DNA of 64,000 nt. Source: Sphingomonas sp. DG1-23. GTDB lineage: Bacteria > Pseudomonadota > Alphaproteobacteria > Sphingomonadales > Sphingomonadaceae. The notes beneath the pieces were generated by a model. That model searched no databases and had not been told where the DNA came from. It was given only the letters and a program-made list of their open reading frames with translations. Position numbers and translations under genes: made by a program. Shown here in pieces: positions 1 through 64,000 of the stretch. How positions within the stretch are numbered: position 1 is the first letter of the stretch; the number at the start of each line of letters is the position of its first letter. The stretch lies in assembly GCF_030730875.1 (NCBI RefSeq), contig NZ_JAVAMA010000002.1, positions 124,001-188,000 of the forward strand, written 5' to 3'.

Positions 1-816
1 CTTGCCAGCGGCGTCGCCTCGGTGCTGCCCGGCGCGGAAGATCCGACGCCGGTGCCCCCGGCGCTGGAAGCCGGGTTCGCGCCGGTCGCGCAGGTGCGGC
101 TGACTCCCGATGTCACTGCGATCACCAACGATCGAATCACGGATGAGCGCGACTTTTCCGGGCTGGCCCAGGCGCAGGCCACGGCGATGACGGTGCAGCG
201 CTTCACCGCGAGCGGAACCTATACCCCGACGCCGGGGACGACGGGGGTGATCGTCGAACTCATCGGCGGCGGCGCCAGTGGCGGCGGATGTGCCGCGCCG
301 GGGGGATCGCAAGGCGCGGTCGGCGCCGGCGGCAGCGCGGGATCGTTCGCGCGTGCGCGGTTCACGAGCGGCTTTGCCGGTGTGGCGGTGACCGTCGGCA
401 GCGGCGGTGCGGCACCGGCGAGCGGCGCCAATCCGGGCAATCCCGGCGCTGCCTCGGGCTTCGGTACGCTCGTCTCGGCGCCGGGCGGCATCGCCGGCCT
501 TTCCGCCCCCGCCTACACGGCGCCGGCCATTGTCGGGGGCTCGCCGGGCAATGCGCTTCCGACCGGGGCCAATCTCATCGCCGCCTCGGGCGGAGCGGGC
601 ACGTCGGGGTTCGTCCTGTCGCAATATGTCGTGCTCGGCGGCAATGGCGGGAACTCTTATTATGGCGGCAGCGGCGCAGGCGGCGGCAACGGCCCCGGCC
701 TCGCGGGGCTCGCTCCCGGCGCGGGCGGCGGCGGTGCGAGCTCGATCGGCGGTGCGCCCGCCCGGCCGGGCGGCGCGGGTGGCGCAGGTCTGGTGACGAT
801 CTACGAATTCGGCTGA
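1..816 (+). CDS. Glycine-rich tail-fibre-like protein, C-terminal part (5' end outside window)
   Basis: The frame is open from the first base of the window to the stop at 816, so the GTG at 22 is probably internal and this is the end of a longer protein. After about 65 ordinary residues comes a segment reading FTASGTYTP, then GVIVELIGGG, then a long Gly/Ala/Ser-rich region to the end. That pattern (short beta strands around FxxSGxYT plus Gly-rich loops) resembles the glycine-rich C-terminal domains of phage tail fibre or tail-tip proteins and some surface proteins. No catalytic motif is visible. The function as an adhesin or fibre is inferred from composition only. The next gene is convergent, on the minus strand. 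Confidence 0.6.
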   Translation, partial: LASGVASVLPGAEDPTPVPPALEAGFAPVAQVRLTPDVTAITNDRITDERDFSGLAQAQATAMTVQRFTASGTYTPTPGTTGVIVELIGGGASGGGCAAPGGSQGAVGAGGSAGSFARARFTSGFAGVAVTVGSGGAAPASGANPGNPGAASGFGTLVSAPGGIAGLSAPAYTAPAIVGGSPGNALPTGANLIAASGGAGTSGFVLSQYVVLGGNGGNSYYGGSGAGGGNGPGLAGLAPGAGGGGASSIGGAPARPGGAGGAGLVTIYEFG

Positions 817-875
817 GGTCCGACGAAGGGAGGCGGGGACGACAATCCCCGCCTCTTGTCGCGCCCCCCGCCGAA

Positions 876-1616
876 TCAGCCGGCGAGGCCGGCCTCGGTC
901 AAGCGGAGCCGGCGCAGGTCGAGATTCATATCCTTGCGGAAGCGCGCGGCGGCCGCGTCGGACAGGCGGCTGGTCGCGCCGGCGTCGCGCCGCGTCATCG
1001 CGTCCGAAAAGGCCGAACCTTGCGCGACGAAATTGAGCATGAAGGTTTCGGCCATTTCCTGCCGCGCGGCATCGCCGAGCTGCGCAAAGGCGGGGCTGGT
1101 GCCGAGCGCAGCGGCGATTTGGGTGCGGACGGCCTGAACCTGGGCGCGGCTGGCGAAGGGCACCTTATTGGCGATCTGCCAGTTCTGCACCCAATAAGCG
1201 GTCATCGCATCGGCGACGTCGCCGCGCTGCAGGCCGTCGACCGCGACGTGCTTCGCCCAAGCGCCGAGCAAGTCGTTCTGCGCGACGAAATTGCGCAGGC
1301 GATCGGCGTTGGGCGGGTCGGCGCGGGCGACGAAATCGGCGAACCGGGTGCGGACGCGCTTCGAGATCGCGGGCGACGCGCGATAGCCGGTGCCGATGAC
1401 GGCGGCGCGCGGGGGGACGGGGCGGGGTGCACGGACGGCGCGGTCGGGGCTCCGGCTGCGCACCGTATTGCCGATGACATTGTTCATCTGGCCGACCGCC
1501 ATCATCGACGCGCCGAAATCCGTATATTGGCTGGCGATGCTCGAGAAATCCTGCGCCGATGCAGGGGCCGCCGAAGCCATCACGACGAGGGATAGAGCGG
1601 TCAACGCATGTCGCAT
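876..1616 (-). CDS. Secreted DUF6683-like protein of unknown function
   Basis: This 246-residue protein starts at the ATG at 1616, where a clear Sec signal peptide begins (MRHALTALSLVVMASAAPASAQ). The open frame runs further upstream, but that part is Arg/Pro-rich and looks non-coding. The mature protein is mostly helical. It contains an Arg-rich linker around residues 50-80 and then helices with FADFVARADPPNADRLRNFV and AETFMLNFVAQG. The layout resembles proteins called DUF6683 in sphingomonads. I see no catalytic residues or metal motifs. It is probably periplasmic and its role is unknown. It is monocistronic, convergent with the glycine-rich gene. Confidence 0.6.
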   Translation of the reverse strand: MRHALTALSLVVMASAAPASAQDFSSIASQYTDFGASMMAVGQMNNVIGNTVRSRSPDRAVRAPRPVPPRAAVIGTGYRASPAISKRVRTRFADFVARADPPNADRLRNFVAQNDLLGAWAKHVAVDGLQRGDVADAMTAYWVQNWQIANKVPFASRAQVQAVRTQIAAALGTSPAFAQLGDAARQEMAETFMLNFVAQGSAFSDAMTRRDAGATSRLSDAAAARFRKDMNLDLRRLRLTEAGLAG

Positions 1617-1813
1617 CGAATATTCCGATCCTGTGGCAGACGGGGCCGATGATGCCGGGCGCGCGCGCCGGAGACCAGAGCCGTTGCCCCGCATCGGCCG
1701 CCTTGCGTGCAGAATCCACGTTCGGCCGCTTCGTGCGGCTTCCAACGCGATCGCGCGGAACGTTTCGGCTCCGTGCCACGTTTGCCCTTCATAACGAAAA
1801 GGGAGTGCTTTCG

Positions 1814-1960
1814 ATGCTCTGGACCATCGCCGTCATCCTGATCATCCTGTGGCTGCTGGGCTTCGCCTTCCATGTCGGCAGCGGACTGATCCACATCCTG
1901 CTGGTGATCGCGATCATCGTCGGGCTTATCCAGCTCTTCTCGGGCCGACGCGTCGTCTAG
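1814..1960 (+). CDS. Small two-helix membrane protein (lmo0937/DUF5670 type)
   Basis: A 48-residue protein made of two hydrophobic helices (about residues 3-17 and 24-43) separated by FHVGSGLIH and ending in FSGRRVV. This is the typical size and shape of the lmo0937 family of small membrane proteins, often stress-induced in bacteria. The ATG at 1814 is preceded by AAAAGGGAG. The longer open frame upstream is Arg-rich and does not look like protein. Function is unknown; an envelope or general-stress role is inferred from the family only. Confidence 0.7.
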   Translation: MLWTIAVILIILWLLGFAFHVGSGLIHILLVIAIIVGLIQLFSGRRVV

Positions 1961-2035
1961 CTGCGGGAGAGGGCGCAGCTTGCAGCGGCTTCGCGGCTGC
2001 GCCAAAGAGGCTTGGGGTAAACCGGAGCCACATCG

Positions 2036-2680
2036 TTGAACATCAGCCCGACCGATTTCGCGAGCCTTTTATGTTCGAGGCTCTGCCACGATTTGCTGAG
2101 CCCGGTGGGCGCGCTCAACAACGGGCTGGAACTGCTCGCCGACGAGCATGACCCCGAGATGCGCGCGCGCTGCCTCGAGCTGCTCAGCGAGAGCGCCAAG
2201 GCGAGCGCCAACAAGCTGAAATTCTTCCGGCTGGCGTTCGGCGCGGCGGGCGGTTTCGGCGAGACCGTCGACACGCGCGAGGCCCAGGCGGCGCTCGAGG
2301 GGCTGTTCGGCGACAATCACCGGGTCAAGATCGGCTGGATGGTCGAGGATCCGGTGCTGCCCAAGCACGCGATCAAGGTGCTGCTCAACCTCGCCCTGAT
2401 CGGCGGCGACGCGCTGATTCGCGGCGGCCAGCTCGACATCGGCGCCGAGATCATCGACGGCTCGATCGAGATCGTCGTGCGCGCCGACGGGCCTCGGATC
2501 GTGCTCGATTCCGAGTTGCGCGGCGCATTGGCGGGCGGGCAGGACGACATGCCGGTCACCCCGCGCGCGGCGGCGGCGTTCCTCGCGCACGCGCTGGTCG
2601 CGCAGGGCGGCGGCACGCTGCAGGTCTCGCCGCCGGATTCGGACGTGCTGCTGTTCGGGGCGAGCTTCCGGGTCGGCTGA
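2036..2680 (+). CDS. chpT: ChpT-like histidine phosphotransferase
   Basis: A 214-residue protein with the ChpT/DUF2328 layout: an N-terminal helical hairpin holding the candidate phosphoryl histidine (H18 in SRLCHDLLSPVGALNNGLELL), then a degenerate HATPase-like C-terminal domain. In Caulobacter, ChpT passes phosphate from CckA to CtrA and CpdR. The same role, or relay from the chemotaxis kinase next door, is inferred here. The start is a TTG at 2036 with GGAGCC upstream; no ATG fits in frame near the conserved N-terminus. It lies 67 bp upstream of cheA on the same strand. The symbol follows family resemblance, and a dedicated chemotaxis phosphotransferase is the alternative. Confidence 0.8.
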   Translation: MNISPTDFASLLCSRLCHDLLSPVGALNNGLELLADEHDPEMRARCLELLSESAKASANKLKFFRLAFGAAGGFGETVDTREAQAALEGLFGDNHRVKIGWMVEDPVLPKHAIKVLLNLALIGGDALIRGGQLDIGAEIIDGSIEIVVRADGPRIVLDSELRGALAGGQDDMPVTPRAAAAFLAHALVAQGGGTLQVSPPDSDVLLFGASFRVG

Positions 2681-2747
2681 CAGGCTACTAACCCGGCCTT
2701 AACCACCGCTAGCCCAAGGTGACCCGGCAAATTTGCTCCGGGGCCCC

Positions 2748-5066
2748 ATGGACGACCTGATTCAGGAATTCATCGCCGAGACGCGCGAGACGCTCGAAGC
2801 GCTTTCGGGCGAGATCGTCGCGTGGGAAGCGCATCCCGAGGATCGCGCGCGGCTCGATGCGATCTTCCGCTTCGTGCACACCGTCAAAGGCAGCTGCGGC
2901 TTTCTCGATCTGCCGCGCCTCGGCCGGCTCAGCCACGCCGCCGAGGACGTGCTCGCGCAGGTCCGCGAAGGCGTGCGCCGGCCGGATCGGGCGCTGGTCA
3001 ATTCGGTGCTGGCGATCGTCGACCGGATCGGCGAACTGGTCGAGGCGATCGATTCGGGGACCAGCCTGCCCGACCAGGGCGACGAATTGCTGATCGGCGC
3101 ATTGGCGGAAGGCGCCGAGGAAGTCGTGCAGGCGAACCTGCCAGGTCTGCAGCGCGCGCCGGCGCGCAGCGTGCGGCTGAACGTCGATCTGCTCGATCGG
3201 ATGATGTCGGGAATGTCCGACATGGTGCTGGCGCGCAACGAACTGGCGCGGCGGCTGCGCGGCGGCGATATCGATCCGACGATCGAGGCGGCGCTCGAGC
3301 GGCTGTCGCTCACCGTCGGCGAGATGCGCGACACGGTGACCCGCACCCGGATGCAGAAGATCGATGCATTGTTCTCGGCTTTGCCGCGAATGGTGCGCGA
3401 TACTGCGGCGGGGCTGGGCAAATCGGTTCTGCTCCAGGTCGAGGGATCGGACGTCGAGCTCGACCGCGAGATGATCGAGATGATGCGCGATCCCTTGGTC
3501 CACATCATCCGCAATTCGATCGACCACGGCGTCGAATCGCCGGTCGAGCGCCGCGCCGCGGGAAAGCGCGAAAATGGCCGGCTGACCGTCTCGGCGCGCC
3601 AGTCGGGCAACCAGATCATCATCGAGATCAGCGACGACGGGCGCGGGATCGACAGCGAGAAGCTGATCCGCAAGCTCGTCGCCAATGGCCGCGACGAGGC
3701 GAAGCTGCGGGCGCTGCCCGAGCGGGCGAAGCTCGATCTGGTGTTCGAGCCCGGCCTGTCGAGCAAGGACGTGGTCAGCGAGGTCTCGGGTCGCGGCGTG
3801 GGAATGGACATCGTCCGCGCCTCGATCGAGCAGATCGGCGGGCGCGTCGACCTCGACAGCACACCCGGCAAGGGGCTCAAGCTCGCCATTCACGTGCCGC
3901 TGACCCTGTCGATCATCTCCGCGATCGTCGTCGGCGCGGGCGGACAGCGTTTCGCGATCTCGCGTCAGGCGATAGAGGAGATCGTCACCGATCATGGCGA
4001 GGCGATCCGGATCGACACGATCGGCGGCGCGCAGGTGCTGAGCGTGCGCGGCCGGCGGATGCCGTTGCTCAACCTGTGCGAAGTGCTCGGGCTGACCCGC
4101 GCGGCGCATAGCGGGCCCCGGATGATCTCGATCGTCAATATCGGCGAAGGCAGCTACGCGCTCGCCGCCGACATGGTGCTCGATAACGAGGAACTGGTGA
4201 TCAAGCCGGCATCGCCGGCAGTGATGTCGACCGGAGTCTATGCCGGCCAGACCCTGCCCGATTCGGGGCTGCCGATGCTGCTGCTCGACTGCGCCGGGAT
4301 CGCCCATGTCGCCGGGCTCGATTTCGGCCGCGACGACGACCGGGTCGAGGACGAGGACGAGGTGGCCGAAGCGGATGCGGGCATCCCGGCCTTGCTGTTC
4401 ATCGACCTCGACGGCGCGCGCCGCGCGGTGCCGCTGGCGGCGGTCGACCGGGTCGAGCAGGTCGAGGGCGAAAGCGTGCGCTTCGCCGCCGGCCGCCACC
4501 GGGTGACCATCGACGGGCGCATCCTGCCGCTCGCCGCGCAGGGCGAGATCGCCGGACGCGACCGGCTCAACGTGCTGCGGCTCAAGGACGGCGCCAACGA
4601 AGTCAGCTATGCGATCGACGAGGCGCTCGACATCATCACGCTTCCCGAAGAGCTGGTGCCCGCGCATGCGCCGGGGCCGATCGCCGGCGTCGCATTGATC
4701 GACGACGAGCAAGTCGAACTGCTCGATATCCTGTGGGTGTTCGACGAGCATGCCGATCGCGAGAGCGAGGAACATGCGCCGCTCTGCCTGATCGCCGGCG
4801 ACAAGGACGGCTGGATGGCCTCGTTCGTGCGGCCGTTGCTCGAGACGGCGGGCTACCGTGTCGCCACCCAGCTTTCGCCGGGCGAAACGCCGGCAGTGGT
4901 GCTTTCTGCCGACGAGGTGCCCGTCGAACTCGCTCCGAAGGCGCCGGTGGTACGGCTGCGCAGCCGCCGCGCCGCGGCGGGTGCTGGCGACGACAGCGTC
5001 TATCGTTACGACCGTGCGGGGCTGCTCTCCGCGCTCGAGGCCCGCATGGCCGGGAAAGGCCGCTGA
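2748..5066 (+). CDS. cheA: Chemotaxis histidine kinase CheA, with second CheW-like and degenerate receiver domains
   Basis: A 772-residue kinase. Domains in order are Hpt/P1 with phospho-acceptor H44 (RFVHTVKGSCGF), a short linker with no obvious P2, a dimerisation helix region (about 145-200), HATPase with N box HIIRNSIDHGVE (about 250), G1 DDGRGID (about 295) and G2 GRGVGMDIV (about 347), a CheW domain (385-515), a second CheW-like module (about 545-665), and a receiver-like tail (about 675-772) lacking the acidic pair and lysine. ATG 2748 is preferred to the TTG at 2733 because it starts the conserved MDDLIQEF. Its stop overlaps the start of cheW (ATGA). It autophosphorylates and passes phosphate to CheY and CheB. 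Confidence 0.95.
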   Translation: MDDLIQEFIAETRETLEALSGEIVAWEAHPEDRARLDAIFRFVHTVKGSCGFLDLPRLGRLSHAAEDVLAQVREGVRRPDRALVNSVLAIVDRIGELVEAIDSGTSLPDQGDELLIGALAEGAEEVVQANLPGLQRAPARSVRLNVDLLDRMMSGMSDMVLARNELARRLRGGDIDPTIEAALERLSLTVGEMRDTVTRTRMQKIDALFSALPRMVRDTAAGLGKSVLLQVEGSDVELDREMIEMMRDPLVHIIRNSIDHGVESPVERRAAGKRENGRLTVSARQSGNQIIIEISDDGRGIDSEKLIRKLVANGRDEAKLRALPERAKLDLVFEPGLSSKDVVSEVSGRGVGMDIVRASIEQIGGRVDLDSTPGKGLKLAIHVPLTLSIISAIVVGAGGQRFAISRQAIEEIVTDHGEAIRIDTIGGAQVLSVRGRRMPLLNLCEVLGLTRAAHSGPRMISIVNIGEGSYALAADMVLDNEELVIKPASPAVMSTGVYAGQTLPDSGLPMLLLDCAGIAHVAGLDFGRDDDRVEDEDEVAEADAGIPALLFIDLDGARRAVPLAAVDRVEQVEGESVRFAAGRHRVTIDGRILPLAAQGEIAGRDRLNVLRLKDGANEVSYAIDEALDIITLPEELVPAHAPGPIAGVALIDDEQVELLDILWVFDEHADRESEEHAPLCLIAGDKDGWMASFVRPLLETAGYRVATQLSPGETPAVVLSADEVPVELAPKAPVVRLRSRRAAAGAGDDSVYRYDRAGLLSALEARMAGKGR

Positions 5067-5494
5067 TGACACATCTCTATCTCATCGCCCAGCTCGCCGG
5101 CCGCGCGGTCGCGATCGATTCGGACCAGGTCGAATCGGTGGTCGATATCGGCGAGGTCACGCAAGTGCCGCTCGCCTCGCAGCACGTCCGCGGACTGGCG
5201 GCGTTGCGCAGCCGGGTGGTGACCGTGGTCGACACCCACACTGCATTGGGTCTCGACAGCTCACGCGAGGCGCGACGTGCGGTGATCACCCATGTCGACG
5301 GCCATCACTACGCGCTGCTGGTCGACGCGCTCGACGACGTCGCGCCGTTCGAGTTGCTGCCGCTGGCCGGCGGCGTCGCGCTGGGCAGCGCGTGGCAGCG
5401 CGCGGGACGCGGGATCGTCGAACGCGACGGCGAGCCGATCCTCGCGATTGATCTGGCCGCGCTGGTGCCGGGCTATTCGGCGGCGCTCAACTGA
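5066..5494 (+). CDS. cheW: Chemotaxis adaptor CheW
   Basis: A 142-residue single CheW domain: beta strands LYLIAQLAGRAVAID, the pattern VRGLAALRSRVVTVVDTHTALGL, and a C-terminal RDGEPILAIDLAALV. CheW couples CheA to methyl-accepting receptors at the membrane. The ATG at 5066 overlaps the cheA stop, so translation is coupled. The open frame extends back into cheA, but that part is a shadow. No receptor gene lies in the window, so the receptors that use this array must be elsewhere. Confidence 0.93.
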   Translation: MTHLYLIAQLAGRAVAIDSDQVESVVDIGEVTQVPLASQHVRGLAALRSRVVTVVDTHTALGLDSSREARRAVITHVDGHHYALLVDALDDVAPFELLPLAGGVALGSAWQRAGRGIVERDGEPILAIDLAALVPGYSAALN

Positions 5495-5574
5495 ATTTGG
5501 CCGGTTAACCCGGTCCTCACATCTCTGCCGCACTATGATGAAACAGACGCCTGCCTATCGGGGAACAGGGAAAC

Positions 5575-5940
5575 ATGAAGACTTGTCTTGTCGTCGACGA
5601 CTCCAAGGTGATCCGCAAGGTCGCGCGGCACATCCTCGAGACGCTCGATTTTGAAGTGCGCGAGGCCGGCGACGGCCGTGAGGCGCTCGATTCGTGCATG
5701 GCGGCCGCGCCCGACGTGATCCTGCTCGACTGGAACATGCCGGTGATGAGCGGGATGGATTTCCTGCGCGCGCTCAAGGATTCGGGGCTGCCCCAGCGCC
5801 CCAAAGTGGTGTTCTGCACCACCGAGAACGGCATGGCCTATATCCGCGCCGCGATCGAGGCGGGTGCCGACGAATATGTCATGAAGCCGTTCGATCGCGA
5901 GACGCTCGAGAGCAAGCTGCAGATCGTCGGCGTCGCCTGA
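5575..5940 (+). CDS. cheY: CheY-like single-domain response regulator
   Basis: A 121-residue stand-alone receiver with the full set of phosphorylation residues: D8 and D9 in the acid pocket, D52 as phospho-acceptor (LLDWNMPVMSG), T82/T83 and K104 (VMKPF). It starts at the ATG at 5575 with GGGAAC upstream and sits 80 bp after cheW. It is the likely phosphate target of the adjacent CheA and would act on the flagellar motor or another effector. The sequence also resembles DivK-type regulators, but position in the operon favours CheY. Confidence 0.9.
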   Translation: MKTCLVVDDSKVIRKVARHILETLDFEVREAGDGREALDSCMAAAPDVILLDWNMPVMSGMDFLRALKDSGLPQRPKVVFCTTENGMAYIRAAIEAGADEYVMKPFDRETLESKLQIVGVA

Positions 5941-5956
5941 GCGCCGAGAGCCGGAA

Positions 5957-7027
5957 ATGGCCGTCGCACTCAGTTCCATCCTCCCGGATTCGCGTGGGAC
6001 CGTGCCTCCGGCACAGGTGCTGATCGTCGACGATTCGGTCGTCGCGCGATCGGTGCTCGGCCGGATGGTGGACGGCACGCGGCGCTTCCGCGTCGCGGCG
6101 GCGCTGGGCGACGTGCGCGGGGCGCTCGATTATCTCGATACCCATCATGTCGACATCGTCCTGCTCGACATCGACATGCCGGGGATCGACGGGCTGACCG
6201 CGCTGCCCGACGTGATTGCCGCCGGCAAGGGTGCCAAGGTGCTGATCGTTTCCTCTTCCGCCGACGAAGGCGCCGCCGTAACCGTTCAGGCACTCGCGCT
6301 CGGCGCGGCCGATACGCTGGTGAAGCCCGGGATCGGCACCTTCGGCGGGCGCTTCGCCGAAGTGCTCGAGGAGCGGCTGTCGCGGCTGATGGACGGCCAT
6401 GCCGAGCCGTTGCCGCATGCGAAGCCCAGCGCCGGACCGGTTGCTGCGCCGCACGACTTCGACATCGTCGCGGTCGGCGCCTCGACCGGGGGCATCCACG
6501 CGCTGAGCCAGTTCCTCCGCGCGATCCCGGCCAGCTTCCAGATCCCGATCCTCGTCACCCAGCATCTGCCGATTTCGTTCATGGGCTATTTCGCCGCGCA
6601 GCTCGCAGTGCTCGGCGGGCGGCCGTGCGAAGTCGCGAGCGATCGCATGCGCGTGCGGCCCGGCCGGATCATCGTCGCGCCGGGCGACGCGCATATGCGC
6701 GTGGTCAAGATGTCCGATGGCTGGGCGGTCCGGCTGAGCGACGAGCGCTCGTTGAGCGGCTGCATGCCCTCGGTCGATCCGATGTTCGAATCGATCGCCG
6801 ACGTGTTCGGCAAGCGCGCGCTCGGCGTCGTGCTGAGCGGGATGGGACGCGACGGCGCCGAGGGCGCGCGGCATCTCGTCGAGGCCGGTGCACGCATCCT
6901 CGTGCAGGACCGCGAGAGCTCGACGATCTGGGGGATGCCCGGCGCGGTGGCCAATGCGGGCCATGCGAGCGCGATCTTGCCGCCCGACGAGATCGGCCGG
7001 CTGGTCGCATGGCAGGGGAGGGCATGA
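5957..7027 (+). CDS. cheB: Chemotaxis protein-glutamate methylesterase CheB
   Basis: A 356-residue two-domain protein: an N-terminal receiver with phospho-acceptor D71 (LLDIDMPGIDG) and a C-terminal methylesterase. The catalytic triad is visible as S176 (GASTGG), H203 (TQHLP) and D299 (GMGRDGAEG). It removes methyl groups from receptors and opposes CheR, the next gene, with which it overlaps by four bases. The family is usually about 350 residues, so this is full length. The receiver implies feedback control by CheA phosphorylation. Confidence 0.95.
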   Translation: MAVALSSILPDSRGTVPPAQVLIVDDSVVARSVLGRMVDGTRRFRVAAALGDVRGALDYLDTHHVDIVLLDIDMPGIDGLTALPDVIAAGKGAKVLIVSSSADEGAAVTVQALALGAADTLVKPGIGTFGGRFAEVLEERLSRLMDGHAEPLPHAKPSAGPVAAPHDFDIVAVGASTGGIHALSQFLRAIPASFQIPILVTQHLPISFMGYFAAQLAVLGGRPCEVASDRMRVRPGRIIVAPGDAHMRVVKMSDGWAVRLSDERSLSGCMPSVDPMFESIADVFGKRALGVVLSGMGRDGAEGARHLVEAGARILVQDRESSTIWGMPGAVANAGHASAILPPDEIGRLVAWQGRA

Positions 7028-7890
7028 TGCACTTCCCGGGAACCACGCCGGCGGCTTCGTCGAGCGCGATGAACATCATCTCGGCGCTGCTCGAGCAGCG
7101 CACCGGGCAACAGATCGCCGCGAACCGGGCGTGGCGCATCGAGACGGCGCTCAAGCCGCTGCTGCGCGAAAAGGGACTCGCATCGCTCGATCAGCTGGTC
7201 GCCCAGCTCGTCGCGACGCGGACAGGGGATTTAGGGGATCAGGTCGTGGATGCGCTGTTGAACCAGGAGACGAGCTTCTTCCGCGATGCGGCGGTGCTCG
7301 ACATGATCGCCGATGCCACCAAGGCGATGCAGGCCGAGCTGGGCGGCCGGAAAACCCGCATCTGGTCGTCGGGCTGCTCGACCGGGCAGGAGCCGCTGAG
7401 CCTCGCGATGCTGTTCGACGAGCGCGGCATGGGCGAAGGCGCGAGCGCGCCCGAGATCGTCGCGACCGACGTGTCGCCCGCCGCGCTGACCCGCGCGCGC
7501 GCCGGCCATTTTTCGCAATTCGAGATCCAGCGCGGGCTTCCGGTCCGGCGGATGATGACATGGTTCGACAGCGCCGGGGGCGATTGGGCGGCCAAGCCCG
7601 AACTGCTACGCCGTATCCAGTTCCGCCAGCACAACCTGACCGCCGACGCGCCGCCGCCGGGCAAATTCGACGTCGTATTGTGTCGCAACGTGATGCTCTA
7701 TTTCTCGCAGGACGTGCGCCGCGACGTTTTCGAGATCCTCGCCGCGGCGATCCGCCCGGGCGGGCTGCTCGTGCTCGGCGCGGGCGAGACGGTGATCGGG
7801 CTGACCGACCGCTTCCGGCCCTGTGACCAGTATCGCGGCTTCTACCGCGCGGTCGAGACGGTGCCGGTCAAGCACGCCGCTTTCGGCTGA
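7024..7890 (+). CDS. cheR: Chemotaxis protein methyltransferase CheR
   Basis: A 288-residue S-adenosylmethionine-dependent methyltransferase. It has an N-terminal helical CheR domain (NIISALLEQRTGQQI) and a C-terminal Rossmann domain with IWSSGCSTGQEPLSLAM as the SAM-binding loop, followed by EIVATDVSPAALTRA and FDVVLCRNVMLYF. It methylates receptor glutamates. The start is the ATG at 7024 (or the next ATG at 7027), overlapping the cheB stop. This closes the chemotaxis operon; cheD and receptor genes are not seen here. Confidence 0.93.
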   Translation: MMHFPGTTPAASSSAMNIISALLEQRTGQQIAANRAWRIETALKPLLREKGLASLDQLVAQLVATRTGDLGDQVVDALLNQETSFFRDAAVLDMIADATKAMQAELGGRKTRIWSSGCSTGQEPLSLAMLFDERGMGEGASAPEIVATDVSPAALTRARAGHFSQFEIQRGLPVRRMMTWFDSAGGDWAAKPELLRRIQFRQHNLTADAPPPGKFDVVLCRNVMLYFSQDVRRDVFEILAAAIRPGGLLVLGAGETVIGLTDRFRPCDQYRGFYRAVETVPVKHAAFG

Positions 7891-7936
7891 TCGGGCTCTT
7901 GCCCGGGACCGGTTCGCGCTCGTAACGTCGTCGGCG

Positions 7937-8638
7937 ATGACCAGCGACCTGACGATCACCGACATGCCGTCGCCCAATTTCGACGCGCGCGAGTTGCCGG
8001 TGTCGATGCTCGTGCTCCATTATACCGGCATGGAGAGCGGGCAGGCGGCGATCGACCGGCTGCGCGATCCCGAGGCAAAGGTCTCGGCGCACTATCTGGT
8101 CGACGAGGACGGCACGATCCTGCGACTGGTCGACGAGCGGCATCGCGCGTGGCACGCCGGGCGCTCGCACTGGCGCGGGGTGACCGACGTCAATTCGGCG
8201 TCGATCGGAATCGAGATCGTCAATCCGGGGCACGAATTCGGCTATCGTCCCTTTCCCGACGCCCAGATGAGCGCCCTGATTCCCCTGGTCGCCGAGATCA
8301 AGGAGCGCCATGGCATCACCCGCGGCAATGTCGTCGGGCATTCGGACGTCGCGCCGGCGCGCAAGCAGGATCCGGGCGAATTGTTCAACTGGCATGCGCT
8401 GGCGCGACTGCGGCTCGCGCTGCCGCGGCCGACCAAGAATCTGGTTGATCCGGGCTGGCCCGACGCCGGCTTCATGCTCGCGCTCGAACGGTTCGGCTAT
8501 GACGTGCGCGACGGCGAGGCGGCGGTGACGGCGTTCCAGCGGCGCTTCCGCCCCGAACTGATCGACGGCGAGATCGACATGGAGTGCCGCTGCATCCTGC
8601 TGGCACTGCTGCTGCCCAAGCCGCAGGGCGACGATTGA
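7937..8638 (+). CDS. N-acetylmuramoyl-L-alanine amidase (AmpD type) with peptidoglycan-binding tail
   Basis: A 233-residue amidase_2 family protein. The zinc ligands are visible as H28 (LVLHYTG), H135 (GHSDVAP) and D145 (RKQDPGELF). A C-terminal segment (about 165-230) resembles a peptidoglycan-binding domain (FGYDVRDGEAAVTAFQRRFRP). It cleaves the amide bond between N-acetylmuramic acid and the stem peptide, probably in recycling of (anhydro)muropeptides. There is no signal peptide, which supports a cytoplasmic AmpD-like role. The ATG at 7937 is chosen because upstream codons look non-coding. It lies 46 bp after cheR. Confidence 0.88.
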   Translation: MTSDLTITDMPSPNFDARELPVSMLVLHYTGMESGQAAIDRLRDPEAKVSAHYLVDEDGTILRLVDERHRAWHAGRSHWRGVTDVNSASIGIEIVNPGHEFGYRPFPDAQMSALIPLVAEIKERHGITRGNVVGHSDVAPARKQDPGELFNWHALARLRLALPRPTKNLVDPGWPDAGFMLALERFGYDVRDGEAAVTAFQRRFRPELIDGEIDMECRCILLALLLPKPQGDD

Positions 8639-8712
8639 GATAGCTGCACGAAAAAGAAGGTATGCGGCGGATTCACCGTTTCCGGCAATTCCATGGCAGC
8701 GCCGAGGCTTCT

Positions 8713-8724
8713 ACCGTGCACGGT
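8713..8724. promoter_or_regulatory. 12-bp perfect palindrome upstream of the YbjQ-like gene
   Basis: ACCGTGCACGGT is a perfect palindrome 14 bp before the ATG at 8739, just ahead of the GGAGG ribosome binding site. It could be an operator for an unidentified repressor or simply chance. The position in the 5' untranslated region favours a regulatory or structural role, but no regulator is identified. Confidence 0.25.
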
Positions 8725-8738
8725 CGGAGGCAGAACGA

Positions 8739-9065
8739 ATGCTAAACGGTAGCGGAATGGCCCGCATGGGCCCGGTGCAGGTGCGGCTCAGCGGCGTGAT
8801 CAAGGTCGACGAGGACGACAAGGAAGTTCCGGCGGTGAACACGCCGACCGTGGCCGAGGCGACGGCGTTGCTCGACCGCAGCGCGCGGGTGAACGGCGCC
8901 GACGGCGTGATCGAGGTCGGCTCGGACTATCGCCGGATCGCGATCGGGCGCGGGCCGCTTTCGACCCAGACGCTGATCGCGGTACAGGCGTGGGGAACGG
9001 CGGTGAAGCAGGCCGAGATCGCGGCAGAGGAGTCCGGGGCGCCGCCGGAGCCCGACGCGGCATAG
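8739..9065 (+). CDS. YbjQ/UPF0145-like small protein
   Basis: A 108-residue soluble protein. The segment RVNGADGVIEVGSDYRRI followed by LIAVQAWGTAVK matches the core pattern of YbjQ-like heavy-metal-binding domain proteins (an alpha helix over A.AV..V.FDY and a final ..AYGTAV). A strong GGAGG sits 9 bases before the ATG. The segment after residue 95 is a short acidic, Pro-rich tail. The function of this family is not established. It precedes rnpB on the same strand. Confidence 0.55.
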   Translation: MLNGSGMARMGPVQVRLSGVIKVDEDDKEVPAVNTPTVAEATALLDRSARVNGADGVIEVGSDYRRIAIGRGPLSTQTLIAVQAWGTAVKQAEIAAEESGAPPEPDAA

Positions 9066-9102
9066 GCCTTGCGCGCCGCGCAGGTGGCGCTAGAGCGGTC
9101 GG

Positions 9103-9497
9103 GCCAGAGGGTCGGGCGGCCGCGTCGATGCGCAAGCATCGCCGAGGAAAGTCCGGGCTCCACGGAACCACGGTGCCGGGTAACGCCCGGCGGGCCGGCT
9201 TGCCGGCTCAGGGAAAGTGCCACAGAGAGCAGACCGCCCACCGGTTCTCCGGAACCAGGGGCAAGGGTGAAAGGGTGCGGCAAGAGCGCACCGCGCGACC
9301 GGCAACGGAAGCGGCACGGCAAACCCCACCGGGAGCAAGACCGAATAGGGGCGGCATATGGGCCTGGTTCCGGCCCGTCGCCCGGGTTGGTTGCTTGAGC
9401 GGCGGAGCAATCCGTCGCCTAGAGGAATGGTCGCACATCGCGCGCCGAGGGTCTCCTTGGGGCGCGAGGACAGAACCCGGCTTATAGACCCTCTGGC
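9103..9497 (+). ncRNA. rnpB: RNase P RNA (class A)
   Basis: The catalytic RNA of RNase P, which trims the 5' ends of tRNA precursors. The universal core is present: GAGGAAAGTCCGGGCTCC at 9144 and the matching GACAGAACCCGGCTTA near 9470, which form helix P4. The ends pair as GCCAGAGGGTC (9103) with GACCCTCTGGC (9487-9497), closing helix P1 and giving about 395 nt, the usual size for alphaproteobacteria. Other core motifs such as AGAGCAGACCGCC-like and GGCAAGGGTGAAAGGG-like segments lie between. Ends are set from the P1 pairing. Confidence 0.95.
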
Positions 9498-9503
9498 ATC
9501 AGC

Positions 9504-9575
9504 GCTCCTGCGAAAGCCGGAGCCCAGGGTTCGAGCGTATCGCCCGCGACCCTGGGCTCCTGCTTTCGCAGGAGC
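9504..9575. repeat. Long inverted repeat after rnpB (possible terminator or REP)
   Basis: Two 27-nt arms, 9504-9530 and 9549-9575, are near-perfect reverse complements (GCTCCTGCGAAAGC...AGCCCAGGGT) around an 18-nt spacer. The hairpin begins 7 nt after the end of rnpB and could terminate or protect that transcript. The GCTCCTGCGAAAGCAGGAGCCCAG motif is a common dispersed palindrome in sphingomonad genomes, as far as I recall. Confidence 0.75.
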
Positions 9576-9630
9576 ACGAAGTTGTTTCCAAGGGTGGCCT
9601 TTGCCCGGCAGCCACCCTATCTGCCCCTCG

Positions 9631-10167
9631 ATGGCACGCGCGACACGATCCTCCGACTGGGGCTTCCCCCGCTGGCGCGAATATGGCGCCGAGCGCGAGG
9701 CGGTGAAGGTGCGGCTGTGCGACCGCCACGGCTGCGACGAACCCGGCGACCGGCCTGCGCCGAAATCGCCCAACAGCCCCGAACGCTGGTATTTCTGCGA
9801 GACGCATGCCGGCGAGTACAACCGCAACTGGAATTATTTCGAGGGGCTGACCGCCGAGGAAGCCGCGGCGCGCGAGGCCGAGGAACGGCGCGACGCGGGC
9901 GGCTTCGCCGAATCGAAGCACAATAGCTGGGCCGGGCCCGGCGACGGCAGCCGCTCGCGCGACGAGATCCGCGCGCTGGAGGTGCTCGATCTCGAGGTCG
10001 ATGCGGATTTCGAGGCGGTGCGGATGGCGTGGCGGCGGCTGGCCAAATCGAACCATCCCGACGTCAAGCCCGGCGACGCCGAGGCGGCGAAGCGCTTTCA
10101 GGCGATCCAGGCGGCATATGAAGTGCTCAAGGCCGCCGAAGAACGCCGGACGTGGAAGCCCGATTGA
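9631..10167 (+). CDS. J-domain protein with N-terminal Cys/His cluster
   Basis: A 178-residue protein with a C-terminal J domain (about 112-178), including the diagnostic HPD at 142-144 (AKSNHPDVKPGDAEAAKRFQ). The J domain stimulates the ATPase of DnaK-type chaperones. The N-terminal half has C30, H33, C35, C56 and H59 (LCDRHGC and FCETH), a plausible zinc site. Unlike DnaJ it has no G/F region and the J domain is at the end. ATG 9631 is chosen because the upstream frame runs through rnpB and the repeat. It overlaps the next gene by 16 bases. Confidence 0.82.
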   Translation: MARATRSSDWGFPRWREYGAEREAVKVRLCDRHGCDEPGDRPAPKSPNSPERWYFCETHAGEYNRNWNYFEGLTAEEAAAREAEERRDAGGFAESKHNSWAGPGDGSRSRDEIRALEVLDLEVDADFEAVRMAWRRLAKSNHPDVKPGDAEAAKRFQAIQAAYEVLKAAEERRTWKPD

Positions 10168-10466
10168 AGGCTGGCATTCGCTCGAACTGGTCGAACGCGG
10201 TTCTGGTCTGCTCGAAATGCTCCAGGAAGCTCGACGGCGGATTCGGACCGAGGGGCAGGACGCCGCTGGCCAAGGCGCTTCGGAAACATCTCGGACTGAA
10301 GAAGGGCCGCAAGGGCGCGGCGGGAATCGTCGAGGTCAAGTGCCTCGGGGTGTGCCCGCGCGGGGCGGTGACGGTGGTCAACGGGGCGCAGGCGCGGGAG
10401 TGGCTGCTGGTGCCCGCAGGGGCGAACCTCGATGCGGTGGCCGGGGACCTTGGGTTGAACGATTGA
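10152..10466 (+). CDS. Thioredoxin-like [2Fe-2S] ferredoxin
   Basis: A 104-residue protein with the thioredoxin-like ferredoxin cysteine set: C20 and C23 (LVCSKCSRKL), C64 and C68 (VKCLGVCPRGAVTVV). This fold binds a [2Fe-2S] cluster and includes stand-alone ferredoxins and the NuoE/HoxE type. The electron partner is not known. The start is taken as the GTG at 10152, which overlaps the J-domain gene, so the pair is probably co-transcribed. A later start would shorten the poorly conserved first residues. SufE, another Fe-S related protein, is convergent downstream. Confidence 0.75.
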   Translation: MEARLKAGIRSNWSNAVLVCSKCSRKLDGGFGPRGRTPLAKALRKHLGLKKGRKGAAGIVEVKCLGVCPRGAVTVVNGAQAREWLLVPAGANLDAVAGDLGLND

Positions 10467-10472
10467 TATCGT

Positions 10473-10573
10473 CACCCCGGCCTTGTGCCGGGGTCCACCG
10501 GGAAGCAACGGAAAGGCAAGCGGCCTGGCTCGGCCCGTGCGGCTTGGTGGACCCCGGCACAAGGCCGGGGTGG
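10473..10573. repeat. Inverted repeat between convergent ferredoxin and sufE genes
   Basis: Arms CACCCCGGCCTTGTGCCGGGG (about 10473-10499) and its complement at about 10546-10573 surround a 46-nt spacer, and each arm can also fold on itself (CCCCGGC...GCCGGGG). It lies between two genes that end toward each other and may act as a bidirectional terminator. It belongs to the dispersed CCCGGC-type palindromes seen elsewhere in this window. Confidence 0.75.
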
Positions 10574-10581
10574 CGGGGAGA

Positions 10582-10989
10582 TTAGCCCGCGTACCTTGTC
10601 GCGGTCTCGCGGATCAGCGCGATCATGTTGGGGATGCCTTGAGTGCGGTTCGAGCTGAGCTGGTTGCGCAGGTCGAACGGGGCGAGCGCCGCTTCGATAT
10701 CGGTGGCGAGAATCTCCGCGGGGCTGCGGTCCTGCACCGTGAGCAGCACCAATGCGATGATGCCCTTGGTGATCGCGGCATTCGAATCGGCGAGGAAGTG
10801 GAGCGCGCCGTCGTCCTTGCGGGTGGGATAGACCCATACCGAGGCCGAGCAGCCGCGGACGAGCGTGGCGTCGGTCTTGAGGGGGTCGGGCATCGGCTCG
10901 AGCGCGCGGCCCAGATCGATCAACAGGCGATAGCGGTCGTCGGCGTCGAGGAACTCATATTCTTCGCGAAGGTCGGCGAGGCTGGTCAT
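10582..10989 (-). CDS. sufE: SufE family sulfur acceptor
   Basis: A 135-residue SufE-fold protein with the sulfur-accepting cysteine at C47 in LVRGCSASVWVYP, and the family's conserved tail (FDLRNQLSSNRTQGIPNMIALIR). SufE takes persulfide sulfur from the desulfurase SufS for Fe-S cluster assembly; length matches the family. The ATG at 10989 is 25 bp downstream of the last psp-linked gene on the same strand, so it may share that transcript. The rest of the suf genes are not in the window. Confidence 0.9.
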   Translation of the reverse strand: MTSLADLREEYEFLDADDRYRLLIDLGRALEPMPDPLKTDATLVRGCSASVWVYPTRKDDGALHFLADSNAAITKGIIALVLLTVQDRSPAEILATDIEAALAPFDLRNQLSSNRTQGIPNMIALIRETATRYAG

Positions 10990-11014
10990 GCGGGCCCCGC
11001 TAGCCGGGTGGACC

Positions 11015-11266
11015 CTAGAGGTCCACCCCGGCGGCGATCGCCTCGAGCTTGCGGATGCGTTCCTTGAGGTCGGCGATCTCGATGCGCGAGGCGGCGGAGG
11101 GCATTGCCGGTTCGGCCTGCACCCCGGACGCGCGGTGCTCGGCGAGTTCCTGGCGCTTGAGCGCGAGCCAGCCGCGCCAGCCCGAGAGCCCCGCCGCGGT
11201 CACCATCGCCACGCCGGCGAGGCCCGAGACCGAAAGCGTGATGTAGAGATTGGGGTCGACGGTCAT
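11015..11266 (-). CDS. Small membrane coiled-coil protein, psp operon (member 5, divergent)
   Basis: An 83-residue protein with one membrane helix near residues 8-30 and a C-terminal coiled coil (RIEIADLKERIRKLEAIAAG). GGGAG lies before the ATG at 11266; the frame continues upstream but without a ribosome site. It is the last of the small genes after pspC and has the same layout (anchor plus heptads), but the shared VLERI..TD signature is reduced to KLEAIAAG. Function is unknown; an accessory part in envelope stress is inferred from position. Confidence 0.7.
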   Translation of the reverse strand: MTVDPNLYITLSVSGLAGVAMVTAAGLSGWRGWLALKRQELAEHRASGVQAEPAMPSAASRIEIADLKERIRKLEAIAAGVDL

Positions 11267-11282
11267 TGCATGTCTCCCTGAT

Positions 11283-11552
11283 CTAGGGGTTTTTCTTGTC
11301 GCGCAGCGCCTCGATCTCGCGGTCGAGACGCAGGCTGCTGGCTTCGCTGTCGGTAATGACCCGTTCGAGGACCTGGACGCGCTCCTTGAGCGCACGGACC
11401 TCGTCGCGGAGCCTTGCGGCGTCGGATGCCGTGTCGCTGCCGCGGAAGACTTCGTTGCCGTGCTTGTCCTTGTGGATGCCGAAGCGCGCCTTGAGGACGC
11501 TGCCGATCGTCACGATGACGATGATGGCGACAACCATTTCGAACGGGTTCAT
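11283..11552 (-). CDS. PspB-like small membrane coiled-coil protein (member 4)
   Basis: An 89-residue protein: membrane helix at 5-21, a basic segment KARFGIHKDKHGNEVFRG, a coiled coil at 46-66, the signature VLERVITD (61-68) and LDREIEALR (76-84). AAGGAG precedes the ATG. The signature matches the PspB segment VERIIAADNPDF and the tails of its neighbours, so I read it as a PspB-derived paralogue. PspB normally binds PspC and helps release PspF from PspA; what an extra copy does is unknown. Confidence 0.8.
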   Translation of the reverse strand: MNPFEMVVAIIVIVTIGSVLKARFGIHKDKHGNEVFRGSDTASDAARLRDEVRALKERVQVLERVITDSEASSLRLDREIEALRDKKNP

Positions 11553-11576
11553 CCCATTTACTCCTTGTGCGGCGCC

Positions 11577-11702
11577 TCAGGCGCCCTGTTGCTGCTGCCG
11601 GGCGAGCTTTTCCGCGCGGCGGACGGGGCGATCCCGGGCTTCGGCGAGGGCAATAGCTCCCCCGCACAGTGCCGTCAGCACTGCGAACACGACGATGATC
11701 AT
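11577..11702 (-). CDS. 41-aa membrane peptide in psp operon
   Basis: A 41-residue protein: hydrophobic helix MIIVVFAVLTALCGGAIAL followed by a charged amphipathic tail (EARDRPVRRAEKLARQ). GAGG precedes the ATG at 11702, and the gene sits between paralogues 3 and 4 in the same direction, so it is likely translated. It has no coiled-coil signature and is too short to be a paralogue. Function unknown. Confidence 0.6.
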   Translation of the reverse strand: MIIVVFAVLTALCGGAIALAEARDRPVRRAEKLARQQQQGA

Positions 11703-11742
11703 TTTGTGGTCCTCAGATTGGGCTGCGTCTCGCGCAGCGGGC

Positions 11743-12009
11743 TTAGTTGAGCGGCGCGTCGCGCAGCTGTTCGATTTCATCCGCGACGGCGATGCCGCGG
11801 TCGGTGACGATCCGTTCGAGAACCCGGACCCTCTGTTCGAGCCGCTCGGTCTGGGCGGCATATTGGGCGGCTTTCTCGGCGACCATCTGCGATTCGATCT
11901 CCATCTGGCGCTCCTTGAGCTTGAACCAGGGCTTGACGAACACCCCGCCCAGGATGGCCAGCAGGCCGCAGGAAATGCCCAGGATCGGGATGAGCAGCGG
12001 GTTGATCAT
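11743..12009 (-). CDS. PspB-like small membrane coiled-coil protein (member 3)
   Basis: An 88-residue protein with a membrane helix at 4-24 (PLLIPILGISCGLLAILGGVF), a basic KPWFKLKERQ, a long coiled coil (35-66), the signature VLERIVTD (63-70) and ADEIEQLR (76-83). The ATG at 12009 has GAGGAGG five bases upstream and is preferred to the TTG at 12012. It lies 10 bp after member 2 and shares its tail. A paralogue of the PspB type is inferred from the shared signature. Confidence 0.8.
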   Translation of the reverse strand: MINPLLIPILGISCGLLAILGGVFVKPWFKLKERQMEIESQMVAEKAAQYAAQTERLEQRVRVLERIVTDRGIAVADEIEQLRDAPLN

Positions 12010-12019
12010 CAAAGCCTCC

Positions 12020-12352
12020 TCAATTGCTCTTGGTGCCGCGCAGCTGCTCGATCTCGCGGTCGAGACTGTGCGAACTGTCGGTGACGATCCGCTCGACGTT
12101 GATCAGCCGGTCCTTGACCGAGCCGAGCTCGGCGCGGAGCTGGGCGTTTTCCTGGCTGAGCAGCTTGATCCGCTCCATCGCCTCGTCATTCTTCTGCGGG
12201 TAGATCGCCTTGCCCCAGCTATTCTCCAGCGGGTAGCCGTTCTTGATCCGCAGCCAGGTGGTGAAGATCCACCCGATGATCCCGAAGCCTCCGAGCAGCA
12301 TCGCGCTGCCGATGATCCAGGGAAGGTTGCTCATGACGATTGCTTCACTCAT
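12020..12352 (-). CDS. PspB-like small membrane coiled-coil protein (member 2)
   Basis: A 110-residue protein with a membrane helix at about 10-33, then RIKNGYPLENSWGK, a coiled coil (56-85), VERIVTD (86-92) and LDREIEQLR (97-105). The GYPLEN motif is shared with member 1 (RAKHGYPLENEWKG), which points to a recent duplication of these two. AAGGAA precedes the ATG at 12352; a second ATG at 12334 is possible. Function is inferred only from its place in the psp operon. Confidence 0.8.
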   Translation of the reverse strand: MSEAIVMSNLPWIIGSAMLLGGFGIIGWIFTTWLRIKNGYPLENSWGKAIYPQKNDEAMERIKLLSQENAQLRAELGSVKDRLINVERIVTDSSHSLDREIEQLRGTKSN

Positions 12353-12367
12353 CTCGTGTTCCTTCGC

Positions 12368-12655
12368 TCAGCGCAGGCTGTCGATTTCGCGGGCGGTGCG
12401 CTCGGCGGGGTCGGTGGCGATCCGTTCGAGCACTGCGATCCGGTCTTCGAGCCGCGAGATCTGGCCGGTGAGGCGCTCATTCTCCGTGGAGAGGAGCTCG
12501 ATCTTGCGGTCCGCTTCCGGGTCGCCCTTCGCGGTGGTGCCCTTCCATTCATTCTCGAGCGGGTAACCGTGCTTTGCGCGGATCATGTTATTGATCAGCC
12601 AGCCGGCGGTCGAGATCCCGATGATCAGGAGCACGAAGATCATGCCGTCCTGCAT
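12368..12655 (-). CDS. PspB-like small membrane coiled-coil protein (member 1)
   Basis: A 95-residue protein: membrane helix 4-24, GYPLENEWKG (30-39), coiled coil 50-78, signature VLERIATD (75-82) and AREIDSLR (88-95). Its last residues match the end of PspC (ADEIDSLR), encoded just upstream. GGGAGGAAAG lies before the ATG at 12655. It starts the run of four clearly related small genes after pspC. Confidence 0.82.
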   Translation of the reverse strand: MQDGMIFVLLIIGISTAGWLINNMIRAKHGYPLENEWKGTTAKGDPEADRKIELLSTENERLTGQISRLEDRIAVLERIATDPAERTAREIDSLR

Positions 12656-12684
12656 TGACTTTCCTCCCTGTTGACAGCCCCGCC

Positions 12685-13059
12685 TCAGCGCAGGCTGTCG
12701 ATCTCGTCGGCGAGCCGGGTGTTGCGGCTGGTATAGTACATCTCGATATCGGCGAGCCGGCGGTCGATGTCGCGGAAGGTCGAGCGGACCTGCGCGGTCG
12801 AGCGGCTCGGATTCGAGCGGACGCCCTGCCAGAACTTCTCTTCCTCGGGCCCCTGATAGAGGCCGGCCGGCTTGTTCGGCGCGAGCCAGGCGATCAGGAA
12901 GTAGAAGAGGATCGACGTGCCGCTGGTCGCGAAGGCGAGGAAAACCATGCCGAGGCGAAGCCAGATCGCTTCGATGCCGGTGTAGTCCGCCAGCCCGGCA
13001 CAGACGCCGAGGACCTTGCCGTTGGACTTGTCGAGGTAGAATTTCGTACGGGCGGACAT
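12685..13059 (-). CDS. pspC: Phage shock protein PspC, extended form
   Basis: A 124-residue protein with a PspC domain at 1-65 (FYLDKSNGKVLGVCAGLADYTGIEAIWLRLG, then a hydrophobic helix ending IAWLAPNKP). A longer coiled-coil tail follows (90-124, including STFRDIDRRLADIEMYYTSRN and ADEIDSLR). PspC is an inner-membrane sensor partner of PspB. The start at 13059 has GAGGAGGA upstream; the gene begins one base after the end of pspB. The open frame continues upstream over pspB, but that part is a shadow. The tail resembles those of the small genes downstream. Confidence 0.92.
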   Translation of the reverse strand: MSARTKFYLDKSNGKVLGVCAGLADYTGIEAIWLRLGMVFLAFATSGTSILFYFLIAWLAPNKPAGLYQGPEEEKFWQGVRSNPSRSTAQVRSTFRDIDRRLADIEMYYTSRNTRLADEIDSLR

Positions 13060-13060
13060 C

Positions 13061-13333
13061 TCAGTTCCTCCTCGAGATATCGAAGGGGCTCGGTTCCTGG
13101 CGCGAGGCCGAGAGCGGGCGGAAATCGGGGTTGTCGGCGGCAATGATGCGTTCGACGGTGAGCAGGCGCTCCTCGAGCTGCTTGGCAGTGTAATAGAGCT
13201 CGTCGAGAAGCTTCTCGTCCTCGCCGGTGATCGTCGCTGCCGTCTTCCACCGGGTGATATAGTGCATGATCACCCAGGGAAGGCCGACGAAGAGCATCCC
13301 GACGATGACGATGGGCAGGAAAACCTCTTCCAT
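13061..13333 (-). CDS. pspB: Phage shock protein PspB
   Basis: A 90-residue protein: N-terminal membrane helix (3-25), WKTAATITGEDEKLLDELYYTAKQLEERL coiled coil, and the PspB hallmark VERIIAADNPDFRP (60-73). It has about 10 extra C-terminal residues compared with the enterobacterial protein. PspB with PspC senses inner-membrane stress and draws PspA off PspF. It lies four bases after pspA and one base before pspC. Confidence 0.93.
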   Translation of the reverse strand: MEEVFLPIVIVGMLFVGLPWVIMHYITRWKTAATITGEDEKLLDELYYTAKQLEERLLTVERIIAADNPDFRPLSASRQEPSPFDISRRN

Positions 13334-13336
13334 CGC

Positions 13337-14005
13337 TTACGCTCCCTTGTTCAGGCGGGCCTTCAGCGCTTCGAGCTCGGCATCCACCTTCTCGGACGAG
13401 CGCAACTCGGCGATCTCTTCCTCGAGGCTCTTGGGAGCGCCGCCCAGACCGGCTGCCTCGGCGCGACCCTCGGCGAAATCGACCCGGCGTTCGAGGACGT
13501 CGAAGCGCGAGAAGGCGTCGTGCATCTTCGAGCCGTTGGTCATCTCGCGCAGGCGCGTGCGGTTGTTGGCGCTCTCCAGCCGGGCGACGATCGAGTTCTG
13601 ACGGACCCGCGCCTCGCGCAGCTTGTTCTGGAGCTTGGTGATGTCTTCCTCCGAAGCCTTGAGCGCCTCGTCGAGCACGCCGATCTCGGTCGAAAGCTGC
13701 TCGCACATGTCGGCGGCCTTCTGTTTTTCGACGAGCGCTGCCTTGGCGAGGTCCTCGCGGCCCTTGCTGAGCGCCAGCTCGGCCTTCTCGGTCCAGCTCT
13801 CCTGGAGCTTTTCGAGCTTGGCGATGTGGCGGCGCATTTCCTTCTGATCGGCGATGGTGCGCGCGGCGGAGGCGCGAACCTCGACCAAGGTCTCCTCCAT
13901 CTCGAGGATGATCATGCGGATCATCTTGGCCGGGTCTTCGGCCTTGTCGAGAAGGTCGGTGACGTTGGCGGCGATGATATCGCGGGTTCGCGAGAAGATA
14001 CCCAT
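13337..14005 (-). CDS. pspA: Phage shock protein PspA
   Basis: A 222-residue PspA/IM30 family protein that is almost entirely coiled coil. It begins GIFSRTRDIIAANVTDLLDKAEDPAKMIRMIILEMEETL, the standard family N-terminus. PspA binds and inhibits PspF and, when released, binds the inner membrane to limit proton leakage. Length matches the family. AAGGAG lies before the ATG at 14005. It is the first long gene of the operon served by the sigma-54 promoter at 14276-14291. Confidence 0.96.
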   Translation of the reverse strand: MGIFSRTRDIIAANVTDLLDKAEDPAKMIRMIILEMEETLVEVRASAARTIADQKEMRRHIAKLEKLQESWTEKAELALSKGREDLAKAALVEKQKAADMCEQLSTEIGVLDEALKASEEDITKLQNKLREARVRQNSIVARLESANNRTRLREMTNGSKMHDAFSRFDVLERRVDFAEGRAEAAGLGGAPKSLEEEIAELRSSEKVDAELEALKARLNKGA

Positions 14006-14108
14006 TCCAGAACTCCTTCGTTTTTGGGATCCGCCGGGAGAGACTAGGGGGTGTCCCTCCCGGCGGGTTTCCGCTCGCGGGGCAATGCGAGCGGAGCGAC
14101 CTCGTGCC

Positions 14109-14216
14109 TCAGGCGATCGCCGGGCCGACTGCGCTGGCCATCAGGATGGCGCTGGCGAAGAAGGCGACGGTGACGGCGAAGAAGGCGTTGCGAACATTCT
14201 TTGCTTCGTAAGTCAT
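14109..14216 (-). CDS. 35-aa membrane peptide leading the psp operon
   Basis: A 35-residue frame (MTYEAKNVRNAFFAVTVAF, then FASAILMASAVGPAIA) predicting one membrane helix or an uncleaved signal. A weak GGGAAACGAG lies upstream. It is the first frame after the sigma-54 promoter and about 100 bp before pspA in the same direction. Codon choice is like its neighbours. Reality as a protein is supported by position and hydrophobic pattern only. It could be a small stress-induced membrane peptide. Confidence 0.55.
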   Translation of the reverse strand: MTYEAKNVRNAFFAVTVAFFASAILMASAVGPAIA

Positions 14217-14275
14217 GATCTCGTTTCCCTGAACCTGTGTTTTGGTCCGCCCGTTGGCGGGCTTGCCAATAGCTT

Positions 14276-14291
14276 TGCAGGAGGCGTGCCA
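14276..14291 (-). promoter_or_regulatory. Sigma-54 promoter of the psp operon
   Basis: On the minus strand the sequence reads TGGCACGCCTCCTGCA, an excellent match to the RpoN consensus TGGCACG-N4-TTGCA, with the -24 GG and -12 GC ten bases apart. Transcription would start near 14265 and run through the 35-aa peptide and pspA. The divergent gene pspF encodes the matching activator. PspF sites would be expected between 14292 and 14393. Confidence 0.88.
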
Positions 14292-14393
14292 AATCGCCAG
14301 AACCGCAGAAATCAGCCATTTTTGCCATTCATCTGACGTTCAGTGGCTAAATAGGGCTTGCCAAGAGTTGGGAAAATTCGCCAAAGGTTCGGC

Positions 14394-15428
14394 ATGGAGC
14401 GCGCAACCCAGGTCATCGGCCAATCCGGAGCCTTTCTCGACGCGCTCGAACGCGCCAGTCGCGCCGCGGCGCTCGACCGTCCGGTGCTCGTCATCGGCGA
14501 GCGCGGGACCGGCAAGGAACTGGTCGCCGAACGCCTCCACCGGCTGAGCCCGCGCTGGGACCAGCCGCTGGTCATCATGAATTGCGCGGCCTTGCCCGAG
14601 ACTCTGATCGAGGCCGAATTGTTCGGGCATGAATCGGGGGCGTTCACCGGCGCGACCAAGGCGCGCGCGGGACGCTTCGAAGAGGCGCATCGCGGCACCT
14701 TGTTCCTCGACGAGTTGGGGACGCTGTCGATGGCGGCGCAGGACCGGCTGCTGCGCGCGGTCGAATATGGCGAAGTGACGCGGATCGGCTCGTCGCGGCC
14801 GCTGCATGTCGACGTGCGCATCGTCGCGGCGACCAACGAGCATCTGCCCGACAAGGTCGACAAGGGAACGTTCCGCGCCGATCTGCTCGACCGGCTGTCG
14901 TTCGAGGTGGTGACCTTGCCGCCCCTGCGCGCGCGGCGGGGCGACATCGAAGTGCTCGCCGATTTCTTCGGGCGGCGGATGGCGTCGGAGATCGGCCTGG
15001 CCGACTGGCCGGGCTGGGGCCCGAATGCGCTCGACGCGATGCTGACCTATGACTGGCCGGGCAATGTCCGCGAATTGCGCAATGTCGTCGAGCGCGCAGT
15101 CTATCGCTGGGAGCGCGAAGGGCCGGTGGATTCGATCGAGATCGATCCGTTCAAGTCTCCGTTCCGGCCTCGGGTCCCGGTTCCGGCGCAGGCCGCGGCA
15201 CCGGCCGAAGCGGCGCCGGTTCCCATAGCCGAAGCCGAGCCGGCGACGGCGTTCGACGGCGGGACCGACTTCAAATCGCGCGTGAACGCGTTCGAGCGGC
15301 AAGTGCTGTCGCGGGCGCTGGCCGAGCATCGCTACAATCAGCGATCGACCGCCGAAGCGCTGGGGCTGACCTATGACCAGTTGCGGCATGCCTTGAAGCG
15401 GCACGAATTGCTGGGAGCGGGGGCCTAA
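14394..15428 (+). CDS. pspF: Psp operon transcriptional activator PspF
   Basis: A 344-residue sigma-54 activator with no N-terminal receiver or sensor domain, as in PspF. Walker A is GERGTGKE (35-42), the sigma-54 contact loop is GAFTGA (82-87), Walker B is LFLDE (103-107), and an arginine-rich sensor region follows. A Pro/Ala-rich linker (about 255-290) leads to a C-terminal Fis-type helix-turn-helix (FKSRVNAFERQVLSRALAEHRYNQRSTAEALGLTYDQLRHAL). ATG 14394 has AAAGG upstream. It is divergent from pspA, whose product inhibits it. Full length for the family. Confidence 0.93.
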   Translation: MERATQVIGQSGAFLDALERASRAAALDRPVLVIGERGTGKELVAERLHRLSPRWDQPLVIMNCAALPETLIEAELFGHESGAFTGATKARAGRFEEAHRGTLFLDELGTLSMAAQDRLLRAVEYGEVTRIGSSRPLHVDVRIVAATNEHLPDKVDKGTFRADLLDRLSFEVVTLPPLRARRGDIEVLADFFGRRMASEIGLADWPGWGPNALDAMLTYDWPGNVRELRNVVERAVYRWEREGPVDSIEIDPFKSPFRPRVPVPAQAAAPAEAAPVPIAEAEPATAFDGGTDFKSRVNAFERQVLSRALAEHRYNQRSTAEALGLTYDQLRHALKRHELLGAGA

Positions 15429-15432
15429 AAAG

Positions 15433-15456
15433 CCCTCTCCCGCCTGCGGGAGAGGG
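15433..15456 (-). terminator. Hairpin terminator between pspF and the PuuD-like gene
   Basis: Arms CCCTCTCCCGC (15433-15443) and GCGGGAGAGGG (15446-15456) form a perfect 11-bp stem. On the minus strand it is followed by CTTTTT, so it reads as an intrinsic terminator for the minus-strand gene ending at 15462. It may also stop pspF transcripts from the other side. Confidence 0.8.
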
Positions 15457-15461
15457 AGAGA

Positions 15462-16025
15462 TCAATGATAATTGGTCATCGCCAGCAACATCGGCAGCGA
15501 CAGCAGCACGTTGAGACGCGAGGCGATCATCGCGGTCCTTGCCGCCCTCGCCTTGACGGCGTCGTCGGCCTCGACCAGGCCGAGCGCCTTTTTCTGGTTC
15601 GGCCAGATGACGAACCAAACATTGGCCGCCATGAACAGCGCAAGCCACATGCCGATGCCGATCAACCGGGCATTGTCGCGCAGCAGCAGCGCATCCTCGA
15701 GTTCGTCGTAGAGCCAGGCGAGGATCAGCCCGGTGATCACGGTGAGCAAGGCGGCCCAACGGAAGAAGAACAAGGCCTTGGGTGCGATGAATTTCGATAT
15801 GCCCGGCTTCAGTTCGGCGGGGATCCTGGGCATCGTCGGTATCTGGACGAAGTTGAAATAGTAGAGCAGCCCGATCCATGTGATGCCGAAGAAGACGTGG
15901 AGCCATTGGAACACGCCGTTCCACAGGCCCAGCGGCGGCGCGAAATAGGGTGCGAACATCAACCCGATCGCGAGCACGAGGCTGACCGCCAGCACCGCGT
16001 GCAGATTGCCGAAAAACTTGTCCAT
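15462..16025 (-). CDS. PuuD-like membrane protein (urate oxidase N-terminal domain), no cytochrome c domain
   Basis: A 187-residue protein with about four membrane helices. The segment WLHVFFGITWIGLLYYFNFVQIP, with a histidine in a membrane helix, and the later FFFRWAALLTVITGLILAW and MAANVWFVIWPNQKKAL match the membrane domain of the PuuD/urate-oxidase-N family. Characterised PuuD proteins carry a C-terminal cytochrome c domain for urate oxidation; it is missing here and no purine-degradation genes are nearby. The catalytic role is therefore uncertain. It is convergent with pspF. Confidence 0.65.
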   Translation of the reverse strand: MDKFFGNLHAVLAVSLVLAIGLMFAPYFAPPLGLWNGVFQWLHVFFGITWIGLLYYFNFVQIPTMPRIPAELKPGISKFIAPKALFFFRWAALLTVITGLILAWLYDELEDALLLRDNARLIGIGMWLALFMAANVWFVIWPNQKKALGLVEADDAVKARAARTAMIASRLNVLLSLPMLLAMTNYH

Positions 16026-16211
16026 GCGATTGCTCCCCTCGTTCTGCGGCGCCGATTGCCCCCGGCGCCTGCGGAAGGCAGCTTAAGATCGGAATTTTCG
16101 TTTGTCACACGCAACGAAATTTGCGGGACAGAAGGGGTTTTTCGGAGCTAGGGGAGGACCGCTTCCCGCCGCGGATCGTTGTGCGGGTGAACCGAACACG
16201 GAGTATCCCCC

Positions 16212-16832
16212 ATGGCTTTCGAACTTCCCGCGCTGCCTTATGCCAAGGATGCGCTTGCTCCGCACATGTCGGCGGAGACGCTCGAATTCCATCACGGCAA
16301 GCATCACAAGGCCTATGTCGACAAGACCAACGGCTTCGTGGTCGAGAAGGGTCTCGAGGGCCTCAAGCTTTCCGAGGTGATCCAGAAGGCCAAGGAGACC
16401 GGCGACAAGGGCCTGTTCAACAACTCCGCGCAGGTGTGGAACCACAGCTTCTTCTGGCAGTGCCTGAGCCCCGAGAAGCAGGCGCCGACCGGCAAGCTCG
16501 CCGATCTGATCAACGACGGCTTCGGCTCGGCCGACGCGCTGGTCAAGCAGCTGGTGACCGAATCGACCAACCATTTCGCCAGCGGCTGGGGCTGGCTGGT
16601 GCTCGACGGCGGCAAGCTCAAGGTAACGTCGCTGCACGATGCCGACACGCCGGTGGTGTATGAAGGCATGCAGCCGCTGCTGACGATCGACGTGTGGGAG
16701 CATGCTTATTACGTCGATTACCGCAATGCGCGTCCGGCCTATCTCGACGCGGTCTCGGCGAATCTGATCAACTGGGAATTCGTCGCGCAGAATCTCGACG
16801 GCGCAGGCGTGCGCCGGGCGGATCAGGGCTGA
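16212..16832 (+). CDS. sodB: Iron/manganese superoxide dismutase
   Basis: A 206-residue enzyme that converts superoxide to oxygen and hydrogen peroxide in the cytoplasm. Metal ligands are H27 (EFHHGKHH), H78 (QVWNHSFFW), D160 and H164 (IDVWEHAYYVDY). The residues NNSAQVWNH and the SGWGWLV segment are closer to the iron-type enzymes, so sodB is used. There is no signal peptide. The ATG at 16212 follows GGAGTATCCCCC. It is monocistronic, followed by a large inverted repeat. Confidence 0.93.
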   Translation: MAFELPALPYAKDALAPHMSAETLEFHHGKHHKAYVDKTNGFVVEKGLEGLKLSEVIQKAKETGDKGLFNNSAQVWNHSFFWQCLSPEKQAPTGKLADLINDGFGSADALVKQLVTESTNHFASGWGWLVLDGGKLKVTSLHDADTPVVYEGMQPLLTIDVWEHAYYVDYRNARPAYLDAVSANLINWEFVAQNLDGAGVRRADQG

Positions 16833-16840
16833 GCCGAATT

Positions 16841-16980
16841 TCCCTCTCCCCTTGTGGGAGAGGGAGGGAGCCGATGAAATCGGCGGAAGGGTGAGGGGGG
16901 TGAGACTCATGTCCCCCTCATCCTTCCCACTCGCTCGCGAGCGGGCGCCTTCCTTCTCCCACAAGGGGAGAAGGAATTTC
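16841..16980. repeat. Long inverted repeat between sodB and yciB
   Basis: The arm CCCTCTCCCCTTGTGGGAGAGGG (about 16842) is repeated in opposite sense as CTTCTCCCACAAGGGGAGAAGG (about 16954-16977), enclosing a second internal pair (GGGTGAGGGGGGTGAGAC and GTCCCCCTCATCC). It lies between convergent genes, so it may terminate both. The unit resembles the hairpins at 15433 and 53453. Confidence 0.75.
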
Positions 16981-17598
16981 TCACCCCTCGGGGGGCAGCG
17001 GCGCGTCTTCGGGCTTTTCGAGCTGGAGGCCGTGCTTGAGCAGCATCGGGATGTTGAGCATCGCGAACACCAGAGTCATCGGGATCACCGCCCAGGTCTT
17101 GAAGGTGACCCATTGATCCCAGTTCAGCGCGTGGCGCATCGCTTCGTTGAGCACCGCCATCGCGAGGAAGAATCCGGTCCAGTTGATCGTCAGCAGCCGC
17201 CAGCCCTTGGCCGACAGTCCCGGATAAGCGGTCTCGAGCAGGAGCTGGAGCAAGGGCTTCTTCGCGATCAGGCCGTAGCCGAGGATCACCGCAAACATCG
17301 TGTAGACGATCGTCGGCTTCATCTGGATGAAGCTCTGATCGTGGAAATAGATGGTCAGCGCGCCGAACGGTAGCACCAGCGCCGCAGTGATCCACAGCAT
17401 CGGCGAGACGTGCTTCGCTTTCCACCACGACAGCAGCATAGCGGCGACCATCGCGACCATGAAGGCGGCGGTGGCGGTGATGATGCGCTGGATCTGCAGG
17501 CCCGGCGCATAGCTGTTGACAAGGAAGAAGATCGCGAGCGGACCGAAATCGATCAGCATGCGCATGCCCGGCGAGAGCGGAGTGCGGGGTTCAGCCAT
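16981..17598 (-). CDS. yciB: Inner membrane-spanning protein YciB (septation protein A family)
   Basis: A 205-residue polytopic membrane protein with five or six helices. The family core is seen in LIDFGPLAIFFLVN and WITAALVLPFGALTIYFHDQSFIQMKPTIVYTMFAVIL. WDQWVTFKTW in the C-terminal half is also typical. YciB affects cell length and envelope integrity in enterobacteria (also named IspZ). It overlaps the ftsY stop by 8 bases, so mtaB, ftsY and yciB form one minus-strand operon. Confidence 0.88.
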   Translation of the reverse strand: MAEPRTPLSPGMRMLIDFGPLAIFFLVNSYAPGLQIQRIITATAAFMVAMVAAMLLSWWKAKHVSPMLWITAALVLPFGALTIYFHDQSFIQMKPTIVYTMFAVILGYGLIAKKPLLQLLLETAYPGLSAKGWRLLTINWTGFFLAMAVLNEAMRHALNWDQWVTFKTWAVIPMTLVFAMLNIPMLLKHGLQLEKPEDAPLPPEG

Positions 17599-18529
17599 GG
17601 GTGAGCGCCTCCACGCCGGCGATGATGCGGGCGACTTCGTTGGCGTCGAACGGGCGGAGGTCGTCGACCTTCTCGCCGACGCCGATCGCGTGGATGGGGA
17701 GGCCGTATTTCTCGGCGGCGGCGACGAGCACGCCGCCGCGGGCGGTGCCGTCGAGCTTGGTCATGACGAGGCCGGTGACTCCGGCGACTTCCTTGAACAC
17801 CTCGATCTGGCTCAATGCGTTCTGTCCGGTAGTGGCGTCGAGGACGAGGACGACGTCGTGCGGCGCCGCGGGGTTGAGCCGGCCGAGCACGCGGCGGATC
17901 TTGGCGAGCTCGTCCATCAGCTCGCGCTTGTTCTGGAGCCGGCCGGCGGTGTCGACGATGAGCACGTCGATGCCGGTCGCGGTTGCCTGCTTGACCGCTT
18001 CGAAGACGATCCCCGCCGCGTCGCCGCCTTCGGGGCCGGTGACGATCGGCACGCCGATCCGCTCGGCCCAGGTCTTGAGCTGACCGATCGCGGCGGCGCG
18101 GAAAGTGTCGCCGGCGGCGAGCATCACGCCGTAATCCTGCTCGACAAGGAGATTGGCGAGCTTGGCGATCGTGGTGGTTTTGCCGCTGCCATTGACGCCG
18201 ATGACGAGGATCACCTGCGGGCGCGGAAAGGCCTCGATCTCGAGATGCTTCGCGACCGGGGCGAGCGCCTTCTCGATCTCCTCGGCGACGACGAGGCGGA
18301 TGCCGAGCTCCTCCATGTTGCGCTCATACTGCCCCTCGGCAAGGCGGGCGCGGACCTTGGCGGCGGTGCCGGGGCCGAGATCGGAGGCGATCAGCGCTTC
18401 CTCGATATCGTCGAGCGTGGCGTCGTCGAGCCGCGCGCCCGAGAGGCCGGCGAGATTGCCGAGCAACCGGTCCGAGGTCTTCTTGAAACCGCCGAGCAAT
18501 TTGTTGTGCCACGAGGGACTGCTGCTCAT
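17591..18529 (-). CDS. ftsY: Signal recognition particle receptor FtsY
   Basis: A 312-residue SRP GTPase. N domain to about residue 95, then G domain with P-loop GVNGSGKTTTIAKLA, DTAGRLQNK, and TKLDGTARGG, ending GVGEKVDDLRPFDANEVARII. FtsY receives the SRP-ribosome complex at the membrane. The acidic A domain of E. coli FtsY is nearly absent here, as in many alphaproteobacteria. ATG 18529 overlaps the mtaB stop (ATGA); the frame continues upstream only as a shadow of mtaB. Its partner gene ffh lies 4 kb away at 22325. Confidence 0.95.
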   Translation of the reverse strand: MSSSPSWHNKLLGGFKKTSDRLLGNLAGLSGARLDDATLDDIEEALIASDLGPGTAAKVRARLAEGQYERNMEELGIRLVVAEEIEKALAPVAKHLEIEAFPRPQVILVIGVNGSGKTTTIAKLANLLVEQDYGVMLAAGDTFRAAAIGQLKTWAERIGVPIVTGPEGGDAAGIVFEAVKQATATGIDVLIVDTAGRLQNKRELMDELAKIRRVLGRLNPAAPHDVVLVLDATTGQNALSQIEVFKEVAGVTGLVMTKLDGTARGGVLVAAAEKYGLPIHAIGVGEKVDDLRPFDANEVARIIAGVEALTHG

Positions 18530-19749
18530 GCGATCAGCTTCCCGTCCTCGATGGCCTTGATGGTCACGGTCACGATATCTCCAACTCGGGCAGGGGCGAG
18601 CCGCACCTCGGCGAAATTGCCGGCATGGCCGCGGTCGCCGGGGCGCTCTACCAATATTTGCTGCTTGCTGCCTATCAGGCTTTGCAGCCAGCGCGAACGA
18701 TGGGCAGCGGCCGCCTCGCGCAGGCGCGCGGCGCGAGCCTTGACGATTGCGGGCGCGACCTGCGGCATGCGCGCGGCGGGGGTGCCGGCGCGCGGGCTGT
18801 ACGGGAAGATGTGGGGGTGGACCACGTCGCAGTCCTCGATCAGCGCGAGCGTGTTGGCGAACATCGCCGCGTCCTCGGTGGGGAAGCCGGCGATCAGATC
18901 GGCGCCGATCGCCACGTCGGGGCGGGCGGCCTTGAGGCGTTGGACCAGCGCGACGCTCTCGGCGCGGCTGTGTCGGCGCTTCATCCGCTTGAGCACCATG
19001 TCGTCGCCGGCCTGGAGCGAGAGATGGACATGCGGCTGAAGGCGCGGCTCCTGGGTGAGCAAGGCGAACAGCCGGTCGTCGATCTCGACGCCGTCGAGCG
19101 AGGAGAGGCGCAGGCGGCGAAGCTGCGGAACGTGCGTGAGAATGCGCTCGACCAATTGACCGAGGCTCGGGCTGCCGGGAAGGTCGGGGCCGTAGCTGGT
19201 CAGGTCGACTCCGGTGAGGACGATCTCGGCATGGCTTTCGGCGAGCGCGGCGATGCGATCGATCACCGCGCCGGCAGGGACCGAGCGGCTGTTGCCGCGG
19301 CCATGGGGGATTGCGCAGAACGTGCAGCGATGGTCGCAACCGTTCTGGACCTCGACAAAGGCGCGGGCGTGAGTCGAGAAGCTCGCGGCAAGATGCGGCG
19401 CTGTCTCGCGTACCGCCATGATGTCCTGGACGAGGACCCGGTCGTAAGCTTCCCAAGCTTCCGGCCGGAGCTTCTCGGCATTGCCGATCACCCGGTTCAC
19501 TTCGGGCATCGCCGCGAAACCGGCGGGATCGATCTGCGCGGCGCACCCGGTCACCACCAGTTCGGCGCCGGGGCTTTCGCGCCGGGCACGGCGGATCGCT
19601 TGCCGGGTCTGCTTGACGGCTTCATTGGTGACCGCGCAGCTGTTGACCACGATCGTGTCACGCCCCGTCAGCAGCGCACGGATCGACTCGCCCTCGGCAA
19701 GGTTGAGACGGCAACCCATATTGATGATCTGGGGTGAGGAGCACGGCAT
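18526..19749 (-). CDS. mtaB: tRNA t6A37 methylthiotransferase MtaB
   Basis: A 407-residue radical SAM methylthiotransferase. The N-terminal UPF0004 domain has cluster ligands C13, C38 and C69; the radical SAM motif is C138, C142, C145 (GCDHRCTFC). A short TRAM-like C-terminus follows. It adds the 2-methylthio group to N6-threonylcarbamoyladenosine at position 37 of tRNAs reading ANN codons. Start ATG 19749 is chosen by the N-terminal family pattern (IINMGCRLNLAEGE). It overlaps ftsY and is divergent from the DUF924 gene 18 bp away. Confidence 0.92.
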   Translation of the reverse strand: MPCSSPQIINMGCRLNLAEGESIRALLTGRDTIVVNSCAVTNEAVKQTRQAIRRARRESPGAELVVTGCAAQIDPAGFAAMPEVNRVIGNAEKLRPEAWEAYDRVLVQDIMAVRETAPHLAASFSTHARAFVEVQNGCDHRCTFCAIPHGRGNSRSVPAGAVIDRIAALAESHAEIVLTGVDLTSYGPDLPGSPSLGQLVERILTHVPQLRRLRLSSLDGVEIDDRLFALLTQEPRLQPHVHLSLQAGDDMVLKRMKRRHSRAESVALVQRLKAARPDVAIGADLIAGFPTEDAAMFANTLALIEDCDVVHPHIFPYSPRAGTPAARMPQVAPAIVKARAARLREAAAAHRSRWLQSLIGSKQQILVERPGDRGHAGNFAEVRLAPARVGDIVTVTIKAIEDGKLIA

Positions 19750-19766
19750 TGGCGAGCGATCTAGGC

Positions 19767-20327
19767 ATGGCGGCGTCGGAAGTCCACGCGAAGGCGGGCG
19801 AAGTCCTTGCCTTCTGGTTCGAGGCGCTGATGCCCGAGCAATGGTTCGCCAAATCCGACGGGCTCGATCGCGAGATCGGCGAGCGGTTCGAGGCACTGCG
19901 CATCGCGGTGCTCGAGAGCGAGGCGGCGGGATGGTGCGACAGCCCCGAGACCCTGCTCGCCGCAGTGATCCTGCTCGACCAGTTCAGCCGCAACGTCCAT
20001 CGCGGTACTGCGCAGGCCTTCGCCGCCGATCCGCTGGCACAGGAGCTGGCGAGCCTCGCGGTCGAGCGCGGCTGGGACCGCGCCATGACTCCGCAGCAGC
20101 GCCAGTTCCTCTATCTACCCTTCGAGCATGCCGAGAGCCGCGAACTGCAGGCGGTGAGCCTGAGCTGTTTCGAGACGCTGGGGCCGGGCGAAGTGCTCGA
20201 ATATGCCCGGCAGCATGCCGAGGTGATCGCCCGCTACGGGCGGTTCCCGAGCCGGAACGCGGCGCTCGGGCGGATTTCGACTCCGGCGGAAGAGGAATAT
20301 CTCAGCCGGCCGGGAGCGGGGTGGTGA
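19767..20327 (+). CDS. DUF924 family protein
   Basis: A 186-residue helical protein with the DUF924 hallmarks: VLAFWFEALMPEQWF near the N-terminus, ILLDQFSRNVHRGT, and FLYLPFEHAESRELQ followed by a second repeat-like helix set. The fold is TPR-like in the family. No enzymatic role is established. ATG 19767 is used because the upstream part overlaps mtaB's first codons. It is monocistronic and followed by a pair of palindromes. Confidence 0.85.
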   Translation: MAASEVHAKAGEVLAFWFEALMPEQWFAKSDGLDREIGERFEALRIAVLESEAAGWCDSPETLLAAVILLDQFSRNVHRGTAQAFAADPLAQELASLAVERGWDRAMTPQQRQFLYLPFEHAESRELQAVSLSCFETLGPGEVLEYARQHAEVIARYGRFPSRNAALGRISTPAEEEYLSRPGAGW

Positions 20328-20337
20328 TGCATTTATC

Positions 20338-20413
20338 GTCACCCCGGCGAAGGCCGGGGTTTCGCACCGCCCATTCGCTCGCGACCTGAGGTCCCGGCGT
20401 TCGCCGGGGGGGA
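20338..20413. repeat. Pair of CCCGGC palindromes
   Basis: Two hairpins, ACCCCGGCGAAGGCCGGGGT at 20341-20360 and CCCGGCGTTCGCCGGG at about 20393-20408, lie between convergent genes. They are of the same class as those at 10473, 23814 and 43450 and may act as terminators. Confidence 0.7.
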
Positions 20414-20416
20414 CGC

Positions 20417-22015
<1,599 letters not shown>

Positions 22016-22324
22016 CGTGTCTTCCTCGATATCCAGCGACATTGCCGGCACGTGCCCCTTGAACGATAAGGGGCGAGACTGCACCGTCACGGTGTAGATC
22101 GGGTTAAGTGGCGCGCTTTCCGAAAGGTTACCGGGCGAACGGCCGTCTGCGCCTGCGGTGCGAGGTTGCGCTCGTCGGCATCTGTCGCTATGTGCGCCTC
22201 CGACCGTTCCCGTGGAACGCGAACATCGTGCGCCCCGAGGGGTGACGCCGGCCGACGAGGTTTCGTCCGCCGGCGTGTTTTGCGTTTGGCGGGACGATCG
22301 TGATTTTGGAGTAATCTTGGTCCC
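22016..22324. other. Divergent intergenic region with a terminator-like hairpin before ffh
   Basis: Separates the GGDEF-EAL gene from ffh. At 22245-22258 and 22263-22276 there is a 14-bp stem with one mismatch (ACGCCGGCCGACGA / TCGTCCGCCGGCGT), a 4-nt loop, then GTTTT on the plus strand. It looks like an intrinsic terminator in the ffh leader and could be an attenuator or the end of a short transcript. I see no SRP RNA core here. Confidence 0.5.
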
Positions 22325-23809
22325 ATGTTCGACAGTCTGAGCGATCGGCTAGGCGGCGTCTTCGAGCGTCTGCGCGGGCGTGGTGCGCTGGGCGAGGCCG
22401 ACGTCCGCACGGCGATGCGCGAAGTGCGGATCGCGTTGCTGGAGGCCGACGTCGCGCTTCCGGTCGCGCGCGACTTCGTCGACAAGGTCACCGAACAGGC
22501 GATCGGCCATCAGGTCCTGCGCTCGGTCACCCCGGGCCAGCAGGTCGTCAAGATCGTCCATGACGCGCTGGTCGACATGCTCGGCAGCGACACCGCCGAG
22601 CTCGATCTCGCGGTCACCCCGCCCGCGGTGATCATGCTGGTCGGCCTGCAGGGCTCGGGCAAGACCACCACGACCGCCAAGCTGGCGAAGCTGCTGACCA
22701 AGGCGCAGGGCAAGAAGGTGATGATGGCGTCGCTCGACGTCAATCGCCCGGCCGCGCAGGAGCAGCTCGCGGTGCTCGGCACCCAGACCGAAGTGTCGAC
22801 CTTGCCGATCGTCGCCGGCCAGTCGCCGGTCGAGATCGCGAAGCGCGCGCTGAGCGCGGCGAAGCTGCAGGGCTTCGACGTGCTGATGCTCGATACTGCG
22901 GGCCGGCTCCACGTCGATCAGGCGCTGATGGACGAGATGAAGGCGGTCGCCGACATCGCGAAGCCGGCCGAGATCCTGCTGGTCGTCGACAGCCTGACCG
23001 GCCAGGACGCGGTCAACGTTGCTTCGAGCTTCTCGGAGCAGGTGCCGCTGACCGGCGTCATCCTGACCCGCATGGACGGCGATGCCCGCGGCGGTGCGGC
23101 GCTGTCGATGCGCGCGGTCACCGGCAAGCCGATCAAGTTCGCCGGCATGGGCGAGAAGCTCGACCAGATCGAGCCGTTCCATCCCAAGCGCGTCGCCGGC
23201 CGCATCCTCGGCATGGGCGACGTGGTCAGCCTCGTCGAGCGCGCTGCCGAGTCGATCCAGCAGGAAGACGCCGAACGGATGGCGAACCGGCTCGCCAAGG
23301 GCCAGTTCGACATGAACGACCTGCGCAGCCAGCTCCAGCAGATGCGCCGGATGGGCGGCATCGGCGCGTTGGCCGGCATGATCCCGGGAATGAAGAAGGC
23401 GCAGGCCGCGGCCGATCAGGCGGGCGGCGACAAGGTGCTGCTCCGCTTCGACGCGATGATCACGTCGATGACTCCCAAGGAGCGCGCCAAGCCCGAATTG
23501 CTCAACGCCAAGCGCAAGATCCGCATCGCCAAGGGCAGCGGCACCACCGTGCAGGACGTCAACAAGCTCCTGAAGATGCATCAGGAGATGCAGACCGCGA
23601 TGAAGCGGCTCAAGAAGATGGGCGGATTGAAGGGCATGCTCGGCATGCTCGGCAAAGGCGGCCCCGGCGGCGGGATGAGCGGGATCGGCAATGCGCTCGG
23701 CGGGCCCGAAATGGGTGAGATGATGGGCAAGATGGGCGGCGGGCTTCCCGGCCTTCCCGGCACGCCCAACCTGCCGCCCGGCTTCGAAAATTTTTTGAAG
23801 AAGAAATAG
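22325..23809 (+). CDS. ffh: Signal recognition particle protein Ffh
   Basis: A 494-residue SRP54 protein: N domain, G domain with P-loop GLQGSGKTTTTAKLA, DTAGRLHVD and TRMDGDARGGAAL, then the methionine-rich M domain. The end is a Gly/Met-rich tail (GMLGMLGKGGPGGGMSG). It binds signal sequences and 4.5S RNA and works with FtsY, also in this window. Full length for alphaproteobacteria. It is about 100 bp upstream of rpsP, with palindromes between. Confidence 0.96.
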   Translation: MFDSLSDRLGGVFERLRGRGALGEADVRTAMREVRIALLEADVALPVARDFVDKVTEQAIGHQVLRSVTPGQQVVKIVHDALVDMLGSDTAELDLAVTPPAVIMLVGLQGSGKTTTTAKLAKLLTKAQGKKVMMASLDVNRPAAQEQLAVLGTQTEVSTLPIVAGQSPVEIAKRALSAAKLQGFDVLMLDTAGRLHVDQALMDEMKAVADIAKPAEILLVVDSLTGQDAVNVASSFSEQVPLTGVILTRMDGDARGGAALSMRAVTGKPIKFAGMGEKLDQIEPFHPKRVAGRILGMGDVVSLVERAAESIQQEDAERMANRLAKGQFDMNDLRSQLQQMRRMGGIGALAGMIPGMKKAQAAADQAGGDKVLLRFDAMITSMTPKERAKPELLNAKRKIRIAKGSGTTVQDVNKLLKMHQEMQTAMKRLKKMGGLKGMLGMLGKGGPGGGMSGIGNALGGPEMGEMMGKMGGGLPGLPGTPNLPPGFENFLKKK

Positions 23810-23813
23810 CCGT

Positions 23814-23885
23814 CTTCCCGGCGAACGCCGGGGCCTCAGGCGGCAGGCACTACAACCATCAGATCCCGGCGTGCGCCGGGATGAC
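23814..23885. repeat. Pair of CCCGGC palindromes between ffh and rpsP
   Basis: Hairpins CTTCCCGGCGAACGCCGGGG (23814-23833) and GATCCCGGCGTGCGCCGGGATGAC (about 23862-23885). They probably end or process the ffh transcript before rpsP. The second has the common GATCCCGGC...GCCGGGATGAC form repeated at 43502. Confidence 0.7.
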
Positions 23886-23911
23886 GAAAGTGGAAAGAAG
23901 GAAGATTTGTA

Positions 23912-24475
23912 ATGGCACTCTCTATGCGTCTTTCGCGCGGTGGCTCGAAGAAGCGCCCTTATTACCGGATCGTGATCGCCGATGCGCGCAGCCCGCGCGA
24001 CGGCAAGTTCATCGAGAAGATCGGCACCTATAATCCGCTGCTCGCCAAGGATGACGAGAAGCGCGTCGTGCTCGACGGCGACCGCGCGAAGCATTGGCTG
24101 AGCGTCGGCGCGCAGCCGACCGACCGCGTCGCCCGCTTCCTCGACGTCATCGGCATCAAGGAGCGCACCGCGAAGAACAACCCGAACAAGGGCAAGCCGG
24201 GCGAGAAGGCCGTCGAGCGCGCCGAGGAGCGCGCCGAGAAGGCCAAGGCCGCCGAGGAAGCCGCTGCCGCGGCAGCAGCAACCCCGGCGCCCGAACCGGT
24301 TGCTGAAGAAGCTCCCGCGGCCGAAGACACCCAGGCCGAGGCTGAGGCAGTCGTCGCTGCCGAAGTCGAAGCCGCAACTGCGGAACCGGCCCCCGAGGCC
24401 GAGCAGGTCGCCGAGGCGGTTGCCGAGCAGGCGCCCGCCGCCGACGCTTCGGCCGAAGAAAAGTCGGAAGGCTGA
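23912..24475 (+). CDS. rpsP: Ribosomal protein S16 with long acidic Ala/Glu-rich extension
   Basis: Residues 1-84 are a normal S16 ([36 protein letters not shown]). Residues about 85-187 are a low-complexity extension: first a Lys/Glu coiled segment ([22 protein letters not shown]), then acidic Ala/Pro/Glu repeats. S16 is usually 80-120 residues, so this is about twice the normal size. S16 binds 16S rRNA early in 30S assembly. GAAGGAAG precedes the ATG. It starts the rpsP-rimM pair. Confidence 0.95.
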
Positions 24476-24532
24476 GGCATTTGCCGGCCATCGTGCGTTT
24501 CGAAGGGCGAGATACGTCCCAAGGAGTGCAGG

Positions 24533-24682
24533 ATGGCCAGCAAACCCGAAACAGGTCCGGATACCGGGGATCGTGAGAATCCGGGTGGCACCCAGACCAA
24601 TCCCGCAGGCGCGTCCGCCGATGCGCCCGCGGAAGGTGGCGACGATACGCCGCCGGAGCAGCCGGGCTCCCCTGAGGGGTGA
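24533..24682 (+). CDS. 49-aa low-complexity acidic protein between rpsP and rimM
   Basis: A short frame with a strong AAGGAG seven bases before the ATG at 24533. It encodes 49 residues rich in Gly, Pro, Asp, Glu and Ala (starting MASKPETGPDTGDRENPGG). No hydrophobic core is present, so it would be intrinsically disordered. It lies 57 bp after rpsP and 30 bp before rimM on the same strand, so it is probably co-transcribed. The composition resembles the S16 extension just upstream. Function unknown. Confidence 0.6.
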   Translation: MASKPETGPDTGDRENPGGTQTNPAGASADAPAEGGDDTPPEQPGSPEG

Positions 24683-24712
24683 CGCCCGGCGCGTACTGAC
24701 GGGGCGGGCGGC

Positions 24713-25189
24713 ATGAGCGCCGACCGCCCCGTTACGCTCGCAGCCGTGATCGGCGCGCATGGCGTTGCCGGCGAAGTTCGCCTCAAGGTCTTCGCCAGCG
24801 ATCTCGCCAGCTACAAGAGCTTCAACAAGGGGGCGCTGACCCTCAGGAACCTGCGTGCCGGCTCGAACGGCGCGATTGCGCGGTTCGCCGAGGTCGCCGA
24901 CCGCAACGCCGCCGAAGCATTGCGCGGCACCCAGCTCACCGTCCCGCGTTCGGCGCTGCCGCCGCTCGAAGAGGGCGAATATTATCATGTCGACCTGCTC
25001 GGGCTCTCCGCGGTCTCCGATACCGGGGATGCGCTAGGCAAGGTGGTCGCGATCGACAATTACGGCGCGGGCGACGTGCTCGAGATCGAGCGCCCCGACG
25101 GCAAGCGTTTCATGGTGCCGATGCGGCCCGAGGCGGTACCCGAATGGGATGCCGAGCGGCTGGTGATCCACGCCGGCTTCGCCGAATGA
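24713..25189 (+). CDS. rimM: Ribosome maturation factor RimM
   Basis: A 158-residue protein with an N-terminal RimM barrel (LAAVIGAHGVAGEVRLKVF) and a C-terminal PRC-barrel (GEYYHVDLLGLSAVS, VPMRPEAVPEWD). RimM binds S19 and helps 16S processing. Its stop overlaps the next ATG (ATGA). In most bacteria trmD follows at once; here trmD is about 4.9 kb further on. Confidence 0.94.
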   Translation: MSADRPVTLAAVIGAHGVAGEVRLKVFASDLASYKSFNKGALTLRNLRAGSNGAIARFAEVADRNAAEALRGTQLTVPRSALPPLEEGEYYHVDLLGLSAVSDTGDALGKVVAIDNYGAGDVLEIERPDGKRFMVPMRPEAVPEWDAERLVIHAGFAE

Positions 25190-25908
25190 GCCGCATTGCG
25201 GTTCTCTCCGACATCCACGGAAATCTGCCCGCGCTCGAGGCGGTCGTCGCCGATGCCGAGGCGCGGGGCTGCCGCCATTTTCTCAATCTGGGCGATTTGC
25301 TGTCGGGGCCGCTCTGGCCCGCCGAGACTGCCGACTTCCTGATGGCGCGCGACTGGCCGACGATCGCGGGAAACCATGAGCGGCAAGTCCTCCGGCTCGC
25401 GCCCGAGCGGATGAACGCCAGCGACGCCTTTACCCGGCCGCTGCTGTCACAGGCCCAACTCGGCTGGATGGCGGGGCTGCCGGCGACGCTGGCGCTGGAC
25501 GACCTGTTCCTGTGCCACGGCACCCCGACGAGCGACGTCGAGCATTTCCTCGAGACGGTCGAGCCCGTGGGGCTCCGCCGCGCCACCGAGAGCGAAGTCG
25601 CGGCGCGGCTGGGCGCGCGTCCGGAACCGCTGACTCTGTGCGGCCACTCGCATATCGCCGGGCTGCTGCGGCTTGCCGACCGGTGTTGCGTCGCCAATCC
25701 CGGCAGCGTCGGGCTGCAAGGCTTCCACGACGATCGTCCCTATCCTTACACCGTTGCGGGCGACGACCCCCGCGCGCGTTACGCCATCGTCGAAGCCGCC
25801 GGGATCGCTTTTCACACGGTCGAGTATGACCATGTGACTGCCGCCGCCAAGGCAGCGCGCGAGGGCCGCGAGGATTGGGCGCAGGCGCTGACGACGGGAA
25901 GGCCCTGA
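25186..25908 (+). CDS. Metallophosphoesterase (YfcE/MJ0936-like)
   Basis: A 240-residue calcineurin-like phosphoesterase with the metal motifs in order: SDIHGN (D9, H11), LGDLLSG, GNHE (about 65), CHG (about 107) and GHSH (about 150). The substrate is unknown. ATG 25186 overlaps the rimM stop, so translation is coupled. It is the first gene of the block separating rimM from trmD. Confidence 0.87.
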   Translation: MSRIAVLSDIHGNLPALEAVVADAEARGCRHFLNLGDLLSGPLWPAETADFLMARDWPTIAGNHERQVLRLAPERMNASDAFTRPLLSQAQLGWMAGLPATLALDDLFLCHGTPTSDVEHFLETVEPVGLRRATESEVAARLGARPEPLTLCGHSHIAGLLRLADRCCVANPGSVGLQGFHDDRPYPYTVAGDDPRARYAIVEAAGIAFHTVEYDHVTAAAKAAREGREDWAQALTTGRP

Positions 25909-25937
25909 GGCCCAAAACTTGACATTTTAAGCCCATC

Positions 25938-26537
25938 ATGGTAGTGGGAATACGGATGCGAAAGGCCATCGGTCTTACCGCTGAACTCCCGGACCACCCC
26001 ATCTGGTCTGCGCTCTCCCGTTACACCATCGGTCCCGACGATGCCGCGCTGTCCTTTGTCGAGCGCTTGGCGCGCGAGAATGGCTGGAGCCGGGCCGAGG
26101 CCGGGCGGGTGATCGAGGAATATAGGCGCTTCTGCTTCCTCGCGGTCACCGCCGGCCATCCGGTGACGCCGTCGGATCAGGTCGATCAGGCCTGGCATCT
26201 GCATCTCACCTATAGCCGCGATTATTGGGAGCGCTTCTGCCCCGATGTGCTCGGGCGGCCGCTGCATCACGGCCCGACTGCGGGCGGCAGCGACGAACAG
26301 CACCGCTATTTCACCCAATATGCCGAGACGCTGCGCAGTTACGAGCGCGTCTTCGGCTCGCCGCCCGCGGATTTGTGGCCCGACGCGGCGCGGCGGCTGA
26401 ACGAGGACCCGAAAGCGCGCCGCGTGCATCCGCGCGACGCGATCATAGTGCCCCGAAACGCGATCCGGATGGCACTGCTGCTCATCGTCGCAGTGCTGAC
26501 CATATTCGCGCTGGGGGTTCTCTTGCAGAGGAGCTAG
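25938..26537 (+). CDS. DUF1399/glycine-rich-domain-type protein with C-terminal membrane anchor
   Basis: A 199-residue protein. The segment VIEEYRRFCFLAVTAGHPVTPSDQVDQAWHLHLTYSRDYWERFCPDVLGRPLHHGPT carries the WHLHLxYxxDYW signature of the DUF1399 family. One membrane helix lies at about 173-195, so it is a C-terminally anchored protein. The two histidines of WHLH and the later HH could bind metal, but this is not shown. It lies 6 bp upstream of the TIGR04222-like gene, a pairing that suggests a joint function. Confidence 0.7.
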   Translation: MVVGIRMRKAIGLTAELPDHPIWSALSRYTIGPDDAALSFVERLARENGWSRAEAGRVIEEYRRFCFLAVTAGHPVTPSDQVDQAWHLHLTYSRDYWERFCPDVLGRPLHHGPTAGGSDEQHRYFTQYAETLRSYERVFGSPPADLWPDAARRLNEDPKARRVHPRDAIIVPRNAIRMALLLIVAVLTIFALGVLLQRS

Positions 26538-26543
26538 GACTTT

Positions 26544-27374
26544 ATGTCGCTCGGACCCTTCGACCTAACCGGCGGGCCGTTTCTCCAGCTTTACGGCGCG
26601 CTGCTGGTATTGACCATCATCGCCGGCCTGATCATCCCGCGCTGGCTCAGGCCCGAGGGCCGGATGCCGCGCAACACCGACATGGATCATCTCGCCTTTC
26701 TCGCCGGCGGCGCGTCCCGGTTTGCCGAGACGGTGACCGCCCGACTGCTGTCGACGAAGCAATTGGTGATGGACGGGAAGAAGTTTCTCGCCGGCGGGTT
26801 CGGTGCCGCCACCCCCGCGGAGCGCAGCGTGCTTGCATTGCCGCAACCGGCGGACTGGAGCGCGGTCGCCGGCGCGGCGGGCCGCCACGTCGATCCGATC
26901 CGCGAGCGGCTGATCGCCGACGGGCTGCTGATGGACGGCTGGACCGCGCTCCAGCTGCGCTTCTGGCAAACCTCGCCCTATCTCCTGCTGCTCGCCTTCG
27001 GCTGGACCAAGCTCCAGATCGGCGAGGCGCGCGGGAAGCCGACCGGCTATCTCACTCTCTTGCTGGTGATCACCGCGGTGTTCGCGCTGATCCGCTTCGC
27101 CGCGCTCGACCGGCGGACTCGCGCCGGAAACGAGATGCTGAGCGAAGCGCGGGAACGCTCCGACCGGCTCCGTCGGGCGCCCGCAAGCGGCGAGGCGGGC
27201 CTGGCGGTGGCGCTGTTCGGCACGACCGTGCTGGTTGGGTCGGAATGGGGCGATTTCCACCGGATGCGGGCGAGCGACGGTGGCGGCTCGGGTGGCGATG
27301 GCGGCAGCAGTAGCGGCGGCGGCGACGGAGGCGGCTGTGGTGGTGGCGGCTGCGGCGGCTGCGGCGGCGGCTGA
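26544..27374 (+). CDS. TIGR04222-type membrane protein with Gly/Cys-rich tail
   Basis: A 276-residue protein with a first membrane helix at 15-33 (LQLYGALLVLTIIAGLII), a soluble region with helices, and a closely spaced helix pair at about 138-180 (SPYLLLLAFGWTKLQIGEARGKPTGYLTLLLVITAVFALI). The tail (about 243-276) is Gly/Ser-rich and ends with cysteines in Gly repeats (GGGCGGGGCGGCGGG). This layout is that of the TIGR04222 family. No function is known. The Cys/Gly tail could be a metal site, an attachment site or a substrate for modification. The stop is next to the convergent reductase gene. Confidence 0.75.
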   Translation: MSLGPFDLTGGPFLQLYGALLVLTIIAGLIIPRWLRPEGRMPRNTDMDHLAFLAGGASRFAETVTARLLSTKQLVMDGKKFLAGGFGAATPAERSVLALPQPADWSAVAGAAGRHVDPIRERLIADGLLMDGWTALQLRFWQTSPYLLLLAFGWTKLQIGEARGKPTGYLTLLLVITAVFALIRFAALDRRTRAGNEMLSEARERSDRLRRAPASGEAGLAVALFGTTVLVGSEWGDFHRMRASDGGGSGGDGGSSSGGGDGGGCGGGGCGGCGGG

Positions 27375-28277
27375 TCAGCGCCGCAGTGGGCGTTGCTCGG
27401 CGAGCATGTTGCGGATCGTCGTCGCGGCGACCCCGGCCTCGCCCATTGCGTGGCTGATCTGGTCGAGCCCCTTGGCGACGTCCCCGGCGGCGAACAGGCC
27501 GGGGACCGAAGTGCGCTGGTGATCGTCGACTTCGAGACATCCGTCCTCTGCCGCGCGCGCGCCGGCCTGGATCGCAAGACCTGAGCGGATGCGCGAGCCC
27601 AATGCGGGATAGATGCTGTCGAACGATAGCCGGCCCTCGGCAGTGTCGAGCGCGATCCGCTCGCCTTCGATGGCATAATTGCCGCAGGGCCCCTCGATCC
27701 GGGCGATCCCGGCGGCGTCGAGCTCGGCGGCGCGGCCTTCGGGAAGATCGTGGCTCTCGGGCGCGATCAAGGTCACGTCGGGCGAATAGCCGCGCAGGAA
27801 CAGCGCTTCGTTGGTGCCGCGATCGCCGGTGCCGATCACGCCCACCCGCTTGTCGGTGACTTCATAGCCGTCGCAGATCGGGCAATAACGCAGCAGCCCT
27901 CGCCGGAGCGCCTCGGCGTGGAGCGCGTCGTCCATCTCGGGGCGATGATTGACCACGCCGGTGGCGAGCAGCACTGACCGGGCGGAATAATCGCGTTCGC
28001 CGACCCGCGCGATGAAGCCGGTCTCGGCGGTGCGCAGCGCGGTGACTTCGGCAAGTTCGCGCTCGGCGCCGTATTTTTCGGCCTGCTCGGCCATCCGCGC
28101 GAGCAATTCCTTGCCCGAGATGCCGTCGGGATAGCCGGCATGGTTGTGCGTGCACGGGATCAGCGCGGCGCGGCTCGATCCGCAATCGAACAGCCGGATC
28201 TTGAGGTGGAAGCGGGCGAGATAGATTGCGGCGGTCAGTCCCGCGGGGCCTGCGCCGATGATGATGCAGTCGTCCAT
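27375..28277 (-). CDS. Thioredoxin-reductase-like NAD(P)/FAD oxidoreductase
   Basis: A 300-residue class II pyridine nucleotide-disulfide oxidoreductase. FAD site GAGPAG (8-13), redox pair C132/C135 ([10 protein letters not shown]), a second dinucleotide site [14 protein letters not shown], and a C-terminal FAD site GLFAAGDV. Thioredoxin reductases have CxTC or CAxC here; CPIC with the following DG is compatible. The NADPH loop is less typical (GTGDRG), so the true substrate is uncertain. It lies 6 bp after the Ada-type regulator gene, so the two are co-transcribed. Confidence 0.82.
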
Positions 28278-28283
28278 CGCGCC

Positions 28284-28874
28284 CTAACGCACGCCGCGCC
28301 GTTTCAGTGCACTCGGCGGGCGGCGATAGACCTGGCGGAAGGCGGCGTTGAACGATCGCACGCTGCCGAACCCCGCCGCCAGCGCGATCTCGGTCATGCC
28401 GAGATCGGTGGTGTCGAGCATGCGTTTGGCCCGCTGGATCCTCGCCGTGCGGGCTGCGGCCAATGGCGTGGTGCCGAGATGATGCTGGAACAGCCGCGAC
28501 AAATGCCGCGCGCCGATGCCGAGCCGGACGGCGAGTGCCTCGACCCGGGCCTGGTCGAGCGCGCCTTGCTCGATCAGTCGCAGCGCCCGATCGACGGTGG
28601 CGCGCGTGCCCTTCCAGGCCGGCGAATGCGGCGCCGCTTCGGGCCGGCAGCGCAGGCAGGGGCGGAGCCCGGCGGCTTCGGCCGCGGCGGCGCTGGGGAA
28701 ATAGCGGACGTTGCGCGGCAAGGGCTGCCGAACCGGGCAGATCGGCCGGCAGTAGATGCCGGTCGATTTGACCCCGATGAAGATCACGCCGTCGAACGCC
28801 GGATCGCGCGCGTAGCGGATCCGCTCGCACGCGGCGAAGTCGAGCTCGGTCTCCGTGGCGTCGGGCGGCGTCAT
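28284..28874 (-). CDS. Ada-type methyl-phosphotriester regulator (AdaA-like, no methyltransferase domain)
   Basis: A 196-residue protein with an N-terminal Ada metal-binding domain, zinc cysteines C42, C46, C73 and C76 (GIYCRPIC and CLRC), and a C-terminal AraC helix-turn-helix (about 95-196). In Ada, one zinc Cys takes a methyl group from DNA phosphotriesters and turns the protein into an activator. The O6-methylguanine domain of full Ada and the AlkA domain of fused forms are absent; the layout is like Bacillus AdaA. It probably controls an alkylation or stress response, maybe the reductase gene downstream. Confidence 0.85.
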   Translation of the reverse strand: MTPPDATETELDFAACERIRYARDPAFDGVIFIGVKSTGIYCRPICPVRQPLPRNVRYFPSAAAAEAAGLRPCLRCRPEAAPHSPAWKGTRATVDRALRLIEQGALDQARVEALAVRLGIGARHLSRLFQHHLGTTPLAAARTARIQRAKRMLDTTDLGMTEIALAAGFGSVRSFNAAFRQVYRRPPSALKRRGVR

Positions 28875-28998
28875 CGGAGACGGATCATAGCGGTGAGCGG
28901 CGCTTCTGTCCTCCCGGACCGGTGACCACGTCCGAATGCTGCCAGCGGCGAGTCCCCGGCAGCGCTATTCCGAGACAGACGCCGACAGGAGACGCACT

Positions 28999-29403
28999 AT
29001 GGCATCGATTCACCACGACATCTTCATCGCTGCATCGCCCGAAGCGGTATGGCGTGCGGCTCGCACGGTCGACCGGTTGCACGACCTGCTGGTTCCCGGC
29101 TTCGTCGTTGCCACCGAGATGGTGAAAGGGGAAAGCGCGCCGGTACGTCGCGTCACTTTCGCGAGCGGCCAGGTGGTGGACGAAGCAATCGTATCGGTCG
29201 ACGACGCGCGCCGCCGGCTGGTCTGGACCGTCAGGCAGCTGGAACATCACAATGGCGTGCTGACGGTCGAGGAGGCGGAGGGCGGCGTCCGGGTGCGCTG
29301 GACCGCGGATCTTCTTCCCGATGCACTCGCCGGCACGGTCTCGCCGATGATGGCGCAGGGACTGGCGGCCATGAAGGCGCATTTCGAGGGCGTCGCGACC
29401 TGA
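28999..29403 (+). CDS. SRPBCC family protein
   Basis: A 134-residue START/SRPBCC fold protein: IHHDIFIAASPEAVWRAARTVDRLHDLLVPGF at the start and a long C-terminal helix (VSPMMAQGLAAMKAHFEG). The family binds hydrophobic ligands in a deep pocket. AGGAG lies before the ATG at 28999. It is divergent from the Ada-type gene and upstream of vapBC. Ligand and role unknown. Confidence 0.8.
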   Translation: MASIHHDIFIAASPEAVWRAARTVDRLHDLLVPGFVVATEMVKGESAPVRRVTFASGQVVDEAIVSVDDARRRLVWTVRQLEHHNGVLTVEEAEGGVRVRWTADLLPDALAGTVSPMMAQGLAAMKAHFEGVAT

Positions 29404-29432
29404 GCGAATGCCGGCGTGGCCGAGGATGCTCC

Positions 29433-29471
29433 TTGACGCCCTTCAGGCTCGTATATACATCCCGTATATAC
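29433..29471 (+). promoter_or_regulatory. vapBC promoter with double GTATATAC operator
   Basis: Two copies of the self-complementary GTATATAC lie at 29451-29458 and 29464-29471, separated by 5 bp. They overlap a likely promoter (TTGACG at 29433 and TATACAT at 29454). An operator over the -10 is the standard layout for autoregulation by a VapB-VapC complex. GGAG follows at 29473 for the vapB start. Confidence 0.7.
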
Positions 29472-29481
29472 GGAGGCGATC

Positions 29482-29754
29482 ATGGGCGAGGAATATCGCG
29501 CCAAGATATTCAAGTCGGGCAACTCGCTGGCGCTGCGTTTGCCGAAGGCGCTGGGCTTCAAGGAGGGCGCCGAGGTGGTATTGCGCGAGGAGCGGACCGG
29601 CTTCAGCGTCGAACCTTTGCCCGACCAGCCGAAGAAGATCGATTTGAGCGGAATTGCCGGGTCGATTCCGTGGCTGAAGCCTATTCCGCCCGAGGATCGC
29701 ATTTTCGAAGAGCGCGAACTGGACTGGGAAGGAAAGCGGCTCAAGCGTGATTGA
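29482..29754 (+). CDS. vapB: VapB-type antitoxin (AbrB/MazE fold)
   Basis: A 90-residue protein whose first 48 residues form an AbrB-type swapped-hairpin DNA-binding domain (RAKIFKSGNSLALRLPKALGFKEGAEVVL). The rest is a toxin-binding tail (FEERELDWEGKR). It neutralises the VapC product of the overlapping next gene and represses the operon, probably through the GTATATAC pair. GGAG lies upstream of the ATG. Confidence 0.88.
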   Translation: MGEEYRAKIFKSGNSLALRLPKALGFKEGAEVVLREERTGFSVEPLPDQPKKIDLSGIAGSIPWLKPIPPEDRIFEERELDWEGKRLKRD

Positions 29755-30130
29755 GCCTGTTTTCCTGCTCGACGCCAACATCTGCATCTACGTCCTCGCC
29801 GACCCGCATGGTCCGGCAACGCGCGCGGTCCAGTCGCAGGATGAGGGCACGGTGGTCACATCGAGCATCGGGTTTGCGGAAGTGATGCGTGGCATTCCAC
29901 AGGACGAAACCGCGGCCATCGCCAAGGCTGCGGCTTTCTTCAAGCTCGTGCGCCCGTTGCCCTTCGATATTGCGGCGGCCGAGCGTTATGCACGTCTGCC
30001 TTTCCGTCGCGCGCGTTTCGACCGCCTGATCGCCGCACATGCGCTGGCCCTCGGGCTGACCCTGGTGACCAACAACGAGAAGGATTTCGCCGATATCCCC
30101 GGCCTGAAGATCGAGAACTGGACCCTGTGA
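29747..30130 (+). CDS. vapC: VapC-type PIN domain toxin
   Basis: A 127-residue PIN ribonuclease with the acidic site D9 ([11 protein letters not shown]), E45 (GFAEVMRG), D92 ([11 protein letters not shown]) and D113 (NNEKDF). VapC toxins cut specific RNAs, often initiator tRNA. It begins at a GTG that overlaps vapB by 8 bases and ends by overlapping the GTG start of trmD (GTGA at 30127-30130). All active-site residues are intact, so it should be active. Confidence 0.9.
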
Positions 30131-30864
30131 CTTTCGCTGCCACCATATTGACGCTTTATCCCGAGATGTTTCCCGGACCGCTCGGCGTTTCGCTCGCCGG
30201 GCGCGCATTGCGCGAAGGGCTGTGGAGCCTCGAGCCGGTGCAGATCCGCGACTTCGCCACCGACAAGCACCGCTCGGTCGATCACACGCCGGCCGGGGGC
30301 GGGGCCGGGATGGTGATGCGTGCCGACGTGCTCGCCGCGGCGCTGGACAGCGTCGCGCCCGGCCGCCCGGTGCTGGCGATGACGCCGCGCGGTGCGCCGC
30401 TGACGCAGGAGCGGGTACGGGCGCTCGCCGAGGGTCCGGGAGTCACGATCCTGTGCGGCCGGTTCGAGGGAATCGACGAGCGGTTGTTCGAAGCGCGCGC
30501 GATCGAACAGGTGTCGATCGGCGACTATATTCTCTCGGGCGGCGAGATGGCGGCCTTGACCTTGCTCGACGCTTGCATTCGGCTGCTTCCCGGCGTAATG
30601 GGCGCGGCTTCCAGCGGCATGGACGAGAGCTTCGAAACGGGGCTGCTCGAATATCCGCAATATACCCGACCTGCACTATGGGAAGGGCGCACGATCCCCG
30701 AAGTGCTGCGATCGGGGGATCATGCGAGGATCCTCGCCTGGCGAAATGCCCGGGCGGAGACCGATACACGGCTAAGGAGGCCGGACCTTTGGGAGCGCCA
30801 TGAGGGCGCTCGGGTCAGTCCTCCCTCTGGCGCGCAGCGACGAAACAGGAACGACAAGTCATGA
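30127..30864 (+). CDS. trmD: tRNA (guanine37-N1)-methyltransferase TrmD
   Basis: A 245-residue SPOUT methyltransferase with the knotted SAM site ([37 protein letters not shown]) and the [10 protein letters not shown] loop. It methylates G37 of tRNAs reading CNN codons and prevents frameshifting; it is usually essential. It starts with a GTG overlapping the vapC stop, so its translation is tied to the toxin gene. Its stop overlaps the rplS ATG. Confidence 0.95.
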
Positions 30865-31250
30865 ACGTCATCCAGACGCTCGAAGCCGAGCAGATCGCCA
30901 AGTTCAACGAGACCAAGAAGATTCCGGAATTCCGCCCGGGCGACACCCTCCGCGTCGGCGTGAAGGTCGTCGAAGGCGAGCGCACCCGCGTGCAGAACTA
31001 TGAAGGCGTGTGCATCGCGCGCGCCAATCGCGGCATGGGCAGCAGCTTCACCGTCCGCAAGATTTCGTTCGGCGAGGGCGTCGAGCGCGTCTTCCCGCTC
31101 TATTCGCCGAACATCGATTCGATCGAAGTCGTCCGCCGCGGCGTGGTGCGTCGCGCCAAGCTCTATTATCTGCGTGGCCGCACCGGCAAGTCGGCACGTA
31201 TCGCCGAGCGCCGCGACGTGCGCCCGACCGAGGTCGCCGCCGCAGAATAA
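30861..31250 (+). CDS. rplS: Ribosomal protein L19
   Basis: A 129-residue L19 with the family core ([49 protein letters not shown] and [14 protein letters not shown]). L19 sits at the 30S-50S interface. ATG 30861 overlaps the trmD stop. An intrinsic terminator follows at 31274, closing the operon that begins at vapB. Confidence 0.96.
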
Positions 31251-31273
31251 GCTTCGGCTTTTCGACACAGAGA

Positions 31274-31308
31274 AAGGGCGCGGTGGCGATGGCCACCGCG
31301 CCCTTTTT
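31274..31308 (+). terminator. Intrinsic terminator after rplS
   Basis: A 14-bp perfect stem, AAGGGCGCGGTGGC (31274-31287) and GCCACCGCGCCCTT (31292-31305), with a GATG loop and a run of T. It ends the vapBC-trmD-rplS transcript. Confidence 0.92.
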
Positions 31309-31442
31309 CGCGTCTGACGGCCCCTGCGCGGAGGAGGGGCCGCGGGCATGTGGGGGAAGGCGGATGGGCTGATCTGCGATCCAGCCGGTGGCGTGCAAAG
31401 AAATTGCCGCCCGATACACCTGCATCCGTAATTGCACCTATA

Positions 31443-31661
31443 ATGGTAAAGAAGATGCTAACGAAAGGCGAACCCGTGTTCGACGCGACGATGTCACAGC
31501 CCCGTTTTCTCGGCCAGCGCCCCGCCCGGACGGCGCCGCTGCGCAACGAGCTTGCCCATTTCGAACTCTGCCCGATGTGCGGCCAGGCCGTCGACCGGCG
31601 CGATATCCATGCCGTGATGCATCACCTGCCGGTGGGGCATCAGCCCATGCCCCGCCACTGA
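31443..31661 (+). CDS. Small protein with CPMCGQ zinc-ribbon-like motif
   Basis: A 72-residue frame if started at the ATG at 31443; ATGs at 31455 and 31491 are also possible. The C-terminal half reads FELCPMCGQAVDRRDIHAVMHHLPVGHQP, a CxxC pair followed by several histidines, which could bind zinc. The upstream frame is continuous but unconvincing. No family is recognised. It ends convergent to the VOC gene. Confidence 0.5.
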   Translation: MVKKMLTKGEPVFDATMSQPRFLGQRPARTAPLRNELAHFELCPMCGQAVDRRDIHAVMHHLPVGHQPMPRH

Positions 31662-31666
31662 GCTTT

Positions 31667-32044
31667 TCACGCGTAGCTGACGATCTCGAACTCGGTCCCG
31701 TCGTGATCGAGGAAATAAAAGCGCCGGCCGGGATCGTAATCGGCATGCGCGAAAGGGACGAGCCCCGCGGCCAGGACGCGGCGCTCCACATCGTCGAGAT
31801 CGTCGACGAGAATTCCGACATGATTGAGCGGCTGGCCCTTGCCGAAAATGGCGTCTTCAGGCGCTTCGGGCGGCGAATAGACCGCGAGATAGGTGCGTTC
31901 GTCGCCGACATGGATGGTGCGGCCATTGTCGCGCGCCGGTCCTTCCCAGCGGATGTGCCAGTCGAACAGATCTGCGAGCAATTGCGCGGTGCGTTCAGGG
32001 CTGCGGACCGTGAGATTGACGTGCTCGATATAGGGTGCCGGCAT
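31667..32044 (-). CDS. VOC superfamily (glyoxalase/bleomycin-resistance fold) protein
   Basis: A 125-residue protein with two beta-alpha-beta-beta-beta units: YIEHVNLTVRSPERTAQLLADLFDW and LNHVGILVDDLDDVERRVLAAG, ending FYFLDHDGTEFEIVSY. H of EHVNL, H of NHVGI and the late E are candidate metal ligands. The ATG at 32044, with AAGGAA upstream, is preferred to 32071. It is divergent from soxR across the SoxR box at 32089, so it is probably a SoxR-regulated gene. Confidence 0.82.
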   Translation of the reverse strand: MPAPYIEHVNLTVRSPERTAQLLADLFDWHIRWEGPARDNGRTIHVGDERTYLAVYSPPEAPEDAIFGKGQPLNHVGILVDDLDDVERRVLAAGLVPFAHADYDPGRRFYFLDHDGTEFEIVSYA

Positions 32045-32088
32045 GGGTTTCCTTTCCGGATTGGAGGCCATGCCAAAGGCAGCTACAA

Positions 32089-32106
32089 CCTCAACCTAAG
32101 TTGAGG
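32089..32106. promoter_or_regulatory. SoxR box between the VOC gene and soxR
   Basis: CCTCAACCTAAGTTGAGG is an 18-bp inverted repeat with the CCTCAA-N6-TTGAGG form of known SoxR operators. On the minus strand it sits between TTGACC and TAGCTG with about 19 bp spacing, the long spacing typical of MerR-family promoters, pointing at the VOC gene. Confidence 0.82.
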
Positions 32107-32130
32107 TCAAGCGCAAAAATCGGAGGCACG

Positions 32131-32601
32131 GTGAACCGCGGAAACGAATTGCTGACGATCGGCGAGCTGGCCGCGCGCACCGGATTGTCGGTATCGGCAG
32201 TGCGCTTCTACGAGGGCAAGGGGCTAGTCCATCCGATCCGTACCAGCGGCAACCAGCGGCGTTTCCTGCGCGCGGACATCCGGCGCATCTCGTTCGCGCT
32301 GATCGCCCAGCAACTCGGCTTCACGCTCCCGCAAATCGCCGCGGAGCTCGCCACATTGCCCGAAGGAACTGCTCCGAGCGCGGCCGACTGGAAGCGGATC
32401 AGCCGCGGCTTTCGTCAGGTGATCGAGACCCGCGTCGCCCAGCTCCAGCGCACGCTCGACGATCTCGACGGCTGTATCGGCTGCGGCTGTCTGAGCTTGC
32501 GCAAATGCGCGCTCTACAATCCCGACGACCGCGCGGCGCAAAATGGTGCCGGGCCGCGCTTCATCCTCGTGTCGCGCAAGGTCGCGATGGGGCTGGACTA
32601 A
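32131..32601 (+). CDS. soxR: Redox-sensitive transcriptional activator SoxR
   Basis: A 156-residue MerR-family regulator. The helix-turn-helix is at 8-45 (LTIGELAARTGLSVSAVRFYEGKGLV) and the [2Fe-2S] cysteines are C115, C118, C120 and C126 (CIGCGCLSLRKC). Oxidation of the cluster, by redox-cycling compounds, activates transcription. The start is the GTG at 32131 with GGAGG six bases before it. The SoxR box lies just upstream. No soxS is present, as usual outside enterobacteria. Confidence 0.94.
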   Translation: MNRGNELLTIGELAARTGLSVSAVRFYEGKGLVHPIRTSGNQRRFLRADIRRISFALIAQQLGFTLPQIAAELATLPEGTAPSAADWKRISRGFRQVIETRVAQLQRTLDDLDGCIGCGCLSLRKCALYNPDDRAAQNGAGPRFILVSRKVAMGLD

Positions 32602-33248
32602 CGGAAGCTGAAATTGACCGGCCGGGCGATCTCGGCCTGCTTGTCGAAGGCGTGGTCGGCATAGGGACCGTCCCGCTCGACCCAATGCAGGAAAAGATGC
32701 GCCGACCAGCCATTGGGATTGGGCACGGTGCGCCCATGGCGCCGCTGAACGCCGCGATAGACCACGGCGTCGCCGGGCTGCATGGTCAGCGCGGCAGGCG
32801 CTTCCGGACCGAAATCCTCCTCGATCCGCAGCGACGGCGCATGATCGCCGCGCGCCAGTTCGAGATCCCATGGCACGCCGTCGCTATAGTCGAGCGTCAG
32901 CGACATGCTGTGCTCGCACGACGGCCGGTCGCTGTGCACCCGGAGGATGTCGCCTTCGCGATATATCCGGAAATAGCTGTAGCTCGGCAGCAAAGTCCTG
33001 CCGCTGACTTGCTCGGCGATCGGCGTGAGCCCCCAGAGCAGGGTCAGCATCGGCGGGAAATGATAGGAGTACATCTCCACGGCTTCGCGCTTCAGCACAT
33101 CCGAAAGATTGTTGAACGCGCTCAGCTCCGCGCCGCTTTTGGCGACTGCGCGCTGGAACTGGTCGAGAAAGGCATTGCAGACCTCGCGGGCGAGCAGCCC
33201 TTCGACAAGGGCATAGCCGTTCCGCTGATAGTCGCCGATCACCTGCAT
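32598..33248 (-). CDS. 2-oxoglutarate/Fe(II)-dependent oxygenase-like protein
   Basis: A 216-residue protein with a probable double-stranded beta-helix. The iron motif HxD is seen in ILRVHSDRPSCEHSMSLTLDY, followed by MQPGDAVVYRGVQRRHGRTVPNPNGWSAHLFLHWVE with the distal histidine. This matches Fe2OG oxygenases. The substrate is unknown. Its stop overlaps the soxR stop by four bases (convergent). Confidence 0.7.
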   Translation of the reverse strand: MQVIGDYQRNGYALVEGLLAREVCNAFLDQFQRAVAKSGAELSAFNNLSDVLKREAVEMYSYHFPPMLTLLWGLTPIAEQVSGRTLLPSYSYFRIYREGDILRVHSDRPSCEHSMSLTLDYSDGVPWDLELARGDHAPSLRIEEDFGPEAPAALTMQPGDAVVYRGVQRRHGRTVPNPNGWSAHLFLHWVERDGPYADHAFDKQAEIARPVNFSFR

Positions 33249-33376
33249 CGTACCGGGATAAGTCGCGCGGGGCCATGGAGCAAGCCGGCGAGGACAGGCC
33301 CTTTACCGCGCCACCCGCGGTCGCGATAAGGCGCGTTCGCCCGCGCTCGCGGTGCGCGATCTCCGGAGAGACGGGA

Positions 33377-35608
33377 ATGCGGGAATGGTTGCTGGGACTG
33401 GCTTTGATTGCGCTGGGAGCACCGCTGATGATCGATGACGCGGCGGCGCAGGCCAAGGAACTCACGCTCGAGCGCCTCTTTGCCAGCCCCGATCTCGCCG
33501 GCACCACGCCGCGCAAGCTGACGCTCTCGCCCGACGGCAAGTTCGTCACCCTGCTCCGCAACCGTGCCGACGAGAAGGAGCGCTTCGACCTCTGGGCGAT
33601 GGACACCCGCACCGGGCAATGGCGGATGCTGGTCGATTCGAAGAAGCTCGGCACGGGCGCGGCGCTTTCCGAGGCCGAGAAGATGCAGCGCGAGCGCGCG
33701 CGGATCGGCGGGACGCGGGGCATCGTTTCCTATGACTGGTCGGCCGATTCGCAATCGGTGCTCGTCCCGCTCGAAGGCGAGCTCTACCTCGCCCGACTCG
33801 ACGGGCGCGTGCACAAGCTCGCCGCCGCAGCAGGGCCCAAGCTCAATGCCGTGATCAGCCCGTCCGGCCGCTTCGCCAGCTATGTCCAGGATCAGAATCT
33901 GGTGGTGATGGATCTCGCCAGCGGCACGCCGAAGCGAGTGACCGAGGATGGCGCGGGCACCGTCCATTGGGGCGAGGCCGAGTTCGTCGCGCAGGAGGAA
34001 ATGGACCGTTCGACCGGCTATTGGTGGTCGCGCGACGACAGCCGCGTGGCGGTCGAGCGTTTCGACGAGGCGCCGGTGGGCGTGGTCACCCGCGCGGCGA
34101 TCGGCGCCGAGGGGACCAATATCTACCAGCAGCGCTACCCCAAAGCGGGGACGGCGAACGCGCTGGTCGAACTCTATGTCATGCGGCCAGACGGCAGCGC
34201 GAAGGTAAAGGTCGATCTCGGCGCGGAGACCGACATCTACCTCGCACGCGTCGACTGGTCGCGCGACGGCAAGACGCTCTACGTCCAGCGCCAGAACCGC
34301 GACCAGACCGTGCTCGACCTGCTCGCGGTCGATCCGGCGACGGGCACGTCGAGCGTGTTGTTCAGCGAGAAATCGGGGGCGAAGAGCTGGGTGAACTTGT
34401 CGAACGCGCTGACGCCGCTCGACGATGGCAGCCTGCTCTGGTGGTCCGAGCGCGAGGGCCACGGCCATCTCTATCGCTTCGCCAGGGGCAAATGGACTCA
34501 GCTTACCAAAGGCGATTGGGAAGTGACGCCCGACGTGGTCGGAGTCGATCAGGCGAGGGGGCAGGTGTTCTTCCTCGGCAACAAGGACGGCGTGCTCGAA
34601 CGGCATCTCTATGCGACGAGCTATCGCAAGTCGGGCGCAGTGACGCGGTTGACCGAAGCCGGCTGGTGGAACGGCGTCGTGATGGATCCGGCGGGAACCC
34701 GCGCGATCGTCACGCGATCGAGCCCTGATCAGCCGTCGCAAGTCTATCTCGCCGATGCCTCGGGCAAGCGGATCGCGTGGGTGAACGAGAATGCAGTCAC
34801 CGCCGCCGATCATCCGTACCACCCATATCTCGCCAATCACCACGAGCGCAGCTTCGGGACGATCAAGGGGCCGGACGGCAGCGATCTGCACTGGGAGATG
34901 GTCTCGCCGAAGCGCGAACCCGGCAAACGCTACCCGGTATTCTTCCAGCATTATGGCGGGCCGCATTCGCAGACGGTGAGCAAGGCGTGGGGCGGGGCGC
35001 TCCAGCAATATATCGTCGACCGCGGCTATATCTGGTTCCAGATCGACAATCGCGGCTCGGCCAATCGCGGCAAGGCGTTCGAGGATGCGATCTGGCACGC
35101 GATGGGGTCGGTCGAGGTCGAGGACCAGATCGCCGGCGCCAATTACGTGAAGTCGCTCGACTTCGTCGATCCGGCGAAGATCGTCACGTATGGCTGGTCC
35201 TATGGCGGCTATATGACGCTCAAGATGCTCGAGGCGGCGCCGGGCGTGTTCGCAGCGGGCGTGGCGGGGGCGCCGGTGAGCAAATGGGAACTCTACGACA
35301 CCCATTATACCGAGCGCTATATGGGCGACCCGACCAAGGTGGCCGCGGCGTACAAGCGCTCCGACACGATCGGCGACGCCAGCAAGATCGCGGATCCGCT
35401 GCTGCTCATCCACGGCATGGCCGACGACAATGTCGTACTCGAGCACACCACCGCTATGGCGGCGACGCTGCAGCAGCAGAAGGTGCCGTTCGAGATGATG
35501 CTCTATCCCGGCCACACCCATAAGGTGGGCGGGCCGGGAGTCAGCGAGCATCTGTGGACGACGATCCTCGATTTCCTCGATCGGCAGACGGCGCCGGCGA
35601 AACCCTGA
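33377..35608 (+). CDS. Secreted S9 family peptidase (dipeptidyl peptidase IV-like)
   Basis: A 743-residue protein with a signal peptide (LLGLALIALGAPLMIDDAAAQA), a DPP-IV N-terminal beta propeller (about 60-480) and a C-terminal alpha/beta hydrolase. Catalytic residues are S608 (GWSYGGYM), D683/D684 (GMADDNV) and H713 or H715 (YPGHTHK). The propeller has the paired-Glu motif region (AEFVAQEEMDRSTGYWWS) that binds the substrate N-terminus. It probably removes Xaa-Pro dipeptides in the periplasm. ATG 33377 is chosen by the signal peptide. Confidence 0.9.
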   Translation: MREWLLGLALIALGAPLMIDDAAAQAKELTLERLFASPDLAGTTPRKLTLSPDGKFVTLLRNRADEKERFDLWAMDTRTGQWRMLVDSKKLGTGAALSEAEKMQRERARIGGTRGIVSYDWSADSQSVLVPLEGELYLARLDGRVHKLAAAAGPKLNAVISPSGRFASYVQDQNLVVMDLASGTPKRVTEDGAGTVHWGEAEFVAQEEMDRSTGYWWSRDDSRVAVERFDEAPVGVVTRAAIGAEGTNIYQQRYPKAGTANALVELYVMRPDGSAKVKVDLGAETDIYLARVDWSRDGKTLYVQRQNRDQTVLDLLAVDPATGTSSVLFSEKSGAKSWVNLSNALTPLDDGSLLWWSEREGHGHLYRFARGKWTQLTKGDWEVTPDVVGVDQARGQVFFLGNKDGVLERHLYATSYRKSGAVTRLTEAGWWNGVVMDPAGTRAIVTRSSPDQPSQVYLADASGKRIAWVNENAVTAADHPYHPYLANHHERSFGTIKGPDGSDLHWEMVSPKREPGKRYPVFFQHYGGPHSQTVSKAWGGALQQYIVDRGYIWFQIDNRGSANRGKAFEDAIWHAMGSVEVEDQIAGANYVKSLDFVDPAKIVTYGWSYGGYMTLKMLEAAPGVFAAGVAGAPVSKWELYDTHYTERYMGDPTKVAAAYKRSDTIGDASKIADPLLLIHGMADDNVVLEHTTAMAATLQQQKVPFEMMLYPGHTHKVGGPGVSEHLWTTILDFLDRQTAPAKP

Positions 35609-35618
35609 GGCGACGACT

Positions 35619-35969
35619 TCAGGGCCGGGCGTCGGTGCCCTGCAAGGCGGCTTGCGCGGCGCGGAGCAGATAGCGTTCCTCCGCGCTGCCGGCCGCCGCA
35701 TCGCCCCAGGCGAAGATCGGGCCCAGGCCGCTGTCGCGTCCGATCCGCTCGGCGACCGCGTGCAGCTCGCGGTTGGTGGGCGCGCGGCCTTCGGCCACGC
35801 ATTCGACGACCTCCGCCGCGAACAGCGAACTGGAACTCCCCGTCACCTTCCTCACCCTCTCGGTCGTTTGGGTCAATGTGGGGTGGGTTTCGGCAAGCGG
35901 AAGGGGGCATGCGCATGCTTGCGCCGAGATGCACCCGCCGGTCGATGGCGAGCGGGCGAAGGCGCGCAT
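35619..35969 (-). CDS. Hypothetical protein
   Basis: An open frame of up to 116 residues. The credible part is the C-terminal 80 (SSLFAAEVVECVAEGRAPTNRELHAVAERIGRDSGLGPIFAWG...). Possible starts are TTG 35876 or GTG 35855; the first 30 residues (Cys/Pro-rich) look non-coding. No family is recognised. It is convergent with the S9 peptidase. Confidence 0.4.
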   Translation of the reverse strand: MRAFARSPSTGGCISAQACACPLPLAETHPTLTQTTERVRKVTGSSSSLFAAEVVECVAEGRAPTNRELHAVAERIGRDSGLGPIFAWGDAAAGSAEERYLLRAAQAALQGTDARP

Positions 35970-36331
35970 TCACGGATGCTCAGCGAGACGGTTTGAGAGG
36001 TTGCGCAAGCGTCTTTACGCAGTCATCATGACGAGATTGGCCTCTTCTTCGGAGAAGAGCGTCGGGGCACATGATAGGGGGCGGCGTGGAAATTGTTCTG
36101 CTGCGCGATCTGAGAATCCGGCCGCCGGATCATGATTTAAGCCATGTCCCCGGAGAGCCCGCCATATCTGTCTATTTGTCGGGGCCGGGCCTTGATTGGC
36201 CGAACCGATAGCGCTCGTCCCTCCTCGGGTACGACATTTTCCTTGCTGATATCGCCAGCGCAACAGCGACAAATGATGCGGATACGCCACGCTTTCCGGC
36301 TTGAGATCCGCTTCGAATGACGGAGAGTCGA
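35970..36331. other. Intergenic region upstream of the RHS locus
   Basis: About 360 bp with lower G+C than the flanking core genes. It holds a hairpin CTCTTCT-TCGG-AGAAGAG at 36042-36059 and no credible coding frame. The promoter for the RHS genes should be here, but no clear -35/-10 pair stands out. It marks the left edge of a segment of different base composition. Confidence 0.5.
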
Positions 36332-38224
36332 ATGGTCCTTTTTGCTCGCCGGGTCAGATCATTGTGCATCACGGCACTGGCAACGAATGCGGCGATCTGC
36401 GGAGCCTCCTTCGCACAGGCGCCGCTCATGCCGGAGCCCCTCGAAATCAAGATGGAAGACGAGAACGGCGTCGACGTCGCCTCGGGCTTCACCCATTTCA
36501 GCGTCGACGATGTCGAACTGGCCGGACTGCGACACAGCATCCGCAGTATCCACGGAAACTATGTTATGGGGTTTCCCAAGGGCGCAATGGGTGATTCCTT
36601 CCATGGCGGCCTGGGATATTATTCGCCCATACCCGGCGGCGGGCAATGGGATTACCGGCCAAGCTGGGTAGTCGGGATGGGCGGCGGCGGCGAAACCTTC
36701 TTCATCAATCCCAACGGTACGCTCGAAGCGACGAAAGGAGGCTCTCTCGTCGCCGATACCCCCGGCGTGAATATTGGTAGCCTCGCGTCCTGCGGTAACA
36801 CCGGGATCTGGACCTACACGGCCGGCGACGGGGCAATCATGAAGATCGACACGAGCAAGGGTCATGTCGGTCTGAGTGGTGGCCCGCGAAGCGTGGCCCC
36901 CGGCTTCTGCGGCGTGGCGACCAAGATCACCTATCCGAACGGGCTGATCGTGGACATCAACGTCAAGAGCCGAAATGACAGGTATTCCCGGATACAATCG
37001 GTCACGCGGAACGACGGGTTTCAGCTCAAATACAATTATGTCGCAAACGCAGTCGACGACGTCGGATTTCTCGAGCTCCAGAGTGTGGTCGCCGTCAACA
37101 ACGCGTTCGAAACGTGCGACCCCATGGCCGACACCTGCGCGCTTCCCGGCATTCGCCGCCAATCCTCCTATGCATGGACTACGGGCGCGAAATCGCTGAC
37201 GGTGACGAACCAGGGCGGCGGAGCCACGCGCTTCACGCTCGACCGGTTCGACCGGGTGGTCGGCGTGAAGCCGCCGACGAGCGCGGTCGACAAGGTCAAT
37301 TACGAATATTGCGCGCGGCCGCCGCATTTCGGCCCCGGAGGAGTCTGGCTGGAGCCGACTCCGGCGGAGCAGGCCCAGATGTGTTCGGTGACCACCTTCG
37401 TATTGGGAGGGAGTACCCCGGGCATCAATATCACGAATGTCCATGACCGGACGCGGAAGGTCACTCGGGACGGTCTCGTCTGGACCTATAATTTCCCGTC
37501 CGGAATGTACGGCTATTATTATCTGAAGTACGACTCGGTCGCGCCCAATGGCGAGACGCGAATGGCGCTCTCCACCATCCTTGGAACTGGCGCGCTGCTC
37601 GTCGTCGGCTCGAGCGAGAAAGTCGCGAATTTCGAGAATAGCTCGCGGAATCGCATGACGAGTGCGCAGCTTCGCGGGGGGCCGCTCGAGACCTATAGCT
37701 ACGATGCGCGCGGCAATATGCTTTCGGACGGCATCACCAGCGCCGACTTCGCTGCGACCTGCGCGAACATCAATACCTGCAACAAGCCGGTTTCGGTGAA
37801 GGACCCGGCGCAGAACGAGACTTCGTATACTTATTATGATCATGGCGGTGTGCGGACCGAGACCGGTCCGATGGTGAACAATATCCGGCCGCAGAAGCGC
37901 TTCGACTATGTCCAGCGCTATGCCTGGTTCAGGAATGCGGCGGGGGTGATGACGCGCTCGGCCGATCCCATCTGGAAGCTCGCCAGTGAAAGCTTCTGTC
38001 GCAACAGCGCCGCGACCGGCAATCCGGCCGCCCCCTGCGCGGGCAATGACGAGGTGCTGACCACCTATGACTATGGGCCGGATAGCGGTCCCAACAATTT
38101 GCTGACGCGCGGCAAGGTGATGACGGCGGACGGCGTCTCGCTGCGAACCTGCTACGGTTACGATCAATATGCCAACAAGATCAGCGAGACCGAGCCCAAG
38201 GCCGGATTGACGGTGTGCGCATGA
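36332..38224 (+). CDS. RHS/YD-repeat protein, N-terminal chain, secreted
   Basis: A 630-residue protein with a signal peptide ([23 protein letters not shown]) and a body of beta-rich YD-type strands: [69 protein letters not shown]. This is the N-terminal half of an RHS shell. It has no core or toxin region. Many cysteines occur (about 20), unusual for this genome. ATG 36332 with GGAG seven bases upstream is preferred to 36317. The stop overlaps the ATG of the next gene, which continues the shell. Confidence 0.8.
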
Positions 38225-40806
38225 CCCGCCTCGTCCGCCACCGGGCGTTCTGGTCCGGCATCCTGGCCATGATCGTCGCGGGAGCGAGCGCGCTCCCTGG
38301 CCTCGCGCATGCTCAGGCGTCGGCCTCCCCTTACACGACCGGCTATCGGTACGACGTCGGCGGACGCGAGACCGGCGTGATCTCGCCGGATCCCGACGGG
38401 CCAGGGCCGCTCCGCTTCGCCGCGGTGCGCCGGACCTATAATGGGGCCGGCCATCTCACCCGGGAAGAAAGGGGCGAACTCGCGTATTGGCAGCCGGAGA
38501 GCGTCGCGCCGGTCGACTGGACTGGTTTCACGGTCTTCAAGGTCGTCGAGCATCTCTATGACGATTGGGGAGGCCGGACCCGGACCGTAGAGAGCGCCGA
38601 CGGCACGATCGGCACGGCCTATGCGGTCACGCAGATGAGCTACGACGCCTATCATCGGCTCGATTGCACCGCGGAGCGGATGAACCCGGCCGCCTTCGCC
38701 AACCTTCCGACGAGCGCCTGCGCGCTCGGTCTTCAAGGAAATTTCGGCCCTGATCGGATCACCCGCAACTTCTACGATGAAATCGGCCAGTTGCTGAAGA
38801 TAACCAAGGCGCTGGGCATAACCGCAGCCAACGGTTTTCCCAATACGCTGCAGCAAGATTATGCGACCTATACCTATGGTGGCGGCCGGTCCGCCTATGG
38901 CAAGCCGATCTCGATCAAGGACGCCAACGGTAACCTGGCCACCATGGAATATGGTGGGTCGATCTTCAATCACATCACGAAATGGAGCTTCCCTTCGGCA
39001 ACCGTGCCCGGGCAGGTCAGTTCGGACGACTACGAAGCCTATACCTACGACGCGAACGGCAATCGCACCTCGTTGACGAGGCGCGACGGCCAGGTAATCG
39101 GCTATAGTTACGACGCGCTCGACAGGATGGTCTTCAAAGATGTCCCCGGAGGTGCCGCGGCCGACGTCCATTATGGCTATGATCTGCAGGGGCTGCCGCT
39201 CTTCGCGCGTTTCGGGTCTGCGAGCGGTCCCGGCATCACCAATAGCTATGATGGGTTCGGTCGGCTCCTGTCGACCCAGACCAATCAGGATCCGGCCGGC
39301 CCCACAATTGCCTACACCTGGGATGCCAACGGCAATCGCGCGAGCGTAAAATACCCGGGCGAGCTGACCTTCTCCTACGCCTATGACGGGCTCGACCGGC
39401 TGGATACGATCAAGAACCCTTCGGCAGCGACGATCGTCGACTATGCCTACACACCCGGCGGCGACGTCGAGAGGGTGACGCGCGGCGCGGTCGTCACCAG
39501 CTACGGGCGCGACAGTGCCGGCCGCCTCGCGAGCATGGCCGACGATCTCGACGGAGCGGGAACGACCCACGACGTCACGCTGGGCTTCGCATATAATCCC
39601 TCGGACCAGATCGTCTCGCGGACGCGGTCGAACGATCGCTACGTGTTCGGCGGCGATGCCAACGTCAACCGCGGCTACACGACCAACGGTCTCAACCAAT
39701 ATACGGCCGCGGGAGGGTCGGCATTCTGCTATGACAAGAACGGAAACCTGACCGCGGAAGGGGCCCGGGTCTATAAATATGACGTCGAGAACCGGCTGGT
39801 CGAAGTGCGGAAGCAACTGTCCGCCGAGTGCCCGGCGACGAACTATGCCGGCCCGCTGGTCGCCAGTCTGACCTATGATCCGCTGGGCAGGCTTTTCGAA
39901 ACTTCGGACGGCAGCGTCGTCACGCGCTTTCTCTATGATGGCGACGAATTGCTCGCCGAGAAGGACGGCTCAGGGGCGTGGCTTCGGCGCTACGTTCACG
40001 GCGTCGCCGACGACGACCCGCAGATCTGGTATGAAGGCAGCACGCTTGCGGACATGCGGACGCTGCAATCCGATCATCAGGGTTCGATCGTGTCGGTTGC
40101 AGACGGCATCGGCGGCTCCGTCCTCGAGATCAACAGCTATGACGAGTACGGAATTCCGAGCGCCGCGAATATGGGGCGGTTCCAGTATACCGGGCAGGCC
40201 TGGATCCCCGAGATCGGCATGTACCACTATAAGGCCCGCATCTATTCGCCCATTCTCGGGCGGTTCCTGCAGGTCGATCCGATCGGATACGAGGATCAGG
40301 TAAACCTCTATGCGTACGTCGCAAATGATCCCGTAAACCGGACAGATCCCACGGGAATGGAGCTCGGGTGCATCACGCTTCAAACCGGCTGCTGGGGCGA
40401 TCGTAGCGATCCCGAAACTGCGCGTCGCGAGCAAAGGGCCGGCACCGCCATGACAGTCATGAGCGTCGGCGGTGCGCTTATCTTGACGCGCGGCATGGCG
40501 ACTCCGGTCATTAGATATTTTTACCGTTTCGAGATCGCGGCTTTGCAACGACAAGCCAACGAACTGGTGAGGGGCGCGCGCTCGTTGCTTCGTCGGGCTG
40601 CGGAGCATCGCCAAAAAGTCATACAGGAAACGCGCAATCCAACCGTAAAGCCGGGAATGGAGAAAATGTCTCCCGAGGCCCAGGCAGCGCAACGCGCCGT
40701 CCGCGCGAAAAAGAACCTGCGTGATGCTGAGAATTTCGAACGTCAGGCAGCAGAGAAGCTGCGGCAGGCGGAGGCGCTACGTCGAAAAGCGGATGCAATA
40801 CGATGA
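38221..40806 (+). CDS. RHS repeat protein with core domain and variable C-terminal tip, secreted
   Basis: An 861-residue protein with its own signal peptide ([21 protein letters not shown]). It has many YD repeats ([54 protein letters not shown]) and the RHS core motif [33 protein letters not shown] ending near residue 710. The last 150 residues are a variable tip: a hydrophobic stretch (about [17 protein letters not shown]) then charged helices to a Lys/Arg/Ala coiled coil. No known nuclease or ADP-ribosyl motif is seen. It overlaps both neighbours by four bases. Confidence 0.85.
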
Positions 40807-41207
40807 TGTGTGCCACGCTTAAAATCATGACGTTGGATGAAGGAAGGCATTTTCGGCGAAGCGGAACGCATCTGGCCGTATTTGCCTGGATAAGATCCGC
40901 ACCCGAAGAGCGGCTGCATGCATTATTCGATTTCATTATGAACAGATCTCCATGCCTGGTCGGTTTTTCTGGCGATGATTCCGAGAAAGTTCACGATGAA
41001 TTCGACGATGAGATTCTCGCCAGGGACCTTCCTTATGCGATAACGGCTTTCTTTCGCGGGGGGCTGGAAACTGACTGGCTGGAATTTAACGATATAGATT
41101 GTGAGTCGGGGCCAGTGGACGAAATCGTTTTAATTCCTGTGGGAAGTAATCCGGAAGTCGATAATCTGATGCGGATTGAAATCGAGAAATTGACGAAGAT
41201 GCGGTAG
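40803..41207 (+). CDS. Candidate immunity protein for the RHS tip
   Basis: A 134-residue acidic protein (many Asp/Glu, for example [16 protein letters not shown] and [15 protein letters not shown]) starting at an ATG that overlaps the RHS stop. Its base composition is clearly poorer in G+C than the core genome. A small acidic gene directly after a polymorphic toxin gene is usually its immunity gene. No family is recognised. Function is inferred from position and charge only. Confidence 0.6.
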
Positions 41208-41321
41208 GGAACCCGCCTTGCGATATGGGCGAACTTCATGCTCGGTCGCTGCAGCATGTATCCTGAAAAGTGTTCGGGCGCTGCTGCATCTCGCGACCTG
41301 ATTCCGCGGAATCGCGGAATT

Positions 41322-41398
41322 TGGCGCGCCCGGTTGGATTCGAACCAACGACCACAGGCTTAGAAGGCATGTGCTCTATCCAGCTGAGCTACGGGCGC
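41322..41398 (-). tRNA. tRNA-Arg (anticodon TCT)
   Basis: On the minus strand the 77-nt sequence begins GCGCCCGTAGCTCAGCTGG, has anticodon TCT in a CTTCTAA loop, TTCGAATC in the T loop, acceptor CGGGCGC, discriminator G and an encoded CCA. D and T arms are intact. The anticodon stem CATGC/GCCTG has one T-C mismatch in the middle. Its 3' end faces the RHS locus. It decodes AGA and AGG. Confidence 0.93.
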
Positions 41399-41459
41399 GC
41401 GCGGCGACAGCCTCTGCCACGGATTGCGTGCCGGTGAAACCGCCATCATAACCGCCGTC

Positions 41460-42206
41460 ATGACCGAGGGGGCAGAGAGACCGGCGCAGGTCGCCGCACG
41501 CGACGTGCGCGGCGGGCATTTCCGCTATTACGACTTCGTCATGGCGGCGTTCGTTGCGATCTTGCTGCTGTCGAACGTGCTCGGTGCGGGCAAGGTCGCG
41601 CAGGTCTGGCTGCCCGGGATCGGCTATTGGCCGTTCGGCGCGGGCATCCTGTTCTTCCCGCTCTCCTATGTGATCGGCGACGTGCTGACCGAGGTCTATG
41701 GCTATGCCCGTGCCCGGCGGGTGATCTGGGCGGGCACCGGCGCCGTGTTGTTCATGGCCTTCATGTCGTGGGTGGTGGTGATGCTGCCGCCGGCGCCGAG
41801 CTGGGGCAATCAGGCCGCATACGAGACGATCTTCGGACAGGTGCCGCGGATCGTGCTCGCCTCGGTTTGCGCGTTCTGGGCGGGCGAGTTTGTCAATTCC
41901 TATGTGCTGGCGCGGATGAAATTGTGGACCAAAGGGCGCATGCTCTGGACGCGCACGATCGGATCGACCTTTGCCGGGCAGGCGATCGACAGCCTGATCT
42001 TCTATCCGCTCGCTTTTCTCGGCGCCGAAGGCTGGACCACCGAGCTCGTGATCAAGGTGATGTTCACCCAATGGGCATTGAAGGTCGGCTGGGAAGTGCT
42101 GCTGACCCCGGCGACCTATGCGATCGTCGGTTTTCTCAAGCGCCGCGAAGGCGTCGACGTCTATGACGAGGGGACCGACTTCACGCCCTTCGCCACGCGG
42201 GTCTGA
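41460..42206 (+). CDS. yhhQ: Queuosine precursor transporter (YhhQ family)
   Basis: A 248-residue membrane protein with six to seven helices. Family motifs are LLSNVLGAGK, FFPLSYVIGDVLTEVYGYARARRVIW, and RTIGSTFAGQAIDSLIFYPLAF. It imports queuosine precursors (preQ0/preQ1) in characterised members. ATG 41460 is used; a GTG at 41424 would add 12 residues near the tRNA. Its stop overlaps the next gene. Confidence 0.9.
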   Translation: MTEGAERPAQVAARDVRGGHFRYYDFVMAAFVAILLLSNVLGAGKVAQVWLPGIGYWPFGAGILFFPLSYVIGDVLTEVYGYARARRVIWAGTGAVLFMAFMSWVVVMLPPAPSWGNQAAYETIFGQVPRIVLASVCAFWAGEFVNSYVLARMKLWTKGRMLWTRTIGSTFAGQAIDSLIFYPLAFLGAEGWTTELVIKVMFTQWALKVGWEVLLTPATYAIVGFLKRREGVDVYDEGTDFTPFATRV

Positions 42207-42535
42207 TGAGCTTGCTCCAGACGGCCAAATTCTGGCTGGTCCAGCATCTCGGCCTCGCCAAGGACGCGCTGCACATCCATATCGGACTGCTGCTGTTCGT
42301 CGGCAGCGCGCTCGTCTTCCGCTGGCCGATCCGCAGCTGGAAGCCTTGGGCGGTCGCTCTCGCCGCGACGCTGCTCGGCGAGGGATGGGATCTGCGCGAC
42401 AGCGTGACCGCGCGTACGCCGATCGATCTCTGGGCAAATTTGCACGATTTGTGGAACACGATGCTCTGGCCGAGCCTGCTCGTGGTGCTGGCGCGGACCA
42501 CCGCGCTTCTCGGAGAACGGACGCCTCGCGGCTAG
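42206..42535 (+). CDS. Small membrane protein of unknown function
   Basis: A 109-residue protein with two or three hydrophobic helices (ALHIHIGLLLFVGSALVFRW, PWAVALAATLLGEGW, MLWPSLLVVLARTTALL). It overlaps yhhQ by one base (TGATG), so it is translated together with the transporter. The DLWANLHDLWNTMLWPSLL segment recalls VanZ-like proteins but is not enough to assign it. Confidence 0.6.
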   Translation: MSLLQTAKFWLVQHLGLAKDALHIHIGLLLFVGSALVFRWPIRSWKPWAVALAATLLGEGWDLRDSVTARTPIDLWANLHDLWNTMLWPSLLVVLARTTALLGERTPRG

Positions 42536-42611
42536 GCATGCAAACTGCGCACTTGCATATTGTTGCAGTGTCGGAACAATCTCGCCCCGAAGCCGGAAGG
42601 GGGAGCGTTCC

Positions 42612-43439
42612 ATGACTGCCGAGGAAGCGAATTTCACCAGCGCGGGCGGACTCAACATCTTTTATCGCGTGTGGCAGCCGGCGGATGCGCCCCGCGCGGT
42701 GGTGGTGATCTGCCACGGCGTCAACTCGCACGGCGGGCAGCACGCATGGGCGGCGGAGCGGCTGATCGAGAGCGGTTATGCGGTGCTGGCGCTCGATCTG
42801 CGCGGGCGCGGGCGTTCGGAGGGCGAGCGTTTCTATGTCGAGGACGTGGCGGATTATGTCGCGGATGTCGCGGGCACGATCGAGATCGCCAAGGCACGCT
42901 ATCCGGGATCGAAGGTCTTCCTGCTCGGGCACAGCGCCGGCGGGGTGACCTCGGCGAGCTATGTGCTCGATCATCAGGCCGAGATCGACGGATTCATCTG
43001 CGAGAGCTTCGCGTTCCAGGTCCCCGCGCCGGGCTTCGCGCTCGCCGCGATCAAGGGGCTGAGCCACATCGCCCCGCGACTGGGCGTGCTCAAGCTCAAG
43101 AACGAGGATTTCTCGCGCGATCCGGCAAAGGTCGCCGAACTCAACGCCGATCCGCTGACGCAGGACGAGACCCAGCCCGCGGCCACCGTCGCGGCGCTGG
43201 TCCGCGCCGACGAGCGGCTGCGCGAGGAATTCTCGACGATCACGCTGCCGGTGCTGATCCTGCACGGCAGCGCCGACAAGGCGACGGTGTGCAAGGGGAG
43301 CGAGTTCTTCTACGAGACCGCCGGATCGGCCGACAAGACGCTCAAGATCTACCAGGATCATTATCACGACCTGCTCGCCGACCTGGGCAAGGAGGAAGTG
43401 ATGGGCGACATCAAGGCGTGGCTCGAGGCGCGGCTGTAG
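42612..43439 (+). CDS. Alpha/beta hydrolase (monoacylglycerol lipase-like)
   Basis: A 275-residue alpha/beta hydrolase. The oxyanion region is VICHGVNSHGGQH, the nucleophile is S108 (LLGHSAGG), the acid is in LHGSADKAT and the histidine in QDHYHDLL. This HGxNSHxG pattern is typical of Serine aminopeptidase S33/monoacylglycerol lipase-type enzymes. No signal peptide. AGGGGGAGC precedes the ATG at 42612. Substrate unknown. Confidence 0.85.
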   Translation: MTAEEANFTSAGGLNIFYRVWQPADAPRAVVVICHGVNSHGGQHAWAAERLIESGYAVLALDLRGRGRSEGERFYVEDVADYVADVAGTIEIAKARYPGSKVFLLGHSAGGVTSASYVLDHQAEIDGFICESFAFQVPAPGFALAAIKGLSHIAPRLGVLKLKNEDFSRDPAKVAELNADPLTQDETQPAATVAALVRADERLREEFSTITLPVLILHGSADKATVCKGSEFFYETAGSADKTLKIYQDHYHDLLADLGKEEVMGDIKAWLEARL

Positions 43440-43933
43440 CGATTCATGTCGACCCGGCTCTGACCGGGATCTCGTGCGGCTCTGTCCCGCGCCTCGCCCG
43501 AGGTCCCGGCTTGCGCCGGGATGACGGTGCGGGCTGATCTGGCGCGCCAAAGTTGCGAAAGTTGAGGGTCTGGCGCGGTTTTCGCCGGATCCCCCTCGGA
43601 AGCGTAGTGCGACGCGGCCGCGACGCGCCCGCCACGCGACACCGGCGCGACAGTAGCGCACCACCCGTGCGCCACTCGCGCCACGCCTTCGCGGCCGTGG
43701 CGCGACGCCGACGCGACGCCGGCGCGGCACCCGGGCCACGCGTTCGCCGCGCCAAATGCACTTCGGGGACAGGCCCGGCGCACGGCGATCGGTTCGACGA
43801 GGTCAAGGAGCGGCCGGCAATCCGGACCGTCCGAGGCGAGCAGACGAAATCCTATTTTGCAAGCGTCAGGCAGCGGCTTCCCTTCCGATGCAAGGTAATG
43901 GCCGCCGTTCGTCAAATCGCTATCATCGCGGCC
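43440..43933. other. Intergenic: palindrome pair and GC-rich degenerate repeat
   Basis: At 43450-43527 lie CCCGGC palindromes, including GGTCCCGGCTTGCGCCGGGATGAC (43502-43525). From 43609 to 43753 the sequence is almost pure G+C with many short related units (GCGACGC, GCGCCAC, CCACGCG), read in one frame as Arg-rich peptide. I do not consider it coding. The DUF1493 gene's promoter should be in 43760-43930. Confidence 0.55.
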
Positions 43934-44395
43934 ATGACCGACCCGCTACAGGCCATCACCGATCTGCTGCGAGAAGAGCACGGCATTCCTTCGGCCAGGC
44001 TGCAGCCCTGGGCACGGCTGGGGCCGGATCTTGGAGTGGACGGAGACGACGCCTCCGAGCTGTTGCAGCGCCTTCATGAAGCGTTCGGCACCGATTTCTC
44101 CGCCCTCGAGGAACAGTGGACCGAGTTCTTCCACGTCGAGGGCACATCGCCGCGCGCGGTCCTGTGCGGCTTGCTGCTGCTGATCCCGTCAATTGCCCTC
44201 ACGCTATGGGTCGCAGCAGCCTTCGACTTGCCGGATGCCGCGGCTCCCGCCATCGGGGTGGTGACCTTCTTCGCGTCCTCCGCCGGGCTCGGCCGATTAT
44301 TTCCGGGAAAGCCGAAGCGGCCGGTCACGATCGAGGGATTGGCCGATATCGTGCGGGCGGGCGCTTGGCCGGCCGATCCGGCCAAGGTCCGCTAA
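43934..44395 (+). CDS. DUF1493 (acyl-carrier-like) protein with membrane helices
   Basis: A 153-residue protein: residues 1-70 are acyl-carrier-like (DPLQAITDLLREEHGIPSARLQPWARLGPDLGVDGDDASELLQRLHEAFGTDF), as in DUF1493. There is no serine in the usual DSL position, so phosphopantetheinylation is unlikely. Two membrane helices follow (LCGLLLLIPSIALTLWVAAAF and AIGVVTFFASSAGLGRLF). ATG 43934 is used; a GTG/ATG further upstream would add poor sequence. Function unknown. Confidence 0.65.
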   Translation: MTDPLQAITDLLREEHGIPSARLQPWARLGPDLGVDGDDASELLQRLHEAFGTDFSALEEQWTEFFHVEGTSPRAVLCGLLLLIPSIALTLWVAAAFDLPDAAAPAIGVVTFFASSAGLGRLFPGKPKRPVTIEGLADIVRAGAWPADPAKVR

Positions 44396-44541
44396 CGTAG
44401 CTGCGATCACCGACGCATCGGACGCAAGGCGAATTGTGGTCCCGCGCCGGATCAGCCTGTTTCGATTTGCAAACACAAAGGCTTGCACTGAACTCTTATC
44501 GTAAACATAGGTCGCGGTGGGGCAGGGTTCAGGGGGAAATA

Positions 44542-45450
44542 GTGGCCAGACATGGGTTGGTTGCGGCGATTGCCGTGCTGGGTCTTTCCGGCTGCGGTGG
44601 ATCGGGCGGAGCATCGGGAAGCGTGACCGCCCCGCCGACGACCGCCGCGCCGACTCCGACTCCGACGCCAACCGCGGCGCCTGCGCCGTCCTATGAAGTT
44701 CTCGATTTCAGCCGCGATCGTTCATTCGACGCCTTCGGGTTGCGAACCGTGACTACGGCCAGTGCGGCGACCGTCACGCTCGACAGCGAATCCCCGGCGA
44801 TCGGGTTCGATTACCAGGTGGCCAATCGCGGCTATCATGTCTTCTATTTCGACGAGAAAATGGACTTCGTGACGGTCCCGGTGCCGCTCGCCAATTTCGG
44901 CTATGCCAATGATTATTTCAGCACGGGCGATCTCGGCTTCAACCGCTCGCAATATGCCGCGGGCATGAACTATGCCGGCTATGCATCGTGGCGCAACACG
45001 GTCTTGCCCGGCTCGATCGAGCGCAAACTGATATTCGGGGCGAAGACCCGGCCCAGCGATTTCCCGGCTACGGGGGTGTCGAGCTATCTCGCGCGGAGTC
45101 AGCTGTCGATTCTGGATCCGATGGGGCGAATGATGAATTCGGTCAATTCGACCGACAAGAGTTTCACGATCGACTGGCCGACCCGGCGGGTGACCGCGAC
45201 CATCCTCGTCGAGCAATTGGGCTCGGACGTGCAATTCGCGCCGTTCACGCTGGAGCTGTCCGGGAACGTCGTGGTGGCGATCGACAATCAGATCATCGGC
45301 ACCGCTTCGGGCGGCGGCTATTCGGGGCGCATCATCGGAAACGTATTTGGGCCGGCCGGCGTCGAGGCAGGGCTAGCCTATCGGCTGGAAGGCCCGGCGG
45401 GGCAGTTGCTCAGCGGAGTCATTCTGGGCCGTCAGCTTCCGCCGCGATAA
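44542..45450 (+). CDS. Lipoprotein with TbpB-like beta-barrel C-terminus
   Basis: A 302-residue lipoprotein: signal peptide with lipobox LGLSGC (cleavage before the Cys near residue 18), a Thr/Pro-rich linker, then beta-rich sequence. The end, YSGRIIGNVFGPAGVEAGLAYRLEGPAGQLLSGVILGRQ, has the GxxFGPxAxExG...GVxxGR form of transferrin-binding-protein-like barrels. It may sit on the cell surface. Start GTG 44542 has GGGGGAA upstream. No TonB receptor gene is next to it. Confidence 0.7.
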   Translation: MARHGLVAAIAVLGLSGCGGSGGASGSVTAPPTTAAPTPTPTPTAAPAPSYEVLDFSRDRSFDAFGLRTVTTASAATVTLDSESPAIGFDYQVANRGYHVFYFDEKMDFVTVPVPLANFGYANDYFSTGDLGFNRSQYAAGMNYAGYASWRNTVLPGSIERKLIFGAKTRPSDFPATGVSSYLARSQLSILDPMGRMMNSVNSTDKSFTIDWPTRRVTATILVEQLGSDVQFAPFTLELSGNVVVAIDNQIIGTASGGGYSGRIIGNVFGPAGVEAGLAYRLEGPAGQLLSGVILGRQLPPR

Positions 45451-45471
45451 TCTGCGGCCGAGCGGCGCGGA

Positions 45472-46137
45472 TCAGGCGACGGCTTCGAGCAGTCCCTCGA
45501 ACAGGCGGCGGCCGTCGGTGCCGCCGTGCGCGGCTTCGATGCGGCGCTCGGGATGGGGCATCATGCCGAGTACGTTGCCCGATTTGTTGAGCAGGCCGGC
45601 AATGTTGCGGGCCGAGCCGTTGACGTCCTCGGCATAGCGGAAGGCGACGCGGCCTTCGCCTTCGATCCGGTCGAGCGTCTCGGCATCGGCGAAGTAATTG
45701 CCGTCATGGTGCGCGACGGGGACGGTGATCGTCTCGCCGCTCTGATAGGCGCTGGTGAAGATCGACTGGCTGTTGTCGACGGTCAGCGCGACGTTGCGGC
45801 AGACGAAGTTGAGTCCCGAATTGCGCATCAGCGCGCCGGGCAGCAGCCCGGCTTCGGTGAGGATCTGGAAGCCGTTGCAGATGCCGATCACCGGCACGCC
45901 GCGCTCCGCCGCCTCGACCACCGCGCGGACCACCGGCGAGCGCGCCGAGATCGCGCCGCAGCGGAGATAGTCGCCATAGGAGAAGCCGCCCGGCAGGGCG
46001 ATCAGGCCGACGCCCGAAGGCAGCGCGCTCTCGCCGTGCCAGACCATAGCCGGGGCAGTGCCGGTCACGTCCTCGAGCGCAGTCGCGATGTCGCGATCGC
46101 AATTGGAGCCGGGGAAGACGATGACCGCGGTCTTCAT
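45472..46137 (-). CDS. purQ: Phosphoribosylformylglycinamidine synthase subunit PurQ
   Basis: A 221-residue class I glutamine amidotransferase. The nucleophile is in GICNGFQIL, the early motif is [10 protein letters not shown], and the His/Glu pair is in [10 protein letters not shown]. It supplies ammonia for FGAM synthesis in purine synthesis. ATG 46137 overlaps the purS stop. The large subunit gene purL is not adjacent. Confidence 0.96.
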
Positions 46138-46364
46138 GCCCGCTCGATCCGGTAATTCTCGATCACGGTGTTGGCGAGCAGCTTGCGGCACATCTCGTCG
46201 ATCGCTGCATCGCTGGTGCCCTCGGCGACCTCGAGCTCGAAGATCTTGCCGGCGCGGACGTCTTCGACGCCGTCGAAGCCGAGGCCGGCGAGCGCATGCT
46301 GGATGGCCTTGCCCTGGGGGTCGAGCACGCCGTTCTTCAAGGTGACGATGATGCGGAGCTTCAT
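46134..46364 (-). CDS. purS: Phosphoribosylformylglycinamidine synthase subunit PurS
   Basis: A 76-residue PurS ([43 protein letters not shown]). It bridges PurQ and PurL in the three-part FGAM synthase. It overlaps purQ and lies after purC and a terminator-like hairpin. Confidence 0.96.
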
Positions 46365-46429
46365 GGGGGGAGCCTATGGCCGCGCGCGCCGAGTCTCGCA
46401 ATCGGAAATGCGGCGTGCGGGAATCGAAA

Positions 46430-46457
46430 GGGGCGCGGAGGATGTCCTCCGCGCCCC
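46430..46457 (-). terminator. Hairpin between purC and purS
   Basis: A perfect 13-bp inverted repeat (GGGGCGCGGAGGA / TCCTCCGCGCCCC) followed on the minus strand by TTTCG. It could terminate part of the purC transcripts, so purSQ may be partly separate. Confidence 0.7.
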
Positions 46458-46473
46458 ATTTGCCGCCGTTGCG

Positions 46474-47253
46474 TTACTTGCCGCGGCGCTTGCGGTGGCT
46501 TTCGAGGTCGAGGACCGCCGAATCGGCGCCTTCGGGGAACAGGCCGAGGCGGCGGGCGACTTCCTGATAGGCTTCGACTTCGCCGCCGAGATCGCGGCGG
46601 AAGCGATCCTTGTCGAGCTTCTCGTTGGTCGCGATGTCCCACAGCCGGCAGCCGTCGGGGCTGATCTCGTCGGCGAGGATGATCCGGGCATAGTCATTGT
46701 CCCAGATCCGGCCGAATTCGAGCTTGAAGTCGACCAGCCGGATGCCGATCCCGGCGAACAGGCCCGAGAGGAAATCGTTCACCCGGATCGCCATGTCGGC
46801 CATGTCGTGCAGCTCTTCCTGCGCGGCCCAGCCGAAAGCGAGGATGTGCTCGTCGGTGACCATCGGATCGCCGAGCGCGTCATCCTTGAAATAATATTCG
46901 ACGATCGTGCGCGGCAGGGGCGTGCCTTCCTCGATGCCGAGGCGCTTGGCGAGGCTGCCGGCGACGACGTTGCGCACCACGACCTCGATCGGGACGATCT
47001 CGACCTGGCGGATCAACTGCTCGCGCATGTTGAGCCGGCGGATGAAGTGAGTAGGGATGCCGATCCCGCCGAGCAGGGTGAAGACATGCTCGGAAATGCG
47101 ATTGTTGAGCACGCCCTTGCCGCTGATCGTGCCCTTTTTCTGCGCGTTGAACGCAGTTGCGTCATCCTTGAAATACTGGATCAGCGTGCCCGGCTCGGGA
47201 CCCTCGTAGAGGATCTTTGCCTTGCCTTCGTAGATCTGCCGGCGGCGTGCCAT
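46474..47253 (-). CDS. purC: SAICAR synthetase PurC
   Basis: A 259-residue phosphoribosylaminoimidazole-succinocarboxamide synthase: [34 protein letters not shown] at the start, [15 protein letters not shown], and DFKLEFGR...[12 protein letters not shown]. It adds aspartate to CAIR with ATP. ATG 47253 is chosen by family; upstream frame is shadow. It heads the purC-purS-purQ series. Confidence 0.96.
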
Positions 47254-47363
47254 CTTGGCTCTTACCCCTGAAAAGCGTCGCCCCGGCGGCGCGGAAAGGA
47301 CCGCACGGCAGCCGGGGCTCTGGAAGAGCCCGGCGCTATAAAGCACGCGGTGTTGCCGTGCAA

Positions 47364-48326
47364 TCACGCTTCCGCCGCGATGCGCGATCGGCGCCGGAAC
47401 CAGCGCCGGGCGAACAGGGTCCCCGCCAGCCCGATCAGCGCCCAGGGGGTCAGGAAGATCAGCAGGATCAGCAGATTGCGCCCGATGGCGAGCACCATTC
47501 CGGCCGATGCCATGACCGCGTCGCTCAGCCGCCCGGTCTGTGCGCGCGGAGAAGGTTCGACCGCGACCGCGGGGACGTAGTTGATCCGGAATTGCGAGAG
47601 GGCGACCCGGGTGCGCAGCTGGCGCAGCCATCCTTTGGCCTGATCGAGCTCCTCCTGCGCGCCGGCGACGCTGCGTTCGGCCTCGACCAGCTCGGAGACG
47701 CGGCCCTGGCGATTGCGCAGCATGTCGGTGAGCCGGGCGACAAGGATCTCGCGCTGGCGGATCCGCGCCTCGGTGTCGACCAGGTCCTTCGAGACGTCTT
47801 CCGCGGTGATGCTGGTCTCGGTCGGGCGCCCGCCGGCCGTGGCGACGGCCCTGGTCAGCTCCGCCCGGAAGCTCTGGGCCACGTCGCTCGCGACGCGGAG
47901 CTCGAGATTGGCGTTGGCATAGGCTTCGTCCGAATTGCCGTGGCGCATCGACACCAGCTGGCAACGCGCGGTGCCGAGGCGCTGGCAGAGCGCGAGATGC
48001 GCCTGTTGGGCGTCGGCGATCGCGGGGCCGGGGAGGCGGTAGCCGAGCAGATAGGCATAAGCGAGCTGGGGCACGCTGACCTGGATCGGCGCCGCTGGGG
48101 AGGTGATGTCGGTGGTCTGCGGGGATGCGGGCGACGCGGCTGCATAAGCGGGCGGGGGCACCCGCAAGGCAGCCGGGCCCGATGCCTCCGCCACTATCGA
48201 CGCGGGGTTTGCGGGCGTCGGCACGATTTCGCGCCGGTTGCCCGACTGAATCAGCAACAGGCAGGTCGCGAGCACCACCAGCGCCGCGCTACCGCCCGAG
48301 ATCATCATGATGAGTCGCCGTGGCAT
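47364..48326 (-). CDS. DUF4349 membrane protein (copy 1)
   Basis: A 320-residue protein: N-terminal signal anchor (10-27), a Pro/Ala-rich linker, a DUF4349 domain with a long coiled coil ([55 protein letters not shown]), and a C-terminal membrane helix followed by basic residues. GGGAGGAA lies before the ATG at 48326. It is a clear paralogue of the next gene. Function of DUF4349 is unknown; the coiled coil crosses the periplasm by inference. Confidence 0.82.
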
Positions 48327-48348
48327 CGATTCCTCCCTTTCTTTGTAA

Positions 48349-48371
48349 TGATACAACATCACATTTATGGG
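48349..48371 (-). promoter_or_regulatory. Upstream motif shared by both DUF4349 genes (copy 1)
   Basis: Minus-strand core ATGTGATG-N3-TATCAT, 23 bp before the ATG at 48326. The same core occurs at 49410-49432 before the second gene. TATCAT could be the -10 element. Confidence 0.5.
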
Positions 48372-48447
48372 TGGGGTGCAATGGGGCGGATTGATCGGGA
48401 TGGTTGAGATTGGAACAAGGCGTGGGTTTCGCGATCGCGGCCTTCGG

Positions 48448-48473
48448 TCTCCGCGGTCGCGCGACCGCGGAGA
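48448..48473 (-). terminator. Palindromic hairpin after DUF4349 copy 2
   Basis: TCTCCGCGGTCGC / GCGACCGCGGAGA is a perfect 26-bp palindrome 11 bp after the stop at 48484. No T run follows, so it may be a weak or Rho-dependent stop. Confidence 0.5.
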
Positions 48474-48483
48474 TCGGCCCGGG

Positions 48484-49386
48484 TCAGGCGCGTTCGATCG
48501 CGACGCGGCGCTTGCGCAGGGTGCGCAGCGCGAGCAGCGGCAGGCCGAGAAGCAGGAGCCACGGCAGCAGATAGATCGCCAGCGACAGCAAGGCGCGCAG
48601 TCCGACCTCGAACACCACGCCCGAACCCTGCGCAGCTTCGCCCAGATAGGTGCCGAGCGTCTGCGACGAGGCCGAGGGCGCGATCGCGGCATAGCCTATC
48701 TCGAATTCGGACATCGCGACGCGACCCTTGAGTTCGCCCAGCCAGCCGCGCGCCTGATCGAGCTCTTCCTGCGCCTGGGTGACGTTGCGCTCGGCCTCGA
48801 GCAGATCGGCGACGCGGCCCTGGCGCTTGCGCAGCAGTTCGGTGAGCCGGGCGACGAGCAATTCGCGCTGGCGGATCCGGGCTTCGGTGTCGACGATCTG
48901 CTTCGACACCTCGTCGGTGGCGATCTTGGCGCTTTCGGCACGGCCGCCGGCTTCGCTCACCTCGTGATCGAGCAGCACCTGGAAGCGGCGTGCATCGGCG
49001 GTGGCGACGCGGAGCCGCAGTTTTGCATTGTTGGACTGTTCTTCGCCGATACCCCGTTCGAGCGCGAGCAACTGGCAGCGCGCCGGGCCCATATCTTCGC
49101 ACATATCGCGGTGCGCATTCTGCGCTGCGGCGATTTTGTCGCCGGGCAGAACATAAGAAAGGACATAGGAATAGGTCAGCTGGGGGAGCGAGACCGGGAG
49201 TTTGGGCGGCGTGTCCGCGCCGGGCCTCCCCGGGGTGGTCACGCGGGCTTCGGTGGGTGCGGCGGTGTCGAGCGCTTCGGCGGCGGGCGAAGCGGAAGAC
49301 GGGCTTTCCCGCGCGGAATCGTCGGTTCCGGCGGGGGAGCAGGCGGCGAGCATCGCGGCGGTTGCGACAGTGGCGATAAGGCGCAT
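48484..49386 (-). CDS. DUF4349 lipoprotein (copy 2)
   Basis: A 300-residue protein with a lipoprotein signal (RLIATVATAAMLAAC), a DUF4349 domain with the coiled coil [56 protein letters not shown] and a C-terminal membrane helix (LLSLAIYLLPWLLLLGLPLLAL). It aligns closely with copy 1, differing mainly in the N-terminal anchor (lipid versus helix). ATG 49386 has AGGAG at good spacing; the ATG at 49392 is too close to it. The two are in tandem but have separate promoters. Confidence 0.82.
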   Translation of the reverse strand: MRLIATVATAAMLAACSPAGTDDSARESPSSASPAAEALDTAAPTEARVTTPGRPGADTPPKLPVSLPQLTYSYVLSYVLPGDKIAAAQNAHRDMCEDMGPARCQLLALERGIGEEQSNNAKLRLRVATADARRFQVLLDHEVSEAGGRAESAKIATDEVSKQIVDTEARIRQRELLVARLTELLRKRQGRVADLLEAERNVTQAQEELDQARGWLGELKGRVAMSEFEIGYAAIAPSASSQTLGTYLGEAAQGSGVVFEVGLRALLSLAIYLLPWLLLLGLPLLALRTLRKRRVAIERA

Positions 49387-49409
49387 GGGCATATCTCCTG
49401 CAATGAGGA

Positions 49410-49432
49410 TGATATGCCATCACATGCGTGGG
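49410..49432 (-). promoter_or_regulatory. Upstream motif shared by both DUF4349 genes (copy 2)
   Basis: Minus-strand ATGTGATG-N3-TATCAT, 24 bp before the ATG at 49386. Same core and distance as at 48349, suggesting common control. Confidence 0.5.
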
Positions 49433-49509
49433 AAAGCGTCAAGCCACAATTTGGCCATAATCAAGGCCAAATTGTGGCGATGTGTAAATCATCGGGCGAA
49501 ACCAGTCGG

Positions 49510-49659
49510 TTAGCAGTGTACCCGTTCCCATGGCGCGTCATATTTGATGGCGTTCAGCCGCTCGAAGGCATGTGCCATCTGGCGGAACAGATGGGTGAGC
49601 GCATTGCTCACGGCATGGTGGCGATCGGCCCAGGCGGCGCCTTCATAATCGTTCGACAT
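49510..49659 (-). CDS. 49-aa conserved-looking small protein
   Basis: A 49-residue frame with a strong AAGGAG seven bases before the ATG at 49659. The protein reads AAWADRHHAVSNALTHLFRQ and HAFERLNAIKYDAPW, an amphipathic helical pattern with many His and aromatic residues and no membrane helix. Good ribosome site, normal codon choice and a clean intergenic position support it. No family recognised. Confidence 0.65.
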   Translation of the reverse strand: MSNDYEGAAWADRHHAVSNALTHLFRQMAHAFERLNAIKYDAPWERVHC

Positions 49660-49776
49660 GTGACTTCTCCTTATCGGTTCCATCAGCAGGACTTGTGAAA
49701 AAGGCGAGCGGCGACGCGCCGCTCGCAGGGACCGCCGAGCGAGTTTTATCGGGAGCTGGCGGGTTTTCTGAGGCGG

Positions 49777-50091
49777 TCAGCGGCCGGTGCTCGACAATTG
49801 GACCGGGCTGTTCGCCTGGGCGACGACGCGGCCGCGCTGGGGGGCGACGCGCGCCTCGGTCTCGGCGCGGCAACGCAGGCCGGCCAGCGACGGCATCCGA
49901 TCGCCGGGTTGCCGGGTCGGACAGACCTTTTCCACCGCACGGGCGATCCTGCGGTCCAGTTCGGCGCGGTCGGCGGACCGCGAAAGATCGAGGTCCACAT
50001 GGCGGACGCGGAGGGTTGCGGGGGCCTCGGCCGGGACCGCCTGAGGGGAGGGGGCAGCGAGAAAAGCGACGAAAGTCAGTAGGTTCAGCAT
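49777..50091 (-). CDS. UrcA family protein
   Basis: A 104-residue secreted protein: short signal peptide (LLTFVAFLAAPSPQAVPA), then the UrcA core with VRHVDLDLSRSADRAELDRRIARAVEKVCP. C57 and C74 are likely to form a disulfide. The family is common and unexplained in sphingomonads and Caulobacter. It is divergent from the LysR-type regulator. Confidence 0.85.
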   Translation of the reverse strand: MLNLLTFVAFLAAPSPQAVPAEAPATLRVRHVDLDLSRSADRAELDRRIARAVEKVCPTRQPGDRMPSLAGLRCRAETEARVAPQRGRVVAQANSPVQLSSTGR

Positions 50092-50182
50092 GGCTCGTTT
50101 CCTTATGTCGTGCCATCTGCGGCAGCCCCGTCTATCTGGGCCTGTTGCTGCCGATGCGCCAACAAATCGTTGGACGAACGTA

Positions 50183-50197
50183 ATAAGCTCGGCTTAT
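50183..50197. promoter_or_regulatory. Inverted repeat in the urcA-lysR divergent region
   Basis: ATAAGC-TCG-GCTTAT is a perfect 6-bp-arm inverted repeat 9 bp before the regulator's ATG, next to TATATA. It could be the regulator's own binding site, as LysR-type proteins usually bind near their divergent promoter. The T-N11-A form is present. Confidence 0.45.
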
Positions 50198-50206
50198 ATA
50201 GACGGC

Positions 50207-51136
50207 ATGCGTCAGATCCCGCCGCTCGCCGCCGTCCGCGTCTTCGAGGCCGCCGCTCGCCATTGCAATTTCACCCGCGCCGCCGAAGAGCTCGGCATGA
50301 CGCAGGCGGCAGTCAGCTATCAGATCAAGTTGCTCGAGGAACGGCTCGGCGCGGCCTTGTTCGCGCGCAACGGGCGCGCGGTGATGCTCAGCGATCTGGG
50401 TCGCAGGATCGCGCCGCAGATCACCGGGGCCTTCGACACGCTGGGCGAGGCGTTCGCGTCGGTACGGGTCGAATCGGAGAGCGTGTTGACGATCTCGGCG
50501 CCGCGCACGCTCGCCACCAACTGGCTGGCGGGACGGCTCGGCGCGTTTCAGCTGTTGCGGCCCGAGCTGGCGGTGCGCCTGCTGGTCAGCGACGAGATCG
50601 TGGATCTGGCGGCGGGCGACGCCGATGTCGGGCTGCGCGGCTGCGCCGGGCCGATTGCCGGGCTCTGCGCGCATTTCCTGATGCGGATGCCGGTGACACC
50701 GCTGGCGAGCCCGGCCCTGCTCGCCAAACACCCGCCGGTCGAGACGCCCGCCGACATGCTGCGGCTGCCGCGGATCACCCCCGGGGACGATTGGTGGGAC
50801 CTGTGGTTCTGCGGCGCGCTGGGCGACGAAGTGGATCGCAGCCAGGCGTCGGGTATCCGCTTCGATTCGCAGGTGCTCGACGGCAATGCCGCGATCGCCG
50901 GACACGGCGTCGCGATCCTCAGCCCGCCGATGTGGCAGCCGGCGATCGACGCGGGGCTGCTGGTCCAGCCGCTCCCGCACGCTGCGATGTACCGCAACAG
51001 CTTCTGGCTGATGTATGCCGAGGGCAAGCGCAACCTGCCCAAGATCCGCGCCTTTCGCGACTGGCTGCTCGCCGAGATCGCCGCGGCGGCGCGGGACGAT
51101 CCGCTCGGCGCGTTCGTCGCGCCGGAGACGGCGTGA
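50207..51136 (+). CDS. LysR-type transcriptional regulator (GcvA-like)
   Basis: A 309-residue regulator: helix-turn-helix at 1-60 (PPLAAVRVFEAAARHCNFTRAAEELGMTQAAVSYQIKLLEERLG), then a type 2 periplasmic-binding effector domain. LAAVRVFEAAARH...AVSYQIKLLEE is the GcvA-type N-terminus. ATG 50207 is used; the upstream frame extends into urcA's promoter region. No gcv genes are here, so the target is unknown. It is followed 66 bp later by parC. Confidence 0.88.
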   Translation: MRQIPPLAAVRVFEAAARHCNFTRAAEELGMTQAAVSYQIKLLEERLGAALFARNGRAVMLSDLGRRIAPQITGAFDTLGEAFASVRVESESVLTISAPRTLATNWLAGRLGAFQLLRPELAVRLLVSDEIVDLAAGDADVGLRGCAGPIAGLCAHFLMRMPVTPLASPALLAKHPPVETPADMLRLPRITPGDDWWDLWFCGALGDEVDRSQASGIRFDSQVLDGNAAIAGHGVAILSPPMWQPAIDAGLLVQPLPHAAMYRNSFWLMYAEGKRNLPKIRAFRDWLLAEIAAAARDDPLGAFVAPETA

Positions 51137-51202
51137 CGGCGGGGAACGCCTTGTGAACACCGGCTTGGCGGGGCGGGGTTCCGCCTGCTATCCGTCGCTG
51201 CG

Positions 51203-53443
51203 ATGACTCTCGATACCGACTCCGTCGATTCCTCCGGCCCCACCGATGTCCCTTTCGACAGTGCGCTGTCGGAGCGTTATCTCGTCTATGCGCTGTCGAC
51301 CATCACCGCGCGTTCGCTGCCCGACGTCCGCGACGGGCTGAAGCCGGTGCACCGGCGGCTGCTCTGGGCGATGCGGCTGCTGAGGCTCGATCCGGCGAGC
51401 GGGTACAAGAAGTGCGCGCGCGTCGTCGGCGATGTGATCGGCAAATATCATCCGCATGGCGACCAGTCGGTCTATGACGCGATGGTCCGCCTCGCCCAGA
51501 CCTTCGCGCTCCGCTATCCGCTCGTCGACGGGCAGGGCAATTTCGGCAATATCGACGGCGATAACGCCGCGGCCTATCGCTACACCGAGGCGCGGCTGAC
51601 CCAGGTCGCGATCGATCTGATGGCCGGGCTCGACGAGAATGCGGTCGATTTCCGCGCGACCTATAATGGCGAGGAGGAAGAGCCCGAACTGTTCCCGGGG
51701 CTGTTTCCCAATCTGCTCGCCAACGGCGCCGCGGGCATCGCAGTGGGCATGGCGACCGCGATCCCGCCGCACAACGCCGCCGAATTGATGAACGCCGCGG
51801 TGGCGCTGATCGACAATCCGCAGGCGAACGTGCTCGACTATGTCAGCGGCCCCGATTTCCCTACCGGCGGCGTCGTCGTCGACAGCCCCGCGGCGATCGC
51901 CGAGAGCTATGCCACCGGGCGTGGCGGCTTCCGGGTGCGCGCCAAGGTCGATCGGGTGAACGAGAAAGGCGGCGGCTGGCACCTCGTCGTCACCGAGATT
52001 CCCTACGGCGTCCAGAAGGGCAAGCTGATCGAGGGCATCGCCGAGCTGATCAACGAGAAGAAATTGCCGATCCTCGGCGACGTGCGCGACGAATCGGCGG
52101 AGGACATCCGCATCGTGCTCGAGCCGCGCAGCCGGACGGTGAGCTCGGAGGATCTGATCCACAGCCTCTACCGGCTCACCGACCTCGAAGTGCGGGTGCC
52201 GCTCAACCTCAACGTGCTCGACAAGAACCGCACGCCGCGGGTGATGAGTCTGCACGAGGCGATCGCGGCATGGGTCGAGCATCAGTTCGTGGTGCTGCGC
52301 CGGCGCTCCGAGCATCGGCTGAACAAGATCGCCGACCGGCTCGAACTGGTCGGCGGCTATATCATCGCCTTCCTCAACCTCGACCGGGTGATCGAGATCA
52401 TCCGCACCGAGGACGAGCCCAAGGCCGTGATGATGGCCGAATTCGAACTGACCGACCGCCAGGCGGAGGCGATCCTCAACATGCGGCTGCGCAGCCTGCG
52501 CCGGCTCGAGGAGATGGAGCTCAAGCGCGAGGAAGCGGCGCTGCTCAAGGAGAAAGCCGAGCTGGAGACCTTGTTGTCGTCCGACGCGCGCCAGCGCACC
52601 CGGATGAAGCGCGATCTCGGCAAGATGATCGAGCGCTATGGGCTGGATACGCCGCTCGGCGCACGGCGGACCAGGATCGAGGAGGCCGCGCCGGCGCGCG
52701 AGATCCCGCTCGAGGCGATGATCGAGCGCGAGCCGATCACCGTGATCCTGTCGCAGCGCGGCTGGATCCGGGCGATGCGCGGGCATGTCGAGCTGGCGTC
52801 CGCCGAGACGCTAAAGTTCAAGGAAGGCGACGGCCCGCTGTTCGCGTTCCACGCCCAGACCACCGACAAATTGCTGCTCGCTGCCGACAATGGCCGTTTC
52901 TACACGCTCGGGGGCGACAAATTGCCCGGGGGGCGCGGGTTCGGCGAGCCGGTGCGGCTGATGGTCGATCTGGAGGGCGAGCGTCAGATCGTCGCCTTGC
53001 TGCCGGCGAGCGCGGCGAGCAAATTGCTGGTCGCGGCGAGCGACGGGCGCGGTTTCGTGGTCAATGTGAGCGACGTGATCGCCGAGACGCGCAAGGGCAA
53101 GCAGGTGGTGACGCCGCGCGCGGGCGCGCAACTCAAATTGGTGCGGCCGATTCCCGGCGACGACGACGCCGTCGCGGTGATCGGCGACAATCGCAAGCTG
53201 CTGGTCTTCCCGCTTTCGGAAGTCGCCGAGCTCGGGCGCGGGCAGGGCGTGCAGCTCCAGCGCTATCGCGACGGCGGGCTCGCGGACGCCCGGACCTTCA
53301 AGATGGCCGAAGGGCTCAGCTGGGCGATGGGCGGCGAAACCGGGCGGACGCGCAGCGAAACCGATCTTTCGCCATGGCGCGCGGCGCGCGGCGCGGCGGG
53401 ACGGATGCCGCCGACGGGATTCCCGCGGGACAACCGGTTTTAG
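51203..53443 (+). CDS. parC: DNA topoisomerase IV subunit A
   Basis: A 746-residue type IIA topoisomerase A subunit. Active-site tyrosine Y127 ([10 protein letters not shown]), the early motif [20 protein letters not shown], and [23 protein letters not shown] (quinolone region). It has a shorter C-terminal domain than GyrA with degenerate GyrA-box blades, so ParC is preferred. It decatenates daughter chromosomes with ParE. Confidence 0.93.
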
Positions 53444-53450
53444 CCTCGAT

Positions 53451-53650
53451 CCCCTCTCCCCTTGATAGGGGAGAGGATAGCGAAGCTTGCTGGCTAGCGC
53501 AGCTTGGTGAGGGGTAGAGCGGCGCGCAGCGCCGCGCGGCCGCTTTGGGGCCGCACCCCCTCACCTAGCTCCGACTAGGGGCCAGCTACGCTGAACCCAA
53601 GTCTCCGCAACCCTCTCCCCCTTTTCAGGGGCGAGGGAAGAAAGTTGGAC
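53451..53650. repeat. Cluster of palindromes after parC
   Basis: Includes CCTCTCCCCTTGATAGGGGAGAGG (53453-53476), a GGCGCGCAGCGCCGCGCGGCCGC stretch with GCGGCCGCTTTGGGGCCGC, and a second partial CCCTCTCCCCC...GGGGCGAGGG near 53612. A second long-range pair matches GGTGAGGGGTAG and CACCCCCTCACCTAG. The first hairpin probably terminates parC. Confidence 0.65.
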
Positions 53651-53727
53651 GCGCGTCAGGACACTGGGCCGACGCTTCCTCCCTGCTTCAGCGGGGTTTA
53701 ACCATTTGCGGCTACCCCCGGGAGGCA

Positions 53728-55443
53728 ATGGCATTCGGTAAGCTCAGGTCCAGCTCGGCCGCGGTCGCGGAACTTGCGCCGCGAGGCGGGGGGAGCTGTG
53801 CGCCCGATCCGTTCGAGACCGGGTTGATGCTCGATCTGCTTCCGGTGCCGGCGGTGGCGGTGGCGCTCGAGGACGGCAAGTTCCATTTCCGCGCGCTCAA
53901 CCGGCCGTTTCGCATGGCCGGACTGGGTACCGCAGCGACCGAATCGCCGCTGGTCCGGCTGCTCGGCAGCCAGCTTCGCCGCTTCCTCGAATCGGACGAG
54001 ACGCATCAGGAGATCGCGTGGCAGTTCGGCGAGGAAGTCGATTGCCGCTATTTCCGGGTCACTTTCGCACGCCGCGAATCGCAGCGCGGGGCGGGACGCT
54101 GTCTCGTGACCCTGGTCGACCAGACCTCCGAGTTGCGCACCGAGCACAGCCTGCGCCGCGAAATGGCGACCGACAGCCTCACCGGGCTGCCCAACCGTGC
54201 CGGGTTCAGCGACCAGCTCGAGACGCTGATCAGCGCCGACAATGCCGAGAACTTCGCGGTGCTGGTGGTCAATCTCGACCGGTTCAGCCGGGTCAATGCC
54301 TGTATGGGCGGCCTCGCCGGGGACGAATTGCTGATTTCGGTGGCGCGCCGGCTCAAGGGCGCGTTGCGCGGCCGCGACATCCTCGCGCGGATGGGCGGCG
54401 ACGAGTTCGGGGTGCTGCTGACGCTCGACGACGGACCCGGCGACGCGCTGCATGTCGCCAAGCGGATCCAGGCGGCGCTCGCCACGCCGTTCCGCCTTTC
54501 CGACTTCGAGATCCGGGTCGAGTGCTCGATCGGCATCGCGCTTGGCTCGGACGATCTCGGCGAGCCCGAGGATCTGATTCGCCACGCGCAATTCGCGGTG
54601 AAGCGCGCCAAGACCAGCGGGCGCACCGAACTCTATCATACTCGTGCCTTCGATATCGCCCGCGAGCAGTTCAGCGTCGAGACCGAGCTGCGCCGCGCGA
54701 TCGAGAATGGCGAAATGACCCTGAGCTTCCAGCCGATCTGCGACCTCGGTTCCGGCCGGATCGTCTCGTTCGAGGCACTGGCGCGCTGGACCAACGAGCG
54801 CGGCGTCGCGCTGTCGCCCAACGACTTCATCCCGGTCGCCGAGGAATCGGGGCTGATCGTGCCGCTCGGCCGCTGGGCGATGGAGGAAGCGGCGCGCACG
54901 TTGGCGGCATGGGACCGGGCCGCGGGGGGCGATTGCGGAGTCAAGGTCGCAGTCAATCTGTCGGCGATCCAGCTCCAGCGCGACCGCATTCCCGAGATGG
55001 TCCAGGCGGCGCTCGATCAGGCGGGGATCGCCGGCTCGCGGCTCACCCTCGAGCTGACCGAAAGCGCGATCGTCAGCGATCCCGACCGGATCAGCCGGAC
55101 GATGCTGGCCTTGAAGGATCTCGGTACGACCTTGGCAATGGACGATTTCGGGACCGGCTATTCGAACCTCGCTTACCTCCAGAAGCTGCCGATCGACTTG
55201 CTCAAGATCGACCGCAGCTTCATTTCGGGCATGCTCGCCGACCGCGACAAGATCGCGATCGTCCGCGCAGTGCTCAGCCTCGCCCAGGCGCTCGGAATGC
55301 AGACCACTGCCGAGGGCATCGAGACCAACGAGCTCGCCCAGACGCTCGCCGCGCTCGGCTGCACCTATGGTCAGGGCTATCTCTATGCCCGGCCGCTCGC
55401 GCCGGCCGACGCCTATTCCTTGCTGGTCGCGGCCAGAGCCTGA
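53728..55443 (+). CDS. Cyclic-di-GMP GGDEF-EAL protein with PAS-like N-terminus
   Basis: A 571-residue cytosolic protein: residues 30-130 look like a PAS domain (LPVPAVAVALEDGKFHFRALNRPF), then GGDEF with an intact MGGDEF motif (about 228), then EAL (about 347) with FEALARW, ELTES, DDFGTGYSNL, KIDRSFI and the late TTAEGIE. Both catalytic sets appear complete. No membrane helix. It ends 31 bases into the 3' end of the convergent CCA-adding gene. Confidence 0.9.
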   Translation: MAFGKLRSSSAAVAELAPRGGGSCAPDPFETGLMLDLLPVPAVAVALEDGKFHFRALNRPFRMAGLGTAATESPLVRLLGSQLRRFLESDETHQEIAWQFGEEVDCRYFRVTFARRESQRGAGRCLVTLVDQTSELRTEHSLRREMATDSLTGLPNRAGFSDQLETLISADNAENFAVLVVNLDRFSRVNACMGGLAGDELLISVARRLKGALRGRDILARMGGDEFGVLLTLDDGPGDALHVAKRIQAALATPFRLSDFEIRVECSIGIALGSDDLGEPEDLIRHAQFAVKRAKTSGRTELYHTRAFDIAREQFSVETELRRAIENGEMTLSFQPICDLGSGRIVSFEALARWTNERGVALSPNDFIPVAEESGLIVPLGRWAMEEAARTLAAWDRAAGGDCGVKVAVNLSAIQLQRDRIPEMVQAALDQAGIAGSRLTLELTESAIVSDPDRISRTMLALKDLGTTLAMDDFGTGYSNLAYLQKLPIDLLKIDRSFISGMLADRDKIAIVRAVLSLAQALGMQTTAEGIETNELAQTLAALGCTYGQGYLYARPLAPADAYSLLVAARA

Positions 55444-56603
55444 GCGACGACTTCGTCGGCGAGCGCGGCGACGCGCTCCTCGCCGGGGAAATTTTCCGCA
55501 ACCCAGCGATCTTCCACCGCGCGCAGCGCCCGCGCGACGTCGGGGCCTTTGGCGAGCCCGCGCGCGACCAGTGCGCCGCCGGTCAGCGGAAGCTGCGGCG
55601 GCTGCCATGCGTGGATCGCGGGCACTTCGTCGATCGGGCGATCGGAAAGCAGCAACTGATCGACGGCGCTCTCGACTCCGATTCGATAGGCGAGCGGCTT
55701 CGGCGCATGATCGGGCGCCCGCACGGCGGCGACGAGGCGCCTGCGCTCGGCCTTGGAGAGCTTGAGGCGGGCGGCGATCTGGTCGGCGAGGTCCGCATCC
55801 CGCGGGATCAACGCGGCGAAGCGGCGAATCGGGTTGGGCGCTATCCCGGCGACCGCCTCGCGCGCGACGAGGTGCGCCAGCGCGGTTGCGGAGACGATCT
55901 CGGGCAATACCGGCGCGAAGATGCCGCGCGCGAGCATCAGTTCGACCACACGGACCGCGTCGCGCGCCACCAGCAGCTTGAGCAACTCGTCGCGGATGCG
56001 TTCGCGCGACAGCGCCATCAAATCCTTCGCGCGCACGGTGCAGGCGTCGAGGCCTTGCGCGTCGGGGCGGTCGCCGAATCGGGCGAGGAAGCGGAAGAAG
56101 CGGAGGATGCGGAGATGGTCCTCGGCGATGCGCTGGATCGGATCGCCGATGAAGCGGACATGGCGCGCCTCGAGATCGGCGAGGCCGCCGAAATAATCGA
56201 AGATCGCACCGGTCCGCGGCTCGGCGTAGAGCGCGTTTATCGTGAAATCGCGGCGCGCGGCGTCCTCGCGCCAATCGTCGGTGAACGCGACCGTGGCGCG
56301 GCGGCCGTCGGTCGAGACGTCGCGCCGCAAGGTGGTGACCTCGACCGGGCCGCTCGGCAGAACCGCCGTGATCGTGCCATGGGCGAGGCCGGTCGGGACA
56401 GCGCGGATCTGCGCGGCCTTGAGTAATTCGAGGACGCGCTCGGGCGGCAAGGGGGTGGCGAGATCCAGGTCCGAGACGGGGATCCCGAGCAAGGTGTCGC
56501 GCACCGAGCCTCCGACGAACCGCGCCGTGCCGAGCACCTCGACCAGCCGGTCGAGGCCTTCGCGATCGCGCCATTCGGCAGCGGGCAGGATCAGGCGGTC
56601 CAA
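55413..56603 (-). CDS. cca: CCA tRNA nucleotidyltransferase
   Basis: A 396-residue class II nucleotidyltransferase: FVGGSVRDTLLGIPVSDLDLATPLPPE (metal Asp pair D-L-D), TDDWREDAARRDFTINALY, and RFIGDPIQRIAEDHLRILRFFRFLARFG. It repairs or adds the 3' CCA of tRNAs. The start is the TTG at 56603, next to the Nudix stop at 56591, because the frame further up is a shadow of the Nudix gene. It belongs to the DUF1285-Nudix-cca operon. Confidence 0.9.
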   Translation of the reverse strand: MDRLILPAAEWRDREGLDRLVEVLGTARFVGGSVRDTLLGIPVSDLDLATPLPPERVLELLKAAQIRAVPTGLAHGTITAVLPSGPVEVTTLRRDVSTDGRRATVAFTDDWREDAARRDFTINALYAEPRTGAIFDYFGGLADLEARHVRFIGDPIQRIAEDHLRILRFFRFLARFGDRPDAQGLDACTVRAKDLMALSRERIRDELLKLLVARDAVRVVELMLARGIFAPVLPEIVSATALAHLVAREAVAGIAPNPIRRFAALIPRDADLADQIAARLKLSKAERRRLVAAVRAPDHAPKPLAYRIGVESAVDQLLLSDRPIDEVPAIHAWQPPQLPLTGGALVARGLAKGPDVARALRAVEDRWVAENFPGEERVAALADEVVAQALAATSKE

Positions 56604-57181
56604 CGCAGCCTCCGGGAAAGATTGACGATCATCGCTGCGGTGGCGCCCCAGATGCGGCGATCGCCCCACACTATCTCGTAATAATGCCGTTCCCGACCCT
56701 GATAGAGCGCGGTGGCTTCGACATGGTTCGCACTGTCGAGCAGGAAGGCGAGCGGCACTTCGAACACCGCGGCGACCTCGGCCTCGGCAGGAACCAAAGC
56801 GAGATCGGGTGGGACCACGCCGATGACAGGGGTGACTTCATAGCCTGTTACGGTGCGGTACAGATCGGCGGTGCCGATCACCTCGACCAGTCCCCGGGGA
56901 AGCGCGACTTCCTCCTCGGCCTCGCGCAGCGCGGCGCCGATCGGGCCGTCATCCTCGGGATCGACCCGGCCGCCGGGGAAGGCGACCTGCCCGGGATGGC
57001 GGCGCAGCGTCTCGGTGCGCTGGGTCAGGATGATCCCGGGTTCGTCACGGTCGGTGACGGCGATGAGCACCGCGGCGGGATTGCCCGCGATGGCGGGGTC
57101 GTATTCGAAATGGTCGCCGGCGAGCAGGATGGTCTCATGCGCGCTGTCGAGCGCGGTGCGCAGCCTTTGCGCGAGGCTCAT
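56591..57181 (-). CDS. Nudix hydrolase, CoA pyrophosphatase-like
   Basis: A 196-residue Nudix enzyme. The Nudix region reads GGRVDPEDDGPIGAALREAEEEVAL with the PGGRxDPxDxxPxxAALREAxEE form typical of the NudL/CoA pyrophosphatase group. That would hydrolyse CoA or its derivatives. ATG 57181 overlaps the DUF1285 stop; its stop overlaps the likely cca start region. Confidence 0.87.
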   Translation of the reverse strand: MSLAQRLRTALDSAHETILLAGDHFEYDPAIAGNPAAVLIAVTDRDEPGIILTQRTETLRRHPGQVAFPGGRVDPEDDGPIGAALREAEEEVALPRGLVEVIGTADLYRTVTGYEVTPVIGVVPPDLALVPAEAEVAAVFEVPLAFLLDSANHVEATALYQGRERHYYEIVWGDRRIWGATAAMIVNLSRRLRWTA

Positions 57182-57744
57182 GCCCGCGGCTCCAGCGCGA
57201 AGAAGGCATGGTTGCTCCATACGCCCGGAGGGGCGCTGCCATTGGCGAGCGCGATCTCGGCGAGCTCGTAATAGACCGCGCGCGCGATCAGCGCCTCGAG
57301 TCCGCGGCGGACATGGAGATAGGGCCGGGGCCCGTCCTCGCGATCTTCGAAGCGGAGCGCGTGATCGGGGCCGGCGGTGAGCAGGTCGCCGGTGTTGAGC
57401 CGGAAAGCGAGCTTCATCCTTTCGCTTTCGCCCTCGGCCTTCATCTCCACCGCGACGAACGGCGCGTCCTCGACCTGGATGTCGAGCTTCTCGACCGGGG
57501 TGACGAGGACGAATCGCCCGTCGGGCTCGCGTCGGAGGATCGTCGAGAACAAACGGACCATCGCCGCACGGCCGATCGGCGATCCCTGATGATACCAGGT
57601 GCCGTCGCGGGCGATTCGCATCTCGCTGTCGCCGCAATGCTCGGGGTTCCAGCTCTCGACCGGCGGCAGGCGATTCTCCTCGACGAGACGCGCGATCTCG
57701 GCGAGCGACAGGCTGGCGAGATCCGGGAGCGGGGGCATGGGCAT
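57178..57744 (-). CDS. DUF1285 domain-containing protein
   Basis: A 188-residue protein with the DUF1285 core: VESWNPEHCGDSEMRIARDGTWYHQGSPIGRAAMVRLFSTILRREPDG and DAPFVAVEM. Structures of this family show a small beta fold, with no known role. It overlaps the Nudix gene and is the first of the DUF1285-Nudix-cca operon. Confidence 0.88.
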   Translation of the reverse strand: MPMPPLPDLASLSLAEIARLVEENRLPPVESWNPEHCGDSEMRIARDGTWYHQGSPIGRAAMVRLFSTILRREPDGRFVLVTPVEKLDIQVEDAPFVAVEMKAEGESERMKLAFRLNTGDLLTAGPDHALRFEDREDGPRPYLHVRRGLEALIARAVYYELAEIALANGSAPPGVWSNHAFFALEPRA

Positions 57745-57775
57745 CGGGACTCGTTAGGCGAGCGCGCCCGCCCCC

Positions 57776-58285
57776 TCAACCCGCCTGCGCCGCGCGCGGC
57801 CCGAGCAGCCCGGCGCAATCGGGCACGCAGTCGCCGCGGGCGAGCAGCCGTCGCGGCTCGAACGGTCCGGGCAGGCGCCAGCCATGGGTGCGATCGGCGG
57901 TGAAACCGAAGAAGCGCGCATAATATTCGGGATCGCCGACCAGCATCAGCGGGGCGTCTCCGGCGACTTCGAGCATCCGCTCCATCAGCGTGCGGCCGAT
58001 GCCGCCCTGCTGGCGCTCCGGATCGACCGCGACCGGGCCGACCATCACCAATGGCACGGCATCGCCGCCGTCGCATTGGAGTTCGACCGGCCAGCACTGG
58101 ATCGCGCCGAGCAGGTTTTGCTCCGAATCGAGCGCAGCGAAGCTCAGCTCGGGAACGGGGAGGGTGCCGCCGCGGACGCGATACGCGGTGCGGGTGCGTC
58201 GGTCCGGGCCGAAAGCGCGGTCGAGCAGCGCCTCCACGGCCTCGGGGTCGACACCAGCCAGCGGCACCAATGCGATCACGTCCAT
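57776..58285 (-). CDS. GNAT family N-acetyltransferase
   Basis: A 169-residue acetyltransferase with the acetyl-CoA motif VGPVAVDPERQQGGIGRTLMERMLE and the later VLVGDPEYYARFFGF, as in YhbS-like proteins. Substrate not known. It is 31 bp before DUF1285 on the same strand. Confidence 0.87.
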   Translation of the reverse strand: MDVIALVPLAGVDPEAVEALLDRAFGPDRRTRTAYRVRGGTLPVPELSFAALDSEQNLLGAIQCWPVELQCDGGDAVPLVMVGPVAVDPERQQGGIGRTLMERMLEVAGDAPLMLVGDPEYYARFFGFTADRTHGWRLPGPFEPRRLLARGDCVPDCAGLLGPRAAQAG

Positions 58286-58446
58286 TCCTTGCCAACGATC
58301 CTTGCAAAGCCTTCCCGGCGAAGCGGCCGGGGCGCGCGCTTTAGCGCCGATGGGGGCGCGCGCAAGGATTAATGGGGATTGACCGGCGCACTTCCCAGCC
58401 TCGCGGCTTCTGCTAAGGGAGCCCCGATTTCACGAAAGGCGATTAA

Positions 58447-58818
58447 TTGCGCGATTTGCTCCAGCTCCAGGTGCACGACCTCGAAGTCGAGGTGCTGACC
58501 GGGATCTATTCCGAAGAGACGCATCTGCCGCAGCCGCTGCGCATCTCGGTGACCGCCGATCTGGACATGCCCGAACGCTTCGCGCCCGATACGCCGCTCA
58601 GCGCCTCGAAGAGCTATATCGACCTCAAGCATGCCGCGACCGCCGGGCTGCCGAGGGACGTGCACTTCACCTTGATCGAAGCGGTCGCCGAGCATGTCTG
58701 CGAGACGGTGCTGATATCGGACAAAAGAGTGCAGCGCGTCGAGGTGCGGATCGTCAAGCTGGCGATCGCCGAACAGGGCGAATCGATCGGCATCACCATG
58801 GTGCGCCACCGGCGATAG
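58447..58818 (+). CDS. folB: Dihydroneopterin aldolase FolB
   Basis: A 123-residue FolB (LQLQVHDLEVEVLTGIYSEE, then FTLIEAVAEHVCETVL with the active-site Glu/Lys region and VRIVKLAI). It converts dihydroneopterin to hydroxymethyl-dihydropterin in folate synthesis. The start is the TTG at 58447 with AAAGG upstream. Confidence 0.9.
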   Translation: MRDLLQLQVHDLEVEVLTGIYSEETHLPQPLRISVTADLDMPERFAPDTPLSASKSYIDLKHAATAGLPRDVHFTLIEAVAEHVCETVLISDKRVQRVEVRIVKLAIAEQGESIGITMVRHRR

Positions 58819-58873
58819 TCGGATCGATCGATCCACCAGTTCCCCTCCCTGCAAGCAGGGTGGGGAGTTGATT

Positions 58874-59710
58874 TCAGGTGCAGGGCCCCAATGCGCGGAG
58901 GACCAGCGCGTAATCCTCGCGCGCGGTCGCCGCATTGGCGGGGTCGGCCGATTCGAGGCTCGCGGGGGGCAGCGTCCGCGGAAGGCCGCAGGCGAGGCGA
59001 TACCACAACAGGGTGTTCGCCCGGGGCGGCCCCGCCGAATCGTCGACAATGTCCCCCAATGAGACAGCCCAGCGCGGCTGCTCGCCCGGCCGTCGCAGGA
59101 TCTGGAGCGAAACCGGTGCGCCGTTCGCGGTCTGGAGGAAGACCTGGGTCTCGCCTTCGCCGGGCAGCGAGCCGGGGACGTGAAAGGCGTTGCCCACCCC
59201 GGTGATCGCGGGCGGGGCATCCGCGGCGATCGTCTCGCGCACTATTGCGCGGACCAGCGCGTCCAGCTCGGGCGACCAGGGGCGCTGGCCGTCGGTGCCG
59301 CTCAGCTGGATCTGATCGGAGCGTCCGGTCACCGGACGGGCGAACAGGAGGACGCGCTGCTTCTTGAGCTTGGGCTCGCGGCCGCGCTCGGTCAGCGGCA
59401 GATCGGCGACGTACCCGATTCTCGTGGAGATGGCGTTCGAGCCGCGAATCAGCGCGGTCACGTCGGCCTCGATATAGAATCGGGCGTGTCCGGCAGCGAC
59501 ATTCGCAGCTTCGGCGCCTTTTATCCTGACGGCGCTGCGAATGCGCGCATCGAGGATCAGCGGCGCGCCAAGAACAAGCCCTGCGGTGGTGGTGTAACTG
59601 GGTAATACAGCAGGCCGGGAGGCTTGGTTTTGCGTGGTTTGCGGGGTGGATTGCGCAGATGTCGTTAACGATATCGCGCAACAAAAAGCCATCAGGGGAG
59701 CACGGATCAT
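58874..59710 (-). CDS. Secreted hypothetical protein
   Basis: A 278-residue protein with a signal peptide (APLMAFCCAISLTTSAQS) and a mostly beta body (LILDARIRSAVRIKGAEAANV, YIEADVTALIRG, VLLFARPV). No family motif or catalytic residues are recognised. It lies between folB (convergent) and tonB (divergent). Confidence 0.75.
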   Translation of the reverse strand: MIRAPLMAFCCAISLTTSAQSTPQTTQNQASRPAVLPSYTTTAGLVLGAPLILDARIRSAVRIKGAEAANVAAGHARFYIEADVTALIRGSNAISTRIGYVADLPLTERGREPKLKKQRVLLFARPVTGRSDQIQLSGTDGQRPWSPELDALVRAIVRETIAADAPPAITGVGNAFHVPGSLPGEGETQVFLQTANGAPVSLQILRRPGEQPRWAVSLGDIVDDSAGPPRANTLLWYRLACGLPRTLPPASLESADPANAATAREDYALVLRALGPCT

Positions 59711-59933
59711 GCGGTTCCGTTACCGGATCGCGGCCTTCTTATACAGAAATAATTCCGTCATTGGGCAACGGTAGGACCAGTTTGTCCGACAAAGCGTTTG
59801 CGTACCCAGAGAGCCCGCGATAGAGACTCGACGCTCTGCCGCACCGACGCAACCAAGCGAACGGCGGACGGGCTTGTGCGCGGAGCATTCCGGCGCCCAG
59901 GGTCGCACAGGATTAGAGGAGTGACGTTGCCGA

Positions 59934-60611
59934 ATGGCTTACGCTGACCGGAATGTAAGTGGCAGCCGGTTCGTTGCGATCGTAATCGTCGCAATTATCG
60001 TGGCTGGCATGGGTTATGCCTTCGTCACGGGCTTGGCATACCAATATATCAAAAAGAAGGCGGAAGAGCTGAAGACCTTCGAGGTCGAAGAGCCGCCGCC
60101 CCCGCCCGAGGAGGTTCCGCCGCCGCCGCCGCCGCCGGACAGCCCTGTACCGCCGCCGCCGACACAGATCGTGACGCCGCCGGCTCAGGTCCAGGTTCAG
60201 GTCCCGTCGCCGCCGATGCAGACCACCGCGACCATTCCACCCCAGCCGCCGATCACGCCGCCGGCACCACCAGCGCCTGTGGCTCCGCCGCAGCCGCCGG
60301 CGCCGCCGCGGATCGCAAAGCCGCTGAAGCCCCGCACGCCTCCGGGCAGCTGGGTGACCAACGACGACTATCCGGCAGCCGCGATTCGCGCCGAGCAGCA
60401 GGGAACCACCGGTTTCCGTCTCTCGGTCGATCCCAGCGGCAAGGTCACCGACTGCCAGGTGACGTCGTCCAGCGGTTCGTCGGTTCTCGACAGCACTGCA
60501 TGTTCGCTGCTGCGGCGCCGCGCGCGCTTCACGCCAGCCGAAGATGCCGGTGGCAACAAGATCCCCGCGACCTTTGCCAGCCGCTTCCGCTGGGAACTGC
60601 CGAAAAACTGA
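59934..60611 (+). CDS. tonB: Energy transducer TonB
   Basis: A 225-residue TonB: membrane helix at 13-33, a long Pro-rich spacer (53-135), and a C-terminal TonB domain (YPAAAIRAEQQGTTGFRLSVDPSGKVTDCQVTSSSGSS). It carries energy from ExbB-ExbD to outer-membrane receptors. Followed by exbB, exbD, exbD. Confidence 0.93.
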   Translation: MAYADRNVSGSRFVAIVIVAIIVAGMGYAFVTGLAYQYIKKKAEELKTFEVEEPPPPPEEVPPPPPPPDSPVPPPPTQIVTPPAQVQVQVPSPPMQTTATIPPQPPITPPAPPAPVAPPQPPAPPRIAKPLKPRTPPGSWVTNDDYPAAAIRAEQQGTTGFRLSVDPSGKVTDCQVTSSSGSSVLDSTACSLLRRRARFTPAEDAGGNKIPATFASRFRWELPKN

Positions 60612-60688
60612 TTGAGTGGCCGGCGCGCCGCGCCCCGGCGCGCCGGAGTGTGGAACCAGCGCTCTCTATTTGAAGGAAAGAACCGACA

Positions 60689-61474
60689 ATGTTCATCACC
60701 ATTCTCGCCGCTGCGGCGCCCAAGGGCGACAATCCGTACGGCCTCGAAGCCGCTCTCCGCGAGGGCGGGATCATCGCCCAGTCCGTGTTCGGCATCCTCG
60801 TGCTGATGCTCTTCGTCTCGCTCTACATCCTGTTCACCAAGCTGTTCGAGCAGCAGAAGATCATCAACCAGTACAAGCGTGTTCGCGGCCAGTTCTGGAC
60901 CTCGAACAGCCTGCGCGAAGGTGCGGCGAAGCTCGAGAAGAACTCGGCCTATCGCCAGATCGTCGACGACGGCATCCAGGCGCAGGACCAGTACAAGGAA
61001 CTGACCGACCCCATCGAAGCGCATGACTGGCTGCACGGCTCGCTCGCGCGCTCGGAAGCGTCGATCAACTCGCAGCTCAACGGCGGCCTCGCATTCCTCG
61101 CGACGACCGGCGCGACTGCGCCGTTCATCGGTCTGTTCGGTACCGTGGTCGGCATCTACCGCGCACTCATCAAGATCGGTTCGGCCGGTCAGGCTTCGAT
61201 CGACGCCGTCGCCGGCCCGGTCGGTGAAGCACTGATCATGACCGCGCTCGGTCTGGTCGTCGCGGTTCCCGCGGTGCTCGCGTACAACTTCCTGCAGCGC
61301 CGCAACAAGGCGATCTCCGAGAATCTCAACGCGTTCTCGAACGACGTGCTCGGCTACCTCGCTTCGGACGGCCGCGTCCGCCCGAAGGCTGGCCCTGCGG
61401 CCAAGGCTGCGCCGGCTGCTGCGAAGCCCACCACCACTGCCGGCCAGGCCGGTGGCGTGCAGACCCGCGCGTAA
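60689..61474 (+). CDS. exbB: MotA/TolQ/ExbB proton channel family protein ExbB
   Basis: A 261-residue protein with three membrane helices (34-55, about 130-155, about 175-200). LATTGATAPFIGLFGTVVGIYRAL and ALIMTALGLVVAVPAVLAYN are family motifs. It ends in an Ala/Lys/Pro tail. AAGGAAAG lies before the ATG. It forms the proton channel with ExbD. Confidence 0.93.
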   Translation: MFITILAAAAPKGDNPYGLEAALREGGIIAQSVFGILVLMLFVSLYILFTKLFEQQKIINQYKRVRGQFWTSNSLREGAAKLEKNSAYRQIVDDGIQAQDQYKELTDPIEAHDWLHGSLARSEASINSQLNGGLAFLATTGATAPFIGLFGTVVGIYRALIKIGSAGQASIDAVAGPVGEALIMTALGLVVAVPAVLAYNFLQRRNKAISENLNAFSNDVLGYLASDGRVRPKAGPAAKAAPAAAKPTTTAGQAGGVQTRA

Positions 61475-61562
61475 CCCGTAGAACAGGATCGGGTCGCACG
61501 CCCCGGCGTGCGACCCTGCTCCCGGACTTTCCGGAAGCAGATAAAGGATAGGATAACGCCCA

Positions 61563-62042
61563 ATGGCGATGAGCGTAGGCGACAGCGGCGACGACGCACC
61601 GATGTCGGACATCAACACCACGCCCCTCGTGGACGTGATGCTGGTGCTCCTGATCATCTTCCTGATCGCCGTTCCGGTGGTGATCCAGTCGATCGATCTG
61701 TCGCTTCCCAAGGTGCAGTTCGAACCGACCACCACCAAACCCGAGAATGTGGCGCTCTCCATCACCGGTTCCGGCGGTCAGTGCCAGGTCTATTGGGGCA
61801 TGACGCGGGTCACGAGCAAGGAACTGCTCGATCGCGGCGTGGCGAAGCTGAAGGCGGAGATCGATCGTCAGGGCGGTCCCACCGCCGCTGGTCTCGAACT
61901 CCCCGAAGTCCATATTCGCGGCGACGTGAACACCCCGTACCGCTGCATCGGCGGCACCATCTACACCATGCAGATGGCAGGTTTCGTGAAGGTCGGCTTC
62001 ATCTCCGAGCCCGAAGCCGGTTCCTCTGTCACCCGCATGTGA
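61563..62042 (+). CDS. exbD: ExbD/TolR biopolymer transporter (copy 1)
   Basis: A 159-residue protein: INTTPLVDVMLVLLIIFLIAVPVV with the proton-carrying Asp in the membrane helix, then a periplasmic domain. It is 26 bp before a second copy. The two are diverged beyond the helix, so they are probably not redundant. Confidence 0.92.
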   Translation: MAMSVGDSGDDAPMSDINTTPLVDVMLVLLIIFLIAVPVVIQSIDLSLPKVQFEPTTTKPENVALSITGSGGQCQVYWGMTRVTSKELLDRGVAKLKAEIDRQGGPTAAGLELPEVHIRGDVNTPYRCIGGTIYTMQMAGFVKVGFISEPEAGSSVTRM

Positions 62043-62067
62043 CGCGCAGCGTTAAGGAGTTACGTCA

Positions 62068-62493
62068 ATGGCAATGAGCGCTGGCCGCGATGATGGCGAG
62101 CCGATGATGGAGATGAACACGACGCCGTTGATCGACGTCATGCTCGTGCTCCTCATCATGTTCATCATCACCATCCCCATCCAGACGCATGCGGTGAAGG
62201 TCGATTTGCCGCAGAACAGCAACAACCCGGCCCCCGTCGTGGAGCCGCAGAAGAACAAGCTGTACATCGACGCGAACAACAACGTGTTCTGGAACAGCGT
62301 GCAGATCGACGATCTGACGCTGCGCCAGTATCTCGACGCGTCGCTCCAGCAGGATCCGGAGCCCGAGCTGCACTTCCAGCCCGATCCGAACGCCCGGTAC
62401 GACGTGGTCGATCGGGTGCTCGCGATCGTCAAGCGCGCGAACGTGAGCAAGCTCGGCTTCGTCGGCAACGAGCAGTACCGCAACGACTTCTGA
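62068..62493 (+). CDS. exbD: ExbD/TolR biopolymer transporter (copy 2)
   Basis: A 141-residue protein with MNTTPLIDVMLVLLIMFIITIP and a periplasmic domain ending VDRVLAIVKRANVSKLGFVGNEQY. GGAG precedes the ATG. A tonB-exbB-exbD-exbD order is common in sphingomonads and xanthomonads. A terminator follows. Confidence 0.92.
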   Translation: MAMSAGRDDGEPMMEMNTTPLIDVMLVLLIMFIITIPIQTHAVKVDLPQNSNNPAPVVEPQKNKLYIDANNNVFWNSVQIDDLTLRQYLDASLQQDPEPELHFQPDPNARYDVVDRVLAIVKRANVSKLGFVGNEQYRNDF

Positions 62494-62530
62494 TTCCGGC
62501 CGCGCGCGAGCGCAGCCGAGCAAACTATGC

Positions 62531-62563
62531 AAAGGCGGTCCCGGCGGGGCCGCCTTTCTTTTT
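62531..62563 (+). terminator. Intrinsic terminator after exbD2
   Basis: Stem AAAGGCGG (62531-62538) with CCGCCTTT (62550-62557), extended by TCCC/GGGG inside, followed by CTTTTT. It ends the tonB-exbBDD operon. Confidence 0.9.
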
Positions 62564-62662
62564 GCATCGGAACGCTTGATTGAATGCAACGAAAGTGTCA
62601 CACAAGAGTCATCAAGATGTCACGGAACAGTCACCGTGATGCAATGAACTCTGGAGGGTGCC

Positions 62663-63016
62663 ATGCGTATCGCGATCGTTCTCCTTGCCGCCGCGCCGTT
62701 GCTCGCGGCACTCCCGGCCCAGGCGCAGGACAGCGCCGTCGCCAGCACGCAGATCGCGCAGGGCGACTTCGCTCAGGCCGAATCGAAGCTTCTGGCCGAA
62801 CTGCGCATCCATCCCGGCCGACCCGAACTGCTGCTCAATCTCGCCGCGGTCTATGTGAAGACCGGCCGTGTCGATGCGGCACGCGGGCTCTACACCAAGG
62901 TGCTCAGCACCGACGACGTGCTGATGGACCTCAGCGTCGACCGGACCGCGGGATCGCACGCGCTGGCCCAAAGCGGCCTGCGCCGGCTCGATACGGTGCA
63001 GTTCAGCGCGCGCTGA
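62663..63016 (+). CDS. Secreted TPR-like protein
   Basis: A 117-residue protein with a signal peptide (IAIVLLAAAPLLAALPAQAQ) and about one and a half TPR units (ASTQIAQGDFAQAESKLLAELRIHPGRPELLLNLAAVYVKTGRVDAARGLYTKVL). GGAGGG before the ATG. Likely periplasmic; a binding partner is unknown. Confidence 0.82.
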   Translation: MRIAIVLLAAAPLLAALPAQAQDSAVASTQIAQGDFAQAESKLLAELRIHPGRPELLLNLAAVYVKTGRVDAARGLYTKVLSTDDVLMDLSVDRTAGSHALAQSGLRRLDTVQFSAR

Positions 63017-63429
63017 CGCCCGCGGGGATTGCCGGAGGATCGGGCGCTATCCGTCGCGCTCGCTGATAAGGGTCGGCCGTCTTTTCGACGGAGCTGACCG
63101 GCGCGCCGAAGCCGGAGCTTTCGCTACATTGATCCGATAGCCGGCGGCTGCCGGCGGGCGTCGCTACGCCTTGGCGAATCCATCGCGGAGCCGGCAAGGC
63201 CGCGGCGACGATCCAGGGTTCCGGACTCGATATCGTCATCCTGGAAGCCGATTTTCTTCAAATCTTTGATTTGGATAGAAAAGCGAGCTGTCCGGGGCCA
63301 CCGTGGGCAAATATTCAGCGGCGCGGTGGATCCGGACTGAAGACTTTCCAGCGGAAAACTTGCTGTTTTCCGGGAAAGCCTGACATCCGGGATGACCCAG
63401 ATAGGGCTATTGAGTCCAGATTTGGCCGA
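63017..63429. other. Intergenic region before dcd terminus
   Basis: No credible gene in 413 bp between two convergent genes. It has a nested hairpin at about 63343-63378 (CTTTCC...CGGAAAAC-TTGCT-GTTTTCCG...GGAAAG) and mixed lower G+C near 63240-63300. It may be a terminator region or a decayed gene. Confidence 0.5.
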
Positions 63430-63981
63430 TCAAAGCCGCGGCAGCGTCACCCCGCGCTGGCCCATATATTTGCCGGCGCGGTCGGCATAGCTCGTCTCGC
63501 AGGGCTGATCGCCCTTGAGGAACAGAAACTGGCACGCGCCTTCATTGGCGTAGATCTTGGCCGGCAGCGGGGTGGTATTCGAGAATTCGAGCGTGACATG
63601 GCCTTCCCATTCGGGCTCGAGCGGCGTCACGTTGACGATGATGCCGCAGCGCGCATAGGTCGATTTGCCGAGGCAGATCACCAGCACGTCGCGCGGGATG
63701 CGGAAATATTCGACGGTGCGGGCCAGCGCGAAGCTGTTGGGCGGGATGATGCACACGTCGGTCTTGCGATCGACGAAGCTGTTTGCGGCGAAATCCTTGG
63801 GATCGACCACCGCCGAATCGACATTGGTGAAGATCTTGAACTCGTCGGCGACGCGCGCGTCATAGCCGTAGGAGGACAGGCCGTAGCTGATGCAGCCCTC
63901 GCGGCGCTGCGCCTCGACGAATGGCTCGATCATGCCGGTGGCGAGAGCGTGTTCGCGAATCCAGCGGTCGGAAAGGATCAT
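63430..63981 (-). CDS. dcd: dCTP deaminase
   Basis: A 183-residue Dcd: [69 protein letters not shown] with the catalytic Glu, and the last segment ACQFLFL. It turns dCTP into dUTP for thymidylate synthesis. Full length; ATG at 63981 inside the window. Confidence 0.95.
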
Positions 63982-64000
63982 TCGGGGCTCCGGGCGAGTG

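What the first reader, a model, noticed from the sequence alone, without database searches (positions are those of the whole stretch)
36332..41207. Two-chain secreted RHS system with unrecognised toxin tip and partner gene
A normal RHS shell is here split into two overlapping genes, and each has its own signal peptide. The second has the core motif ending DPTG and a 150-residue tip with a hydrophobic stretch and helical, charged end that matches no toxin fold I know. An acidic, lower-G+C gene overlaps its stop, as immunity genes do. A split at a clean ATGA with a new signal peptide suggests a working two-part shell rather than decay.
Basis: partly seen in the sequence, partly recalled or inferred. 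Interest (0 to 1): 0.75.

Follow-up and report, generated by a model that had tools for sequence, protein, structure and literature searches.

The report
Two-chain exported RHS toxin shell
A bacterial toxin-carrying protein shell that is normally one long chain is here encoded as two chains, each apparently with its own export signal, and the same clean split recurs with many different tips in related bacteria, so it looks like a working design and not a broken gene.

Summary
Two overlapping RHS genes (36332-38224, 38221-40806) are followed by an acidic 134-aa gene (40803-41207); both junctions are ATGA overlaps.

The split is not decay. 65 distinct chain 1 tails in Sphingomonadales, the window's included, stop at this point. 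Chain 2 follows in 65 of 65, with a signal peptide by a simple rule in 62, and all 65 end in a cysteine pair. Of 19 relatives unbroken here, none has the pair or a signal peptide. Tips differ between loci; the closest pairs show purifying selection on both chains. Separate models place chain 1 on the N-terminal and chain 2 on the C-terminal part of solved RHS shells.

Best reading: a Sec-exported polymorphic toxin whose shell is built from two chains in the periplasm, like Tc B-C toxins in principle, but broken about 140 residues earlier and without TcB families. The tip (pI 10.8, predicted helical hairpin) and partner have no convincing relatives; assembly, toxicity and immunity are inferred. 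VipB was not found in 6 of 9 carriers, GspD not in 3 of 12: exit route open. New variant of a known kind.

The parts
36332..38224 (+). Chain 1: exported N-terminal part of the RHS shell, 630 aa
   Evidence: Open frame; weak RHS/YD repeat hits; model aligns to N-terminal part of Rhs shells, e.g. 7q97 292-751 and 8qjb 360-812
36332..36421 (+). Probable Sec signal peptide of chain 1 (residues 1-30)
   Evidence: Read from the sequence: basic start, moderate hydrophobic stretch, SFAQA end; did not pass the rule
38150..38152 (+). Codon of Cys607, first of the terminal cysteine pair
   Evidence: Invariant in 28 of 28 aligned chain 1 tails
38216..38218 (+). Codon of Cys629, second cysteine, next to last residue of chain 1
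   Evidence: Invariant in 28 of 28; pair in 65 of 65 distinct broken and 0 of 19 unbroken sequences; 1 of 4418 internal control windows
38221..38224 (+). ATGA overlap of chain 1 stop and chain 2 start
   Evidence: Sequence
38221..40806 (+). Chain 2: exported C-terminal part of the RHS shell plus core and tip, 861 aa
   Evidence: RHS_repeat 3.7e-27; Rhs_assc_core 5e-22; aligns to C-terminal part of Rhs shells, e.g. 8h8a 502-1120
38221..38319 (+). Sec signal peptide of chain 2 (about residues 1-33)
   Evidence: Passes the rule; 62 of 65 distinct relatives pass a similar rule
40138..40359 (+). RHS-associated core, residues 640-713, with the PxxxxDxxG motif and two Asp 23 apart (D686, D709), the pattern of TccC3 self-cleavage
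   Evidence: TIGR03696 match; P704, D686, D709 and G712 invariant in 30 rows; motif from PMC7861908 (passages); residues 687-765 are low-confidence in the model
40357..40803 (+). C-terminal tip, 149 aa, pI 10.8; candidate toxin
   Evidence: No Pfam family above E 0.03 and no NCBIfam family; pI
40444..40488 (+). Hydrophobic stretch of the tip (about residues 742-756)
   Evidence: Read from the translation
40498..40800 (+). Predicted helical hairpin of the tip (residues 760-805 and 818-860)
   Evidence: AlphaFold2 model, block pLDDT about 51-88 here
40803..41207 (+). Partner gene, 134 aa, pI 4.6, no signal peptide seen; candidate immunity protein
   Evidence: Overlaps chain 2 stop by ATGA; no family; no convincing relative in genomes searched

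Best explanation
This is a polymorphic toxin of the RHS kind whose hollow shell is built from two chains. SHOWN by sequence and models: one tightly packed operon (two ATGA overlaps); chain 2 begins with its own signal peptide; the break lies between two YD repeats at the point where fused relatives run on; the same break is conserved in Sphingomonadales; chain 1 has a cysteine pair at its free end that unbroken relatives lack; each chain models as a complementary part of known RHS shells. INFERRED: both chains are made together and sent through Sec separately; in the oxidising periplasm the last hairpin of chain 1 is closed by a Cys607-Cys629 disulfide; the two chains close into one cocoon around the tip; the core aspartates D686 and D709 cut after Gly712, freeing the tip inside; the complex leaves by a route that need not be T6SS or T2SS; the strongly basic tip acts in the cytoplasm of a rival, on nucleic acid or membrane; the acidic, cytosolic-looking partner neutralises it in the producer.
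For: Recurrence: 28 pairs with this break including the window; 32 of 33 named loci, the 33rd ending before chain 2; 65 distinct tails in all, chain 2 adjacent in 65, signal peptide by rule in 62. Cysteine pair 65 of 65 broken, 0 of 19 unbroken; 1 of 4418 internal windows. Fused proteins are colinear with both chains, e.g. L068 matches chain 1 at 1-627 and chain 2 at 44-713. Shell size: two mature chains about 1263 residues (median of 22), fused about 1189 (median of 7), with assumed signal lengths. dN/dS 0.12-0.33 for chain 1 and 0.07-0.37 for the chain 2 shell, among the closest pairs of 18 rows each. Complementary structural coverage. Tips vary; among 38 scanned are matches to Tox-GHH, Ntox37, DUF4329 and Peptidase_M91. 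Small genes start within 20 nt of the chain 2 stop in 33 of 35 loci.
Against: No joint model and no experiment shows that the chains bind. Chain 1 and chain 2 diverge almost independently (Mantel r 0.148, 82 of 2000 permutations as high, n 41); near-identical chain 2 shells occur with quite different chain 1s (L032 tandem: 95% against 47%). That gives no support for a private interface. One RhsP entry (8h8b) aligns chain 1 over its whole length, not only the N-terminal part. Tip and partner have no relatives, so toxin and immunity roles rest on position; small frames were called downstream without a chance control. Chain 1 of the window has a weak-looking signal peptide. No exporter is identified.
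Confidence: 0.72

Rival explanations
1. The two chains are both exported but do not build one shell: chain 2 alone packs the tip, and chain 1 has become a separate adhesin, anchor or chaperone.
For: Chain 1 and chain 2 diverge almost independently and some near-identical chain 2 shells sit beside different chain 1s; chain 2 has its own signal peptide; the two could only be modelled separately.
Against: The two chains together have about the length of one fused shell and cover complementary parts of several solved shells with little overlap; chain 2 lies next to chain 1 in 65 of 65 distinct cases.
Confidence: 0.17
2. An ordinary fused RHS gene broken by mutation, now decaying.
For: Fused relatives exist (L060-L071); some loci really look broken, such as L059 and L145.
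Against: Same break in 65 distinct sequences with adjacent chain 2, signal peptide in 62, cysteine pair in 65; purifying selection. The broken L059 has neither pair nor signal peptide, and its homology runs on across the break.
Confidence: 0.03
3. A Tc toxin B-C pair (TcB plus TcC).
For: Two-chain RHS shell with self-cleaving core motif and variable tip; both models match TcB-TcC structures.
Against: No TcB or SpvB family in chain 1 at E up to 1; TcC residues 6-10 fall on chain 2 residues 176-180, so the break is elsewhere; no open frame above 863 aa between 30000 and 47000, so no TcA-size gene there; T6SS Rhs shells match better than Tc by Foldseek E-value.
Confidence: 0.03
4. The tip is not a toxin: a structural or anchoring helical tail, and the 134-aa gene is an unrelated or chaperone gene.
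For: Tip has no family and a plain predicted helical hairpin; its structural matches are long helices at Z 9.0 or less, below the level that means anything for helices.
Against: Tips in the same place vary strongly between loci (mean column identity 10% over 38) and a few match known toxin families; in 35 of 38 loci a small frame follows chain 2 closely, with differing sequences.
Confidence: 0.15

Closest known systems
RHS polymorphic toxins with a signal peptide (the T2SS/signal-peptide class of Zhang et al. 2012, PMC3482391, passages seen)
   Same: RHS/YD repeats, conserved core with DPTG, variable C-terminal tip, small adjacent partner gene, signal peptide
   Different: Shell made as two chains, the second with its own signal peptide
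TcB-TcC shell of Tc/ABC toxins (PMC11067744, passages seen; PMC7861908, passages)
   Same: Hollow RHS shell of two proteins, self-cleaving core, variable cargo; fused and separate forms both reported
   Different: Break about 140 residues earlier in structural register; no SpvB/TcB families, no TcA-size frame within 30000-47000; signal peptide on the second chain; terminal cysteine pair (presence of the last two in Tc not tested here)
T6SS Rhs effectors (RhsA, RhsP, Tse5, Tse15)
   Same: Among the best structural matches of both chains
   Different: Those are single T6SS-delivered chains; here two chains with signal peptides, no PAAR or VgrG match, and VipB not found in 6 of 9 carriers examined, though present in the window's genome
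Fused sphingomonad RHS proteins (L060-L071)
   Same: Colinear with chain 1 plus chain 2
   Different: One chain, continuous junction, no cysteine pair there

Membership tests
RHS polymorphic toxin | RHS/YD repeats | tested here: met
   PF05593 3.7e-27 in chain 2, 0.0011 (below cut-off) in chain 1; TIGR01643 above cut-off in both
RHS polymorphic toxin | RHS-associated core with self-cleavage motif | tested here: met
   TIGR03696 5e-22; D686, P704, D709 and G712 invariant in 30 rows; motif PxxxxDxxG as in PMC7861908. Cleavage itself not tested
RHS polymorphic toxin | C-terminal tip that varies between loci | tested here: met
   38 tips of 45 chain 2 rows (7 missed by my motif rule), 10% mean column identity; a few match known toxin families
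RHS polymorphic toxin | Adjacent immunity gene | tested here: inconclusive
   A frame of 60 aa or more follows in 35 of 38 loci with a tip, within 20 nt in 33 of those 35; no chance control; neutralisation not testable here
RHS polymorphic toxin | Tip is toxic | not testable with these tools
   Needs expression
Tc toxin (TcB-TcC) | TcB families (SpvB, TcdB middle) in the first chain | tested here: not met
   Only RHS_repeat at E up to 1
Tc toxin (TcB-TcC) | Break at the TcB/TcC boundary | tested here: not met
   TcC residue 6 (4igl_D) and 10 (5kis_B) align with chain 2 residues 176 and 180 as first aligned residues
Tc toxin (TcB-TcC) | TcA gene linked | tested here: not met
   No open frame above 863 aa among those overlapping 30000-47000; rest of window and genome not searched for TcA
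T6SS Rhs effector | PAAR or VgrG domain on the protein | tested here: not met
   No such Pfam match at E up to 1 in chain 1 or chain 2
T6SS Rhs effector | T6SS present in carriers | tested here: inconclusive
   VipB found in 3 of 9 carriers, the window's genome among the 3

The most novel reading that the evidence does not exclude
An undescribed, order-wide class of two-chain RHS cocoons assembled in the periplasm and exported without a strict need for T6SS or T2SS, in which the break is a selected feature: chain 1's free end is locked by a disulfide hairpin, parts of chain 1 and chain 2 recombine freely because the seam is generic, and breaks with new signal peptides have arisen at more than one place in the shell (L055 in the same genome, perhaps L154 and L150).
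Probability: 0.45. Interest if true: 0.72.

Novelty: new variant of a known kind. Interest (0 to 1): 0.57.

Why it matters
RHS shells are thought of as one folded cage around a toxin. A conserved natural split with a second export signal makes it testable how such a cage closes, why it would be built outside the cytoplasm, and how sphingomonads deliver these toxins when a T6SS sheath gene was not found in 6 of 9 carriers examined. The cysteine signature gives a simple marker for finding more members, and the loci hold many tips with no known family.

Tried and rejected
Decay was rejected (see rivals). Tip: Pfam, NCBIfam, PHROGs, PADLOC, PDB sequences and plasmids gave nothing useful. Genome searches gave only weak matches, E 7e-4 or worse, apart from its own locus. 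Structural matches of the tip (Z 9.0 or less) are long helices and were not used. Partner: nothing convincing. Chain 1 on plasmids: one Asticcacaulis record at 24% identity. The one-clade AU test was badly posed, because L055 and L038_S2 were left outside the group; it is not used. In the same tree 6 of 46 candidate rows, partial ones, were left out. Mantel support for co-divergence of the chains is weak and is reported as evidence against. T2SS as the required exporter was rejected: 3 of 12 carriers lack GspD above cut-off. misread loci on the minus strand; one search replaced it, but its rule for 'split' used the cysteines, so the counts given here come, whose rule looks at the stop codon. 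The model was built from split tails. I looked for a paper describing the split (open-licence PMC full text; listings only) and saw none in the rows listed; most of these lists were capped, and papers outside that library were not searched.
Full report
WHAT IS THERE. Three genes on the plus strand form one tightly packed operon. Chain 1 (36332-38224, 630 aa) and chain 2 (38221-40806, 861 aa) overlap by ATGA, and the 134-aa partner (40803-41207) overlaps chain 2 by ATGA. Chain 2 carries RHS repeats and the RHS-associated core, ending DPTG at residue 712. The core holds PxxxxDxxG and two aspartates 23 residues apart (D686, D709). This is the spacing of D651 and D674, which PMC7861908 gives as critical for self-cleavage of TccC3 (passages seen). 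Chain 1 has only weak repeat hits by sequence. Chain 2 passes a hand-made signal peptide rule. Chain 1 does not, though it looks like one by eye; 21 of 28 chain 1s passed, and two of the seven misses (L034, L035) are cut by a contig end.

IS THE SPLIT REAL. A search of 199 genomes (the window's own among them) with chain 1 gave matches in 29. The matches held frames of about 570-820 aa that stop where chain 1 stops, and frames of about 1300-1500 aa that run on, besides shorter and cut ones. I fetched 40 stretches and read the genes. With the window, 28 pairs break at the same point. In 27 of them chain 2 passes the signal peptide rule; the exception, L038, has a signal-like sequence but no usual start codon before it. 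In one more locus, L055 in the same genome, the break is about 95 residues further on, again with a signal peptide and an ATGA overlap. L059 is different: homology runs on across the break and there is no signal peptide, as expected of a frameshift. Twelve stretches (L060-L071) hold fused genes, two of them running off a contig.

A scan of named genome contigs gave 33 loci in Sphingomonas, Sphingobium, Sphingorhabdus, Sphingosinicella, Citromicrobium, Qipengyuania, a Novosphingobium MAG and unnamed sphingomonads. 32 are split in the same way; the 33rd (Novosphingobium) ends before chain 2. Many repeat genomes already seen. One of the two search patterns contained the first cysteine, so for loci found by it that cysteine is not an independent finding; the second one is. 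A search of the order found matches in 54 of 396 genomes and 26 of 84 genera, split and fused together. It returned 30 loci, the best matches to a split-type query, so split against fused among them is not a frequency.

COUNTING WITH ONE RULE. One search took the window and loci L032-L071, L077-L109 and L115-L144, found each tail with a profile built from 28 split tails, and called it broken if a stop codon follows within 25 residues of the match. After removing duplicates there are 65 broken tails (28, 18 and 19 distinct from the three sets, the window included) and 19 unbroken ones (L055 and L059, which break elsewhere, among these). A chain 2 core follows the broken tails in 65 of 65. Its start passes a signal peptide rule in 62 of 65; the misses are L038, L127 and L136. 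The terminal cysteine pair is in 65 of 65. In the unbroken ones the pair is in 0 of 19 and a signal peptide at the junction in 0 of 19. One search, on 46 of these pairs, gives a control: 1 of 4418 internal windows of chain 1 has the pair. I read the pair (Cys607 and Cys629 here) as a disulfide that closes the last hairpin at the free end. It is a prediction; no distance was measured.

SELECTION AND HISTORY. I compared 18 chosen rows of each chain and printed the closest pairs. dN/dS is 0.12-0.33 for chain 1 (five comparisons, two of them the same pair from two sources; a sixth was an identical copy) and 0.07-0.37 for the chain 2 shell (eight comparisons). In a tree of 40 chain 2 cores (6 of 46 partial rows left out), 29 of the 30 rows labelled split lie in one group with three fused rows; one of these (L060) is nested deep inside, so a return to the fused state, or recombination, has occurred. 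The thirtieth is the frameshifted L059. Chain 1 and chain 2 do not diverge in step (Mantel r 0.148). In the L032 tandem the chain 2 shells are 95% alike and the last 370 residues of chain 1 47%; in L050 and L053 91% and 56%. In L049 and L050 chain 1 is 91% and chain 2 71% alike, but the start of chain 2 is 87% alike, so that change lies inside chain 2. Parts of the two genes recombine, and not only at the junction. This fits a generic seam, but it is also the main argument against a private, co-evolving interface.

STRUCTURE. Chain 1 was modelled with 29 sequences (mean pLDDT 70.5, pTM 0.76) and chain 2 with 30 (77.4, 0.66; residues 687-765 under 50). On RhsP, chain 1 falls on 149-559 (8h8a, Z 16.2, rmsd 5.1, 373 aligned) and chain 2 on 502-1120 (Z 30.4, rmsd 3.5, 561 aligned). 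On the Salmonella bongori shell they fall on 360-812 and 768-1414 (8qjb), and on RhsA on 292-751 and 775-1340 (7q97; chain 2 from residue 162 only). In a second RhsP entry (8h8b) the range of chain 1 runs over the whole shell, 147-1152, so the assignment is not clean in every row. In natural TcC chains the first aligned residue, 6 (4igl_D) or 10 (5kis_B), lies on chain 2 residue 176 or 180. So the Tc break and this break are about 140 residues apart, and the two-chain state looks convergent, not inherited. The global TM-scores are low (under 0.5 for the query), so only the fold and the order of the parts are claimed. The two chains could not be modelled together.

TIP AND PARTNER. Of 45 chain 2 rows, 38 gave a tip by my motif rule. 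Scanned against Pfam at E up to 0.01, two match DUF4329 and one each Tox-GHH, Ntox37, Peptidase_M91 (0.009) and a sorting-nexin domain (0.0044); one has a weak NCBIfam match (0.0088). The window's tip matches nothing there. It is the most basic of the 35 tips whose downstream frame I could read (pI 10.8) and is predicted as a helical hairpin. A frame of 60 aa or more starts within 20 nt of the chain 2 stop in 33 of those 35; I ran no control for chance frames. By a simple rule 17 of the 35 look exported or membrane-bound and 18 cytosolic. All six tips with an HE..H-like motif have exported-looking partners (6 of 17 against 0 of 18, Fisher p 0.008); I chose this motif after seeing the tips. The window's partner is of the cytosolic, acidic kind. 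On that pattern I infer a target in the cytoplasm.

EXPORT. The T6SS sheath gene VipB is found in 3 of 9 carriers examined, the window's genome among them; one of the six without it is only 88% complete. The T2SS secretin GspD passes its cut-off in 155 of 199 relatives and in 9 of the 12 carriers of this split that I know among them; G040, G075 and G090 lack it. Neither seems required in general, but the window's genome has both.

KNOWN OR NEW. Sec-exported RHS toxins are a known class, and a two-chain RHS shell is known from TcB-TcC (passages only). I saw no paper on a split RHS shell in sphingomonads or outside Tc, in open-licence PMC text only and from capped listings. I file it as a new variant of a known kind.

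Noticed in passing
L055:1659-6130: Same genome, contig C17: a second RHS pair broken at another place (about chain 2 residue 131) with its own signal peptide and ATGA overlap, no cysteine pair, and a tip whose sequence has a GHH motif.
   Followed up: partly
L154:957-5431 of the reverse strand; L150:1268-5826: Further two-gene variants whose first frame ends in a longer Gly- or Pro-rich tail with cysteines.
   Followed up: no
L060; L140: Fused RHS proteins with very similar junctions (EDGPxAGxADTTRWRYD); L060 is nested inside the split group in the tree, as if re-fused or recombined.
   Followed up: partly
L038, L053, L057, L060, L067, L070: Partial chain 2 copies without a signal peptide by rule, downstream of full systems, like orphan RHS cassettes.
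   Followed up: no
L145:950-6113: An RHS gene broken into three frames; looks like real decay.
   Followed up: partly
G000: C10, C11, C14, C16, C17: The window's genome holds at least four pairs with this break (C11, C14 twice, C16), one with another break (C17) and one fused gene (C10).
   Followed up: partly
L032:2104-12208: Two split systems in tandem with nearly identical chain 2 shells but different chain 1s and tips.
   Followed up: partly
6710-6805: ARAGORN calls a tRNA-Ala with anticodon agc, unusual for bacteria as far as I recall; probably a false call.
   Followed up: no
41322-41398: tRNA-Arg (tct) on the minus strand just downstream of the partner gene.
   Followed up: no
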